Assembly (NCBI GenBank): GCA_009746045.1
Contig: RPFO01000594.1
Span: 974,653-1,038,652, forward strand
DNA length: 64,000 nucleotides
Origin: Mesostigma viride
Taxonomy: Eukaryota > Streptophyta > Mesostigmatophyceae > Mesostigmatales > Mesostigmataceae
Direction of reading: 5' to 3'
The position numbers were made by a program, and so were the translations under genes. The notes below the pieces were generated by a model that saw only the letters and a program-made list of their open reading frames with translations, had not been told where the DNA came from and searched no databases. The number at the start of each line of letters is the position of its first letter. Position 1 is the stretch's first letter. This document shows positions 1 to 64,000 of this stretch, one piece after another.

Positions 1-533
1 CTTCTAGCGTGACGTCACAAGACCCACCCAGGTGCGTAACATGAGCAGCGTCGTGTTTTCACTGCTCCTTCCATTACGTCCAAGTGACAATAGCTTAGCT
101 TAAATATTACGTAGTTATTACCCCTCAATGGTCAGCCATTTCCCTCTTGGTCAGATGCTAGGAAGATAGGTGCAAAACCGTATATCTAACGTAGTACGGT
201 ATAAGAAATTGTGACACTTGAGGAAGCCCAACAATTCCTCATAGACATAAGTGTATCAGAATTTAGGCCTAATGACGTTTAATTCTTACATCCTCCATCG
301 GTCGTCCTCCCTGTAGAAGCTTAGATTTTGCTTACCCCTCCTTCGTTCTCCCCCTAAACGCTGCTCCTCATGTCTAGCTCAGATACTCCTCTCACCTAGA
401 GTTCGGTTCCCTATCCATTACTGTGTTTAAAAGGATGATTTAAATTTGATTTCCTTCCTTAGACATTTAAAGTTTTTCCCTTTTCCTTTATTGGCTTCCA
501 TTTAGATTCCTATTCCTTTACTATTAAAAGATT
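1..533 (+). other. 5' leader of family 1 copy A, no gene seen
   Basis: This stretch precedes gag. From about 385 it aligns with the leader of copy C (reverse strand near 18240-18290): both share GATACTCCTCTCACCT and CCCTATCCATTACTG. Bases 1-380 match nothing else I recognise in the window and hold no convincing ORF. Confidence 0.5.
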
Positions 534-2267
534 GGATCCAGTGGGTGCAGATTGTCGCCATACCTACCAATACTACTACTATTACTAAAAATAATACTAT
601 ATAACAATGAAACAACTGGGTAACGCGACGGGATCCTTTGAAACGTGCCAATCTCACTCCTCAGGTAATTCGGTCTCCCTCCTTCTCACTGTACTGGTGG
701 TCGCCGCGTCCCTCAATTTACCCCACCTACTATGAACAACGTAATGCAAGGTAGATTTAGTGAGGACCCCTCCTTCCCATGAACCAGGCCCCTGCCCCCC
801 CTCCTGCAAAACCATTGTGCTCAACCCTCCAGCAGGTCCTCACTGACTAACAATGCTTCTAGGCCTCCTTCCCACCCTGTGCCTTCCATGCCTGCTTTAA
901 CACGGGTCGTACCTCTGCCCCTGTCGGCCCTTCTGGGCGCCCTAGTGCAGTTCCCTTTTATCCCCTGCTTCCTGGCCTACCCTGATACGGCCTACGAGGC
1001 TGCCCAGGTCCCTACCCGTGTGGCTGATTTAGAAGTTAATAGTGATTTCAGCACCATGCCTCTAGATGACAGAAACTATGATCATTTTGCCTACTCCTCC
1101 CTTCGTGAGCAATATACTGTTCCCTTCTCCTATGGGCACCATCCTGAAACGGTGGCCCCTTCTAGACCCCTATCCAAAACCTTTCCTCTTCCTTCTTTCT
1201 ATCCCGCGTATGTAGCAGTGGAAGACAGTGGCCCTATGGGAAAAACTGACTCTTCTAATCCCCCTAAGCCCCCTGCTCTTCCCCTCTTTGCTAACCTCCC
1301 AAGTTGGATGTCAAGTCTACCCCTCAACAGTTTTTCACTTTTATTATGTTGCTTACCCAGAATACAGAGTCGTGGCAAATCATAATAGATGGCGTCTCTC
1401 TGATGCTGTACTAGTCCCTCACTATCTTACTACCTGCATTACTCCTGAGCTTGCTAACCTCATCCAGTGTGAGTCTTTGGCCTCTCATGCCTACCCTAAC
1501 TCAGTAGCAGAATTGTTTAAGCGTTTAGAGAACCATTTAGTCCCTCCTGATGCAGATTGGCAGGATAGATTAGCCTTTGGTACCTTGCAGCAGGGTACTA
1601 AATCGTTTAAGGAGTATATGAAAGAATTTGATGCACAGATGGTACGAATTAGGGATTTGTCGGGCGCAGAAGTACGTGCTCGCTTCCTACAAGGCCTCAG
1701 TAGACCCTTATTACGTGAAGTAAAGCGCCAGTTCTCTGCCTACCGTTTTACTGATCTGCCCCTCAAGCATGTGCGTCAGCATCTCTTACGAGTAGCAGAT
1801 TTCTTCACCACTCCTTCTCTTCCTACCCGTTCCCGTATTAATAATATTAGTCTTACCCCTGAGGAGGAGAACTCCTATGTAGAAGAATTAGATATTTGTG
1901 TTACTGACCTTTCAGCTCTGGATGTCTCTCATATCACATGCTATCATTGTAAGGAAGTAGGTCATCTTAAACGTGAGTGCCCCAAGTTCCTTTCGGGTGC
2001 TCCCCCTCATCCCGACGCTCGCCCTCCTCGTACCCCTCAGCGTGCTCCTATTCGTCCCATCCAGGACGCATTCCCTCAGCTACCCCTAGTAGGCTGAATG
2101 CTGTGCAGACAGGACCCCCAGGGTTCCCCTATGATAATCAGGCTCCCGCACCCTCTTCGATCCCTCGTGACCCTCCAGCAGTGGCTTTTTCGCCAGGGTC
2201 TTCTTCGGGGTTAGTTCCTATGGATTTGGGGGGGAGGGGGAACAGTAGGCCTGTCAGCCGGGGGTAA
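534..2267 (+). pseudogene. gag: family 1 gag (copy A), frameshifted
   Basis: Structural polyprotein of the retrotransposon particle. Alignment with copy C puts the original start near 534, where the ATG is now TTG. The reading frame then runs in pieces: 879-1385 (N-terminal, EVNSDFSTMPLDDRNY region), about 1370-2097 (retrotransposon-gag core with LANLIQCESLASHAYPNSVAELFKRLE-like sequence, then a CCHC zinc knuckle CYHCKEVGHLKREC) and 1977-2267 (Pro-rich linker). A one-base loss near 2060 relative to copy C (CCCATCCAGG against CCCACTCCAGG) breaks the link to protease. In copy C the zinc knuckle, protease and RT share one frame, so gag and pol were probably a single ORF in this family. Confidence 0.85.
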
Positions 2268-2378
2268 CCTGGACAGGTCCTTAGATAGTACCCCAGATAA
2301 TAATTTTTGCCTGCCTGTTTTTATAACCTCTGTAGGAGCTGAATCATCCCTACCACTACGTGTCCGTCCTCTTATGTT

Positions 2379-2720
2379 TTGAATGGTGGCTTAACCGTTC
2401 CCCATACTGTTGTAGACCCCTTCTTGCATGCTGATGAACTTTTGAACGTCTCTGTGTTAGTGGATAGCGGTGCGGCTAGCTCCTTTGTGAGCGAGGCCCT
2501 AGTTAGGCGTTTAGGACTAGTCCCTATCCCTCACAAAAACTGTCACTGTCCATTATGCTGACGGTCGCACCAGTCATTCCCCGGGTACGGTGTCCCTTCC
2601 CCTGGTCATACAAGGACGTACTGTCAACCTGACGGCCACTATAGGCCCTATCACTACGCTGATGTATTACTAGGATTAGATTGGCACCAGGATAATAAGA
2701 TTACTATTAATTATGATACC
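2379..2720 (+). pseudogene. pol: family 1 aspartic protease (copy A)
   Basis: Retropepsin-like domain that would process the Gag-Pol polyprotein. The active-site signature VLVDSGAASSFVSEAL is visible near 2457-2500 and is followed by RRLGLVPIPH. Frame is lost near 2535 at the AAAAACTG run and continues in another frame with YADGRTSHSPGTVSLPLVIQG. A further one-base loss near 2655 precedes the LGLDWHQ-equivalent region. The flap and C-terminal segments are intact in copy C, so the changes here are private decay. Confidence 0.82.
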
Positions 2721-4112
2721 ATGGTCATTTGGTTTCCAGATAGCTCTTACTGGGTACCGGAACGTCATTATAGATTAGAAAATTTATCCTTGGTAGACAT
2801 TACTCCTCCTACACCTGTTGATCCTCCTGTAAGACCTATACCTGAAGTATTAATGTCCAATGATGAATTGCGATCTGAACTAAAGGAATATGGATACCTA
2901 TTATGTATGTTCCTTCAGTTAGAAGTACAGGAGATACCTATCACTAATAATAGTGTGGATATAGATGTAAACACAGTGGATACAATAGGAGTGGGATTTA
3001 CTGAAAATGAAATAGTAAGATACATGGCTGTGATAGATTCCTCAAAAGTTTTTGAAGAAAAGACTCCTTCTTATCCTCCTCCTCGTTCTGTTTTACACCG
3101 TGTAGTTATCAAGGACGGTGCAGTTCCTACGCACTCTCCGATGTATAGAATGGGCCCTACCGAATTAAAGGAACTAAAACAGATTTTAGTGTCACTATTA
3201 GAAGCAGGATTGATAGAGCCTAGTAACTCCCCCTACTCAGCTGGTGTCCTGTTAGTTCCTAAGCCAAATGGCAAGTTTCGCCTAGTTACTGATTATAGGA
3301 AGTTAAATGATATTACTGTGAAGTCTAAATACCCTCTACCTCGTATTGATGATATATTTAATAAGGTTAAAGGTTCCACCTGTTTCACGGTACTGGATTG
3401 TGCGGATGGTTTTTGGCAACTGCGTATAGCTCCTGAGGATTGCCATAAAACCGCCTTTGCTACCCCTTTTGGTCATTACCAGTTTAGAGTAGCGGCTATG
3501 GGACTCTGTAACTCTCCTGCCTCTTTTCAAATGTTAATGAATGAAGTGCTTAGACCTGTTATGGGGAATTCTCACCTTCCTCAAGTGTCATCTGATTTAA
3601 AGGATCCTTCCTTCTCCTCTGTTTCTTTATCTGAGCACGATCGTTCTTGTGCTCAAGCTTACTTAGATGATATCCTTATTTACTCTCCTGATTTTGAAAC
3701 GCACCTACGTGATTTAAAGAAAGTATTAGAAATAATGGCTGAAAATTCTTTGTGGGCTCGCCGTGCTAAAGTTCGTTCTGGTAGGAGTGTACCATTTTTA
3801 GGACACGTTTTGTCAGATGCCGGGGTCGCTACCGACCCGGATAAAACTAAGTCAATTCAGGAATGGCCTACCCCTACCGACGTTAAAGGTGTACGTAGTT
3901 TTCTAGGGATTGCCTCTTACTATAGGCGTTTTATCCCGCGTTTCGCAACTATAGCAGCCCCTATTAATCATTTATTAAAGAAAGATATCCCCTTTGTCTG
4001 GAGTAGTGAATGTCAGTCGGCTTTTCAGTGTCTAAAATCCCTACTCCTCTCTCCTCCCGTACTCATCCTACCGGATACTACTAAACCCTTTTGTGGTAGC
4101 TACAGACGCTAG
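2721..4112 (+). CDS. pol: family 1 reverse transcriptase (copy A)
   Basis: A 463-codon open stretch covering the whole RT domain. It shows the upstream VIWFPDSSYWVPE linker, the RT entry motif (SPYSAGVLLVPKPNGKFR, DYRKLND), motif A with the first catalytic Asp (FTVLDCADGFWQ), ATPFGHYQF, and motif C as YLDD (AYLDDILIYSPD) near 3657, then FLGHVLSDAG and the thumb/connection. An insert of about 30 residues between MGNSHLPQ and AYLDD is also present in copy C. Frame ends prematurely at 4112 because of one extra T in the CCCTTTT run at about 4088 where copy C has CCCTTT. Compared with Ty3 elements the core is complete; the start is internal to a polyprotein, so no true initiation codon is expected. 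Confidence 0.93.
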   Translation: MVIWFPDSSYWVPERHYRLENLSLVDITPPTPVDPPVRPIPEVLMSNDELRSELKEYGYLLCMFLQLEVQEIPITNNSVDIDVNTVDTIGVGFTENEIVRYMAVIDSSKVFEEKTPSYPPPRSVLHRVVIKDGAVPTHSPMYRMGPTELKELKQILVSLLEAGLIEPSNSPYSAGVLLVPKPNGKFRLVTDYRKLNDITVKSKYPLPRIDDIFNKVKGSTCFTVLDCADGFWQLRIAPEDCHKTAFATPFGHYQFRVAAMGLCNSPASFQMLMNEVLRPVMGNSHLPQVSSDLKDPSFSSVSLSEHDRSCAQAYLDDILIYSPDFETHLRDLKKVLEIMAENSLWARRAKVRSGRSVPFLGHVLSDAGVATDPDKTKSIQEWPTPTDVKGVRSFLGIASYYRRFIPRFATIAAPINHLLKKDIPFVWSSECQSAFQCLKSLLLSPPVLILPDTTKPFCGSYRR

Positions 4113-4740
4113 TAAGGTAGCTATAGGGGGCGTCCTTCTCCAGGATCAGGGTCAGGGCTTACAGCCAATTGAGTATATCTCTAGGACAATGCTCCCTGCG
4201 GAGCGTAACTATCCCGTACACCAGCAGGAACTTTAGCTGTGGTGTATTGTTGCCACGCGTGGCAGCACTTTCTTAAAGGTGCTCAATTTGATGTTTGCCT
4301 GAATGAACCCTGTGAGATAGATCCTTATAGATTAGTTATCCAGACGGATCACCGTCCCCTTACCCATCTTCTCTCCCAACCCAACCTTACCCCTCGTCAA
4401 GCGCGCTGGATGGAGTTTTTAGCACAGTTTTCCCCTTTTAAACTTCAGTATGTTAAGGGTGTAGATAACATAGTACCAGATGCACTCTCCCGTCGCGCAG
4501 ATTACTCCTTTTTCGAGGACCTTGATGTTCTCAATACTACTCTAGTTCCTACTACTATGGGTGTAACCCCTTATGGTGAACTACCTGATGATGAATCCTA
4601 TGCCTATCTCTTTCATACAGCTGTTCGCATGCCTGATCTCCTTTCTCACGTAGGACTCTCTCTCCCGTGTGAGGCCCTTCCTGTGGTCTCGGTGGGGGGG
4701 AGGGGAAAAATAAAATTTCTATACCGCTTAGCCATATAGC
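4090..4740 (+). pseudogene. pol: family 1 RNase H and pol linker (copy A)
   Basis: RNase H domain that would degrade the RNA strand during reverse transcription. The DAS motif (VATDASKVAIGGVLL) lies just after the frameshift near 4092. A second frameshift (ACTTTAGCTG near 4230) precedes AVVYCCHAWQHFL. The open stretch 4239-4739 carries QTDHRPLTHLL, ARWMEFLAQF and VDNIVPDALSRR, which are typical Ty3/gypsy RNase H C-terminal motifs. It is followed by a poorly conserved linker (YLFHTAVRMPDLLS) that is also recognisable in family 2. Confidence 0.85.
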
Positions 4741-4849
4741 GACTAGGTCAGGAAAGTCTTATGATAACATAGTCCCTCTAGGACCTCCCCTTCTCTTTGG
4801 CAAGGCGGTAGGAGACCTCTTTAAACCTGTTCTGGATACCTCTGTAGCG
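4740..4849 (+). other. decayed pol linker between RNase H and integrase
   Basis: Short frameshifted stretch with several stops in the pol frame. By position it corresponds to the linker upstream of the integrase zinc finger. Confidence 0.4.
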
Positions 4850-6376
4850 ATGCCTACCTCTGATCTTGAACGCCTTATTAGTAGATTTACGGCCACTGAG
4901 CCGGAAGCTTTAGCTGCCATTGCTGCCCATCCCCAACAATTAGGCAAGTACCCTTGTAAATTTGTAGGTGGGTTTTTATATGTGCAGATAGCAGATTCTC
5001 CCCCTCAATGGCGCCTGTATGTCCCTCCTATCTGTCGCTCCTCCTTGCTCTTTGAGTTGCATGACTTAGCTGCTCATCAGGGTGGTAAACGGGTACGGGA
5101 CCTAGTAGCCCGCTCTTACTACTGGCCTTCCCTTTTAAAGGATATAGATGAGTATGTTTGAACCTCTCAATCTTGCCAGGAGATGAAACCCAACAATGTA
5201 GGACAGATAGCAGAACCTAGGACCCTACCCGATCCCATCATGCCGTGGGACTCCATTATGATGGATTTTGTAGGACCTTTTAGGAAAAATGATAGAGGTA
5301 ACGCCCAGATCCTTGTTTTCGTAGATCGTTTTACTCGTATGTGTCATCTCGTGCCGTGTCCCCTAGAACTCACCGCACGCGATTGTGCACGCCTATACCT
5401 TAATAATGTATATAGATATCATGGTTTGAGTAGGCAGTTTATTAGTGATAAAGATAAGCTATTTACCTCTGACTTTTGGCAGCAGTTTTTCGCTGCTATC
5501 GGTACCAAGGTTACGTTCGGTACTGCCTATCACTCCTCCTCCTCTCATCTCGTAGAGCGTCTTAATAGGGTAGTGGAAGAAGCGCTGAGGCACTATGTTA
5601 ACGGCTCGGGGAGTGATTGGGAGGATTATCTATGCTTGGTAGAGTTCTCCCTTAACAATTGCCCCCAGGCTGCGCATGGCTATACGCCTTTCTTCCTAGA
5701 TACTGGTAGACAGCCTCTTACTCCTACCTCTCTCTTAGCTAGTCCTTTACGGGACAGGGACGATGTGTCCCGAGATACTGTAGAAGGTGTACAGGCCTTG
5801 CTAGATAAAATGAAAGATGCACATGATCACGCGATTTCAGGGTACCAAAAGGCTCAGGCTAAGTACCTTGCTAGGTTGCGTGCCTCCTTAGATAGAAGAG
5901 CGCCTGAAATAGATATAGGGGATTTAGTCTTAGTAGAAGGCCCCCGTGTTGGCCGTTTTGCTCACAAGTTCGAAGCAGAACTTAAAGTGAAACTTAGGCC
6001 CGCCTTCTTAGGACCCTTCCGTGTGTTGTCTAGAGTAGGTAATTTCTTATATAAAATAGATATCCCTACCTCTTGGCAAACACATTCTAACACCTTCCAT
6101 AGAAGCCAGCTGAAGCTTTATCACCAAAGCACGTTCGCTGGTAGAGAACTAGCTCCTGCCCCTTTAGAGCATAACCCTGATACTGGTGAGGTAGAAGACG
6201 AGGTAGAGAGTATCGTGGCCCATAGAGATATCAAAAAGGGCCGCGGTACTCAGCGCCAGTATAAGGTGAAATGGATGTATGCTCGTAGTGAGGTAGATAA
6301 AGTATGGTACACAGAGAGTGAGTTAGATGGCTGTAGCCGCTTGCTGCAGGAGTACAAAACCCTACACCAGCTCTAG
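4850..6376 (+). pseudogene. pol: family 1 integrase with chromodomain-like tail (copy A), one nonsense codon
   Basis: DDE integrase of about 508 codons, open except for a TGA at 5159-5161; copy B has AGA (Arg) at this position. Domains in order: N-terminal HHCC zinc finger (LHDLAAHQGGKRVRDL, SYYWPSLLKD, then the Cys pair after the stop), catalytic core with the first Asp in MMDFVGPF, second Asp in FISDKDKLF and Glu in HLVERLNRVVEE, a GPF/LVEGPR-type C-terminal module, and a final chromodomain-like segment (VESIVAHRDIKKGRGTQRQY, KVKWMYARSE, VWYTESEL). The tail would steer insertion towards particular chromatin in chromoviruses. It ends with TAG 78 bp upstream of ORF X. Confidence 0.93.
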
Positions 6377-6453
6377 TTGGCAACCGGCCCTTCCCTTATC
6401 GTATGCCTGCTATTGTTGGGTGGTTGGGTGGTCCCCTCCCCTCCGCAGCCATC

Positions 6454-8793
6454 ATGGAACCTACCCCTCCGTCGGAGAGCCAGCCGCCTTCCCCTCCACC
6501 GCCTGACCCAGAGTTGTATTTCGAGGCCCTTCCGGGCCGATGGGTCTCCCGTTCGTGTTATCCTGGTGGACCTGTTCAGCATGCCCTCCAGGCTCATCAT
6601 GCGGCATTAGTCAGGGCTGCTCTCTTTGGAGTCGCGTGGTTCGGCCCGGCCCCCGATGATCCGCACCAGCTAGTTGTGCATGGGTTCGACGATGCCGGCC
6701 ATTGTCTTTTAGGATGTGGCTCCCGCTGTCCAGCTTTGGAGCAGATAGCCGCTGTCCTTCAGTGCCCCCGGGTGTTTTCCTACCTGTCTACCCCTGTGGG
6801 CCGCTCCTGCCTACGGGAGGTGTTCCCCTGGCTTCCGGGCGAGGGCGAGGCAGATGTAGATGACAACCCCTGTGACCTCCTACGGGCAGTAGAGTTCATG
6901 GAAATCGCAGACCAGTCAGCGGAGGTAGCAGCTGGCTACCCTTCCCCTACGGACGCCCCAGTCGAGGCGCAGTACACTCCAGCGTATTCGGCCTCAAGTG
7001 TAGCGTCCTCTTCCTCAGTGTCGGCTCCTTCCCCTGTCCCGTCTTCACCACGGTCGACTCGTCGTGCGTCGGTGGAGCCTACCCCTTTGGGGGTGGATCG
7101 CGCACCTGATCATCTTTCGGCGACTGTTTCGGCGATGCAGGCTCAGATCCAGTCCCTGACCGCGGCATTCGGGGCCTTCATGGCGGCCCAGGCGCAGGCT
7201 CCATGCAGCCCCGCCCGGTGGGGTGTCTGTTGTATCTGCGCCCCCTACCCCTTCGGTTGCCACTGCGCCTACTGTTTCGCCTGCGCTGTGCGAGCCTTCG
7301 GTGGCTGCGGTTTCCTCTGTGGCTGCGGCTCCCACGCCTCTGGTTGCCTCTGCGCCTGCGACCGACGTACCCGCGCCTCCGCGCGAATTGCCCGTCCCAG
7401 CGACCGCGCCCGCTGTCGCCGCCTCCGGGCCGCCCGCTGCGCCTTCGCAGCCATTGCGGGGTTTCTTTAGCGACACGGGCGATCTTCCCAGGCTGTGGGA
7501 GGGTGGTCCCCCGCAGAGGATTCCGGTGCCCGATCGACTGGAGCTTGGACGGGAACCAGTCTTATGCCGGATTGCCTGCCCCTACGGGTCCGGTGTTCAA
7601 TATGTGGCCTGAGGGTGCGCCGTCACCGGAGACCGGCGTACCAGTTGCGGTTGCGGGTCCGTCGCGACCCCCTTCGACTTCGGGTCCGGCGCGACCTCCT
7701 GTCGTACCGGCGCCGTCTGCGTCTGTGCCGGTCCCTACTCCTGCTTCGGCCCCTGCCCCGTCGTCCTCGCGGTCTTTGGCTGCGGTTGCATGTGCGGGCC
7801 AGCGGCCCTGATCCTCGCGCCACCCGCGCTGCTGACTCCCTCCGGGAGCTATCCCAGGGCGATCGGGACCGGGCCCCTTCTGTGGTGCATGCGACGCCGG
7901 AGTCGCGCGACACGCCCGTCCCCGGGTATGGTATGTCTGCGCTCGCCTGCCGACAGTGTGACAGCTGCCGCGCGCCTCCGCCGAGCTTGCCATTTCGCCC
8001 GGCCATGTCCTACGGGTTCTCCCAGGTGTGTCGGGCGCCGCGGGACCGTGGCCTACCCATTGAGACTGATCGGCCTCCTTTCGATATGGTTGTTGTAGCC
8101 GATCCTGTGTTCCAGGGTGAGACCCTGGTTCGGCGCGTTCTGTATCGCTGGGCTAGGCGTCACAACGACTTGGACACCTACGGTGGGTTCCAGTGGGCTT
8201 ACCCTCCGCCTCTGGGCATTATGGCTTCGGATGCCCTTACGGTAGAGTTTCCTACGGCGCCGGGTGCTACGTACAGCACGGTTCTCCAGCCCATCCTGGA
8301 GTGGGATGCCCGTCGTCCAGCGCCCCTCCCTGGTCAGGGTCTGGACGCCCGTGGTCATCCCCCTCCTCGGGCTAGCGACTACCTAGAGACGTTCGGGTCG
8401 CGACAGTGTGCTCGTCGGTGGCGCTCCCGTGAGGTTCGGCACATCCGGATGTGGCCGTCTAACGTGGAGCCCCTGGTAAATCTGTTCTTCCCGACGGGTT
8501 TGCGCCCTCGGATCCGGTACCATCGCCTACTCCTGCGGGCCCTCTGTTTGATCGCAGTAGAGCCTTTCCTCCGCCTCTTTGCCTGTGGTTTCCTGGACTG
8601 GGCCCGTGGCCAGGTCGTTCTTACGCAGCATAGGTATTACTGGGCCTTTCTGGGCCTTTTTCCTGATGGCGTGTGGGCCGATGTTTTCCTCACTGTAGAT
8701 AGGCATGACAATGCCGATGAGGTGGCCCATTACCAGGAGTATTTGGATGTTCTGTTGGCCTCGCGTGGCACTTACCAGACTGATGGCCACTAG
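6454..8793 (+). pseudogene. ORF X, extra 3' ORF of family 1 (copy A), two frameshifts
   Basis: A long ORF downstream of integrase, in the position where env lies in retrovirus-like elements, but I see no signal peptide, membrane segment or fusion motif. The start chosen is the first ATG after the integrase stop (copy B has the same context). N-terminal part: Pro-rich, then PELYFEALPGRWVSR and a Cys patch (GHCLLGCGSRCPALEQ). Middle: Ser/Pro/Ala low-complexity linker about 6990-7800 with frame changes near 7205 and again between 7540 and 7800. C-terminal part, about 8010-8790, is one clean frame and includes CGFLDWARGQVVLTQHRYYW. The same fold-sized domain recurs in family 2 (43000-43300 and 52770-53070, reverse strand). 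Function unknown; conservation of protein across families argues it is real coding sequence. Confidence 0.75.
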
Positions 8794-9149
8794 ATAGAGG
8801 GCCTTAGGCTCGACCTGAGGGTGTTGTCCCTCCGGTATATAGAGTCGCCCTCATATTCTGGCCAGTTGATTGGTCGTTCTTGGTCCCTGGTACTGATTTG
8901 TTTACTCTGTGTGTCCTGCCCAGTGCCGTCCCCCCGGCAAGGACTCCGTTCCAGGCAGTTAGGGGAACCTCCCACCAGGCTTGGTGCTGGCTAACCCTAC
9001 ACCACCCGGCGTGGTGGTGGAGACCGAGTTAACTATTGGTGCTTTGTATCTTGGATGGCTTGTCGATTGTGTTGGTGTGTGCTGGGTGCATTAGGTTTTT
9101 CCTACCCCTTTGGTTTCCTCCCTGTGCGTAGGGAGAGGGCTCCCTACCT
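8794..9149 (+). other. 3' untranslated region of family 1 copy A
   Basis: 356 bp between the ORF X stop and the polypurine tract. It is closely matched by 13586-13940 in copy B and has no ORF supported in both copies. Confidence 0.6.
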
Positions 9150-9164
9150 TTATGGGGGGGGAGG
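9150..9164 (+). promoter_or_regulatory. polypurine tract (plus-strand primer) of copy A
   Basis: A purine run ATGGGGGGGGAGG sits immediately 5' of the LTR start TGTTACG. This is where RNase H would leave the plus-strand primer. The same arrangement occurs at 13945-13955. Confidence 0.85.
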
Positions 9165-9728
9165 TGTTACGTCGCGTAACAAGTCGTTGTAGTTACGGAC
9201 GTAAATTAGGTCCTTTGCCTCGGTTGTTCCTAGGTTTACGTGTAATGCCTACTGGGACATTATTGTCCTCGTATCAGTACTGTGGTACATTGGGTGCTTT
9301 TGGGCGCCGCGCCGCATACTTTATTAGTGGTCCTTATCCTTTGGTAGAATGTAGTGGACCAGCGTGCATCTGTGCATCGGCCTGTACATCCGTAGGTGAG
9401 GGCCAGGTCGGCCCGAGCAGGATGGACCGTTGGTGACCATTTATGCACGTTCTCTCCCTCGTTTGGTCACTCGGCGTGTGTTAAATGAATTAACACATAT
9501 AGGCTTGGGTCACGGCAGTGTAGTGTGTTTCCTTCCTCTATTCCTGGAATAAACGGGTTCGGGTAAATGGTTGTATGGCGTATTACAGCAACACATACGT
9601 GAATGCATTGAGATCAGCTCCGTCTCGTTCGTCTTTCGCTAGGGGTTTGAGTAGAGGAGGCCTGACCAATTTAGGTAGTATCAGGCCCAGTAGAGGTAGA
9701 GGTGGAGGTAGAAGTTTAGGACGTAACA
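9165..9728 (+). repeat. 3' LTR of family 1 copy A
   Basis: 564 bp, bounded by TGTTACGTC and GACGTAACA, a 9-bp inverted terminal repeat with canonical TG...CA ends. It is a close match to 13956-14521 and a diverged match to the split LTR at 21293-24120 on the other strand. GGAATAAACGGG near 9546 offers a polyadenylation signal. The right edge abuts integrase sequence directly. Confidence 0.95.
9575..9728 (+). other. Arg/Gly-rich open frame inside the family 1 LTR
   Basis: The last 150 bp of the LTR are open and encode an Arg/Gly/Ser-rich peptide (SRSSFARGLSRGG, SRGRGGGRS). The same frame is open in 14401-14521. Here it happens to run on into the integrase of copy B (to 10597) because of the nested insertion. 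Whether it is translated is unknown. Confidence 0.35.
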
Positions 9729-11190
9729 CTGCCATTGCCGCCCATCCCCAACAATTAGGCAAGCACCCTTGTAAATTTGTAGGTGGGTTTTTATATGTGC
9801 AGATAGCAGATTCTCCCCCTCAATGGCGCCTGTATGTCCCTCCTATCTGTCGCTCCTCCTTGCTCTTTGAGTTGCATGACTTAGCTGCTCATCAGGGTGG
9901 TAAACGGGTACGGGACCTAGTAGCCCGCTCTTACTACTGGCCTTCCCTTTTGAAGGATGTAGATGAGTATGTTAGAACCTGTCAATCTTGCCAGGAGATG
10001 AAACCCAACAATGTAGGACAGATAGCAGAACCTAGGACCCTACCTGATCCCATCATGCCGTGGGACTCCATTATGATGGATTTTGTAGGACCTTTTAGGA
10101 AGAATGATAGAGGTAACGCCCAGATCCTTGTTTTCGTAGATCGTTTTACTCGTATGTGTCATCTCGTGCCGTGTCCCTTAGAACTCACCGCACGCGATTG
10201 CGCACGCCTATACCTTAATAACGTTTACAGATATCATGGTTTGAGTAGGCAGTTTATTAGTGATAAAGATAAGCTATTTACCTCTGACTTTTGGCAGCAG
10301 TTTTTCGCTGCTATCGGTACCAAGGTTACGTTCGGTACTGCCTATCACTCCTCCTCCTCTCATCTAGTAGAGCGTCTTAATAGGGTAGTGGAAGAAGCGC
10401 TGAGGCACTATGTTAACGGCTCGGGGAGTGATTGGGAGGATTATCTATGCTTGGTAGAGTTCTCCCTTAACAATTGCCCCCAGGCTGCGCATGGCTATAC
10501 GCCTTTCTTCCTAGATACTGGTAGACAGCCTCTTACTCCTACCTCTCTCTTAGCTAGTCCTTACGGGACAGGGACGATGTGTCCCGGGATACTGTAGAAG
10601 GTGTACAGGCCTTGCTAGATAAAATGAAAAATGCACATGATCACGCGATTTCAGGGTACCAAAAGGCTCAGGCTAAGTACCTTGCTAGGTTGCGTGCCTC
10701 CTTAGATAGAAGAGCGCCTGAAATAGATATAGGAGATTTAGTCTTAGTAGAAGGCCCCCGTGTTGGCCGTTTTGCTCACAAGTTCGAAGCAGAACTTAAA
10801 GTGAAACTTAGGCCCGCCTTCTTAGGACCCTTCCGTGTGTTGTCTAGAGTAGGTAATTTCTTATATAAAATAGATATCCCTACCTCTTGGCAGACACATT
10901 CTAACACCTTCCATAGAAGCCAGCTGAAGCTTTATCACCAAAGCACGTTCGCTGGTAGAGAACTAGCTCCTGCCCCTTTAGAGCATAACCCTGATACTGG
11001 TGAGGTAGAAGACGAGGTAGAGAGTATCGTGGCCCATAGAGATATCAAAAAGGGCCGCGGTACCCAGCGCCAGTATAAGGTGAAATGGATGTATGCTCGT
11101 AGTGAGGTAGATAAAGTATGGTACACGGAGAGTGAGTTAGATGGTTGTAGCCGCTTGTTGCAGGACTACAAAACCCTACACCAGCTCTAG
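9729..11190 (+). pseudogene. pol: family 1 integrase, 5'-interrupted (copy B)
   Basis: Nearly identical to the integrase of copy A from AAHPQQLGK onwards. It has the full HHCC finger including the Cys pair (RTCQSCQEM) that is lost to a stop in copy A, the DDE core (DFVGPF, SDKDKLF, HLVERLNR) and the chromodomain-like tail. One T is missing at the CCTTACGGG site near 10560 (copy A CCTTTACGGG), shifting frame between 10560 and 10579; the rest (10579-11190) is open to TAG. The upstream start lies beyond the junction with copy A. Confidence 0.9.
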
Positions 11191-11265
11191 CTGGCAACCT
11201 GCCCCTCCCTTATCGTATTCCTGCTGTTGGTGGTGGTTGGTTGTCCCCTCCCCTCCGCAGCCATC

Positions 11266-13585
11266 ATGGCTGATCCTACCCCTCCGTCGGAGAGCCTGCC
11301 GCCTTCCCCTCCACCACCGGACCCAGAGCTCTACTTCGAGGCCCTTCCGGGCCGCTGGGTGTCACGTTCCAGTTATCCGGGTGGCCTCGTTCAGCCTGCC
11401 CTCCAGGCTCAGCATGCGGCTTTAGTCAGGGCTGCCCTCTTTGGGTCGCGTGGTTCGGCCCGGCCCCGATGATCCGCAACAGCTAGTTGTGCATGGGTTC
11501 GACGATGCCGGGCATTGTCTTTTAGGATGTGGCTCCCGCTGCCCAGCCTTGGGCAGATAGCCGCTGTCCTTCAGTGCCCCCGGGTGTTTTCCTACCTGTC
11601 TACCCCTGTGGGCCGCTCCTGCCTACGGGAGGTGTTCCCTTGGCTTCCGGGCGAGGGCGAGGCAGATGTAGATGACACCCCTGTGACCTCCTACGGGCGG
11701 TCGAGTTCATGGAGATCGCGGACCAGACAGTGGGAGTAGCATTTGGCGACCCTTCCCCTACGGACGCACCAGTCGAGGCGCAGTACACGCCAGAGTATTC
11801 GGCCTCCTCTGCAGCGTCCTCCTCCTCAGTGTCGGCTCCTTCCCCTGTCCCGTCTTCACCACGGTCGACCCGGCGCGCGTCGGTGGAGCCTACCCCTTTG
11901 GGCTCGGATCGTGAGCCTGATCATCTCTCGGCGACTGTTTCTGCGATGCAGGCCAAGATCCAGTCCCTGACCACGGCATTCGGGGCCTTCTTGGCGGCCC
12001 AGGCGCAGGCTCCAGCCACGCCAGGTGGGGTGTCTGTTGTATCTGTGCCCCCTACCCCTTCGGTTGCCTCGGCGCCTACGGTTTCGCCTGCGCTGTGCGA
12101 GCCCTCGGTAGCTGCGGTTTCCTCTGTTGCTGCGGCTCCTACGCCTCCGGCTGTCTCTGCGCCTGCGACCGACGTACCTGCGCCTTCGCGCGAGTCTTCC
12201 GCCCCAGCGGCCGCGCCGCCGTCGTCGCTTCCGGGCCGCCCGCAGCGCCAGCGCCGCCATCGCGGGGTTTCTTTAGCGACCCGGGCGGTCTTCCCAGGCT
12301 TTGGGAGGGTGGTCCCCCGCAGAGGATTCCGGTGCCCGACTGGAGCTTGGATGGTAACCAGTCTTATGCCGGATTGCCTGTCCCTACGGGCCCTGTTTTC
12401 AACATGTGGCCTGAGGGTGCGCCGCCACCGGAGACCGGAGCGCCAGCTGCGGTGGCGGGTCCGTCGCGACCCCCTCCGGCAGCGGGTCCGACGCGACCTC
12501 CTGTTGTACCGGCGCCGTCTGCGTCTGTGCCGGTTCCTACCCCTGCTTCGGCCCCTGCCCCTTCGTCCTCGCGGTCTTTGGCTGCGGTTGTTCGGGCCAG
12601 CGGCCCTGATCCTCGCACCACCCGCGCTGCTGATTCCCTCCGGGAGTTGTCCCAGGGCGATCGGGACCGGGCCCCTTCTGTGGTGCATGCGACGCCGGAG
12701 TCGCGCGACACGCCTGTCCCTGGGTACGGTATGTCTGCGCTCGCCTGCCGACAGTGTGACCTGCCGCGCGCCTCCGCCGAGCTTGCCATTTCGTCCATGT
12801 CCTACGGGTTCTCCCAGGTGTGTCGGGCGCCGCGGGACCGTGGCCTACCCATTGAGACTGATCGGCCTCCTTTCGACATGGTTATTTTAGCTGATCCTGT
12901 GTTCCAGGGCGAGATCCTGGTTCGGCGCGTTCTGTATCGCTGGGCTAGGCGTCACAATGACTTGGACACCTACGGTGGGTTCCAGTGGGCTTACCCTCCG
13001 CCTCTGGGCATTATGGCCTCAGATGCCCTTACGGTAGAGTTTCCTGCGGTGCCGGGTGCTACGTACAGCACGGTTCTCCAGCCCATCCTAGAGTGGGATG
13101 CCCGTCGTCCAGCGCCCATCCCGGGCCAGGGTCTGGACTCCCGTGGCCATCCTCCTCCTCGGGCTAGCGACTACCTCGAGACGTTCGGGTCGCGACAGTG
13201 TGCTCGTCGGTGGCGCTCCCGTGAGGTTCGGCACATCCGGATGTGGCCGTCTAACGTGGAGCCCCTGGTAGATCTGTTCTTCCCGACGGGTTTGCGCCCT
13301 CGGATCCGGTACCATCGCCTACTCCTGCGGGCTCTCTGTTTGATCGCGGTAGAGCCTTTCCTACGCCTCTTTGCCTGTGGTTTCCTGGACTGGGCCCGTG
13401 GCCAGGTCGTTCTTACGCAGCATAGGTATTACTGGGCCTTTCTGGGCCTTTTTCCTGATGGCGTGTGGGCCGATGTTTTCCTCACTGTAGATAGGCATGA
13501 CAATGCCGATGATGTGGCCCACTACCAGGCGTACCTGGATGTTCTGCTGGCCTCTCGTGGCACTTACCAGACGGATGGCAACTAG
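11266..13585 (+). pseudogene. ORF X of family 1 (copy B), frameshifted
   Basis: Second copy of the post-integrase ORF, ATG 75 bp after the integrase stop. Relative to copy A, frame changes fall at different places (near 11445, between 11550 and 11709, and near 12225), so the two copies decayed independently from an ancestral ORF that must have been open. N-terminal PELYFEALPGRWVSR and the Ser/Pro/Ala linker are present. From about 12225 to 13585 a single frame covers the distal linker (GFFSDPGGLPRLWEGGPPQ) and the conserved C-terminal domain (WAYPPPLGIMASDAL, CGFLDWARGQVVLTQ). No known domain recognised. Confidence 0.75.
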
Positions 13586-13955
13586 ATAGAGGGCCTTAGG
13601 CCCGACCTGAGGGTGTTGTCCCTCCGGTATATAGAGTCGCCCTCATATTCTGGCCAGTTGACTGGTCGTTCTTGGTCCTTGGTACTGATTTGTTTACTCT
13701 GTGTGTCCTGCCCAGTGCCGTCCCCCCCGGCAAGGACTCTGTTCCAGGCAGTTAGGGGAACCTACCACCAGGCTTGGTGCTGGCTAACCCTACACCACCC
13801 GGCGTGGTGGTGGAACCGAGTAACACGATTGGTGCTTTGTATCTTGGATGGCCTGCCGATTGTGTTGGTGTGTGCTGGGTGCATTAGGTTTCCTACCCCT
13901 TGGTTTCCTCCCTGTGCGTAGGGAGAGGGCTCCCTACCTTTGTGTGGGGGGGAGG
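13586..13955 (+). other. 3' untranslated region and polypurine tract of copy B
   Basis: Matches the equivalent region of copy A. The last bases, TGTGGGGGGGAGG, are the polypurine tract abutting the LTR. Confidence 0.7.
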
Positions 13956-14521
13956 TGTTACGTCGCGTAACAATTCGTTGTAGTTACGGACGTAAATTAG
14001 GTCCTTTGCTTCGGTTGTTCCTAGGTTACGTGTAGTTCCAACTGGGACACTATTGTCCTCGTAACAGTACTGTGGTACAGTGGGTGCTTTTGGGGCGCCG
14101 CGCCGCGTACTTTATTAGTGGTCCTTATCCTTTGGTAGAATGTAGTGGACCAGCGTGCATCCGTGCATCTGCCTGTGTATCTGTATGCGAGGGCCAGGTC
14201 GGCCCGAGCAGGATGGACCGTTGGTGACCATTTATGCACGTTCCACCCCTCGTGTGGTCACTCGGCGTGTGTTAAATGAATTAACACATATAGGCTTGGG
14301 TCACGGCAGTGTAGTGTGTTTCCTTCCTCTATTCCTGGAATAAACGGGTTCGGGTAAATGGTTGTATGGCGTATTATAGCAACACATATACGTAAATGCA
14401 TTGAGATCAGCTCCGTCTCGTTCGTCTTTCGCTAGGGGTTTGAGTAGAGGAGGCCTGACCAATTTAGGTAGTATCAGGCCCAGTAGAGGTAGAGGTGGAG
14501 GTAGAAGTTCAGGACGTAACA
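13956..14521 (+). repeat. 3' LTR of family 1 copy B
   Basis: 566 bp with the same TGTTACGTC...GACGTAACA ends as the copy A LTR and only scattered substitutions and small indels. Its right edge abuts RNase H sequence of a family 1 element in the opposite orientation (CCCTGACCCTG), so copy B appears to be inserted into copy C. Confidence 0.95.
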
Positions 14522-15300
14522 CCCTGACCCTGATCCTGGAGAAGGACGCCCCCTATAGCTACCTTACTAGCGTCTGTAGCTACCACAAAGGGTTTGGTAG
14601 TATCGGGTAGGATGAGTACGGGAGGAGAAAGGAGTAGGGATTTTAAACACTGAAAAGCAGATTGACACTCGCTACTCCAGAGAAAGGGGATATCTTTCTT
14701 TAATAAATGATTGATAGGGGCTGCTATAGTTGCAAAACGAGGGATAAAATGCCTATAGTACGAGGCAATCCCTAAGAAATTAACTTTTAACGTCGGTAGG
14801 GGTAGGCCAATCCTGAATTGACTTAGTTTTATCCGGGTCGGTAGCGACACCGGCATCTGCCAAACCATGTCCTAAAAAATGGTACACTCCTACCAGAACG
14901 AACTTTAGCACGGCGAGCCCACAAGGAATTTTCAGACATTATTTCTAAGACTTTCTTTAAATCACGTAGGTGCGTTTCAAAATCAGGGGAGTAAATAAGG
15001 ATGTCATCTAAGTAAGCTTGAGCACCAGAAGGATCGTGCTCAGCTAAAGAAACAGAGGAGAAGGAAGGATCCTTTAAATCAGAGGACACTTGGGGAAGGT
15101 GAGAATTACCCATAACAGGTCTAAGCACTTCATTCATCAACATTTGAAAAGAGGCAGGAGAATTACAGAGTCCCATCAAGCCGCTACTCTAAACTGATAA
15201 TGACCAAAAGGGGTAGCAAAGGCGGTTTTATGGCAATCCTCGGGAGCTATATACGCAGTTGCCAAAAACCATCCGCACAATCCAGTACCGTGAAACAAGT
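14522..15300 (-). pseudogene. pol: family 1 RT C-terminal half and start of RNase H (copy C)
   Basis: Minus-strand pieces 15179-14829 and 14868-14522 carry MGLCNSPASFQMLMNEVL, AYLDDILIYSPDFETHL (catalytic YLDD), the SYYRHFIPRFATIAAPINHLL connection and the RNase H DAS motif (VATDASKVAIGG). Frameshifts separate them from each other and from the upstream RT piece. The sequence stops at the LTR of copy B. Confidence 0.88.
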
Positions 15301-15307
15301 GGAACCT

Positions 15308-16759
15308 TTAACCTTTAAATATATCATCAATACGAGGTAGAGGGTATTTAGACTTCACTGTAATATCATTTAACTTCCTATAATCAGTAACTAAACGAAA
15401 CTTGCCATTTGGCTGAGGGACTAACAAGACACCAGCTGAGTAGGGGGAGTTACTAGGCTCTATCAATCCTGCTTCTAAAAGTGACACTAAAATCTGTAAC
15501 TCGGTAGGGCCCATTCTATACATCGGAGAGTGCGTAGGAACTGCACCGTCCTTAATAACTACACGGTGTAAAACAGAACGAGGAGGAGGATAAGAAGGAG
15601 TCTTTTCTTCAAAAACTTTGGAGGAATCTATCACTGCCATGTATCTTACCATTTCGTTTTCAGTAAATCCCACCCCTATAGTATCCACTGTGTTCACATC
15701 TATATCCACACTATTATTAGGGATAGGTATCTCCTGTACTTCTAACTGAAGGAACATACATAATAAATATCCATATTCCTTTAATTCAGATCGCAATTCA
15801 TCATTGGACATTAATACTTCAGGTATAGGTCTTACAGGAGGATCAACAGGTGTAGGGTGGGTAATATCTACCAAGGATAAATTTTCCACTCTATAATGAC
15901 GTTCCGGTACCCAGTAAGAGCTATCTGGAAACCAAATGACCATGGTATCGTAATTAATAGTAATCTTATTATCCTGGTGCCAATCTAATCCTAGTAATAC
16001 ATCAGCGGTAGTGATAGGACCTATAGTGGCCGTAAGGTTGACAGTACGTCCTTGTATGACCAGGGGAAGGGATACCGTACCCGGGGAATGACTGGTGCGA
16101 CCGTCAGCATAATGGACGGTGACAGGATTGGTGTGAGGGATAGGGACTAGTCCTAAACGCTTAACTAGGGCCTCGCTCACAAAGGAGCTAGCCGCCCCGC
16201 TATCCACTAACACAGAGACATTCAAAAGTTCATCAGCATGCAAGAAGGGGTCTACAACAGTGTGGGGAACGGTTAAGCCACCATTCAAAAACATAAGAGG
16301 ACGGACACGTAGTGGTAGGGATGATTCAGCTCCTACAGAAGTTATAAAGACAGGCAGGCAAAAATTATTATCTGGGGTACTATCTAAGGACCTGTCTAGG
16401 TTACCCCCGGCTGAAAGGCCTACTGTTCCCCCTCCCCCCCCACATCCATTGGGACTAACGGCTAACCCCGAAGAAGTCCCTGGCAAAAAAGCCACTGCTG
16501 GAGGGTCGCGAGGGAGCGAAGAGGGTGCAGGAGCCTGATTATCATAGGGGAACCCTGAGGGTCCTGTCTGCACAGCATTCAGCCTACTAGGGGTAGCTGA
16601 GGGAATGCGTCCTGGAGTGGGACGAATAGGAGCACGCTGAGGGGTACGAGGAGGGCGAGCATCGGGATGAGGGGGAGCACCAGAAAGGAACTTGGGGCAC
16701 TCCGCCTTAAGATGGCCCACCTCATGACAGTGATAACACGAGATGTGAGACACATCCAA
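15308..16759 (-). CDS. pol: family 1 zinc knuckle, protease and RT N-terminus in one frame (copy C)
   Basis: 483 codons open on the minus strand. From the N-terminus: CCHC knuckle (CYHCHEVGHLKAEC), Pro-rich linker, protease with VLVDSGAASSFVSEAL and LLGLDWHQD, then the RT entry region (SPYSAGVLLVPQPNGKFR, DYRKLND) ending at PRIDDIFKG by a frameshift. This stretch shows that gag zinc knuckle and pol share a reading frame in family 1, unlike family 2, where gag and pol overlap in different frames. Confidence 0.9.
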   Translation of the reverse strand: MDVSHISCYHCHEVGHLKAECPKFLSGAPPHPDARPPRTPQRAPIRPTPGRIPSATPSRLNAVQTGPSGFPYDNQAPAPSSLPRDPPAVAFLPGTSSGLAVSPNGCGGGGGTVGLSAGGNLDRSLDSTPDNNFCLPVFITSVGAESSLPLRVRPLMFLNGGLTVPHTVVDPFLHADELLNVSVLVDSGAASSFVSEALVKRLGLVPIPHTNPVTVHYADGRTSHSPGTVSLPLVIQGRTVNLTATIGPITTADVLLGLDWHQDNKITINYDTMVIWFPDSSYWVPERHYRVENLSLVDITHPTPVDPPVRPIPEVLMSNDELRSELKEYGYLLCMFLQLEVQEIPIPNNSVDIDVNTVDTIGVGFTENEMVRYMAVIDSSKVFEEKTPSYPPPRSVLHRVVIKDGAVPTHSPMYRMGPTELQILVSLLEAGLIEPSNSPYSAGVLLVPQPNGKFRLVTDYRKLNDITVKSKYPLPRIDDIFKG

Positions 16760-16804
16760 TGCAGATATATCTGTAACGCAAATATCTAATTCTTCTACAT
16801 ATGC

Positions 16805-18105
16805 CTATTCTTCTTCAGGAGTGAGGACAAGGTTATGAACCCTAGTACACAAAGGAGCATGAGCATACATGCAATCAGCAACACGGAGGAGATGGGTAGG
16901 AAGAGGAGTGGTAAAGAAATCTGCTACTCTTAATAGACGCTGTCGCACATGCTTGAGGGGCAGATCAGTGAAACGGTAGGCAGAGAACTGGCGTTTTACC
17001 TCACGTAATAAGGGTCTACTGAGGCCTTGAAGGAAACGAGCACGTACTTCTGCGCCCGACAAATCCCTAATTCGTACCACCTGTGCATCAAATTCTTTCA
17101 TATACTCCTTAAACGGTTTAGTACCTTGCTGCAAAGTACCAAAGGCTAATCTATCCTGCCAATCTGCATCACGAGGAACTAAATGGCTCTCTAACCGCTT
17201 AAACAATCCTGCTACTGAGTTAGGGTAGGCATGAGAGGCCAAGGATTCACACTGAATGAGGTTAGCAAGCTCAGGGGTAATACAGGTAGTAAGATAGTGA
17301 GGGACTAATACATCATCAGGGAGACACCATCTATTATGATTTTGCCACGACTCTGTGTTCTGGGTAAGCAACATAATAAAAGTGAAAAACTGTTGAGGGG
17401 TAGACTTGACATCCAACTTGGGAAGGTTAGCAAAGAGGGGAAGAGCAGGGGGCTTAGGAGGATGGGAAGGATCAGATTTACCCATAGGACCACTGTCTTC
17501 CACTGCCACATAAGAGGGATAGAAAGAAGGAAGAGGAAAGGCTTTGGATAGGGGTCTAGAAGGGGCCACCGTTTCAGGATGGTGCCCATCCATAGGAGAA
17601 GGGAACAGTATATTGTTCACGAAATGAGGAGTAGGCAAAATGATAATAATTTCTGTCGTCTAGAGGCATGGTGCTGAAATCACTATTAACTTCTAACTCA
17701 GCCACACGGGTAGGGACCTGCAGCCTCGTAGGCCGTGTCAGGGTAAGACCAAGAAGCAGGAGGATAAAAGGGAACTGCACTAGGGCGACCAGAAGGGCCT
17801 ACAGGGGCGGAGATACGACCCATGTTATAAGCAGGGATGGAAGGAACCAGGTGAGGAGGAGGCCTAGAAGCATTGTCAGGGAGTGAGGACCTAGTTGAGG
17901 GTTGGCCCAAGGTTGCAGGAGGGGCAGGGGCCTGGTTCACGGTAAAGGAGGGGTCATCACTAAATCTGACACGCATACGTTGCTCAAAGGTAGGAGGGGT
18001 GACAGAGGGACGACGATTGTTATTATTATTATTATTATCATTGTTGGCATTATTAGAATTATTAGTGGTAGGTATAGGTGACATCTCTCCACCCACTAGA
18101 TCCAT
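16805..18105 (-). pseudogene. gag: family 1 gag (copy C)
   Basis: Minus strand. The start ATG at 18105 begins MDLVGGEMSP and is followed by an Asn-rich tract (AAT/AAC microsatellite near 18020-18050) and Pro-rich sequence. Frame shifts once near 17715 (two C missing compared with copy A) into the EVNSDFSTMPLDDRNY region and again near 17590, then the gag core (PHYLTTCITPELANLIQCES, RLESHLVPRDADWQDRL) is open from 17638 to 16805. A stop near 16803 separates it from the zinc knuckle. Copy A lacks the ATG, so this copy is the better guide to the real start. Confidence 0.85.
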
Positions 18106-18355
18106 GTTCAGTTTGAGGAAAAACAATGCAATAAGGAGGAGGACAACGCCCTAAGTTAAAGCAAGGAAAGCAAAAAGGAAAAACTTTTAATGTCCTAAGA
18201 GAGGAAAACAAGTAAAATCAATCCTTTTTAATAACAGTAATGGATAGGGAGCCAAACTCTAAGGTGAGAGGAGTATCTACACTAGAGGAGGATGACACCG
18301 TAGGACGAGGGGGAGATGGAGGTGGTGTAACCAAAACAAGGCTATCTACCGAAGG
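18106..18355 (-). other. family 1 leader, proximal part (copy C)
   Basis: Leader directly upstream of gag, aligned to 385-533 of copy A. No ORF supported by both copies. Confidence 0.5.
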
Positions 18356-20371
18356 CAGTGATGATTCATACGCGATACGCGTCGTACGCGGCCCCAGGTG
18401 TATAATGTATAATACGCGGTGTATAATGTATTATACGCTGATCGTACGCTAACCGTTGAAAACCCCTTTTTTGGCATGATTTTGAGGGGTTTTCAACATT
18501 CTGAGCAACCAAGCATAGTCTGCTGGTGTTTTTCCATACCTTTTGCCTATACATGACATATATAGCATGACCTTTGGCATTGCCACCACTACCTAAATAC
18601 AAGCTTAGTTTCTAACGGTCTAGCTTGATAGTTTCTCTTCAAAATCGAGACAACATGCAACTAAGTATCAATACCAGTATCAATGCACAACTCACTGGAA
18701 AGGATAATAAATTTGTAGAACTCAAGATATGCATGCACTATACATTGCCCCGAGGTGTCGATGACATTGAAGGGCGTCGATGGCATTGAAAGGCGCAAAT
18801 GAATGCCTCGCACAGCTCCTCGTCCAGCTGCTCTTTGCTGAGCCCATAAGGTGCGGGCAAATTACCGTCGGTGGATTGGCCCTTTGATGATCCGCTTGGC
18901 CCAGCCGCCCCAGCAGCGCGCCCCGAGGTGTTGCTGGCATGAGGGGACACCCAGTTAGAGGCGTCGGTTTCTACAACGTCTGCAAGCCTGTCTTTAAGTG
19001 CCGCCCGCACATCAGCCTGCTTCTTGGCGTCACTAGTCGCCTTCCTCTTCCTGGTATTGCTTTCCTTCTCCGCCTGCTCGACCAGCAGCCTGTAACGGAG
19101 TACTCCATCATCCATGTAGTAGTTATTTGTCTGCTGCCGATTCTTGAGGATGCGCTCTTTGCTAATGTATGTCCAGACAGTTTCGGATGTGGCCTCTTCT
19201 TCATCGGGCCGCACATCATCATCGTGTTCCATTGACTCACGTGTCAGCCATGCCTGGATGTCGATATGCTACGATCTAGGTGCCAGACGACCACGACGTT
19301 GCTGGCACACCTTATCACCTTCTTGATCCAGATAAATAGGTGTACGTTTATTTCCAACTATACTGTTGCTTATCACCCTCTTGATGATGAATCTTCAGCC
19401 TTCCCGCCTTCACCTTCCCGCCTTCACAAGTCACAATGAACGCGCTTTTAGCTTTAGTGCACTATACACTAGCTAGCTCATCACGCAATTATTTGTTCCT
19501 ACTACAGGTCGGCGCGCCGCAGTCTAGGCAAGCAAATGCACCCACCTCGTAAGCCAAAAATATGCCAAAAATACAGGGGGGGTGTCCAAAAACAAGAAAA
19601 TTTACACGACGCTGGATTCGAGTAGATCTCGCGAAAACAAGCATGTTTGCCACTGGTCGCAACCCCAGGGGGTCTCTAGGTTAGAAGTTACAGAGCCTCA
19701 AAAACCGTTAACTTAAAGGGTAGGTAGGTAGGGCGCCGGGCCGATATGGGTTTTTTACAACAAAACACTTGGATTTCTGCTAGCTCCCTGTATGGTCGGA
19801 ATTTTGAAACGGTTTGACGGACAAACTGATAGCACTTGGCGAGCTGAACCCAAATCTGCAGTCAAATTTTTGGCAGGTACCATAGAGGGGGGGGGGTTGC
19901 CCGCAAGATGGTGCTGCCCCTAGGCACGGAAGTATGCTGCCATCTGCCACCACTACAAGGCTTCGGCTATCCAGCGCCGTGCCGTGCCAGTATCGCGTCG
20001 CGCCGGCCAATGACCCATTTCAGACAACCGGAATTTTCCCATACACCAATATGCTCAAACGGTAGAGCTCGCGGAGCTGATCATTTTGCTCCCTAGGTCG
20101 ACCCCTACAACCCTTGGGACCTCAGGGTTTTGCTAGGTATAGCGCCTGCGTGCTAGGTAGGTAGGGTCCAAGGGCCAACTTTTGGAAAATTTCAGCGTAT
20201 GTGTCTGATATTTTTGTTTCGGACACCCCCCCTGAAAAATACGCGAAAATACGCAAAAATGCGCAAAAATACGCGTTGCGTATGAAAGTACCCCATTTTC
20301 GTATGCGCCGCTTGCGTATCGCGCATAATACGCTAAATACGGCGTATAATACGGCGTATGAATCATCACTG
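18356..20371. mobile_element. hAT-type DNA transposon, 2016 bp
   Basis: Perfect 18-bp TIRs CAGTGATGATTCATACGC at both ends, flanked by a perfect 8-bp target duplication ACCGAAGG (18348-18355 and 20372-20379). An 8-bp TSD with CAGTG ends is diagnostic of the hAT superfamily. Both ends carry repeated subterminal GTATAATACG-like motifs, possible transposase binding sites. No full hAT transposase is visible, so it is a non-autonomous copy. It interrupts the leader of family 1 copy C. Confidence 0.92.
18738..19232 (-). CDS. uncharacterised ORF inside the hAT element
   Basis: 164 codons, minus strand, from an ATG at 19232. N-terminal acidic stretch (EHDDDVRPDEEEA), then a Lys/Arg/Glu-rich, probably helical segment (EQAEKESNTRKRKATSDAKK) and a Ser/Gly/Ala-rich tail. 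The frame stays open upstream (WLTRES before the Met). I recognise no transposase signature (no hAT dimerisation motif). It could be a captured host exon or a decayed fragment; codon context resembles neither flanking LTR element. Confidence 0.35.
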   Translation of the reverse strand: MEHDDDVRPDEEEATSETVWTYISKERILKNRQQTNNYYMDDGVLRYRLLVEQAEKESNTRKRKATSDAKKQADVRAALKDRLADVVETDASNWVSPHASNTSGRAAGAAGPSGSSKGQSTDGNLPAPYGLSKEQLDEELCEAFICAFQCHRRPSMSSTPRGNV

Positions 20372-20379
20372 ACCGAAGG

Positions 20380-21292
20380 GCGAGCAAGAGGAGCAGGAAA
20401 AGAACGTCTTGGGGGTACAGCACCAGAGGTAGGGGCTGCAGGAAGGGTAGAAGTATAGTGACAGGGGAAGGACGTATTGGCTCACTGGCCCGTTGCTGGG
20501 CAGCCCTAACCTTAGGGGTATCAGGAGGGTTACCTTGTACATTGAAGGCAGGGGTAGGGGAAGACCGATCAGGTTTCATAGGCAATAGTAGGCACTGATA
20601 TGGGAGTCGTTAAAAGATGGCGCCCAAATGGTCGTCGATGACCAACGCCGTAGCCGAGGAACTCCTGCTGTGGGGTACAATACCAACCACAAGGGTCTAA
20701 ACGTAGGCATATACATCCAAGCGTAAAAGAGAGTGGAAGGCGATGAACAACGTTCTAGCATCGGCGACTAGCCGAATCTATTCCTAGGCACTTTCCTATT
20801 CTAGCCGAATCGATAACGGGAACCTAATGAACGGGTAGGAGGCACTTGAGGTGGAGGAGGTCCTATCTCTCCTCCCCCCTCCACAAAGCATCTATGATGC
20901 TCGCCTATAGCTAACGAGCATATAAGAAAACGCAGCAGCATGCACGGAAAAGAGGTGTAGTCTAAAGGGACGCTAATCGTCCCACTATCCATCACTATTG
21001 AACCGTCAAACCCACTAGCTAACGTCAAACAGCACCCAGCAAGGAAATGCACACACAGAAGGAAAAGGAAAAGGAACTAGCTACGTGAGGAGTTATCCGC
21101 TTTGAGCAGGTCTAACTTCTAGGCAGGGCGTGTCCCGAATCGGGCAGCACTACCCCCCTAGCTTGCAGGCGACCCGCCCATTACCTGTCAAGAGGTTGTC
21201 TTCTTCTGTGCCCTGGCCGCGGAAGGCCTCTGGCGTATAGGTATAGGGTTGCAAGGGAACTTCGTCGCGTCTACCTAAACCTCCGCTACCAT
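20380..21292 (-). other. family 1 leader, distal part (copy C)
   Basis: Continuation of the leader between the hAT element and the 5' LTR. On the minus strand the Arg/Gly-rich LTR frame stays open across the LTR edge for about 50 codons (NGSGGLGRRDEVPLQPYTY, then FRGQGTEEDN) to a stop near 21150. ACAG/GTAATG near 21185 resembles a splice donor, and the pyrimidine-rich run followed by TTAG near 21020 resembles an acceptor. Other short frames are not supported by a second copy. Confidence 0.4.
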
Positions 21293-21523
21293 TGTTACGT
21301 CCTGGCTCGACTCTATCCCCAACACCTCGCCTAACCTTACCTAAGTGAGGATGCACATACCTAGGAGTGAGGAGCTATATTGGCTATAAGACCTAGGACG
21401 CGACGACTCTGCTTCTCAATGCATTCCATTATAATACGCCATATACCGAATAAAACCAGGGTACTACGAAGGAAACAATACTACACTGCCATGACCCAAG
21501 CCTATATGTGTTAATTCATTTAA
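21293..21523 (-). repeat. 5' LTR of family 1 copy C, internal-side part
   Basis: On the minus strand this runs from TTAAATGAATTAACACATAT to GACGTAACA, the right-hand half of the family 1 LTR. It is diverged from 9490-9728 but alignable (AGGCTTGGGTCA, GTATGGCGTATTA). It is separated from the other half by K1. Confidence 0.85.
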
Positions 21524-23775
21524 GGGGTCCGGACACACCTGAACCCCCCCAAATTGAATACACATGTTTTGCACTCAATACCCATTCTGGCAATGCAAAT
21601 TATGATGGGGGGCCATAAATATGACCCTTGGGCATGCATCTGGCTACTTTTTGAGTTCAAGGTCCATCACCATACATGTGCACGGAGCTATTTTTAGCGC
21701 GCACACCCCCTAACAGCACGGATTGCCTAGGACAACCCCCCCACACTTGTGGACCAAACACCACATTTTTGTCAAATCCCCACCCAGACCAAAGAATGGA
21801 GCTAATTTGCAGCACCAAAATCGCACGTCTGGGCATGCTTATGCAGTTTACCGAAAAATACGTCTTTTTTGTGACTAAAAAAAAAAATCAAATCAAATAC
21901 GCATGGGTTGGGCCCAGGGAGTCAAAAATAACTTCCACAGGGTGGGAATATCAATGGGACCAATTTTCAGCTCATTCTGACCACGTATGTGAACAGTTAT
22001 GTTCTTTTGTATGAAAAAAAAAATGCACGAAAATACGGTTTTATTCCAAATGGCTGCACCAATCACAACCTTGCCCACCACCAAGTGGGGCAAACAAGGT
22101 GCCAGCAAGTTATTTATCATGCAAACTATCTTGGAATCAAAATTCAGGTCATTCTGAGCTAGACTGATGGCATAAACTAGTGTCCTCAACTGCCACCCCT
22201 CAACCCTAGTATAGACTGGCATGAGCTCAAACATAACCCTTTTCATCACCTGCCCACCACAAATCATCAGAATCCTAACATAGACGGCTGCCAATTGAGT
22301 TATACAAACAGCCACCAAATGCAGGATCAAGCTGAGCATGAGCCTTGAGTACTAGAGAGGTCATTCATAGCATGCAGCACCACACTATGGTAGCATAGTT
22401 GGCAATCTTCATTGGTAATAACAGAAATGTTTAGAGGCCCAAGCAACGTTCAATAGCAACAGAAACATGTGGGATTAGATGGGTGACTCGTACATGCTAG
22501 CCACACCCCACACCTCACCATGGTTGTAAACCATGCTCAACAATAAGGTGCATAAACAGCATGCTCATCTACACGTGCTATGCTGACTTAGAGTAGAGGA
22601 TGATGCCTCAATCAACCAGCAATAATAACACAATGTTCTAACCCTGCAGGTTCACATCACCCCGTTCAAAAACCAACCAACAAAACAGAACTGTAAGCGC
22701 AAACACAAAATACAGCAAAGCCATAAGAGAAATGGCTTGCAGCCATCCTCATAAGCATGGCTAGCATCCTTGAGAGCACATTGATTGTGAAGCATAGTGG
22801 CTGTGATCCACAAATCTAAAGAGGACACACACGTAAGCATAGCTTACACATATACAAAGCATGGCCAGCAAGAGAAGTATAGCCACCTTGTTTCCCAGCA
22901 CGTTGAGACGCACGGTTCATATGCTCGCCAGCTTGTTGCATGCCGCCCTCGAGGCATGCCGGGGTACGTGTTGAATATGCAATATAAGCACTCTGCCATC
23001 CAAATCCTTCCATATATCATTACATTAACGTAGCAGCTTACCTTGATATTACCCAATCCTAGACAGGATTTCAGAGCTTGCCACGCATAACGTAAGCGAA
23101 TCGGTTGAAAGCTGCCGGAAAACTAGAGACGTGCATGCAGCAAGCGGCGAACAAAACAACGCACCCTTCCAGGAAACCGTGCTGAAAGCTTAGAATAAAG
23201 GGATTTCTAAACGCAATAGACTTCGGGGGTAACCACTGGATAATAGACGTACAATGGCATGCTATCTTTCCTGACAAGGCGCGCAAGAAATGCCAGCCAC
23301 TCATGGACGGGTTGACAGCGCATAAAGCAGGACCTGGCGTTTTCTTTCCGAAAATGACGAGGAAAAGTAATAAAATAAAAGGTTCTTTAACATTTTCAAT
23401 CTCCCCGTTAATGAACGTTGCTTTCTGCATCGCTAGGGACTAAGAACCTTTGTAATTATCGCTGTAGGCATGTATTGCTGCTTATTCGTTGCGGCAATAT
23501 TTCCGGGCCAGACCCCCTCGCAAACGCGGATGAAAAATGGCATCGATCTCGTCAATAATGCATCTTCGGCTACGCAAGATCATGATGAAACTTTGATTTG
23601 ACGCATCTGCATAATTTTCTGCGGTCTTATTGCCATATTACTGCATTTATTACCTAACGCACGTCGCCATGGCCAACTTGGCGCAAGGGTTACGCGCATC
23701 GTGCACCACAATTTCACGTGCCGGGTACCGGCGCGAATTTTTTGGCGCGAAATAATTCCGGTGTGTCCGGACCCC
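21524..23775. mobile_element. TTAA-flanked TIR transposon K1, 2252 bp
   Basis: Perfect 16-bp TIRs GGGGTCCGGACACACC, flanked by TTAA on both sides (21520-21523 and 23776-23779). TTAA target duplication is typical of the piggyBac and Kolobok superfamilies; no transposase ORF is visible, so the superfamily is left open. Its right end is homologous, in inverse orientation, to the left end of K2 (TTGGCGCG, GGTACCCG and GTGGTGCACG motifs). The interior has short unrecognised frames only. Confidence 0.88.
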
Positions 23776-24120
23776 TTAACACATGCCGAGTGCCATTCAC
23801 GAAGGACAACTGCTGCATAAATGATCGCCGACAGGCGTGTATGCTCGGGCCGACATCGACCAGGTCGCCCACAGGACCAACGCACGTCCATAAGGTTCAC
23901 ACGCAGGATAAAAGGATCACTACTAAAGTACGCAGCGCGGCGCGACTGCACCGAACCACCATACTGTACAATTGCCACGTCAAAAGGCCCGGTACCGACC
24001 GGCCAAAAGGTCCTTACTACACGTAAGCCTAGGAAAGTCAGCGAACTGCTCCGGAATGGCTGAGGCAACAAGGGACCTAATTTACGTCCGTAACAACAAC
24101 AAAAGTTACGCGACGTAACA
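23776..24120 (-). repeat. 5' LTR of family 1 copy C, outer part
   Basis: On the minus strand it begins TGTTACGTCGCGTAAC and runs to CATGTGTTAA, where K1 inserted; joined with 21293-21523 it makes a full LTR of about 575 bp. It is clearly diverged from the LTRs at 9165 and 13956. The outer flank is GCGGC of the array. Confidence 0.88.
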
Positions 24121-24273
24121 GCGGCCTGCGCGCAGCGCACGGCGAGCGAGCGAAGCGAGCGAGCACCGTACTTCGCACCAATCTGCGAGCGAAGCGAGCA
24201 CCGTACTATTCCAGCGGGCAGCGGCCAGCGTACTGCGCACCAATCCGCCGGCGAAGCGAGCACCGTACTATTC

Positions 24274-24414
24274 CAGCGGGCAGCGGGCAGCGGGCAGCGG
24301 GCAGCGGGCAGCGGGCAGCGGGCAGCGGGCAGCGGGCAGCGGGCAGCGGGCAGCGGGCAGCGGGCAGCGGGCAGCGGGCAGCGGGCTGCAGGCTGCGGGC
24401 AGCGGGCAGCGGGG
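24274..24414 (+). repeat. (CAGCGGG)n tract 1, about 20 units
   Basis: Heptamer tandem repeat with a few CTGCGGG or CTGCAGG variants at its right end. Four or more GGG runs separated by four bases fit the G-quadruplex rule on the plus strand. Confidence 0.93.
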
Positions 24415-24713
24415 CGAAGTACTGCCAAAAAAAGGGACCCTGTTTTGGGCTGGGCGAAGCCAGCGGGTGCCACTAGTCCTATCATACTAATTTAGCAATG
24501 TGAGGTAATCCCGCACTATCCAAGGCATCACGGAGTACACAGCCAATCCAAAACAACCGGAATCACTAACCACCCATCCCAGCGAGCGAGCGAAGCGAGC
24601 GAGCACCGTACGGCGAGCGAGCGAAGCGAGCGAGCACCCTACCGCGAGCGAGCGAAGCGAGCGAGCACCGTACTGCGCATCAATCCGCCAGCGAAGCGAG
24701 CACCGTACTATTC

Positions 24714-24867
24714 CAGCGGGCAGCGGGCAGCGGGCAGCGCGCAGTGGGCAGCGGGCAGCGGGCAGCGGGCAGCGGGCAGCGGGCAGCGGGCAGCGGGCAG
24801 CGGGCAGCGGGCTGCGGGCAACGGGCAGCGGGCTGCGGGCTGCGGGCTGCGGGCAGCGGGCAGCGGG
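24714..24867 (+). repeat. (CAGCGGG)n tract 2, about 22 units
   Basis: Same heptamer, with variant CTGCGGG units clustered at the right end as in tract 1. Confidence 0.93.
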
Positions 24868-25170
24868 GCGAAGTACTGCCAAAAAAAGGGACCCTGTTTT
24901 GGGCTCGGCGAAGCCAGCGGGTGCCACTAGTCCTATTTAGCAACCTAACGCAATCCCGCACTATCCAAGGCATCGCGGAGTACCCCGCCAATCCAAAACA
25001 ACCGGAATCACTTACCACCGATCCGCGCGAAGCAACCAGCGAGCGAGCGAAGCGAGCGAGCACCATACGGCGAGCGAGCGAAGCGAGCCAGCACCGTACG
25101 GCGAGCGAGCGAAGCGAGCGAGCACCGTACTGCGCACCAATCCGCGAGCGAAGCGAGCACCGTACTATTC

Positions 25171-25226
25171 CAGCGGGCAGCGGGCAGCGGGCAGCGGGCT
25201 GCAGGCTGCGGGCAGCGGGCAGCGGG
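25171..25226 (+). repeat. (CAGCGGG)n tract 3, about 8 units
   Basis: Short version of the heptamer tract in the third array unit. Confidence 0.9.
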
Positions 25227-25346
25227 GCGAAGTACTGCCAAAAAAAGGGACCCTGTTTTGGGCTGGGCGAAGCGAGCGGGTGCCACTAGTCCTATATACT
25301 AATTTAGCAATGTGAGGTAATCTCGCACTATCCAGGGCATCGCGGA

Positions 25347-26138
25347 CATTACAATTCGTTCAAGTGGCCCGCCGGAGCGGCTGTACAATTTTTCCCAGTG
25401 AGCGCGCTGCCAAGTGTACTTGTGGGCAAATTTTTAGGTGCCCCGTCACTTCGAGGTACTAAAAATTAGGCTACGGTACGAATTCAGCGAATTTCAGCGA
25501 ATTTTCAGTCGAACCATGCAAAGGAAGTGACGCCAACTACCAAAAAGTTTCCGTTACGAATTTTCAGCCCAACACTCGCGCAAAATGAAGTGACGGCAAC
25601 TACCAAAACGTTTCCGTTACGAATTTTCACTCCCACACGTTTGCACAAGAGGAAGTGACGGCAACTACCAAAAAGTTTCCGTTACGAATTTTCAGTCCCA
25701 CACTTCGCGCAAATTTTAGTAGGGCTGCACGCAAGCTACCTTTCAAAATTTTGCGCTAGTATGGAACGCATTTCATTCGTCTGGAGGAACGCTGCCCGCC
25801 AACTACCCCCGTTCAGAATGTTCCGCCGAAATTTACTTGAGATTTGGAAATCTGAACGTGCGCGCAAATTTTAGTAGGGCTGCACGCAAGCTACCTTTCA
25901 AAATTTTGCGCAAGTATGGAACGCAATAATTCATTCGTCCGGAGGAATGCTGCTCGTCAACTGCCCGCGTTCAGAAAGTTGCGCCGAACTTTACTTGAGA
26001 TTTGGAAATCTGAACGTGCGGTTGGAGTTTCGCGGGGAAACCCAAGTTCCCTAGTAATTCACCAATGACGCGCTTCGAACACTTGCCCGCTAAAACCTAA
26101 GCAGCCGCTCCGGCTGGCCACTTAAACGAAACTTGATG
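25347..26138. mobile_element. TIR element E1, 792 bp non-autonomous
   Basis: Left end CATTACAATTCGTTCAAGTG and right end (reverse complement) CATCAAGTTTCGTTTAAGTG are imperfect TIRs that continue through a near-identical GCCGGAGCGGCTG. It matches E2 (44251-45035) almost throughout. Inside are three to four tandem units of about 65 bp (GAAGTGACGGCAACTACC, GTTTCCGTTACGAATTTTC) and two units of about 140 bp (CGCAAATTTTAGTAGGGCTG). Compared with uninterrupted array units (GCGGAGTACC) the element sits between GCGGA and GTACC with no duplication. No ORF. Confidence 0.85.
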
Positions 26139-26393
26139 GTACCCTGCCAATCCAAAACAACCGGAATCACTAACCACCCATCCCAGCGAGCGAGCGAAGC
26201 GAGCGAGCGGCCGCTGAAAGCAGCCTGCGCGCAGCGCACGGCGAGCGAGCGAAGCGAGCGAGCACCGTACCGCGAGCGAGCACCGTACTGCGCACCAATC
26301 CGCCAGCGAAGCGAGCACCGTACTATTCCAGCGGGCAGCGGCCAGCGTACTGCGCACCAATCCGCGAGCGAAGCGAGCACCGTACTATTCCAG

Positions 26394-26610
26394 CGGGCAG
26401 CGGGCAGCGGGCAGCGCGCAGCGCGCAGCGCGCAGCGGGCAGCGGGCAGCGGGCAGCGGGCAGCGGGCAGCGGGCAGCGGGCAGCGGGCAGCGGGCAGCG
26501 GGCAGCGGGCAGCGGGCAGCGGGCAGCGGGCAGCGGGCAGCGGGCTGCGCGGGCAGCGGGCTGCGGGCAACGGGCAGCGGGCTGCGGGCTGCGGGCTGCG
26601 GGCTGCGGGG
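26394..26610 (+). repeat. (CAGCGGG)n tract 4, about 30 units
   Basis: Longest heptamer tract in the window, with some CAGCGCG units at the left and CTGCGGG units at the right. Confidence 0.93.
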
Positions 26611-27246
26611 CGAAGTACTGCCAAAAAAAGCGACCCTGTTTTGGGCTGGGCGAAGCCAGCGGGTGCCACTAGTCCTATTTATTAATTTAGCAACCTAACG
26701 CAATCCCGCACTATCCAAGGCATCGCGGAGTAGGTACCCCGCCAATCCAAAACAACCGGAATCACTTACCACCAATCCGCGCGAAGCAACCAGCGAGCGA
26801 GCGAAGCGAGCGAGCGGCCGCGCCAGCGGCCTGCGCGCAGCGCACAGCTCGCAGCGCTCGCTGTGCGCTGCGCGCGGCGAGCGAGCGAAGCGAGCGAGCA
26901 CCATACGGCGAGCGAGCGAAGCGAGCCAGCACCGTACGGCGAGCGAGCGAAGCGAGCGAGCACCGTACTGCGCACCAATCCGCGAGCGAAGCCAGCACCG
27001 TACTATTCCAGCGGGCAGCGGGCAGCGTACTGCGCACCAATCCGCCAGCGAATACGCACCTGTGCTCCGCAAGAATGGCTGACGGCGGTATGGCTGACGG
27101 CGGAGCTCAGATCTTTTGCGTCTGAGCCCCAAATTCGGTCAGACCACTTGCTTTCGATGCGCTTTTTTGAGACGCACACGCCAGTACAATCGGTTACGGC
27201 TGAAACGCAGTATTGCCAAAGTTACGCACGTGACAAGCAGCTAATA

Positions 27247-28618
27247 ATGACGACCCCAAAAGCAAAACGGGGTTTGGACAAGGAGCTTGCCGGCTCCCAG
27301 CCCAATTACCCACTCGCCATCGTCCTTGCCCAGCCGTCTGGGCCTGCCAACCCACCGCCAGCAAACCCATCGCCCAGCGCCTCGCCCGAGCCCAAGAAAC
27401 CCTGACACGAACCCAAATGGCGAAAGTACCTACCAGATTTCGAAAGCTTTTCTTTCACCAACTGGCTGGAACTGACCAAAGACGAATGCGCCAAAATAGT
27501 GCGTTTCTTATCACAGGAACGCAAGCTCCATGGGGCCGTAGGGCCCATCCCCGCCGACGACCTGGAGAGGTTCCTTGCCAGGCCAGAGCTCAACCACCGC
27601 ATCGCCATCATGTGCAGCTACTTCCAGCTACCTATGAGCAGAATTGTCGCCAGGATCCGCACCCCACTGGCCCAGCCTGCGCGGCCGACAGCCACATCGG
27701 CTTCCTCCCTCTGCAAGGATGACATCCGAGCAGTGCTGGAGGAGCACGTGACCTGGCCGTTGGCCGAGAAGCTGACCTCGCTGAACACGACGCTCAACAC
27801 GGTGGAGGCCCGGGTCTCCAATGTGGAAACCAAGGTCGTCCACAAGCTACAACCCCAGTTCACGGCGCTGCACACCGCGGCGCAGGCCTCTGAAACGCAC
27901 GCTGCACTTGTCTCTCGCCTCAACCAGGTGGAGGGCAAGTGCGGCGTGCTCATGAAGAGGCTTGAAGCCATCACCGCTCACACCGAGGCCCTGGCCTCAC
28001 AGGTCCCAAAGATAGCGGAGCAGACGGCCACCATCGCATCCCAGCCACCCCGGCTGGATGCTGGAAACCTCCCGCCCCTCTCCTATGCGGACCTGCTGCG
28101 GTCAGCGACCGCCTCCATGCACCACCGACGCCATCGCCACGAAGCTCCAGGAGCTGGAGGACCACCGCCAGGCCAACCAACGGGAGGCCACCGACCGCGC
28201 TCGCCGCGAGTGCCGAGTGGTGCTGCGTCGTTTCCCCCAGAAGCCCGGTGAGACGTCAACCTCCCTTGCCGACGAGCTCAAGGACCAGCTCCTTACCCTC
28301 ATGGGCCTGGTAGGTGAGGTAGAACTGCGTGGGTGTCACCGCCTTCCCCACTCACGGGACAAGGCGGCTCCCCCACCAGTTCTGCTCACCTTCCGGGCCT
28401 CCCGTGAGGACAAGCAGCGGTTCCTCTCTCGTCGCAAGCGGTTGCACGACCTCACCTGGACGCTGGACGACGACCTGACCCCCGCTCAGCAGCAGCAGCG
28501 ACGCGACCTGTGGCCGGAGTACCTCCGCCACAAGCAGGACCCCCAGAAGCCCAAGGTGTACTGGAGGGGCGGGGACCTGATGAGCAACCACAAGATGTGG
28601 ACGCCCCCCGCGGGCTAG
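27247..28618 (+). pseudogene. LINE ORF1-like protein, one stop and one frameshift
   Basis: ATG at 27247 (MTTPKAKRG). The same frame continues after a single TGA at about 27403-27405 through FTNWLELTKDECAKIVRFLS to about 28110, then shifts into the frame ending at 28618. The middle has heptad-like helices (VEARVSNVETKVVHKLQPQF, then VSRLNQVEGKC) suggesting a coiled-coil trimerisation region. The end has RRM-like and C-terminal features (CRVVLRRFPQKPGETSTSLA, WTLDDDLTPAQQQQRRDLWP). The DDLTPAQ...R..LW pattern matches the LINE ORF1 at 61335-62510 (DEDYTPAQLKARSAVW). It would act as an RNA-binding chaperone in the element's RNP. Confidence 0.75.
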
Positions 28619-29040
28619 ACTAGCTAATAGCCCTAGCTTCTATCCATGGTTGTCACTGCCGCCATGGCAGCCATGCTTAGAACGTTTGCCTAGCCGTGCC
28701 AACATACCTAGTCACGTGCACCGCTAACACACGGTACACAACCAGCCATGTAGCCTTAGCTTAGTCCTTGTTGTACAGCCATGCTACGTCTTGGCTATGA
28801 TCAGTTTACTCGCCCACGCTCCATGTTATGTCATGCTCACATGGGTCTTATTGCACCCACAGATTGCCGGATCGTTAGCGTGTCCGTTTAGCTAGCGTGC
28901 CCGAATGCAGCTGTGGCATGCCTTAGGCATGAAGGAGACTGGGGGTCTCTGCCCTTTCTCCTGTTGTGCACACACAGGGATTAAAAGCACTTCGGTGCTC
29001 CGTGACTCCCCAACGGGAGCACGAGTTTAATTAATTAATT
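28619..29040 (+). other. 3' UTR and tail of the ORF1-only element
   Basis: Non-coding. Ends with a possible stem (GTGCTCCGTGACTCCCC with GGGAGCAC near 28995-29025) just before the TTAA-type tail, a position where LINE 3' recognition hairpins are known in some clades. Confidence 0.45.
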
Positions 29041-29684
29041 AATCCGCCAGCGAAGCGAGCACCGTACTATTCCAGCGGGCAGCGGGCAGCGTACTGCGCA
29101 CCAATCCGCGAGCGAAGCCAGCACCGTACTATTCCAGCGGGCGCGCAGCGGGCAGCGGGCAGCGGGCAGCGGGCAGTGGGCAGCGGGCAGCGGGCAGTGG
29201 GCAGCGGGCAGCGGGCAGCGGGCAGCGGGCAGCGGGCTGCGGGCTGCGGGCAGCGGGCAGCGGGGCGAAGTACTGCCAAAAAAAGGGACCCTGTTTTGGG
29301 TTGGGCGAAGCCAGCGGGTGACACTAGTCCTATACTACTATACTATTTTCGCAATGTAAGGTAATCCCGCACTATCCAAGGCATCGCGGAGTACACATCC
29401 AATCTTAAAGAACCGGAATCACTAACTACCAATCCGCGCGAAGCGCCCAACAAGCGAGCGAGCGGCCGCTGAAAGCGGCCTGCGCGCAGCGCACGCAGCG
29501 AGCTGTGCGCTGCGCGCGGCGAGCGAGCGAAGCGAGCGAGCACCGTACGGCGAGCCAATCCACGAGCGAAGCGAGCACCGTACTATTCCAGCGGGCAGCG
29601 GGCAGCGGGCCGGCAGCGGGCAGCGGGGCGAAGTACTGCCAAAAAAAGGGACCCTGTTTTGGGCTGGGCGAAGCCAGCGGGTGC
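29041..29684. repeat. satellite-like array, continuation
   Basis: Two more units of the array seen at 24121-27052, including heptamer tracts at 29135-29264 and 29589-29628, cut at the right by the TIR element at 29690. Confidence 0.88.
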
Positions 29685-29689
29685 CACTA

Positions 29690-32306
29690 CACCGTCCGCA
29701 TTAGTAGTTTTAAATAAATAATTAGCTACTGGAAAATGTTTTGGCTGAAAACCATAAAAAAAACAAAAGAAAATTAATTAATTAACTCCTGGGGCTCAGG
29801 ACTGGACTCAACAAACGAATAAACAAAATTAATTAATCAACTCATGTGGGCACGGGGTCGTCGCCCTGTGAGAAAACAAACAAACACAATGTATTATATA
29901 ATATAAAGTACATAAAACCTTCGAAAATACCTTGGACAGGCGGGGAACATGAAATATCGTGAAAATCGAAAAAACCCCGCAGGCCGAGCGCGGGCCGGGG
30001 TGAGGCGCGAACTTCGATCACCTTAACAACATGCGCAGTGAATGTCTCCGTCACCCCCCTGCCGGCGGCCGAGTGCTGCAGTCTAGATACTTATGGGCCT
30101 TGAGCAATTAAATAGGGTATCACTGACCTGAGACCTCCACTGACTATAGCCTGTGGCCGCCGAAAGGGGGGCCGCCGGGCCGGGTTGGGGACGGCGTGTA
30201 CCATATCTACCAAACAAACAAAAGAAATTTAATTAAATAAGTACCCACGTGCCTTGAACGGCTGCAGGACAAACAAACAAACAAAAGGTTTTAAGGGGAC
30301 GGTCCCGGCGCGAATATTTTGGCGCCGAAAAATTCGCGGTACCCGTCCGTACCGTGAAAAAGTGGTGCACGGGGCGCGCACCCCTACCGGAGCTGGCCAT
30401 GGCGACGTGCTTTCAGGCAGAGTAGAAAAAGATAGCTCGCGGAATGCAGAGAAACTGAGCGAATCTTAAAGACGATGAGTAAATGATACTACTTCGTAGC
30501 GGAGTTCGCGTTTTTTGCAGTGTCGATGATTTTATTGATGACCATCGCCACGGGGGTCCAATCGGATGTTTTCGTCGAGAGGAATAAATTAGAATGCACG
30601 CTGGCGGCGGTGATTGTCAGGTTTTATGGGCTTTACCTAGCGTCAAGGATGCGTTTAAATCGTTATTGGTAAAGCTTTAAAAAATTTGCTGGGTTTCGGC
30701 AAGATTTCCGTCATGATCGGTAAGACACTCTCCAGGCTCGCGGGATGCGCGTCTTATTATTCCATGGAAGGTTGTTCTTTCTTGCGCCGCTGGGCGAAGG
30801 ACAATTCCGGTAATGGTACGATCGTGTGATCAACGTGACCCTATGAATGTTTCGCTTCCTTTATGGGTTATCAACGCAAGTTTTCGGCTTCTTTCCGTGC
30901 AGTTAGCGCCAGGTATAATGCCATTCCGTGCTGCGCATCGCCAGATTCCTGGCACCTTTCAGTGGTTTTTATGTACGTTGCATGGCTGGGATGTGTCAAA
31001 GCGTGACCGTGGCATATCGTCAAGTTGTCAGGGATTTGCTGAGTGGTTTCTTGGAAGGAGATTGCTAACAGCACTCAGTTTTGTGTGAATATTGACGCGG
31101 CCTTTCTTAGCAGAGGCTTCATTGTGGTTAGAGGCTCACAAGCTTGAGTTTGTTTCTTGGCAAACAATTGCGCTGGAAAGAAAGGTGGCAGTGGTTTTTC
31201 TGAGGGGCATACTGCATGGGTGGAACTGCACGTAGGTAGGGGTTGTCGTTGTCTTGTTGGCCTTTCTCCCACTAAAATGGGAGAGCCCTAATTCATATGC
31301 TAGCAAGGCAAGGTAACCATGGTAAGAAGCCTTGGCAAGCAGCATGTATGATAATTCTGCTTTCTCTGTGGACTGTCTGTTGTTACTCTTGTCGGGCAAT
31401 TAGTGGATATGGCTTTCTAGGGTGTGTTTGAGCTTGGTTTTGGGATGATGCCCACACCATAAACCTGGAATATGCTTCAGAAGTGTTGGCTAGGCATGTA
31501 GAGCTACCTGCCTCATTGTTGTGCACACACGCAACAGGTTGCCCGTGTCGAGGTAAGGCAAGGGCACATGACGTGCCCAGCCACCTCCTTGTACATTGTG
31601 GTCGAATTGGGCATGGTCAGGAGCCTTTTGGATGGCATAGGAAGTGTTAGTGTGCCTTAATACTCACTAATGCCTTCCTTAGCGTCTGCACAGGTGGCCA
31701 ACTGCCAAAATTAATAACTGCTACAGCTGAGCTCAGAATGCCACCAAACTTTGACAGTGCATTCTATGGTCATGACAGAATTTGACTTGTGCTTTTCAGG
31801 CCTAATTGATGTGTTATGAGTGTGTATGGGGACGCCCCGCCTAAAAAAGCGTATTTTTGGCCCAAAAAATAATAACTCAAAGGGATGTGCTGATTTTGTT
31901 GATCCAATTAGGTAGAAACAATGTCCCATGACATTTTTATATGGGTTGTGCTTTTTTCATGCAACTGGTTCTCCCACTGTTCTGGGCAAGATGTGCCCCG
32001 GACAGCGTTTTTTTCTATTTTTAGCTCATAGCCGGTGTATGGCTGGGGGTAGTACCCCCAACAAGTGGTGGTATGCATGCCCAAACATCATGTTTATGGT
32101 CCCCAAACATCATTCAGTGGTTGTCAGTTGCATTTCTGTAGTTATTAGGGGGGGTAAGTTTTGATATATTTCTATGGGACCCTCCCCTTAATTAAATAAT
32201 AAAAACCCGGGACTCTAACTGGCTCCCAACAAACAATCCAGGGTTATTCGTAATGCAGATACGGCAAAAATTGACCCATAAATATAAACTACTAATGCGG
32301 ACGGCG
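29690..32306. mobile_element. TIR element with TA-like target duplication, carrying K2
   Basis: The left end CACCGTCCGCATTAGTAGTT is matched in inverse orientation by the right end, with one mismatch at the second base. TA flanks both ends; the left TA falls in the array motif CCACTAGTCC, suggesting a Tc1/mariner-like element. Taking five more bases, CACTACACCGTCC / GACTACGCCGTCC would resemble a CACTA end, so the superfamily is uncertain. Without K2 it is about 720 bp, AT-rich, with no ORF. Confidence 0.6.
30295..32187. mobile_element. TTAA-flanked TIR transposon K2, 1893 bp
   Basis: Ends GGGGACGGTCCC and (reverse complement) GGGGAGGGTCCC, flanked by TTAA at 30291-30294 and 32188-32191. The left end resembles the right end of K1, and the right end resembles K1's left end (shared CCATAAA.ATGA...TTGGGCATGCAT), so K1 and K2 are inverse-oriented, diverged members of one family. 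No transposase ORF is visible. Confidence 0.83.
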
Positions 32307-32459
32307 TAGTCTGTAATAAAAACACTTGTCTGTAAATATGGAAACATATCTGTAATTTCCGGGCCTCAACTTTACTAATCTGTGAAATTCTCTATTTGCA
32401 ATATGCAACCACGGAAGCATCCGAAGTTCCCGACACACTAGGAAGTCGGAAAAAATTCG

Positions 32460-32850
32460 CACTGAGATTTCTTGAGATTGTCCTGAGTTTTTTTTTGATA
32501 AATCTTGAGAAATCCTGAGAAATCCTGAGATGTCCTGAGAATGTCTTGAGAATGTCTTGAGATTAATCCTGAGTTTTCCTGAGATTGTCCTGAGATTGAT
32601 CTTCATATTTCGTCTTCACAAAATCTGGTAAGTGCACACCTCGGGTCCTGAGATTTCTGGTGAAAAAAATCTCAAGATTTTCAACTGAAAAACTCAGGTC
32701 TTGAGATTTTGACTTTGTAGTGAAAATCTCAGGACAATCTCAGGACAAAATCTCAGGACAATCTCAGGACAATCTCAGGACAATCTCAGGACAATCTCAG
32801 GACAATCTCAGGACAATCTCAGGACAAAAAAACGAGTAGAATCTCAAGAA
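32460..32850. repeat. inverted 11-bp tandem repeats (large hairpin)
   Basis: On the right, about 32720-32830, ACAATCTCAGG repeats in tandem seven or more times. On the left, about 32470-32600, diverged copies of the complement (TCCTGAGATTGT, TCTTGAGA) repeat in the opposite sense. The two halves could pair as a long stem. No coding content. Confidence 0.85.
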
Positions 32851-32956
32851 AATCAAGAACATGCACAGGCGAATTCTCCAGCCATTCTGGGACAAAAAAA
32901 TGGTGTTATCAGGGACCGTCAGAAATACGACAATGCAAGATGATTACAACAGGGGC

Positions 32957-34425
32957 ACGACCATAGCTGCCGGGTAGAGGAGCTAGTCGCATTCTGCATT
33001 GAGCATCGTGTATCTATATTAGGCGTCCAGGAACACCGCCGCACGGTGCCACTTGGCATGGTGAGCACTGCTCGCTTGGCGGGTGGCTGGAGGTTTTACT
33101 TTGCTGGCAGCGGTACGTCTGGCCAAGGTGGTGTTGGTCTTTTGTGTTCGCCGCTGGCAGTTGCTAGCCTCAGCACGCTTAAGTTTCTAACCCCACGCCT
33201 TATGGTAGCACATTTCACCTCTGTCGAGGGGCGGTCTAAACACCACCTTACGGTGGGGGTGGGCTACGCACCCCACAGTGGTCTACCTGAGTCGGCCCGT
33301 GAGGAGTTCTTCGAATCCTTGCATGACCTTGAGAGGGTCACCCCGGCCCGCCACTTTTTGGTTATGCTGCTCGACGCCAATGCCACGCTCCCCGTGGGCA
33401 CTGCTGGCAGCCGCTTTGCGCCTGCTGACACTACTGCTAACGACAACACTCCCCTGTTTTCTGCCTTTTTGAGGGATAGCGGGATGGTTGCTGTCAACTG
33501 CCACTTCCAACGTCCCTCACAGGACTTGGTCACTTTTCGTGGCCCTAACGGCCGTCAGGCCTGTTTGGACTACGTGGTGGTACGGCAGTCCAGGTGCACC
33601 TCGGTCCTGGACACCCGAGTGTTTGACACGCCGACGGTGTGCTCTGACCACCGGTTGGTGCGCGCGACCCTTCGGCTCCGGTTCCACGTCCCCGCGCGCC
33701 GCGCCCCAGTGGTCCGCCCTGACTGGTCTGCTCTACGTCCGGTCAAGGGAGATCCTGAGGACTGGACGGACGCCGAGCACGAGCGGAACTGGTGCCGACG
33801 GAAGTACCTGTCGGCCCTGGACGCCCGGGCGGACGTCGACGAGCTGGACAATGGTGCCCCCAACGCAGCCATTTTTGCGGGCTTTGCGGCCCGTGCCCCG
33901 TTGCTGGCGGCCCGGCACCTGCCGGTCATGCCCCGCCGCCGCCCCGGCCCGCTCTACCGCCAGGACCCCAAGGTCTTGGCCGCCCGGCACCGCCTCAAGC
34001 GTAACCGGGACCCGCTGCAGAAACCATTGCTCCAGGCCGCCCTTGTGGAGGCCTACGAGCACGCTCAGGACGCGGAGGCGGCCCAGTGCATCGCGGATGC
34101 CAAGGCCTGCCAGGCTCGCAACCAGGGCAAGGACATGTGGTACCACCTCGACCGGCTCGGCGGCCGGCGGCAGCGCACCCCGGTGGAGCACACGGGGGAC
34201 GGCACGGCGCCGGTAAGCCTTGACCGCTGGTTGGCCCACAATGTTTCCTTGACCGGTGGGGCTCGCGCCCCCCCCCGCCGCTTCACCCCGAGACGGCCGC
34301 CCGCCTCGGGGTCGCCGGACCCCCGCCGCCGCCAGCGCCCCCCTCCTCGGCCGCGGACTACCAAGTCCCCGCCTTGCAGGAGGGCTGCCTTGCCACTGAC
34401 GACGTCGTCCCCCCCTTCACTTTGA
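32957..34425 (+). pseudogene. LINE ORF2 endonuclease domain and spacer, 5'-truncated
   Basis: APE-type endonuclease that nicks target DNA. Visible: VSILGVQEHRR (catalytic Glu), SGTSGQGGVGLLCSP, HLTVGVGYAPH, a DANAT motif in HFLVMLLDANATLPVG, LDYVVVRQ and the terminal SDHRLVRATLRL with the catalytic SDH. A Pro/Arg-rich spacer follows to about 34280. The reading frame is lost in a run of nine C at 34269-34277; the RT continues in another frame. Confidence 0.9.
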
Positions 34426-36068
34426 AGGAATTGGACGGCGCCCTTGCTCGCCTGCGGTACGATGCGGCGGTCGGTGCCGACCACCTTTCTGCTGAGCTGC
34501 TGAAGACCCCTGATCTGGCGGTTAGGGATCTTCTGCTGGCGTTCTGCAACCGTGTCCTGCTCTCTGACGAGCCTCCGCCTGCTGAGTGGCAGACGGCCAT
34601 CCGCGTCATGCTGTACAAGAAGGGCTCTGCTGCTGACCCCGGTAACTACCGGGGTGTCTGCCTCCAGAGCGCCGCGCTGAAGGTCTTCATGCGCATGATG
34701 CTGCACAGGCTCCGCGCCGCGCTGGACCCACACCTGGGTGAGTCTCAGATGGGTTTCCGTCGTGGTCGTAACACTGTCATGGCTGTGTTTGTCGCGCGCC
34801 GGTTGATGGAGGAGGTGCGTCGACTTCCCCCTGACAGTTTGCCGCTGGTCTTCATTTTTGTTGACTATATCAAGGCCTTTGACACGGTTCTCTGGGAGGC
34901 TCTTTGGGCCATCCTAGCTCTGGATCGGGTACCACCTGCGTTTATTGCTGCCATTCGCCGTCTGTATGAGGGTTCACAGGCAGTAGTGCGGACTGCGGAG
35001 GGCACCACTCCACCATTCCCCCTTCACCACGGGGTGTGGCAAGGTTGTGTCCTGTCCCCATACCTGTTCATTATTGTCGTGGATCACGTCATGCGCCGGG
35101 CACGTGCGCGCTTTACTGCTCTTAAGGGGTTCGAGCCAGGCTTGGACATCCTTAACGTGAAAGAGCACGGCGGGGTTAGACCTGGTTACCGCCTTGCCGA
35201 CCTGATTTATGCGGATGATACCACCCTCATCGAGAGCCCCGAGCACATTCAGACCTGGCTGGACTGCCTGGGCCTGGAGGCGCGGGCGGTGGGGCTGGAG
35301 ATTAGTGTCAAAACTGAGGCGATGGTGATAGGAGCATCCAGTAAACCACCGCTGCCGCGCCTGCTCGACGGGACGGAGGTCCCGTTCCGCGACCGCTTCA
35401 AGCTGTTGGGGAGCTGGCTTCCTGACACCGCCGACGATGTGGACACCCGCATCGGCCTTGCCTGGGCCAAGCTCCGTTCGCTCACACCCTACTGGCGCTC
35501 GAAGGGCCTGAACGGGCACCGCAAGCGCATGCTCTTCAAGGTCCTCGTCCTCACGGTGCTCACGTATGGCGCCGAGGCGTGGACCCTCCCACCCAAACTG
35601 GCAGCTCGGCTCGACGGCACAGTTTACAGGATGCTCCGGCAGGTCCTTAATGTAGGTTTTTCCGAGCGTCCGTCATCAGAATCTCTGTATCATGGCATGC
35701 CTCGTGTTTCGGACGAGATTAGGCAGCGTAGGATAGCATTTGTAGGACACCTTGCCCGCACCAGCCAGGTCGACACCACCCTTGGTCTGGCCGGCCCCCA
35801 GCGGCTTGGACAGCCAGGGCGGCACATTCTGACCTGGCCTGGCCCCAAGGACATTCCCAAAAGGGTAGGGAAACCTGTCACCAACTACGTTCAGATGTTG
35901 CTGGACGACCTAGTGGTCCCAGCCCAGTTTGAGCACCGCATCCACTCTCTCTCCCGTCTTTGGACTGCCATGCAGGACAAGACGCGGTGGAAGAAGATAA
36001 TTTGTCAAGGCGCACACGCCCGACCCTGTGGGCAAGCCACCTCCCCCCAAGCGGAGGAGGCGTTTTGA
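34279..36068 (+). CDS. LINE ORF2 reverse transcriptase and C-terminal region
   Basis: Continuation of ORF2 after the C-run frameshift; the frame is open from about 34279 and the first ATG is at 34374. RT motifs: NYRGVCLQSAALKVF, QMGFRRGRNTVMAVF, motif A FIFVDYIKAFDTVLW, motif B HHGVWQGCVLSPYLF, motif C YADDTTLIESP (catalytic DD), then a thumb and a RRIAFVGHLART-type tail common in several LINE clades. It ends TGA at 36068. The clade cannot be fixed by eye. Confidence 0.93.
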
Positions 36069-36215
36069 TGAGTAGTGTAGTTAGGATTTTCTAGATAGAG
36101 TTAGGATAGTTCGATCACGCGGCTTCCTCCACCCCATCCATCATGAAATATGTGCTACATGACCTCCCCACGGAGGCATGTTATAATTTAATTTAATTTT
36201 AATTTTAATGACTCA

Positions 36216-36690
36216 CAATCAGTGCATTTATTACATTGATAAATATTATTTAAAAAATCTTTTATTCATAGTCAAAAAATAAATCACAACAAAAGAGGAT
36301 TGTTTGTTCATCGTTTGGCAGATCTTGTAGATCATTTGGTTCTTCATATACTCTGCCAATTAAACTGTGCTTCGTTGCACATTTACCTGCACGCATAAAC
36401 CAGGAAGGGGGAAAAACAGCATTAAACAGGACCATGATTAGAAACGCTGGGCTGCAGCATGTGCACATGAACACCTAACCAGACCAAAGGCATAGCAAAC
36501 AACATCATGCTCGGCATAAAAAAAGATACTTCTGACTGGTACAAAACATTGAAAGGGTGACCCAAGTGAAAGCCTAGCACCGCCATTATTGAGATGTGCA
36601 AGACCAAGAAACCACGACATTGCATATGACTGATGCATTGAAAAAGGGAAAACACGTTTATTAACTGTGAAGCTCCAGGGTAACTAGACT
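36216..36690. other. unassigned AT-rich sequence
   Basis: Follows the LINE tail. No ORF, repeat or TIR pair recognised. Confidence 0.3.
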
Positions 36691-37016
36691 AAATTTCTTC
36701 AGGGCAAGGGACTAATTGAATTCAGCAAGCATGCAAGCGTACATGCGCGCAAGGACGAGAGTGGCTAAATAAGGAAGCAAGGGCCTAACAAAGGAAGCAA
36801 GGGACTTATTAGATTCAGCAAGCAAGCAATTGCAAGCATGCAAGGAAGAGGGGCTAACAAAGGAAGCAAGGGCCTAACAAAGGAATCAGGGGACTGATTC
36901 CATTCAGCAAGTGGTGAAGCATGCAGGGAAGGAACGGCCTAACCAAGTAGGCAAGGTCATATCAAAGGCAGCGAGGCATTAATTAAATTCAGCAAGCATG
37001 CGAGGAAGAGTGGCTT
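36691..37016. repeat. degenerate GGAAGCAAGGG-type repeats, left part
   Basis: Repeated variants of AAAGGAAGCAAGGG with interspersed CAGCAAGCATGCAAG, continuing after 38198. The LINE fragment is inserted into this repeat. Confidence 0.7.
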
Positions 37017-37192
37017 ACAAAGGAAGCATTAAAAATTAAATTAAATTATAACATGCCGCCGTGGGGAGGTCATGTAGCACATATTTCATGATGGATGGGG
37101 TGGAGGAAGCCGCGTGATCGAACTATCCTAACTCTATCTAGAAAATCCTAACTGCACTACTCATCATCAAAACGCCTCCGCCGCTTGGGGGG

Positions 37193-37398
37193 AGTTACGT
37201 TAAATAGTGCCGGAACCTTTTGCCGCCTGAGGCAAATCGGGCCGGAACACTATTTTGCCCGGAATAACCACTTCCGAGCACCCAAGTTAATTCGGCCGAA
37301 TTAACTTGGGTTCTCGGAAGTGGTTATTCCGGGCAAAATAGTGTTACGGACCGATTTGCCTCAGGCGGCAAAAGGTTCCGGCACTATTTAACGTAACT
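37193..37398. repeat. palindrome A, 206 bp
   Basis: Self-complementary about 37295/37296 with essentially no loop (centre TTAATTCGGCCGAATTAA). Its outer half has GGGCCGGAAC where its inner half has the GGTCCGTAAC type, so the two arms differ at a few bases. Confidence 0.93.
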
Positions 37399-37529
37399 AA
37401 AACCTGGCCTCGTGGAGGGGGACGAAGAGCCCGAGACATCCGCCTAGGCCACTGAGCACGCACCACTAAATGCGCCGGAGCTGCCTCAGTGAGGATTCGA
37501 ACCCCTGACCTCCAAGGTGCACGGGTTTT
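37399..37529 (-). repeat. 131-bp arm with tRNA-like B box (left copy)
   Basis: Minus-strand orientation carries GGTTCGAATCC (37493-37503), a perfect RNA polymerase III B box / T-loop sequence, within GGTCAGGGGTTCGAATCCTC and followed by ACTGAGGCA. No A box or 5' tRNA half is present. It is the inverse of 37736-37866 with three transition differences. Confidence 0.75.
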
Positions 37530-37735
37530 AGTTACGTTAAATAGTGCCGGAACCTTTTGCCGCCTGAGGCAAATCGGTCCGTAACACTATTTTGCCCGGA
37601 ATAACCACTTCCGAGCACCCAAGTTAATTCGGCCGAATTAACTTGGGTGCTCGGAAGTGGTTATTCCGGGCAAAATAGTGTTACGGACCGATTTGCCTCA
37701 GGCGGCAAAAGGTTCCGGCACTATTTAACGTAACT
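37530..37735. repeat. palindrome B, 206 bp, centre of the structure
   Basis: Same 206-bp palindrome as A and C, with both halves of the GGTCCGTAAC type. Its axis is the axis of the entire 880-bp structure. Confidence 0.93.
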
Positions 37736-37866
37736 AAAACCTGTGCACCTTGGAGGTCAGGGGTTCGAATCCTCACTGAGGCAGCTCCGGCGCATTTAGC
37801 GGTGCGTGCTCAGCGGCCTAGGCGGATGTCTCGGGCTCTTCGTCCCCCTCCACGAGGCCAGGTTTT
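37736..37866 (+). repeat. 131-bp arm with tRNA-like B box (right copy)
   Basis: Plus-strand copy: AAAACCTGTGCACCTTGGAG, GGTTCGAATCC (37762-37772), CACTGAGGCA. It resembles the 3' half of a tRNA gene (variable region, T arm, acceptor strand) but the T stem is imperfect and the 5' half is absent, so it is not a functional tRNA gene. Confidence 0.75.
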
Positions 37867-38072
37867 AGTTACGTTAAATAGTGCCGGAACCTTTTGCCGC
37901 CTGAGGCAAATCGGGCCGGAACACTATTTTGCCCGGAATAACCACTTCCGAGCACCCAAGTTAATTCGGCCGAATTAACTTGGGTGCTCGGAAGTGGTTA
38001 TTCCGGGCAAAATAGTGTTCCGGCCCGATTTGCCTCAGGCGGCAAAAGGTTCCGGCACTATTTAACGTAACT
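37867..38072. repeat. palindrome C, 206 bp
   Basis: Self-complementary about 37969/37970. Both halves are of the GGGCCGGAAC type, unlike palindrome B. Confidence 0.93.
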
Positions 38073-38197
38073 GGGGGAGGTGGCTTGCCCACAGGGTCGG
38101 GCGTGTGCGCCTTGACAATCTTCTTCCACCGCGTCTTGTCCTGCATGGCAGTCCAAAGACGGGAGAGAGAGTGGATGCGACTAAACAAAGGAAGCAT

Positions 38198-38440
38198 GGG
38201 ACTAAGAAAGGAAGCAAGGGACTAATTACATTCAGGAAGCACGCATGCAAGGAAGCAAGGGAATTCAGCAAGCGGCTAAACAACCAAGCAAGGGCCTAAT
38301 CAAGGAAGAAAGCAACCACGCAAAGAAGCAAGCAAGCACGCAAAGACGGAAACAAGCATGCAAGGAAGCAAGGGGTTTATCGAACTCAGCAAGCAAGCAT
38401 GCAAGGAAGCAAGGAGCAAGTGAGGGACCAAGGGACTAAT
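38198..38440. repeat. degenerate GGAAGCAAGGG-type repeats, right part
   Basis: Continuation of the repeat seen at 36691-37016 on the other side of the LINE fragment. Confidence 0.65.
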
Positions 38441-41362
38441 CAACTTTATGACACTTACCACGCAGAAGGGACAACCTCATGACCGTGGAGAAGATAACAT
38501 TCCGTCCCTCCTGTTGCGATTGCAAAGGGGAGAAAGAATAGTAGTGATGTAAGGAATGAATTCCAGTGCAAAATTAGGAAAATACCTTCAATAACAAAGC
38601 TAGTAAGTAGGCAAGGTAATCAAAAAGTAGGTAGCAAACTGATGACAACATGCACATACTCACGCATGGACCAACCAAGTTAGTATCTAATCTACTATGT
38701 GGCTTATGAGGAAGCACCATGAAACATTTGACCTTACTGGCTTCATCAGAACACGTCTAGATGCTTTTCCTTTGCAAACATAGTCGCAATTGACGCTTGG
38801 GGCTTGCATGGGATTCAGGTCTGCATGGACGTGCTTTGACAACAAACGGGCATGTACGCACAAAAATGCCCAAGGACGGTACTTCATGATGGTCATCTTC
38901 ATGAAATTGACCACGCATGTAAGAGGACAAGAAATCAAGTATTCAGAGTTCATGCTATACTAAGAAACCAGCTTTTGCTCAGAATGCCGCTTTTGCGGTC
39001 TATGGGCCTTCCAATGCAACCTGCCAAGCAATCTCATAAGTATCCTTGCTCAGCTGCGCAGTTGCTCATTTTCCCGGCTCCATTCCTCTTCGATCACAGC
39101 CTGTCCATGACGGCCTTGTAGGTTTTGGATAGCTCCAGAATCTCGCTCTGTTTATTCTCCGTTACTTATGTCACTCACATGTCGTCGCTACTAGAACCGC
39201 TTCTAGTGCGGTTCTCGCTGCCACCCCTGCTGCCACACCTGCAGCGCTTGTTATTCGGTGGTTGCATTCATTGGTTACGTATGGAAATCGGTTGCCCCAT
39301 CGCTCGAGCTAGCGTGTATGTGCCCTCATTGCCCGCTAGCCCCAGCACTGACTTGACTGCGAACAACGGCTAGGGCTACGTCAAACGCGTTTTTTTGAAT
39401 TTGCGCAAAAAAAAAGATTGCGACTAGGTCACATCCGTAGCCAGCGGCAGGCGGAATGTCTCGAGTGATTCCAGCCAAGCGATCTTCCGTATTGTCATGA
39501 CATCTTACCTTTCCACTGGTTTCTACTCGTCTCAAAGCCTTTGAGAACGGTCGGAGCCGCAAACTGCCGATAAATTTACAGGTACAGTAACTAGTATTCA
39601 CCAATGAAAGCCACAGGCATTTAAAAAACCGCCGTCCTGCCAGACCCTAGAAAACGCTTGGTCCTGCCTTTGCCGGACAACCATTGGAGCAGGTTATAAA
39701 GTGCGACAACGATTTCTGATTGTTGGCTGACACTACATTTCGCCGCCTAGGACACCTTTTTTAGCGGGGAATGTGGTTCGGTCTAGTAGGGGAAAACGGT
39801 GGCAGGTCTCCGAGCGTCAGATACTAGGAAATTTTGTTACGTTCGTATCGAGAGTATATTTCTGACAATTTTCCTCGTTCGGACAGAGCCACCGTGATTT
39901 TCAGCATCCGTCCAGTACCAAAGCATGGACCTAGCAGGAATTCCGTCAGACATCTCGGAAGTAGCAATTTTTAGTATCGAGCGCACTTTCGCTAGTGTTC
40001 AGTACGAATTCGGCCTCCGTCAGGTCAGCAAGCGGCGTGGGAATATACTGAACCGAACGAAACGGTGGACTGTACTAAGAAATTCGTACTCAAATTTCGT
40101 CATCGGAATCGGAGGGAAATATTCGACCAAGGACTAGAGATCTCATCGAATTTTCAGAACTGGCCAATTGATGCCAAATGGCGCGATTGTAGATAACAAG
40201 TGTTGCTTTACTGGTATCCGACGGTGCCGAACTTCGAAATTGAATTTGTAACCCCCGCCGTATTGACGGAACCACATTCTCGCATAAATTGGGTTTCCGC
40301 GGTGGCGAAATGTAGTGGACAGACTGACAGCCGACAATTATTAACGCAAAGTCACTAAAGCAATTAGGCAGTGAGAACATTCTACAAAAGAGCTCTTAGT
40401 TCGGGCTTTATAGAAGTAGTACCTGCCTGTTAAAAGTTGGAACAAAGATACGGTTCCGGCATCCGTTTATTCCGAAGCCGGTACGGGCAAGGCTAGGGAA
40501 CCGGCGTGGGAATAAACTGAACCGAACATAACTGAAATAAAGGCCGTTATGGTGCCGTGAAATAGCCGCATGACGACAGTGCCGTTCCAAACTTTCAACT
40601 TCGCGCCCTACCTCTCAAAACCGTTACCTGGTAGACCGTTGGTCCAACGAGCGAAAAATTTAGAAAGGTTGCGATTAGGCAACACGACCTTGCACCGAGC
40701 CGCACCCATGAACGCCTTCAGCAGCCATGTTAGGCAACACAACCCTGCACCTAGCCGCACCATTCCATAAACGCCTTCATCAGCCATGTTAGGCCGGAAT
40801 AGACACGGCATTTCCACTTTGGGTCTCGCACTAGTCAAGTCACTTGCTCAGATAGTATATCACTAGCTCTGACCCGCCTTCAAGCGGTTTGGTAGTGCAG
40901 CGGCTGCGTGTGGTTCTACCAAACGACTTTCAGAAATATGTGCCTACTCCATGGCCCCATCGGGGCAAGTAGCGGGAGCGCTTGCAGAATGTAAGTGATG
41001 CTGCGCCTATACCGAACCCCGTCTTTGCCGCCATGAACCATGACTCCGGACGGAGCTGCGATGACGTAAAGATGGTTGAAGGTCGCGGGTTCACTACAAT
41101 ACGGTTCATAGGAGACGCGAAATGAGTGAGAATGTTACCCGAGCTGTACCGAGGATTCGCACCGTTGATTCAACAATTGTTGGTTCGTTTTGCGCCATTT
41201 GGCGAGCATCGACTGGAGCCTGAACCTAGCGGGGGGAATCATGCGGGGGAATCTTGCGGGGATTAATTCCGAGCCTGACTTTAGCGAAGTCCTACTACAT
41301 TTTGATTGGTTACACGGTACTACATTTTCGTCACTGAAAATTTTCTCTAGTTGCGTTTGTGG
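38441..41362. other. unassigned sequence, about 2.9 kb
   Basis: No ORF with a recognisable domain, no TIR pair and no RNA gene found. The one clear structure is a tandem duplication at 40675-40790. The phrase GGCGTGGGAATA(T/A)ACTGAACCGAAC occurs twice (about 40032 and 40504), hinting at older dispersed repeats. Confidence 0.35.
40675..40790 (+). repeat. tandem duplication of a segment of about 57 bp
   Basis: Two adjacent units beginning TTAGGCAACAC(G/A)ACC and ending CAGCCATG, with small differences (a few substitutions and an ATTCCATAA/ATG difference). Confidence 0.8.
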
Positions 41363-42034
41363 TGTTACGTCCTGTGCCGCCGGGACGGTGCGAAAGATCT
41401 AATCTAGTATAAGGTGCAGTTTAATAAGCCGGCATAGCCGCGCATCCGCGTACCGCGATAGCAAGCAAAGATCGCAGTAAATTGACTAACTGAGCAGCGG
41501 TTTATCCTCAGCTAGGCCTTATAGCATGATTAATTAATCTAGCTATATAACACGGCATGTCATGAGGCAAATGACATCCGGATTAGTGCCCCCTGGTCTG
41601 AGAGAGTCGTCAACACTCGTTTCATTAATCATCAAACCAAAGAGAGAGAGTCCATCGTCCACAGACCAATTTCACCTAGCTGCGCTACCAAGCTGGCAAG
41701 TTGGTGTGCAGGCGCGCCGACATGAGCGCCGATCTTCCAGATACTGCCGTCAAGCCCCAATAGGTTCTGTCTGACGTCTAGGGCCGGTCCGGCCCCTAGA
41801 AGATCTCGTACTTCTGGCTAGGCCCAAAATAACTGGTCCGGAACATACAAAGTACCAAATAAACACACACAAGTCCCGAACTTAGGACAAATTCCCAAAG
41901 AAGTCCCGAACTGAGTCCTATAGTCCGGCGGACTATGAAAGCGAGCTATCGAAAGTCCCAAACGAATAACAACTGACTTTCGACTTATTTATTGAAGGCA
42001 TTGTTACGCCCATACAAAGGTCTGGGCCGTAACA
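41363..42034 (-). repeat. family 2 LTR 1 (3' LTR of copy a)
   Basis: 672 bp. On the plus strand it runs TGTTACGTCC...GGGCCGTAACA. Differences from LTR 2 include an extra CCGGG near 41378 and GACATGAGC against GACATGCGC. The left flank is GCGTTTGTGG. Confidence 0.94.
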
Positions 42035-42047
42035 CTCCTCCCTTCCC
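42035..42047 (-). promoter_or_regulatory. polypurine tract of family 2 copy a
   Basis: Minus strand GGGGAAGGGAGGAG lies immediately before the LTR start TGTTACGGCCC, the expected plus-strand priming site. Confidence 0.85.
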
Positions 42048-42983
42048 CAGGGGACGATAGCTATATCGTCCAGGCTTGGGGCGCACGCAACAAGACAATT
42101 AACACAAACAAACAAACAAGAAAAAAAAAGAAGCTTTTGCAAGCAAAACAAGCAACACACAAAAGCGACAATTGCCCAGGCTGGGCAGTCAGCTATAGAG
42201 AACAATAGTACAAAATCGGCCATGGGGATACTATGTCCCAACCCCTGTTCGCCAGCGGGTTAGTAAAGCCAATTCTCCCCGGCGTTGCCACACAAGGACA
42301 ATTCCTTGATAGCCGATGGGATGCTGTCGCCATCCCGTTGCAATCCATGAGGGCAATGTGACTGGAAACTCTGGATCTCTGGACTGGAACAGCAGGAACA
42401 GGAACCCCCATAATCCTTCCTGGAATCTCCCCCACTTCCCACAAATCCATCAATTAATTTCCCTCTCACCGCTGCCCTCCCTGGCGAGCGCGCTAGTGCA
42501 GGGCCGCGGCAGCATATAAAATTCCGCCAGCGACCCGAAACAGAGGCGCACACCAATCAACGCCATGCAAGACAATTAACCCAATTGATGGGGTCGACCG
42601 ATGCCAATACTACCGGATGCATGGTTGCAGGCGACGATGATTATCACAACTGGGATAATAATACGCGCGTGGCAGACATGTTGCGCGCGACCATGCACAG
42701 TGGCGGGCACGCAACAGTTGGGGTGCGCAACAGTGATCCGCGGGGCGCGCACGCGCCAGCATGTGACAGCGTTGTAAACGCCACCGCCGAGCAAAGGCCA
42801 AAATATGGATCACGGCAGTCGTCATCAGCGACTACGGGAGGTGCTCGCGTGCAGAACTGTCCAATGCGGTCGATGCAGGGAGGACCACCAAGCTGAATCA
42901 CGTCTTGCCTATGCGGAGATGCGCGCGCAAGCGCTGAACTCGTCCTCTCGTCTGCAAGACTGTCCATGAGGAGGTCGCGACCC
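42048..42983 (-). other. 3' untranslated region of family 2 copy a
   Basis: About 940 bp between the ORF X stop and the polypurine tract, nearly identical in copy b (51822-52755). It contains an A-rich stretch (AACAAACAAACAAG) and only short frames. I see no function in it. Confidence 0.5.
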
Positions 42984-44102
42984 TCACATTCCTCCAATGC
43001 TAGGGCCCACCCCACCCGACCGCGCCTTCCGTTGACGATACTCGTGGAGTACCTGGCGACCCTGCTCACCAATTTCCTCGAGGATCTTCCCGGGGTTAGC
43101 GAGGTGATCCGCATTGTATGCGAGCTGGTATTCGTTCACGTTGGTGCGCGTTTGAGCGAGGTCTACCCACGTCCCGGTGGGCCAGTACGACATGAAGGCG
43201 GCCAGGTATTGCGGGTGCGTGAACATGATTGTGCCCGCGTTCCAATCAATAACCCCACATCCATGCTCCGCAAAGAAACCTCCCGCCATGGTCAACACTA
43301 CGACGCGCACCTGGAGAGCGTTGAAGCGAAAGCCCGGAGCCCTCACAAAGTTGGGCACAACCCAGTCGAGGAATGCCTCTCCCTCGCACGGAGCATACTT
43401 GGGACAGTCAACCTTTCGAGGTTTACCATCTACCATGTATTTTGGCAGCTCCCGCTTGGGGCCGTAACGCGTACCAGAACCCTCTGGCGTCGATTCGAGG
43501 CAGTCCTGGGGTCGCGGGGCCGCCCTCCCTGGGTGCAAGTCGAAACAGACTAGCTCGCGCATGGAGCCTCGCTCCACATACGCATGGGTTCCTGCCTCAA
43601 AGTGCAGCGGTTGCGGTCGGTGATAGTCCGCGCTGGCGACGGCCACGAACGGCGGTGGTGGGAGTTCAATGTAGACGGGAACACCCCGAAACTCGCGTAA
43701 GGGGCGTACTCGTTGTGGGCCGGGAAACGCGCTGACGTAAGCGCCCACCGTCCATGGCGCCGGTCGAGCCACCGTCTGTACGATCAACGACCCCTGCGCG
43801 GGAGATATAAAGCCCACCGCTGGTATCGGGCCACGCCTCTCTGGTAGATGGGCGCGGGACGCCTCCACGCGGGCCACCCGCTCGGAGTAAGTTCGAGCCT
43901 CTCGGCGCGGACTCTGGGAATCCGCGGAGACGCTGCCCGCCGACACCTCGTTCGTACATGCGCGACGTCTAACTTCTCGCTGGGCATCCGGTTCCACTTG
44001 GGGGCGTTTCTGGTTGCGCTCAATAACCTCGGAACCGGGCTTAGTCAGGTCGGTCAAGCCGCCCGTTCGCCGGGTCGGTCCCGTCCCGACAAGAACCGTC
44101 AT
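42984..44102 (-). CDS. ORF X of family 2 (copy a), intact
   Basis: 372 codons from the first in-frame ATG (44102; the frame is open further upstream without an ATG). N-terminal part Thr/Arg/Gly-rich with PTRRTGG repeats; then VYIELPPPPFVAV, a middle with YMVDGKPRKVDCPKYAPCEG, and the C-terminal domain GCGVIDWNAGTIMFTHPQYL followed by AAFMSYWPTGTWVDL. This aligns with the C-terminal domain of family 1 ORF X (CGFLDWARGQVVLTQHRYYW, AFLGLFPDGVWADV): shared pattern CG-(F/V)-(L/I)-DW-x2-G-x3-(L/F)-T-x2-x-Y-x2-AF...P-x-G-x-W-x-D. Position after integrase is the same. Function unknown; no membrane segment or signal peptide seen. Confidence 0.82.
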   Translation of the reverse strand: MTVLVGTGPTRRTGGLTDLTKPGSEVIERNQKRPQVEPDAQREVRRRACTNEVSAGSVSADSQSPRREARTYSERVARVEASRAHLPERRGPIPAVGFISPAQGSLIVQTVARPAPWTVGAYVSAFPGPQRVRPLREFRGVPVYIELPPPPFVAVASADYHRPQPLHFEAGTHAYVERGSMRELVCFDLHPGRAAPRPQDCLESTPEGSGTRYGPKRELPKYMVDGKPRKVDCPKYAPCEGEAFLDWVVPNFVRAPGFRFNALQVRVVVLTMAGGFFAEHGCGVIDWNAGTIMFTHPQYLAAFMSYWPTGTWVDLAQTRTNVNEYQLAYNADHLANPGKILEEIGEQGRQVLHEYRQRKARSGGVGPSIGGM

Positions 44103-44250
44103 TCCGCCCGTGCCCTGAGTCCGAATGGTTCGCACGGCATCACCGTCCTGTTGCTAGATCGGTGTCACCACAGGTGTGACAGAACCGCCCGTTCGCCGAG
44201 TCAGCCCTGCTTGCACATGGCGTTGGGGATGCTTGTCGACCCAATTACCA

Positions 44251-45035
44251 CATTACAATTCGTTCAAGTGGCCCGCCGGAGCGGCTGTACAATTTTTCCC
44301 AGTGAGCGCGCTGCCAAGTGTACTTGTGGGCAAATTTTTAGGTGCCCCGTCACTTCGAGGTACTAAAAATTAGGCTACGGTACGAATTCAGCGAATTTCA
44401 GCGAATTTTCAGTCGAACCAAAGGAAGTGACGGCAACTACCAAAAAGTTTCCGTTACGAATTTTCAGCCCAACACTCGCGCAAAATGAAGTGACGGCAAC
44501 TACCAACAAGTTTCCGTTACGAATTTTCACTCCCACACGTTTGCACAAGAGGAAGTGACGGCAACTACCAAAAAGTTTCCGTTACGAATTTTCAGTCCCA
44601 CACTTCGCGCAAATTTTAGTAGGGCTGCACGCAAGCTACCTTTCAAAATTTTGCGCTAGTATGGAACGCATTTCATTCGTCTGGAGGAACGCTGCCCGCC
44701 AACTACCCCCGTTCAGAAAGTTCCGCCGAAATTTACTTGAGATTTGGAAATCTGAACGTCCGCGCAAATTTTAGTAGGGCTGCACGCAAGCTACCTTTCA
44801 AAATTTTGCGCAAGTATGGAACGCAATTCATTCGTCCGGAGGAATGCTGCTCGTCAACTGCCCCCGTTCAGAAAGTTGCGCCGAACTTTACTTGAGATTT
44901 GGAAATCTGAACGTGCGGTTGGAGTTTCGCGGGGAAACCCAAGTTCCCGAGTAATTCACCAATGACGCGCTTCGAACACTTGCCCGCTAAAACCTAAGCA
45001 GCCGCTCCGGCTGGCCACTTAAACGAAACTTGATG
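44251..45035. mobile_element. TIR element E2, 785 bp non-autonomous
   Basis: Same sequence as E1 with the same ends (CATTACAATTCG...AACTTGATG). The empty site survives in copy b (AATTACCACGATGG near 54017); here it reads AATTACCA | E2 | ACGATGG, so at most one base (A) is duplicated. Confidence 0.9.
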
Positions 45036-45148
45036 ACGATGGTGCGTACACATCGACGTGAATAACACAAGTGCCTTCGCGGCATCCTGGCTACACGTGA
45101 TCAAGACCGTTGTCATAGCGCCCCCACCACTACTACCTTCGCGGTAGC

Positions 45149-47727
45149 CTAGTGGAGGGCATGCTGGGCCTTATACTCGCGAAGCAGACGTTCACACCCT
45201 TCTAGCTCATTCTCGGTTCGCCACGAATCCTCGTAATCATGCTGAGCAAAACGCCACCGTACGCGATACAGTCGCTGTCTACCTCTCCCACGCTTGATGT
45301 CCCGGTGGCCCACAATCTCGGCCACCTCGTCTTCCTGTTCTCCAGTCTCGGGGATGTACTCGACAGGGGCCGGCGGGTTGAGCCGACCTTGGATGGAGTT
45401 CTGGTGGTATAACTTGAGCTGGTCTCGATGGAAGTTGGAGGAAGTGTTCCAGGAGCTCGGGATGTCCACCTTGAACATCACATCTCCAAACTTCTCCAGA
45501 ACCTTGTGTGGCCCCAGGAACATAGGACGGAGCTTTGTCTTGAGCTCACACTCTAACTTCTCAGAGAAACGTCCTAGGCGGGGGCCTTCCACCAGTACCC
45601 AGTCGCCCACCTCGATGGCCGGCGTGCGCGCATCTAGGCGGCCAGCAGTCCTCGCCATATAGCGCTCCGCGGCGGCCTGGTAGCCCTTGACCGCACTGTC
45701 ATGGGCCTGGCGCATCTGGACCAGCAGCCTCTCCACCCCTTCGAGGGTGTCTCGCCGGACCGACTTTTCAGCTAAGGCTGGGCTTGTGAGAAGGTCAGTC
45801 GGCGTGAGCGGATGCCTGCCCGTGTTGAGGAAGAATGGTGTGAAGCCATGAGCTGCCTGGGGGGCGTTATTCAGGGAGAACTTTACCAAGCCCAAGAACT
45901 CTTCCCAGTTGCTTCCCACCGCGTCGGTGTAATGGCGCATGGTCTCTTGCACTGTGCGGTTCAGCCTCTCCACCAGGTGGGAGGACGAGCTGTGATATGC
46001 TGTCCCCAGCGACACCTTGGTGCCCAGGCATTCAAAGAACTCCTGCCAGAAGCGGGCCGTGAACAGCTTGTCTCGGTCCGATATGAATTGCCGGCTGAGT
46101 CCGTGGTACCTGAACACGTGGTGAAGGTATAGCTTAGCGCAAGCCTCGGCCGTGAGCTCGGCCGGACATGGTGCCAGGTGACACATGCGCGTCAAACGGT
46201 CCAGGAAAACCAGAATCATGCTGTTGCCATTCTTGGTCTTCCGGAAGGGGCCAACAAAATCCATCATCAAGGAATCCCAAGGGCCCACTGGGTCTGGTAG
46301 GGTCTGGGGGACCGCCTGTGAGCCCGTATTGCGGGACTTCATGATCTGACATGATGGACACTCGCGCACGTACGTCTCAATGTACTCTCGCATGCCTGGC
46401 CAGTAGAAGTTCTTTCGGCCCGTGGCAGCAAGCGGTGGATCCCTTGGTGGCCACCGGCGAGAGAGTCATGGAGCTCATGGAGCAGAGCCGCTCGACATAA
46501 CTCCGGGACGTACAGGCGCCAGCAGTCTGGCCTCACCATGACATAGAGTCGCCCGTCCTGGAACTTGCACGGGAGCTTGCCCATCTGCTTGGGGTGCGAC
46601 CTGATTGCCTTTAAGGCCGCGGGCTCCGTGACAGTGAACCGACTAATCAACGTCTCCAGGACAGAAGTGATCGTGTACGTGTCCGCCTCCTCCTCAAGGG
46701 TTTGGTGCACGTACTCCGAAAAAATGGTAGGGGGCCCGATGCGCTGCAGGTGAAAAATTCCCTGAGCCGGTACCACGTGGCTGAGTGGCACTCGTGACCG
46801 GGACCCCTCCCTTTCCCCGGGGGCGCGCACGTCCTCGCGCGCGGCCTCCCAGTCGGGAGACAGGTCGTCCTGGGTCGTGCGACCGGTGTGGAACAGATAG
46901 CGACTGTGCGGCGACTTGTTGCGGGGCTGGGTGACTTCCCGCTCGTGCGTGATGTTATGCACGTCGGGGCCCTGCACTTGGTATTCGCTGACAGGACTCC
47001 AAAAGGAACCGTCAGGGAACCACACCACGCGACGCCGAATGCTAATGTCCACATCCTGCGCGTCCAGCCAGTCGATGCCGATGATGATGTCGGCAGCTCC
47101 GAGCGATGCGACCGTGGCTGGGAGCTCCACAGGGATGCCTTGAATCACAGCCTTGATCTCAACCCGACCAGGCGAGGGGCTCTTGCGACCATCTGAATAG
47201 GTCACATTCACCACTGTCGCATGTGGCCGGATGTCGTATCCTGCGCGACGCGCCAATGCCTCGTTGACGAACGACGTAGACGCACCCGTGTCCACCATGA
47301 ACTGCACGTCCATGACGGTCTTGTCCTTGAGGTAGGGGTCTAATGCTGATCCCGGTACAGCCAGACCTCCCCTAAACAGGAGCAAGTTGCGGGTACCAGC
47401 CGGAGTTGCGCGCGTAGGCTGGTCGGAGCTCGCTGCGCTACCCGTGGCCGGATGCGTGTTTGGAGCAGAAGTCTCGCCCAAGGATGCATCCGCACTTGTA
47501 TTCGCTACAAGCGGGGTGCGACTATCTACTGTAACGACTGATTCTGCGCCCGCGCTGGTATTCGCTACCAACGGGGTGTCCTTATCTAAGCTGTCTATCT
47601 GCCCGACGTTATTGACTTGCGCTACCCTATCTACCTGTCCTACATCTACCTCTATCCGTGTAGGCAGGGACACTACGCACGAGGAACGGAGGGCCGGGAG
47701 ACCGCCTCGTTCGACCGCCCGGTCCAC
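45149..47727 (-). pseudogene. pol: family 2 protease-integrase polyprotein without RT (copy a), one frameshift
   Basis: First open part 47727-46339: acidic/Thr-rich linker, retropepsin with FMVDTGASTSFVNEALARRA and DIIIGIDWLDAQ, the post-protease VVWFPDGSFWSPVSEYQV, and then directly YLFHTGRTTQDDLS and the pre-integrase segment (LISRFTVTEPAALKAIRSHP) with the zinc-finger HELHDSLAGGHQGIHRLL. A single missing T near 46409 (TTTCGGCCC; copy b TTTCTGGCCC) moves to the second part 46393-45149: RECPSCQIMKS, the DDE core (MMDFVGPF, SDRDKLF, HLVERLNR) and a chromodomain-like tail (EIVGHRDIKRGRGRQRLYR). The roughly 1.5 kb RT-RNase H block found in family 1 between VIWFPDSSYW and YLFHT is absent. The N-terminus overlaps gag by 55 bp in the -1 frame. 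Confidence 0.92.
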
Positions 47728-49847
47728 TCTTCCCCCTCTACCTCATCCTCCTCGTCGCCATGCCCATAGCCGGCGACCGCCTTGCCATCCATAACCCCCG
47801 AGGCGCCATTACCCGAGTCCTGTTGCTGTGAGAACAACTCATTCAACTCGCGGTTCACCCGCTGGAACGAAGGACCCGTAGCGCGGGGCGTCTGGTGCTG
47901 CGTGGGACGCTGCCGGGCGTCCTGCAACTTGGCTGCGCGCTCGCCCGCGTTGCGAGGCCGGTCTGGGCGCCGTGCTTGTTCCGGGCGCTTACCGAAGGCA
48001 GGCCCGGAGAAACGGGGTGACGTCTGCTCGTCGCCACGATCGCGATCCCGTGGTGGTCGCGTGCAGTCCTTCTTGAGATGACCGACCTCGCCGCACCGGA
48101 AGCATCGCGCCTTGGACGCATCGATTGCATTGACCTGGGGCGCTTCATACTCGCCGTCCTCCTGCTCGTGGTCGATAATGTCCTCAGAGGACCCATCTTG
48201 GTCCACCGTAGTGAAGTGGACGCGACGCGGTGCAGCACCAGCATGCCGATAGGTGACCGCTGCGCGGCGGCGTGCGAGCACATCTGACACCTTTAGAAGG
48301 TACTGCTGGATCTCGATCACATCCCACTGCTCCCACGGTATCTCAGCAAAGCGCTTTAGCACCTCATCTAGGAGCTCCGGACTCAGCGCCTCAATGAACC
48401 GCGACCTATATTCGGTCCAGGTCAAGTCCTCAAGGCGAGCCGAGAATGCTTCAAACTCTGTCAGAAACTCGCGGAACGGTGTGGTGCCTTGGCGTAGCTT
48501 GGCAAAAGCCAGACGCTCGTGGAGCTTCCAGTCAGGGGGCACCAGCTTGCGCTCAATGCGCTCTAGTAGCTCCTCTACTGTGCGAGGGTACAAGCGCGAC
48601 GCGACACTCTCACAGTTGAGTATGCCGACCACTGAGGGATCCATGCAGTTGGTGACGACGTAGGAGATAAGAACCTCGGTAGCTAGCTCCCACCCATTGT
48701 GGTTGCACCACGCCCAGTAGATCTGTACCCACATACGCGTCCATTCGTCGATCTCGCGAGGGTTCATAGTCGCGCGCAGCTTGGGCACTGGTTTAAAGTC
48801 AGGCATGGGCGGCGCCTTAAACGCGTCGGCCCGAGGTCCGCCCACTGCGCGATACGGCGGAACATTAAAGATCGACAACGAGTCATCTGCCGATGCAGGC
48901 GCTGACCTAGTCGCGCTGCGTTGTAGCCAGACAGACGAGGGATGCGCGTAGCCAGGATCACTGGGTGCCATGCGACTCAAGTTGAGGTTATTGCCATGCG
49001 ACACGCTCGGCCGCGCAGGTCCGGCTGCTGGGACATTGCGCGCCGGATGGGACGACGCGGGCCTAGCCTCATCGTATACCGGCGGTGGAACCCTAGCCTC
49101 GTCCTGGGTCCACAGCGATGTCGCATTGGACTGCAGGTCACTGCCAAAAGAAACCCGTCGACCGCTCGCCCAGGGATGTTGTAATCGTTGGGCACGTTGC
49201 GCGTGATAATAGGTCGCGTTCTGACTAAGCGGACCATACATCTGCGACCCGGTCGGCTGGCTTAGCGGCTGCTGCTGCTGCTGCAACGGCGGAAGCTGCT
49301 GCGGCTGCTGCCACTGTTGCTGCTGCGGCGGTGGCTGCTGCTGCTGTACTGGCTGCTGCTGCCACTGTTGCTGCTGCTGCGGCGGTGGCTGCTGCTGCTG
49401 TACTGGATGCTGCTGCCACTGCTGCGACAACGGCTGTTGCTGTTCCGAATGCTGCTGTGGGGACTGCACTGGGTGCTGCTGCGGCTGCCCGGGCGGGCGT
49501 TGCTGCGGCTGCACTGACTGGTGCTGGGCTGCACTCGTGGGATTCGATCTGGGCCGGGTCTCATCACCTGCCCGTTCCATCAGCTGGTTATACTCAGCCT
49601 GCATTCGCTGCGGCTGGTATTCCTCGCTATTATCCATCCTATCCGCTCCTCGTGGCCTTCGCGGCTCATGGGAGGTACTAGCCAGCTCACCTGGGTGACC
49701 TACAGGGCTGCCTTGCTGGTAGGACGAGCCCTGTTGTGATACCTCCTGTACTTGGTACTCTGGGCTGCCCTGCCTATCCAAGTCTGCACCTCCCTCCTCG
49801 GAATGACTCCTAGTCGTGCCGCGTACCTTCTTTTTACCCCGCGGCAT
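47673..49847 (-). CDS. gag: family 2 gag (copy a), intact
   Basis: 724 codons from the ATG at 49847 (MPRGKKKVRG); the frame is open 29 codons further upstream but this ATG fits the basic N-terminus. Domains: charged N-terminus; a long Gln/Pro-rich region (poly-Q from CAG repeats, 49240-49500); then the gag core (ELATEVLISYVVTNCMDPSV, VEELLERIERKLVPPDWKLH, YRSRFIEALSPELLDEVLK) and one CCHC knuckle CFRCGEVGHLKKDC near 48100. The core is homologous to family 1 gag. It ends in a Glu-rich stretch overlapping pol, implying a programmed -1 frameshift or a similar mechanism. Confidence 0.93.
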   Translation of the reverse strand: MPRGKKKVRGTTRSHSEEGGADLDRQGSPEYQVQEVSQQGSSYQQGSPVGHPGELASTSHEPRRPRGADRMDNSEEYQPQRMQAEYNQLMERAGDETRPRSNPTSAAQHQSVQPQQRPPGQPQQHPVQSPQQHSEQQQPLSQQWQQHPVQQQQPPPQQQQQWQQQPVQQQQPPPQQQQWQQPQQLPPLQQQQQPLSQPTGSQMYGPLSQNATYYHAQRAQRLQHPWASGRRVSFGSDLQSNATSLWTQDEARVPPPVYDEARPASSHPARNVPAAGPARPSVSHGNNLNLSRMAPSDPGYAHPSSVWLQRSATRSAPASADDSLSIFNVPPYRAVGGPRADAFKAPPMPDFKPVPKLRATMNPREIDEWTRMWVQIYWAWCNHNGWELATEVLISYVVTNCMDPSVVGILNCESVASRLYPRTVEELLERIERKLVPPDWKLHERLAFAKLRQGTTPFREFLTEFEAFSARLEDLTWTEYRSRFIEALSPELLDEVLKRFAEIPWEQWDVIEIQQYLLKVSDVLARRRAAVTYRHAGAAPRRVHFTTVDQDGSSEDIIDHEQEDGEYEAPQVNAIDASKARCFRCGEVGHLKKDCTRPPRDRDRGDEQTSPRFSGPAFGKRPEQARRPDRPRNAGERAAKLQDARQRPTQHQTPRATGPSFQRVNRELNELFSQQQDSGNGASGVMDGKAVAGYGHGDEEDEVEGEEWTGRSNEAVSRPSVPRA
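49240..49500 (-). repeat. CAG-type trinucleotide repeat coding poly-Q in gag
   Basis: Imperfect CAG/CAA runs on the minus strand (CTG on plus) giving QQQQ blocks separated by P and W residues. Identical in layout in copy b (58215-58475). The Ala- and Leu-rich frames on other strands here are by-products. Confidence 0.85.
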
Positions 49848-50006
49848 GTTTACCAGTACCACATCCACAAGAGAAGGAAGGAAGGAGAGAGGACGAAGGA
49901 GGAAAATGCCATGCACATGCCCACAAGCAATCAACCAAGCGACTGCCCTACGTTATTCTGCTAATGTAGCTATTATATAGTAAGCTATAATTAGTACTCT
50001 ACTCCT

Positions 50007-50429
50007 CTAGAAACTAGGTGGCTGCCTAGGTGGGGTGCTGACAGTGAGTTGGCTGAACGTGACGGTAACAGCCTGTGTGTCCCCCGTCCTGCTCTCTACT
50101 GTTGCACTATTGGGTGCACAACTACGGCCCCTAGGCATTGGGCGAGTCCTAATCTCCTGAGGTGGTGCCTCTACGTGCAAGCCTACTGGATGTGTCATGT
50201 ATTCCTGGATAAACCTATCTGCTTCCCATGCTGTCTTGAATCCCTTAAAGATAGCCCTATGCCTATCCACTATATAGTTCTTGCAGTCTACCCAGCTATA
50301 GAAAATACCTACTTTCCTTGTGCCTCCATCATGTGCCACAGCATAGTAAAGTTGCCTAGATACATCACTATCCCAACCCCCAAGTCCATTATTATATCTA
50401 TTATTATTTCTATTATTACTATTAGCCAT
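50007..50429 (-). CDS. stand-alone RNase H1-type hybrid-binding domain protein (copy a)
   Basis: 140 codons from ATG at 50429. After an Asn-rich N-terminus (NSNNRNNNRYNN), residues about 28-80 match the RNase H1 N-terminal RNA:DNA hybrid-binding domain (caulimovirus VI/viroplasmin family, Pfam Cauli_VI): LYYAVAHDGGTRKVGIFYSW, DCKNYIVDRHRAIFKGFKTA, EADRFIQEY. The invariant pattern YYAV...GI(Y/F)..W.(D/E)C...V......(A).FK.F.T..EA..F is complete. The rest is Pro/Arg/Ser-rich without an RNase H catalytic domain. It lies upstream of gag, 160 bp before the gag ATG. It may bind RNA:DNA hybrids or dsRNA in the particle. Confidence 0.87.
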   Translation of the reverse strand: MANSNNRNNNRYNNGLGGWDSDVSRQLYYAVAHDGGTRKVGIFYSWVDCKNYIVDRHRAIFKGFKTAWEADRFIQEYMTHPVGLHVEAPPQEIRTRPMPRGRSCAPNSATVESRTGDTQAVTVTFSQLTVSTPPRQPPSF

Positions 50430-50441
50430 CACACACGTTGT

Positions 50442-50820
50442 CTATTGCCAGCAGACAGAGATAGAAAAGAGAAAGGAACCTTTTTACCTCTAGTGTGTGA
50501 CCTGTCACAGGGGTGGGATGCCAACTGGCTCTAATCTAATCACTATCACAGAAATCAGGAGCTTCGCGCCCCTAATTCCATACAAGAGGGTAGCCTCCGT
50601 GATAACTGCCCGCCTTTTCGCAAGGACGAAGCCACGGAAACCACCCTACCAGCGCCCACAGCTTTCGCAGCCAGGACGCTAGTCACAATACGTCACAGAA
50701 ACGACAAATTCACAAACAAAACAACAAGGATGGGCGCACATCCTACGCGTTGCAGGTAAGAGAGTCGGAGCAAAGCGGTTGGCTGCAAGCTACTACCACA
50801 TACTGCATGACAAAACGTAC
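50442..50820 (-). other. putative leader intron of family 2 (copy a)
   Basis: Minus strand: donor CCAAG/GTACGT at 50821/50820 fits the consensus closely. The acceptor at 50442/50441 is preceded by a pyrimidine tract (TTCCTTTCTCTTTTCTATCT) and ends GGCAATAG/AC, 12 bp before the HBD ATG. Removal would join a short leader exon to the HBD ORF. Inferred from signals only; the same signals are present in copy b (59417-59795). Confidence 0.45.
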
Positions 50821-51127
50821 CTTGGCGTTGCGCAGCCGACTTTCCTCCCTAGCTTGTGGCGCCGATTCCTTGTAGTGGTGCAGAGCCGAGCTCCCCGTCG
50901 GTGCCCAGTCGACAGGTGATGCTTCTAAGCCCTACCCTATGACCGCCCTTTCAGCTAGACGATGCCGTCGTTCACCACAGCCAGCTTCCCAGGCTGGCGG
51001 GTCGAACTCGGCTTTCTATCTCACTAAATATTGGGCCGGTCCTGCGCAGGCCCTGCGCTATTAAGAATGCACCTAGCGGCTTAAACACAAGGGCTCTTCG
51101 CGAGCACCTGTGGAAAACCTCTAGAAC
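50821..51127 (-). other. 5' leader of family 2 copy a
   Basis: Non-coding leader between primer-binding site and putative intron; no supported ORF. A CACAG/GTGCTC near 51106 is a weaker alternative donor. Confidence 0.45.
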
Positions 51128-51141
51128 TACCTCTGATCCAG
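51128..51141 (-). promoter_or_regulatory. putative primer-binding site of family 2 copy a
   Basis: Directly inside the 5' LTR (minus strand) lies C-TGGATCAGAGGTAG. It begins TGG as needed for a tRNA CCA end and resembles the initiator-Met PBS TGGTATCAGAGC with one base missing. Copy b reads TGGATCGGAGG. Confidence 0.5.
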
Positions 51142-51808
51142 TGTTACGTCCTGTGCCGGACGGTGCGAAAGATCTAATCTAGTATAAGGTGCAGTTTAAT
51201 AAGCCGGCATAGCCGCGCATCCGCGTACCGCGATAGCAAGCAAAGATCGCAGTAAATTGACTAACTGAGCAGCGGTTTATCCTCAGCTAGGCCTTATAGC
51301 ATGATTAATTAATCTAGCTATATAACACGGCATGTCATGAGGCAAATGACATCCGGATTAGTGCCCCTGGTCTGAGAGAGTCGTCAACACTCGTTTCATT
51401 AATCATCAAACCAAAGAGAGAGAGTCCATCGTCCACAGACCAATTTCACCTAGCTGCGCTACCAAGCTGGCAAGTTGGTGTGCAGGCGCGCCGACATGCG
51501 CGCCGATCTTCCAGATACTGCCGTCAAGCCCCAATAGGTTCTGTCTGACGTCTAGGGCCGGTCCGGCCCCTAGAAGATCTCGTACTTCTGGCTAGGCCCA
51601 AAATAACTGGTCCGGAACATACAAAGTACCAAATAAACACACACAAGTCCCGAACTTAGGACAAATTCCCAAATAAGTCCCGAACTGAGTCCTATAGTCC
51701 GGCGGACTATGAAAGCGAGCTATCGAAAGTCCCAAACGAATAACAACTGACTTTCGACTTATTTATTGAAGGCATTGTTACGCCCATACAAAGGTCTGGG
51801 CCGTAACA
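51142..51808 (-). repeat. family 2 LTR 2, shared by copies a and b
   Basis: 667 bp with TGTTACG...CGTAACA ends. It serves as 5' LTR of copy a and 3' LTR of copy b. Polypurine tract of copy b follows at 51809-51821. Confidence 0.94.
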
Positions 51809-51821
51809 CTCCTCCCTTCCC

Positions 51822-52755
51822 CAGGGGACGATAGCTATATCGTCCAGGCTTGGGGCGCACGCAACAAGACAATTAACACAAACAAACAAACAAGAAAAAA
51901 AAGAAGCTCTTGCAAGCAAAACAAGCAACACACAAAAGCGACAATTGCCCAGGCTGGGCAGTCAGCTATAGAGAACAATAGTACAAAATCGGCCATGGGG
52001 ATACTATGTCCCAACCCCTGTTCGCCAGCGGGTTAGTAAAGCCAATTCTCCCCGGCGTTGCCACACAAGGACAATTCCTTGATAGCCGATGGGATGCTGT
52101 CGCCATCCCGTTGCAATCCATGAGGGCAATGTGACTGGAAACTCTGGATCTCTGGACTGGAACAGCAGGAACAGGAACCCCCATAATCCTTCCTGGAATC
52201 TCCCCCACTTCCCACAAATCCATCAATTAATTTCCCTCTCACCGCTGCCCTCCCTGGCGACCGCGCTAGTGCAGGGCCGCGGCAGCATATAAAATTCCGC
52301 CAGCGACCCGAATCAGAGGCGCACACCAATCAACGCCATGCAAGACAATTAACCCAATTGATGGGGTCGACCGATACCAATACTACCGGATGCATGGTTG
52401 CAGGCGACGATGCTTATCACAACTGGGATAATAATACGCGCGTGGCAGACATGTTGCGCGCGACCATGCACAGTGGCGGGCACGCAACAGTTGGGGTGCG
52501 CAACAGTGATCCGCGGGGCGCGCACGCGCCAGCATGTGACAGCGTTGTAAACGCCACCGCCGAGCAAAGGCCAAAATATGGATCACGGCAGTCGTCATCA
52601 GCGACTACGGGAGGTGCTCGCGTGCAGAACTGTCCAATGCGGTCGATGCAGGGAGGACCACCAAGCTGAATCACGTCTTGCCTGTGCGGAGATGCGCGCG
52701 CAAGCGCTGAACTCGTCATCCGTCTGCAAGACTGTCCATGAGGAGGTCGCGACCC
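51822..52755 (-). other. 3' untranslated region of family 2 copy b
   Basis: Near-identical to 42048-42983; no supported gene. Confidence 0.5.
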
Positions 52756-53978
52756 TCACATTCCTCCAATGCTAGGGCCCACCCCTCCCGACCGCGCCTT
52801 CCGTTGACGATACTCGTGGAGTACCTGGCGACCCTGCTCACCAATTTCCTCGAGGATCTTCCCGGGGTTAGCGAGGTGATCCGCATTGTATGCGAGCTGG
52901 TATTCGTTCACGTTGGTGCGCGTTTGAGCGAGGTCTACCCACGTCCCGGTGGGCCAGTACGACATGAATGCGGCCAGGTATTGCGGGTGCGTGAACATGA
53001 TTGTGCCCGCGTTCCAATCAATAACCCCACATCCATGCTCCGCAAAGAAACCCCCGCCATGGTCAACACTACGACGCGCACCTGGAGAGCGTTGAAGCGA
53101 AAGCCCGGAGCCCTCACAAAGTTGGGCACAACCCAGTCGAGGAATGCCTCTCCCTCGCACGGAGCATACTTGGGACAGTCAACCTTTCGAGGTTTACCAT
53201 CTACCATGTATTTTGGCAGCTCCCGCTTGGGGCCGTAACGCGTACCAGAACCCTCTGGCGTCGATTCGAGGCAGTCCTGGGGTCGCGGGGCCGCCCTCCC
53301 TGGGTGCAAGTCGAAGCAGACTAGCTCGCGCATGGAGCCTCGCTCCACATACGCATGAGTTCCTGCCTCAAAGTGCAGCGGTTGCGGTCGATGATAGTCC
53401 GCGCTGTCGACGGCCACGAACGGCGGTGGTGGGAGTTCAATGTAGACGGGAACACCCCGAAACTCGCGTAAGGGGCGTACTCGTTGTGGGCCGGGAAACG
53501 CGCTGACGTAAGCGCCCACCGTCCATGGCGCCGGTCGAGCCACCGCCTGTACGAGCAAAGACCCCTGCGCGGGAGATATAAAGCCCACCGCTGGTATCGG
53601 GCCACGCCTCTCTGGTATATGGGCGCGGGACGTCTCCACGCGGGCAACCGCTCGGAGTAAGTTCGAGCTCTCGGCGCGGACTCTGGGAATCCGCGGAGAC
53701 GCTGCCCGCCGACACCTCGTTCGTACATGCGCGACGTCTAACTCTCGCTGGGCATCCGGTTCCACTTGGGGGCGTTTCTGGTTGCGCTCAATAACCTCGG
53801 AATCGAGCTTAGTCAGGTCGGTCGAGCCGCCCGTTCGCCGGGTCGGTCCCGTCCCGACAAGAACCGTCATTCCGCCCGTGCCCTGAGTCCGAATGGTTCG
53901 CACGGCATCACCGTCCTGTTGCTGGATCGGTGTCACCACAGGTGTGACAGAACCGCCCGTTCGCCGAGTCGGCCCTGC
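52756..53978 (-). pseudogene. ORF X of family 2 (copy b), one frameshift
   Basis: Same protein as 42984-44102. It is open from upstream (frame open to 54011 with non-ATG codons; ATG equivalent near 53870) down to about 53055, where one base is missing in AAACCCCCGCC (copy a AAACCTCCCGCC). The C-terminal domain continues in the frame ending at 52756. Small differences occur in the N-terminal third (a local double shift near 53640-53735). Confidence 0.78.
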
Positions 53979-54113
53979 TTGCACATGGCGTTGGGGATGC
54001 TTTCGACCCAATTACCACGATGGTGCGTACACATCGACGTGAATAACACAAGTGCCTTCGCGGCATCCTGGCTACACGTGATCAAGCCCGTTGTCATAGC
54101 GCCCCCACCACTA

Positions 54114-56702
54114 CTACCTTCGCGGTAGCCTAGTGGAGGGCATGCTGGCCTTATACTCGCGAAGCAGACGTTCACACCCTTCTAGCTCATTCTCGGTTCG
54201 CCACGAATCCTCGTAATCATGCTGAGCAAAACGCCACCGTACGCGATACTGTCGCTGTCTACCTCTCCCACGCTTGATGTCCCGGTGGCCCACGATCTCG
54301 GCCACCTCGTCTTCCTGTTCTCCAGTCTCGGGGTTGTACTCGACAGGGGCCGGCGGGTTGAGCCGACCTTGGATGGAGTTCTGGTGGTATAACTTGAGCT
54401 GGTCTCGATGGAAGTTGGAGGAAGTGTTCCAGGAGCTCGGGATGTCCACCTTGAACATCACATCTCCAAGCTTCTCCAGAACCTTGTGTGGCCCCAGGAA
54501 CATAGGACGGAGCTTTGTCTTGAGCTCACCCTCTACCTTCTCAGAGAAACGTCCTAGGCGGGGGCCTTCCACCAGTACCCAGTCGCCCACCTCGATGGCC
54601 GGCGTGCGCGCATCTAGGCGGCCAGCAGTCCTCGCCATATAGCGCTCGCGGCGGCCCGGTAGCCCTTGACCGCACTGTCATGGGCCTGGCGCATCTGGAC
54701 CAGCAGCCTCTCCACCCCTTCGAGGGTGTCTCGCCGGACCGACTTTTCAGCTAAGGCTGGGCTTGTGAGAAGGTCAGTCGGCGTGAGCGGATGCCTGCCC
54801 GTGTTGAGGAAGAATGGTGTGAAGCCATGAGCTGCCTGGGGGGCGTTATTCAGGGAGAACTCCACCAAGCCCAAGAACTCTTCCCAGTTGCTTCCCACCG
54901 CGTCGGTGTAGTGGCGCATGGTCTCTTGCACTGTGCGGTTCAGCCTCTCCACCAGGTGGGAGGACGAGCTGTGATATGCTGTCCCCAGCGACACCTTGGT
55001 GCCCAGGCATTCAAAGAACTCCTGCCAGAAGCGGGCCGTGAACAGCTTGTCTCGGTCCGATATGAATTGCCGGCTGAGTCCGTGGTACCTGAACACGTGG
55101 TGAAGGTATAGCTTAGCGCAAGCCTCGGCCGTGAGTTCGGCCGGACATGGTGCCAGGTGACACATGCGCGTCAAACGGTCCAGGAAAACCAGAATCATGC
55201 TGTTGCCATTCTTGGTCTTCCGGAAGGGGCCAACAAAATCCATCATCAGGAATCCCAAGGGCCCATGGGTCTGGTAGGGTCTGGGGGACCGCCTGTGAGC
55301 CCGTATTGCGGGACTTCATGATCTGACATGATGGACACTCGCGCACGTACGTCTCAATGTACTCTCGCATGCCTGGCCAATAGAAGTTCTTTCTGGCCCG
55401 TGGCAGCAAGCGGTGGATCCCTTGGTGGCCACCGGCGAGAGAGTCATGGAGCTCATGGAGCAGAGCCGCTCGACATAACTCCGGGACGTACAGGCGCCAG
55501 CAGTCTGGCCTCACCATGACATAGAGTCGCCCGTCCTGGAACTTGCACGGGAGCTTGCCCATCTGCTTGGGGTGCGACCTGATTGCCTTTAAGGCCGCGG
55601 GCTCCGTGACAGTGAACCGACTAATCAACGTCTCCAGGACAGAAGTGATCGTGTACGTGTCCGCCTCCTCCTCAAGGGTTTGGTGCACGTACTCCGAAAA
55701 AATGGTAGGGGGCCCGATGCGCTGCAGGTGAAAAATTCCCTGAGCCGGTACCACGTGGCTGAGTGGCACTCGTGACCGGGACCCCTCCCTTTCCCCGGGG
55801 GCGCGCACGTCCTCGCGCGCGGCCTCCCAGTCGGGAGACAGGTCGTCCTGGGTCGTGCGACCGGTGTGGAACAGATAGCGACTGTGCGGCGACTTGTTGC
55901 GGGGCTGGGTGACTTCCCGCTCGTGCGTGATGTTATGCACGTCGGGGCCCTGCACTTGGTATTCGCTGACAGGACTCCAAAAGGAACCGTCAGGGAACCA
56001 CACCACGCGACGCCGAATGCTAATGTCCACATCCTGCGCGTCCAGCCAGTCGATGCCGATGATGATGTCGGCAGCTCCGAGCGTGCGACCGTGGCTGGGA
56101 GCTCCACAGGGATGCCTTGAATCACAGCCTTGATCTCAACCCGACCAGGCGAGGGGCTCTTGCGACCATCTGAATAGGTCACATTCACCACTGTCGCATG
56201 TGGCCGGATGTCGTATCCTGCGCGACGCGCCAATGCCTCGTTGACGAACGACGTAGACGCACCCGTGTCCACCATGAACTGCACGTCCATGACGGTCTTG
56301 TCCTTGAGGTAGGGGTCTAATGCTGATCCCGGTACAGCCAGACCTCCCCTAAAAGGAGCAAGTTGCGGGTACCAGCCGGAGTTGCGCGCGTAGGCTGGTC
56401 GGAGCTCGCTGCGCTACCCGTGGCCGGCTGCGTGCTTGGGGCAGAGTCTCGCCCAAGGATGCATCCGCACTTGTATTCGCTACAAGCGGGGTGCGACTAT
56501 CTACTGTAACGACTGATTCTGCGCCCGCGCTGGTATTCGCTACCAACGGGGTGTCCTTATCTAAGCTGTCTATCTGCCCGACGTTATTGACTTGCGCTAC
56601 CCTATCTACCTGTCCTACATCTACCTCTATCCGTGTAGGCAGGGACACTACGCACGAGGAACGGAGGGCCGGGAGACCGCCTCGTTCGACCGCCCGGTCC
56701 AC
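54114..56702 (-). pseudogene. pol: family 2 protease-integrase polyprotein without RT (copy b), several frameshifts
   Basis: Same domain order as copy a: protease (DTGASTSFVNEAL, 56290 region), direct passage to the pre-integrase segment and zinc finger (frame 56030-55113, intact across the site that is broken in copy a), DDE core (55258-54614) and tail (54638-54114). Private one-base losses near 56445, 56353, 56085, 55249, 55266 and 54650, each absent from copy a. The protease-to-integrase passage without RT is identical in both copies, so the absence of RT predates their separation. Confidence 0.9.
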
Positions 56703-58822
56703 TCTTCCCCCTCTACCTCATCCTCCTCGTCGCCATGCCCATAGCCGGCGACCGCCTTGCCATCCATAACCCCCGAGGCGCCATTACCCGAGTCCTGTTG
56801 CTGTGAGAACAACTCATTCAACTCGCGGTTCACCCGCTGGAACGAAGGACCCGTAGCGCGGGGCGTCTGGTGCTGCGTGGGACGCTGCCGGGCGTCCTGC
56901 AACTTGGCTGCGCGCTCGCCCGCGTTGCGAGGCCGGTCTGGGCGCCGTGCTTGTTCCGGGCGCTTACCGAAGGCAGGCCCGGAGAAACGGGGTGACGTCT
57001 GCTCGTCGCCACGATCGCGATCCCGTGGTGGTCGCGTGCAGTCCTTCTTGAGATGACCGACCTCGCCGCACCGGAAGCATCGCGCCTTGGACGCATCGAT
57101 TGCATTGACCTGGGGCGCTTCATACTCGCCGTCCTCCTGCTCGTGGTCGATAATGTCCTCAGAGGACCCATCTTGGTCCACCGTAGTGAAGTGGACGCGA
57201 CGCGGTGCAGCACCAGCATGCCGATAGGTGACCGCTGCGCGGCGGCGTGCGAGCACATCTGACACCTTTAGAAGGTACTGCTGGATCTCGATCACATCCC
57301 ACTGCTCCCACGGTATCTCAGCAAAGCGCTTTAGCACCTCATCTAGGAGCTCCGGACTCAGCGCCTCAATGAACCGCGACCTATATTCGGTCCAGGTCAA
57401 GTCCTCAAGGCGAGCCGAGAATGCTTCAAACTCTGTCAGAAACTCGCGGAACGGTGTGGTGCCTTGGCGTAGCTTGGCAAAAGCCAGACGCTCGTGGAGC
57501 TTCCAGTCAGGGGGCACCAGCTTGCGCTCAATGCGCTCTAGTAGCTCCTCTACTGTGCGAGGGTACAAGCGCGACGCGACACTCTCACAGTTGAGTATGC
57601 CGACCACTGAGGGATCCATGCAGTTGGTGACGACGTAGGAGATAAGAACCTCGGTAGCTAGCTCCCACCCATTGTGGTTGCACCACGCCCAGTAGATCTG
57701 TACCCACATACGCGTCCATTCGTCGATCTCGCGAGGGTTCATAGTCGCGCGCAGCTTGGGCACTGGTTTAAAGTCAGGCATGGGCGGCGCCTTAAACGCG
57801 TCGGCCCGAGGTCCGCCCACTGCGCGATACGGCGGAACATTAAAGATCGACAACGAGTCATCTGCCGATGCAGGCGCTGACCTAGTCGCGCTGCGTTGTA
57901 GCCAGACAGACGAGGGATGCGCGTAGCCAGGATCACTGGGTGCCATGCGACTCAAGTTGAGGTTATTGCCATGCGACACGCTCGGCCGCGCAGGTCCGGC
58001 TGCTGGGACATTGCGCGCCGGATGGGACGACGCGGGCCTAGCCTCATCGTATACCGGCGGTGGAACCCTAGCCTCGTCCTGGGTCCACAGCGATGTCGCA
58101 TTGGACTGCAGGTCACTGCCAAAAGAAACCCGTCGACCGCTCGCCCAGGGATGTTGTAATCGTTGGGCACGTTGCGCGTGATAATAGGTCGCGTTCTGAC
58201 TAAGCGGACCATACATCTGCGACCCGGTCGGCTGGCTTAGCGGCTGCTGCTGCTGCTGCAACGGCGGAAGCTGCTGCGGCTGCTGCCACTGTTGCTGCTG
58301 CGGCGGTGGCTGCTGCTGCTGTACTGGCTGCTGCTGCCACTGTTGCTGCTGCTGCGGCGGTGGCTGCTGCTGCTGTACTGGATGCTGCTGCCACTGCTGC
58401 GACAACGGCTGTTGCTGTTCCGAATGCTGCTGTGGGGACTGCACTGGGTGCTGCTGCGGCTGCCCGGGCGGGCGTTGCTGCGGCTGCACTGACTGGTGCT
58501 GGGCTGCACTCGTGGGATTCGATCTGGGCCGGGTCTCATCACCTGCCCGTTCCATCAGCTGGTTATACTCAGCCTGCATTCGCTGCGGCTGGTATTCCTC
58601 GCTATTATCCATCCTATCCGCTCCTCGTGGCCTTCGCGGCTCACGGGAGGTACTAGCCAGCTCACCTGGGTGACCTACAGGACTGCCTTGCTGGTAGGAC
58701 GAGCCCTGTTGTGATACCTCCTGTACTTGGTACTCTGGGCTGCCCTGCCTATCCAAGTCTGCACCTCCCTCCTCGGAATGACTCCTAGTCGTGCCGCGTA
58801 CCTTCTTTTTACCCCGCGGCAT
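56648..58822 (-). CDS. gag: family 2 gag (copy b), intact
   Basis: 724 codons from ATG 58822, nearly identical to copy a (one visible difference is in the N-terminal quarter, STSREP for STSHEP). Poly-Q region, gag core, CCHC knuckle and the -1 overlap with pol are preserved. Gag is the longest undamaged ORF in both copies while pol is damaged in both. Confidence 0.93.
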   Translation of the reverse strand: MPRGKKKVRGTTRSHSEEGGADLDRQGSPEYQVQEVSQQGSSYQQGSPVGHPGELASTSREPRRPRGADRMDNSEEYQPQRMQAEYNQLMERAGDETRPRSNPTSAAQHQSVQPQQRPPGQPQQHPVQSPQQHSEQQQPLSQQWQQHPVQQQQPPPQQQQQWQQQPVQQQQPPPQQQQWQQPQQLPPLQQQQQPLSQPTGSQMYGPLSQNATYYHAQRAQRLQHPWASGRRVSFGSDLQSNATSLWTQDEARVPPPVYDEARPASSHPARNVPAAGPARPSVSHGNNLNLSRMAPSDPGYAHPSSVWLQRSATRSAPASADDSLSIFNVPPYRAVGGPRADAFKAPPMPDFKPVPKLRATMNPREIDEWTRMWVQIYWAWCNHNGWELATEVLISYVVTNCMDPSVVGILNCESVASRLYPRTVEELLERIERKLVPPDWKLHERLAFAKLRQGTTPFREFLTEFEAFSARLEDLTWTEYRSRFIEALSPELLDEVLKRFAEIPWEQWDVIEIQQYLLKVSDVLARRRAAVTYRHAGAAPRRVHFTTVDQDGSSEDIIDHEQEDGEYEAPQVNAIDASKARCFRCGEVGHLKKDCTRPPRDRDRGDEQTSPRFSGPAFGKRPEQARRPDRPRNAGERAAKLQDARQRPTQHQTPRATGPSFQRVNRELNELFSQQQDSGNGASGVMDGKAVAGYGHGDEEDEVEGEEWTGRSNEAVSRPSVPRA

Positions 58823-58981
58823 GTTTACCAGTACCACATCCACAAGAGAAGGAAGGAAGGAGAGAGGAAGAAGGAGGAAAATGCCATGCACATGCCCACA
58901 AGCAATCAACCAAGCGACTGCCCTACGTTATTCTGCTAATGTAGCTATTATATAGTAAGCTATAATTAGTACTCTACTCCT

Positions 58982-59404
58982 CTAGAAACTAGGTGGCTGC
59001 CTAGGTGGGGTGCTGACAGTGAGTTGGCTGAACGTGACTGTGACAGCCTGTGTGTCCCCCGTCCTGCTCTCTACTGTTGCACTATTGGGTGCACAACTAC
59101 GGCCCCTAGGCATTGGGCGAGTCCTAATCTCCTGAGGTGGTGCCTCTACGTGCAAGCCTACTGGACGTGTCATGTATTCCTGGATAAACCTATCTGCTTC
59201 CCATGCTGTCTTGAATCCCTTAAAGATAGCCCTATGCCTATCCACTATATAGTTCTTGCAGTCTACCCAGCTATAGAAAATACCTACTTTCCCTGTGCCT
59301 CCATCATGTGCCACAGCATAGTAAAGTTGCCTAGATACATCACTATCCCAACCCCCAAGTCCATTATTATATCTATTATTATTTCTATTATTACTATTAG
59401 CCAT
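58982..59404 (-). CDS. stand-alone RNase H1-type hybrid-binding domain protein (copy b)
   Basis: 140 codons from ATG 59404, same as 50007-50429 with two substitutions seen (GGTGKV for GGTRKV, MTRPVG for MTHPVG). The hybrid-binding core YYAV...GIFYSW..C...AIFKGFKTA is unchanged. Intact in both copies. Confidence 0.87.
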   Translation of the reverse strand: MANSNNRNNNRYNNGLGGWDSDVSRQLYYAVAHDGGTGKVGIFYSWVDCKNYIVDRHRAIFKGFKTAWEADRFIQEYMTRPVGLHVEAPPQEIRTRPMPRGRSCAPNSATVESRTGDTQAVTVTFSQLTVSTPPRQPPSF

Positions 59405-59416
59405 CACACACGTTGT

Positions 59417-59795
59417 CTATTGCCAGCAGACAGAGATAGAAAAGAGAAAGGAACCTTTTTACCTCTAGTGTGTGACCTGTCACAGGGGTGGGATGCCAAC
59501 TGGCTCTAATCTAATCACTATCACAGAAATCAGGAGCTTCGCGCCCCTAATTCCATACAAGAGGGTAGCCTCCGTGATAACTGCCCGCCTTTTCGCAAGG
59601 ACGAAGCCACGGAAACCACCCTACCAGCGCCCACAGCTTTCGCAGCCAGGACGCTAGTCACAATACGTCACAGAAACGACAAATTCACAAACAAAACAAC
59701 AAGGATGGGCGCACATCCTACGCGTTGCAGGTAAGAGAGTCGGAGCAAAGCGGTTGGCTGCAAGCTACTACCACATACTGCATGACAAAACGTAC
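59417..59795 (-). other. putative leader intron of family 2 (copy b)
   Basis: Same donor (CCAAG/GTACGT) and acceptor (GGCAATAG/AC) as in copy a, same length of 379 nt. Confidence 0.45.
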
Positions 59796-60115
59796 CTTGG
59801 CGTTGCGCAGCCGACTTTCCTCCCTAGCTTGTGGCGCCGATTCCTTGTAGTGGTGCAGAGCCGAGCTCCCCGTCGGTGCCCAGTCGACAGGTGATGCTTC
59901 TAAGCCCTACCTATGACCGCCCTTTCAGCTAGACGATGCCGTCGTTCACCACAGCCAGCTTCCCAGGCTGGCGGGTCGAACTCGGCTTTCTATCTCACTA
60001 AATATTGGGCCGGTCCTGCGCAGGCCCTGCGCTATTAAGAATGCACCTAGCGGCTTAAACACAAGGGCTCTTCGCGAGCACCTGTGGAAAACCTCTAGAA
60101 CTACCTCCGATCCAG
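59796..60115 (-). other. 5' leader and primer-binding site of family 2 copy b
   Basis: Near-identical to 50821-51141. Next to the LTR the minus strand reads C-TGGATCGGAGG. Confidence 0.45.
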
Positions 60116-60493
60116 TGTTACGTCCTGTGCCGGACGGTGCGAAAGATCTAATCTAGTATAAGGTGCAGTTTAATAAGCCGGCATAGCCGCGCATCCGCGT
60201 ACCGCGATAGCAAGCAAAGATCGCAGTAAATTGACTAACTGAGCAGCGGTTTATCCTCAGCTAGGCCTTATAGCATGATTAATTAATCTAGCTATATAAC
60301 ACGGCATGTCATGAGGCAAATGACATCCGGATTAGTGCCCCCTGGTCTGAGAGAGTCGTCAACACTCGTTTCATTAATAATCAAACCAAAGAGAGAGAGT
60401 CCATCGTCCACAGACCAATTTCACCTAGCTGCGCTACCAAGCTGGCAAGTTGGTGTGCAGGCGCGCCGACATGAGCGCCGATCTTCCATATAC
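60116..60493 (-). repeat. family 2 LTR 3, inner part (5' LTR of copy b)
   Basis: Aligns with LTR 1 and LTR 2 from TGTTACGTCC up to ATCTTCCA.ATAC, where an insertion begins. Confidence 0.92.
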
Positions 60494-60939
60494 GAAGGCA
60501 AAATGAAAAAAGTTAAAACGTTAGCCGCCGACAATCTGGAGCGTCCGATGATGGATCCAACGGCCGCGATAAACCCGCTAAGTTAGCGGCTCGGGTCGTC
60601 CGTCCAAAATACTACAAAATACTACACATAAACAACCAATACAAAACAAGCAAACTACGGAAAACAAACGGCCTTCGGCCCCAACGGTCGCAAATCCAAC
60701 GGAAACGACCCGAAATCGATAACACCACCGAAACGACGCAGCCGCAGGCCACGCCGACAGCCACCATCTGAAACAAAGTGACGTTCTCCGCCAGCAATTT
60801 GCTGGCTGGCGATGGCAGGAAACGTACGCTAGAAAATTGGGATGGGGAATGCGCAGCCATGGTTTTATACCTCAAAATTTTATGTTTGAAGAGCAAGTAC
60901 GAAATCTAGAAAGCTGGAGGTGCGTCAACGGAGTGATAC
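60494..60939. mobile_element. unclassified 446-bp insertion in LTR 3
   Basis: Absent from LTR 1 and LTR 2 at this point. ATAC occurs on both sides (60490-60493 and 60936-60939), consistent with a 4-bp target duplication, with one extra C at 60940. No TIRs, LTR ends or ORF recognised. It begins GAAGGCAAAATG and ends before ATAC in CAACGGAGTG. Confidence 0.6.
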
Positions 60940-61206
60940 CTGCCGTCAAGCCCCAATAGGTTCTGTCTGACGTCTAGGGCCGGTCCGGCCCCTAGAAGAT
61001 CTCGTACTTCTGGCTAGGCCCAAAATAACTGGTCCGGAACATACAAAGTACCAAATAAACACACACAAGTCCCGAACTTAGGACAAATTCCCAAAGAAGT
61101 CCCGAACTGAGTCCTATAGTCCGGCGGACTATGAAAGCGAGCTATCGAAAGTCCCAAACGAATAACAACTGACTTTCGACTTATTTATTGAAGGCATTGT
61201 TACGCC
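60940..61206 (-). repeat. family 2 LTR 3, outer part, truncated
   Basis: Continues the LTR from CTGCCGTCAAG to GCATTGTTACGCC, then stops about 28 bp before the expected LTR end where the LINE begins. Confidence 0.9.
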
Positions 61207-61334
61207 GTTCGAAAGTTATCGCCGGCGGCCTGCCCAGCAGATATCGCTATTTTTCTGCACGTTATGGCGGCACCACGCACGTGAGCCGTGCGCCTGCGCC
61301 CCCTGCCATCGTCTAGGTGCTATTAAACGTAGCC

Positions 61335-62510
61335 ATGGAGGCCCCCGCATCGTCTTCAGTTCTTGCTGCCGAGTCTCTCGAGGACAAACTTGCTGCAAAC
61401 AAAATCGCCACCGACATTGCCGCGGCCAAGAAAGCCGCTAACAAGCGCACCAAGACTTCGGCAGCGACTTCGGAAGCAACTCCGATAGCGGTTGAAACCT
61501 CCTTGCCGGACTCCATTTCTTCCTCATTCTACATGCCAGTCGCACGTTTGAGCCTGGACGACATCGCTGCCTTCCTTGGCTTCAGCGACGCCGAGGTGCG
61601 ACGCGTGCTGCAGCTCCGCTACGAACACAACGCCCCGATTCGCCACCCTCGCACCGGCCAGGTTATGGACGCTCCTTCGGATACCATTGATGATTTGGAG
61701 CCCAAGGATTGCCGTCTTGCATGTCTTATTTCGTGCTGCTCTGAACTTGTCGAGCTGCCGGCGACACCCATCGCCAGGCCAGCCCCCGCGACCGACACTA
61801 CCGTGCCGCTGCAGGACCTCGCACAGTCTTTTACGACCGTGCAGGGCGACATTAAGGTCCTGAAGGAGACGATGCTGGAGCTGAAGAAAGCCATGGCAGC
61901 CCCTGCCAAAACTACCACGTTTGCCGATGTCACCGGCAAGCAATTGACCACCATTGTTCAACAGGCGGCCAAGTCTGCAGCTACCGCTGCGGTCACCCAG
62001 AATGAAGTGCAGCAACGCCAACGCAATATGGTAATCAAAGGCTTCCAGAAAGGCGCGGCAGCACAGGAGACAGCACACTCACTTGCCGAGGAGCTGCGCG
62101 GCCCAGCGTTTCTGGGGAAGCTGCAGCTCCAGAACCGTGTTGCCATTGAACGTGCCATTCGGCTGCCAGGCCCTCTGGGCCTGGTCGTCGTCACCATGGC
62201 CTCCATGCACGACAAACGCCTCGTGCTGGGAGCACGTCGTCTGCTCCAACGCGGTGACTTCAGCCTCGACGAGGACTACACGCCGGCTCAACTGAAGGCG
62301 AGGAGCGCGGTGTGGAACAGCCCCATCGTCCAGGAGACCAAGCAGCACGAGACCCCGGGTAAGCGCATTAAGCTGCGTCTGCTTCCGGATGGTTCCTTCG
62401 CAGCATTCTTTGGTGGGACGCAGCTTAAAGGTGTTCAGATTAACACCCCCGGAGCGGAGTCTCGTCAGGCGTCTAGCCAGAAGGGTGCTGCCTCTGTTGG
62501 TAGACAGTAG
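61335..62510 (+). CDS. LINE ORF1 protein, intact
   Basis: 391 codons from ATG 61335. N-terminal Ala/Lys-rich helices (LEDKLAANKIATDIAAAKKA), then a conserved block (VARLSLDDIAAFLGFSDAEV), a coiled-coil-like segment (LQDLAQSFTTVQGDIKVLKE) and FADVTGKQ. The C-terminal half is RRM-like plus C-terminal domain: QRNMVIKGFQKGAAAQETAH, LVVVTMASMHDKRLVLGARR, DEDYTPAQLKARSAVW. This layout matches L1-type ORF1p (coiled coil, RRM, CTD), an RNA-binding protein of the LINE RNP. The C-terminal half is homologous to the ORF1-only element at 27247-28618, the N-terminal half is not obviously so. Confidence 0.82.
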   Translation: MEAPASSSVLAAESLEDKLAANKIATDIAAAKKAANKRTKTSAATSEATPIAVETSLPDSISSSFYMPVARLSLDDIAAFLGFSDAEVRRVLQLRYEHNAPIRHPRTGQVMDAPSDTIDDLEPKDCRLACLISCCSELVELPATPIARPAPATDTTVPLQDLAQSFTTVQGDIKVLKETMLELKKAMAAPAKTTTFADVTGKQLTTIVQQAAKSAATAAVTQNEVQQRQRNMVIKGFQKGAAAQETAHSLAEELRGPAFLGKLQLQNRVAIERAIRLPGPLGLVVVTMASMHDKRLVLGARRLLQRGDFSLDEDYTPAQLKARSAVWNSPIVQETKQHETPGKRIKLRLLPDGSFAAFFGGTQLKGVQINTPGAESRQASSQKGAASVGRQ

Positions 62511-62584
62511 GTAGACAACCTTCCTCGTCGGCTCGCGGCTAACAGGCTTCGGGGACAGCCTCTAAATAGTCCCGTTCCACTACC

Positions 62585-64000
62585 ATGCATCGACCTAACA
62601 GTCGACTGAGACACATGGTGGTGCCGGTATCTCGGGCCAGAACGACAGCTCTCAGCAGCAAGATTAGCAACACCCAACGCATGCTAGATTTCCTACGCCT
62701 CTGCGTTGCGCAAGCATCCCCGAATACCCAGAGCAGGCGGCAGGCTCGCATCCTACGCCTGCAGGACAAAATAAATGCGATGAAAAGCACTATTTCCACC
62801 GCTTCCCTTCCCCCCTCCGTTCCACCCCCACCTCCATTCCCCGCCGCACCCACCCCCATCACCCATCGTCGTTCTCCCCTGGTGGGCCAGCAGGCATCCT
62901 TGGCCCTTGCCACTTTTAACACCCGCACATTGCTAGATGACGACCATAGCTGCCGGATCGAGGAGCTAGTCGCATTTTGCATTGAGCATCGTGTATCTAT
63001 ATTAGGCGTCCAGGAACACCGCCGCACGGTGCCACTTGGCCTGGTGAGCACTGCTCGCTTGGCGGGTGGCTGGCGGTTTTACTTCGCTGGCAGCGGTACG
63101 TCTGGCCAAGGTGGTGTTGGTCTTTTGTGTTCGCCGCTGGCAGTTGCTAGCCTCAGCACGCTTAAGTTTCTAACCCCACGCCTTATGGTAGCACATTTCA
63201 CCTCTGTCGAGGGGCGGTCTAAACACCACCTCACGGTGGGGGTGGGCTACGCACCCCACAGTGGTCTACCTGATTCGGCCCGTGAGGAGTTCTTCGAATC
63301 TTTGCATGACCTTGAGAGGGTCACTCCGGCCCGCCACTTTTTGGTTATGCTGCTCGACGCCAATGCCACGCTCCCCGTGGGCACTGCTGGCAGTCGCTTT
63401 GCGCCTGCTGACACGGAAGCTAACGCCAATACTCCCTTTTCTCTGCCTTTTTGCGGGATAGCGGGATGGTTGCTGTCAACTGTCAATTCCAACGTCCCTC
63501 ACAGGACTTGGTCACTTTTCGTGGCCCTAACGGCCGTCAGGCCTGTCTGGACTATGTGGTGGTACGGCAGCCCAGGTGTACCTCGGTTCTGGACGCCCGA
63601 GTGTTTGACACGCCCACGGTGTGCTCTGACCACCGGTTGGTGCGCGCGACCCTTCGGCTCCGGTTCCACGTCCCCACGCGCCGCGCCCCAGTGGTCCGCC
63701 CTGACTGGTCTGCTCTACGTCCGGTCAAGGGAGATCCTGAGGACTGGACGGACGCCGAGCACGAGCGGAACTGGTGCCGACGGAAGTACCTGTCGGCACT
63801 GGACGCCCGGGCGGACGTCGACAAGCTGGACAATGGTGCCCCCAACGCAGCCGTTTTTGCGGGCTTTGCGGCCCGTGCCCCGTTGCTGGCGGCCCGGCAC
63901 CTGCCGGTCATGCCCCGCCGCCGCCCCGGCCCGCTCTACCGCCAGGACCCCAAGGTCTTGGCCGCCCGGCACCGCCTCAAGCGTAACCGGGACCCGCTGC
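62585..64000 (+). pseudogene. LINE ORF2, endonuclease part, frameshifted and cut by the window end
   Basis: ATG 62585 (MHRPNSRLRHMV), a basic and Pro-rich N-terminus, then the APE endonuclease: LALATFNTRTLL (catalytic Asn), VSILGVQEHRR (Glu), SGTSGQGGVGLL, HLTVGVGYAPH, HFLVMLLDANATLPVG. Near 63440 one base is missing (ACTCCCTTTTC against ACTCCCCTGTTTTC at 33450), after which the endonuclease continues in another frame (MVAVNCQFQRPSQDLVTFRG, LDYVVVRQ, SDHRLVRATLRL) and stays open to base 64000. The RT lies beyond the window. Confidence 0.9.

What the first reader, a model, noticed from the sequence alone, without database searches (positions are those of the whole stretch)
42984..44102. An extra post-integrase ORF ('ORF X') shared by two divergent Ty3/gypsy families
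Family 1 (6454-8793, 11266-13585) and family 2 (42984-44102, 52756-53978) both carry a long ORF between integrase and the polypurine tract. Their N-termini are unlike each other, but the C-terminal roughly 100 residues align: family 1 CGFLDWARGQVVLTQHRYYW...AFLGLFPDGVWADV, family 2 CGVIDWNAGTIMFTHPQYL...AFMSYWPTGTWVDL. Retention of a protein domain in two families with otherwise different ORF layouts suggests a functional, possibly undescribed, retrotransposon protein rather than random open sequence. It is in the env position but lacks visible signal peptide or membrane segments.
Basis: partly seen in the sequence, partly recalled or inferred. Interest (0 to 1): 0.86.

Follow-up and report, generated by a model that had tools for sequence, protein, structure and literature searches.

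The report
Extra gene in algal jumping elements
Three related families of retrotransposons in a green alga (probably Mesostigma viride) carry a third gene after gag and pol that encodes a conserved protein of unknown kind, kept working by natural selection, so it probably does something for the element and does not look like an envelope protein.

Summary
The C-terminal domains of the post-integrase ORFs of families 1 and 2 are homologous (BLASTP E=7e-12; hhalign 95.5%; Smith-Waterman 123 against at most 68 in 4000 shuffles). Of the window copies only F2a is one open frame, but the genome (440 Mb, probably Mesostigma viride) holds intact ones: 148 of 150 scored matches to a family 3 ORF X have no stop, with open frames up to 824 aa. 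Nine F1 ORFs of 741-816 aa give pN/pS 0.07 in the C-terminal domain; 40 F2 copies give 0.27 against 1.1-1.2 in the other frames. ORF X is a real element gene: acidic N-terminal domain, P/S/A/T-rich linker and compact C-terminal domain in F1 and F3, C-terminal domain only in F2. No Pfam, PHROG, PDB-sequence or Foldseek match and no relative outside Mesostigma was found, within stated limits. Env is unlikely: no signal peptide, almost no glycosylation sites. I read it as an intracellular accessory protein; its biochemical role is not shown. Ten of 40 F2 copies share a frameshift, so it is not strictly needed in cis.

The parts
42984..44102 (-). F2a ORF X, the only window copy open from ATG to stop
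   Evidence: stop-to-stop ORF 42984-44153, 389 aa
42987..43529 (-). F2a C-terminal part homologous to F1 and F3
52756..54011 (-). F2b ORF X, broken by a 1-nt deletion near 53053; last ~100 codons out of frame
6454..8793 (+). F1a ORF X, frames broken in the N part and linker; C-terminal part open
11266..13585 (+). F1b ORF X, frames broken in the N part; C-terminal part open
8002..8790 (+). F1a C-terminal part (263 aa), no indel against F1b
12794..13582 (+). F1b C-terminal part (263 aa)
   Evidence: structure model of 13145-13582
5162..6373 (+). F1a integrase with chromodomain, directly upstream of ORF X
45149..46465 (-). F2a integrase with chromodomain
46339..47742 (-). F2a protease and start of integrase; no reverse transcriptase between them
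47673..49952 (-). F2a Gag (759 aa ORF, zinc knuckle)
42035..42048 (-). polypurine tract of F2a
   Evidence: sequence
41363..42034 (-). 3' LTR of F2a (TGTTACG...CGTAACA)
51142..51808 (-). LTR shared by the tandem pair F2a and F2b
44250..45035 (.). 786-bp insert between integrase and ORF X of F2a, absent from F2b

Best explanation
ORF X is a third gene of a lineage of chromodomain Ty3/gypsy elements of this alga (by its proteins Mesostigma viride). SHOWN: it lies in sense after integrase (before the 3' LTR in F2, where the LTR was seen), its C-terminal domain is homologous in three families, and it is under purifying selection, strongest in that domain. In intact F1 and F3 copies it is one protein of about 750-775 aa from a conserved ATG: acidic N-terminal domain (137-139 aa), acidic P/S/A/T-rich linker (362-373 aa), neutral to slightly basic C-terminal domain (250-262 aa). 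F2 keeps only the C-terminal domain on an unrelated N part. INFERRED: in F1 and F3 translation starts at that ATG, 75-77 nt after the pol stop, from a spliced or shorter RNA or by reinitiation, because the leader before it evolves almost neutrally. INFERRED: the protein works inside the cell in the element's own cycle; the C-terminal domain is the working module, and the acidic, probably disordered linker holds the N-terminal domain away from it. Most likely it is an adaptor of the particle or pre-integration complex (nuclear entry or targeting), since it has no recognised enzyme domain, no signal peptide and no glycosylation pattern. It can probably act in trans, because F2 copies with a shared frameshift have multiplied.
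For: Homology. Selection: F1a/F1b C part 21 synonymous against 12 nonsynonymous (omega 0.18), P=1e-4 with the observed substitution spectrum, 0 indels in 789 nt against 6 in 936 nt of 3' noncoding DNA; F1 against F3 dN/dS 0.27 in the C domain (other frames 1.26, 1.92) and 0.15 in the N domain; nine F1 ORFs: leader 0.73, N domain 0.31, linker 0.35, C domain 0.07; 40 F2 copies: C half 0.27, other frames 1.2 and 1.1. Abundance: 2305 first-look candidates, 150 scored, 148 without a stop inside the match. Intact architecture; an F3 locus with gag, PR, RT, IN and ORF X in order: L085. Physical properties. No known domain.
Against: No transcript, protein or mutant evidence. Ten of 40 F2 copies share a 1-nt deletion (nine at one position, one a base beside it) that truncates the domain; they are closer to each other (0.7%) than to the rest (1.4%), so a sublineage multiplied with a broken copy. 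By codon position the F2 polymorphisms are only weakly skewed (24, 20, 36), and F2a against F2b alone shows no signal (5, 5, 7). The adaptor role rests on absence of other features. The 284-residue model is poor (mean pLDDT 42.7); the C-terminal model is only moderate (pLDDT 70.5, pTM 0.61).
Confidence: 0.68

Rival explanations
1. ORF X antagonises host defence (silencing or restriction), like accessory proteins of complex retroviruses, and is not part of the core cycle.
For: It evolves faster than integrase: F1/F3 integrase 90% identical against 64-65% in the ORF X C domain, F1/F2 integrase 62% against 27% over the aligned 153 residues. F2 copies with a shared frameshift still multiplied.
Against: Within F1 the C domain is almost frozen (pN/pS 0.07), unlike a fast arms race; Gag also diverges fast between these families (33-35%), so speed is not specific.
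Confidence: 0.17
2. ORF X is an envelope-like protein for cell exit and entry.
For: Env position; one helix with a Kyte-Doolittle window of 1.92 in F1 and 1.56 at the matching place in F2.
Against: No hydrophobic N-terminus (first 30 residues of the N domain average -0.46 to -1.10 in three copies), 0-1 NxS/T sites in each of the three, the helix is less hydrophobic in F3 (1.32) and contains charged residues.
Confidence: 0.05
3. A captured host gene carried as cargo, without a role in transposition.
For: Capture of host sequence by LTR elements is documented in plants (PMC7264820).
Against: Present in three families related through their integrases; the protein searches list no relative other than five Mesostigma entries, at that tool's sensitivity; purifying selection within the elements.
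Confidence: 0.05
4. Open but non-coding sequence (GC-rich or constrained for RNA reasons).
For: Other long ORFs exist in these GC-rich stretches, also antisense.
Against: Frame-specific selection, low pN/pS and protein homology between F1 and F2 at saturated synonymous sites.
Confidence: 0.01

Closest known systems
Sense additional ORFs between pol and 3' LTR of plant LTR retrotransposons (aORF-3S; Athila, Bagy2; PMC7264820, parts 1 and 2 of 3 read)
   Same: Position, orientation, presence in many copies, unknown function.
   Different: Those are described as env-like, some with transmembrane segments and, in Bagy2, splicing. ORF X has no clear signal or membrane segment, no detectable relative, and sits in chromodomain elements of a streptophyte alga.
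Antisense aORFs of Grande, RIRE2 and Retand, including TRP28 (PMC11963269, abstract and background read)
   Same: Long pol-to-3'LTR region with a conserved protein; suggested nuclear or regulatory role.
   Different: ORF X is in sense orientation and has no Pfam match.
ORF3 proteins of bdelloid rotifer LTR retrotransposons (PMC5408684, abstract and list of sections read)
   Same: Third ORF after pol, partly non-envelope.
   Different: Those are enzymes or fusion proteins of known families (DEDDy exonuclease, GDSL esterase, paramyxovirus-like fusion protein); ORF X matches no Pfam family.

Membership tests
Chromovirus (chromodomain Ty3/gypsy) | integrase core plus C-terminal chromodomain | tested here: met
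   PF00665 and PF00385 above cut-off in F1 and F2
Chromovirus (chromodomain Ty3/gypsy) | gag-PR-RT-RH-IN order between LTRs | tested here: inconclusive
   gag, PR, RT and IN in order in F3 locus L085 and F2 locus L048; RNase H not separately tested; the two window F2 copies lack RT; LTRs seen for F2 only
Sense additional ORF (aORF-3S) | sense ORF between pol and 3' LTR, conserved in most copies | tested here: inconclusive
   sense and after integrase in F1, F2, F3, 3' LTR seen for F2 only; copies were picked by ORF X, so the share of all elements that carry it was not measured (integrase search unanswered)
Env-like protein | signal peptide or hydrophobic N-terminus | tested here: not met
   hydropathy of first 30 residues negative in L074, L080, L084; no dedicated predictor on hand
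Env-like protein | transmembrane segment | tested here: inconclusive
   one borderline helix, 1.92 / 1.56 / 1.32 in F1 / F2 / F3
Env-like protein | spliced subgenomic mRNA | not testable with these tools
   no transcript data
Retand/Grande antisense aORF, TRP28 | antisense orientation and TRP28 domain | tested here: not met
   sense orientation; no Pfam family at E<=1 on the 816 and 774 aa ORFs
Rotifer-type enzymatic ORF3 (DEDDy, GDSL) | Pfam domain of that enzyme | tested here: not met
   no Pfam family at E<=1

The most novel reading that the evidence does not exclude
ORF X founds a new protein family, perhaps a new fold, that serves as a trans-acting third component (particle or pre-integration adaptor) of a successful lineage of chromoviruses at the base of the streptophytes. 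It arose independently of Env and is supplied in trans to defective relatives, while RT-less copies that still carry Gag, integrase and ORF X in turn depend on others.
Probability: 0.3. Interest if true: 0.72.

Novelty: new variant of a known kind. Interest (0 to 1): 0.52.

Why it matters
Gag and Pol are considered sufficient for LTR retrotransposition (PMC7264820). A third protein whose C-terminal domain shows pN/pS 0.07, and whose matched part is free of stops in 148 of 150 scored places of one genome, says that these elements gain from something more. Because the host has many near-identical intact copies, the question of what non-envelope third genes of plant-lineage retrotransposons do can be tested directly.

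Tried and rejected

Origin from gag or integrase duplication: the C domain of F1 or F2 scores no better than many shuffles against Gag of F1 and F2 and integrase of F1 (24 to 241 of 300 shuffles as good).

F2a/F2b comparison alone: too close to be informative; an earlier NG86 figure for it (0.81-0.85) is spoiled by frameshifts and was dropped.

Not in print, as far as searched: searches listed no paper whose title or abstract start describes an additional ORF in Mesostigma elements. Both Mesostigma genome papers were seen only as passages and, for PMC6947507, section 2.3; neither held main text contains the word gypsy. PMC2774666 was seen as passages; PMC6317226 only in a listing.

Asked but unanswered: F2 protein against the whole genome and F2 integrase DNA. 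So families between F2 and F1/F3, and the share of integrase copies that carry ORF X, are unknown.

Full report
WHERE THIS IS. The window lies in an assembly of 439.9 Mb in 2243 contigs. The ORF X protein of family 1 (F1) matches five EukProt proteins, all tagged Mesvir1, at 65-97% identity, and one of them, P0003, is found at 100% identity at several places of this assembly. I take the host to be Mesostigma viride, a streptophyte alga (taxonomy; that the tag means this species is my reading). Its genome paper reports 60,339 LTR retroelements (section 2.3 of PMC6947507).

THE ELEMENTS. F1 (plus strand) and F2 (minus strand) are chromodomain Ty3/gypsy elements whose integrases are 62% identical. 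The F2 copies a and b stand in tandem and share an LTR. Both lack reverse transcriptase: the coding sequence runs from protease straight into integrase. Of eight F2 loci fetched from elsewhere in the genome, five have RT upstream of integrase (L047-L051); in three of these (L047, L049, L051) the two parts of the window's joined ORF break at the same residue, 277. One (L054) lacks RT in the same way as the window, and two are incomplete there (L052, L053). So F2 has RT-bearing members and a reduced form without RT that still has Gag, protease, integrase and ORF X.

THE HOMOLOGY. BLASTP of F2a against F1b aligns 153 residues at 27%, E=7e-12 for the single comparison. F2b, whose frame is broken, gives only E=0.004 against F1a. 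A profile of four F1/F3 sequences (two kept after filtering) against F2a gives probability 95.5% and E=1.4e-8 over 89 columns. Smith-Waterman scores 123; the best of 4000 shuffles was 68. The signal is confined to the C-terminal half; the middle part gives 67 of 1000 shuffles as good, and the F1 N-terminal domain has no counterpart in F2. A third family, F3 (P0003 and locus L047), is 64-65% identical to F1 in the C domain, and a 35-residue core there is 89% identical (31 of 35).

INTACT COPIES. One search covered the genome with P0003: 2305 first-look candidates, of which 150 were scored; 148 of 150 have no stop inside the match, nine rows have an open frame of 774 aa, and the longest is 824 aa. 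I fetched 20 of those loci, chosen for variety. Nine F1 loci have ORFs of 741-816 aa; seven of these (L070, L073-L077, L080) are open across the conserved ATG, while L071 and L072 change frame near their N end. F3 locus L084 has 774 aa. L083 (737 aa) was left out of the counts because its upstream part looks foreign. The other nine are shorter, 227-664 aa. In the seven F1 loci the open frame begins inside the last codons of integrase, one frame off; in F3 it follows the integrase stop in the same frame. In both, an in-frame ATG lies 75-77 nt after the integrase stop (window F1a: stop ends 6376, ATG 6454). The leader before that ATG evolves with pN/pS 0.73, the parts after it at 0.31, 0.35 and 0.07, which points to the ATG as the start. 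This is inference; no transcript was seen.

SELECTION. F1a against F1b: 21 synonymous and 12 nonsynonymous changes in 263 codons, omega 0.18; with the observed substitution spectrum P=1e-4. The N part (6454-7198 in the F1a frame) gives 35 against 24, P=5e-6. F1 against F3: C domain dS 1.10, dN 0.295, ratio 0.27, with 1.26 and 1.92 in the shifted frames; N domain ratio 0.15 at dS 1.85. Nine F1 ORFs, all 36 pairs: N domain 0.31, linker 0.35, C domain 0.07 (pS 0.141, pN 0.0096); the frame changes of L071 and L072 are likely to raise the N-domain figure. Forty F2 copies (the 40 scored of 103 candidates, two of them the window's own): 0.43 in the N part, 0.49 in the middle, 0.27 in the C half, against 1.2 and 1.1 in the C half in shifted frames; in the N part one shifted frame is at 0.74, so the frame contrast is weaker there. 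Pairs of copies are not independent, so these ratios carry no tested P value. By site the F2 skew is modest: 24, 20 and 36 polymorphic sites at codon positions 1, 2 and 3.

EVIDENCE THAT PULLS THE OTHER WAY. In the C-terminal half, 23 of 40 F2 copies have full coverage and no indel (one of these, L032, has a stop somewhere in the reference frame); two matches end before it or inside it, and 15 have an indel. Ten of those 15, F2b among them, share a 1-nt deletion at the same place or, in one, a base beside it. These ten differ from each other by 0.7%, from the rest by 1.4%, and the rest differ among themselves by 1.9%, so they look like a sublineage that multiplied with a truncated ORF X. Either ORF X acts in trans or F2 can do without it. 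Also, the loci were found through ORF X, so I cannot say what share of elements carries it.

WHAT THE PROTEIN LOOKS LIKE. From the conserved ATG in three intact copies (L074, L080, L084): N domain 137-139 aa, pI 4.6-5.8, with 4-5 Cys; linker 362-373 aa, pI 4.7-4.9, 51-55% P, S, A or T; C domain 250-262 aa, pI 7.8-8.4. There is no hydrophobic N-terminus and at most one NxS/T site per protein. F2 ORF X is 372 aa, pI 9.3. AlphaFold2 on 146 residues of F1b with six sequences gives pLDDT 70.5 and pTM 0.61, with the order strand, two helices, hairpin, helix, short strand, long helix. No solved or viral structure matches it convincingly, and no Pfam, PHROG or PDB-sequence family was found (one search shows one chance-level Pfam row at E=0.76). 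With six sequences in the alignment a missing fold match says little.

RATE. ORF X changes faster than integrase: F1/F3 90% in integrase against 64-65% in the C domain; F1/F2 62% against 27%. Gag between these families is at 33-35%, so the speed resembles Gag.

MECHANISM. The firm part is that ORF X is a selected, element-encoded protein. The inferred part is its role. Env is unlikely on sequence grounds. An enzyme is not indicated: no known family. A two-domain protein with an acidic, low-complexity linker and a compact, neutral to slightly basic domain suits an adaptor, and nuclear or regulatory roles have been proposed for antisense additional ORFs in plants (PMC7264820). I put the adaptor reading first and defence antagonism second.

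STATUS. Sense additional ORFs after pol are known in plant LTR elements; this one is a new variant: non-envelope-like, two-domain, in chromoviruses of an early-branching streptophyte, with no recognised relatives. The searches listed no paper describing it.

Noticed in passing
46339-47742 and F2b equivalent near 55311-56717: Both window F2 copies lack reverse transcriptase while keeping Gag, protease, integrase and ORF X; five of eight other F2 loci have RT upstream of integrase, L054 lacks it too.
   Followed up: partly
53053 (F2b); L011, L012, L016, L023-L025, L027, L035, L036: Shared 1-nt deletion in ORF X marks a sublineage of F2 copies that multiplied with a truncated protein.
   Followed up: partly
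44250-45035 and 25346-26138: A 786-793 bp repeat with imperfect terminal inverted repeats, 98% identical in two places; in F2a it sits between integrase and ORF X and is absent from F2b.
   Followed up: partly
4914-14522 and 14522-18012: The integrase to ORF X part of F1 is tandemly duplicated (4.8 kb, 95%), and an inverted gag-RT piece follows directly; real rearrangement or assembly artefact not decided.
   Followed up: no
41933-42259, minus strand: A 108-aa strongly hydrophobic open frame (37 windows above 1.6) between ORF X and the LTR of F2, running into the LTR; the DNA is T-rich, so it may be chance.
   Followed up: no
7202, 7531, 7787, 7999: Four separate 4-nt insertions in F1a relative to F1b, an unusual recurrence of one length; gap placement depends on the alignment.
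   Followed up: no
49229-49512 and 58204-58487: Gln/Pro-rich short repeats in the long N-terminal extension of F2 Gag.
   Followed up: no
24077-29747: Array of diverged direct repeats of about 0.1-0.6 kb; not identified.
   Followed up: no
L047 5756-8127: A piece of an F3 element (chromodomain end plus ORF X) lies next to an F2 element in opposite orientation.
   Followed up: partly
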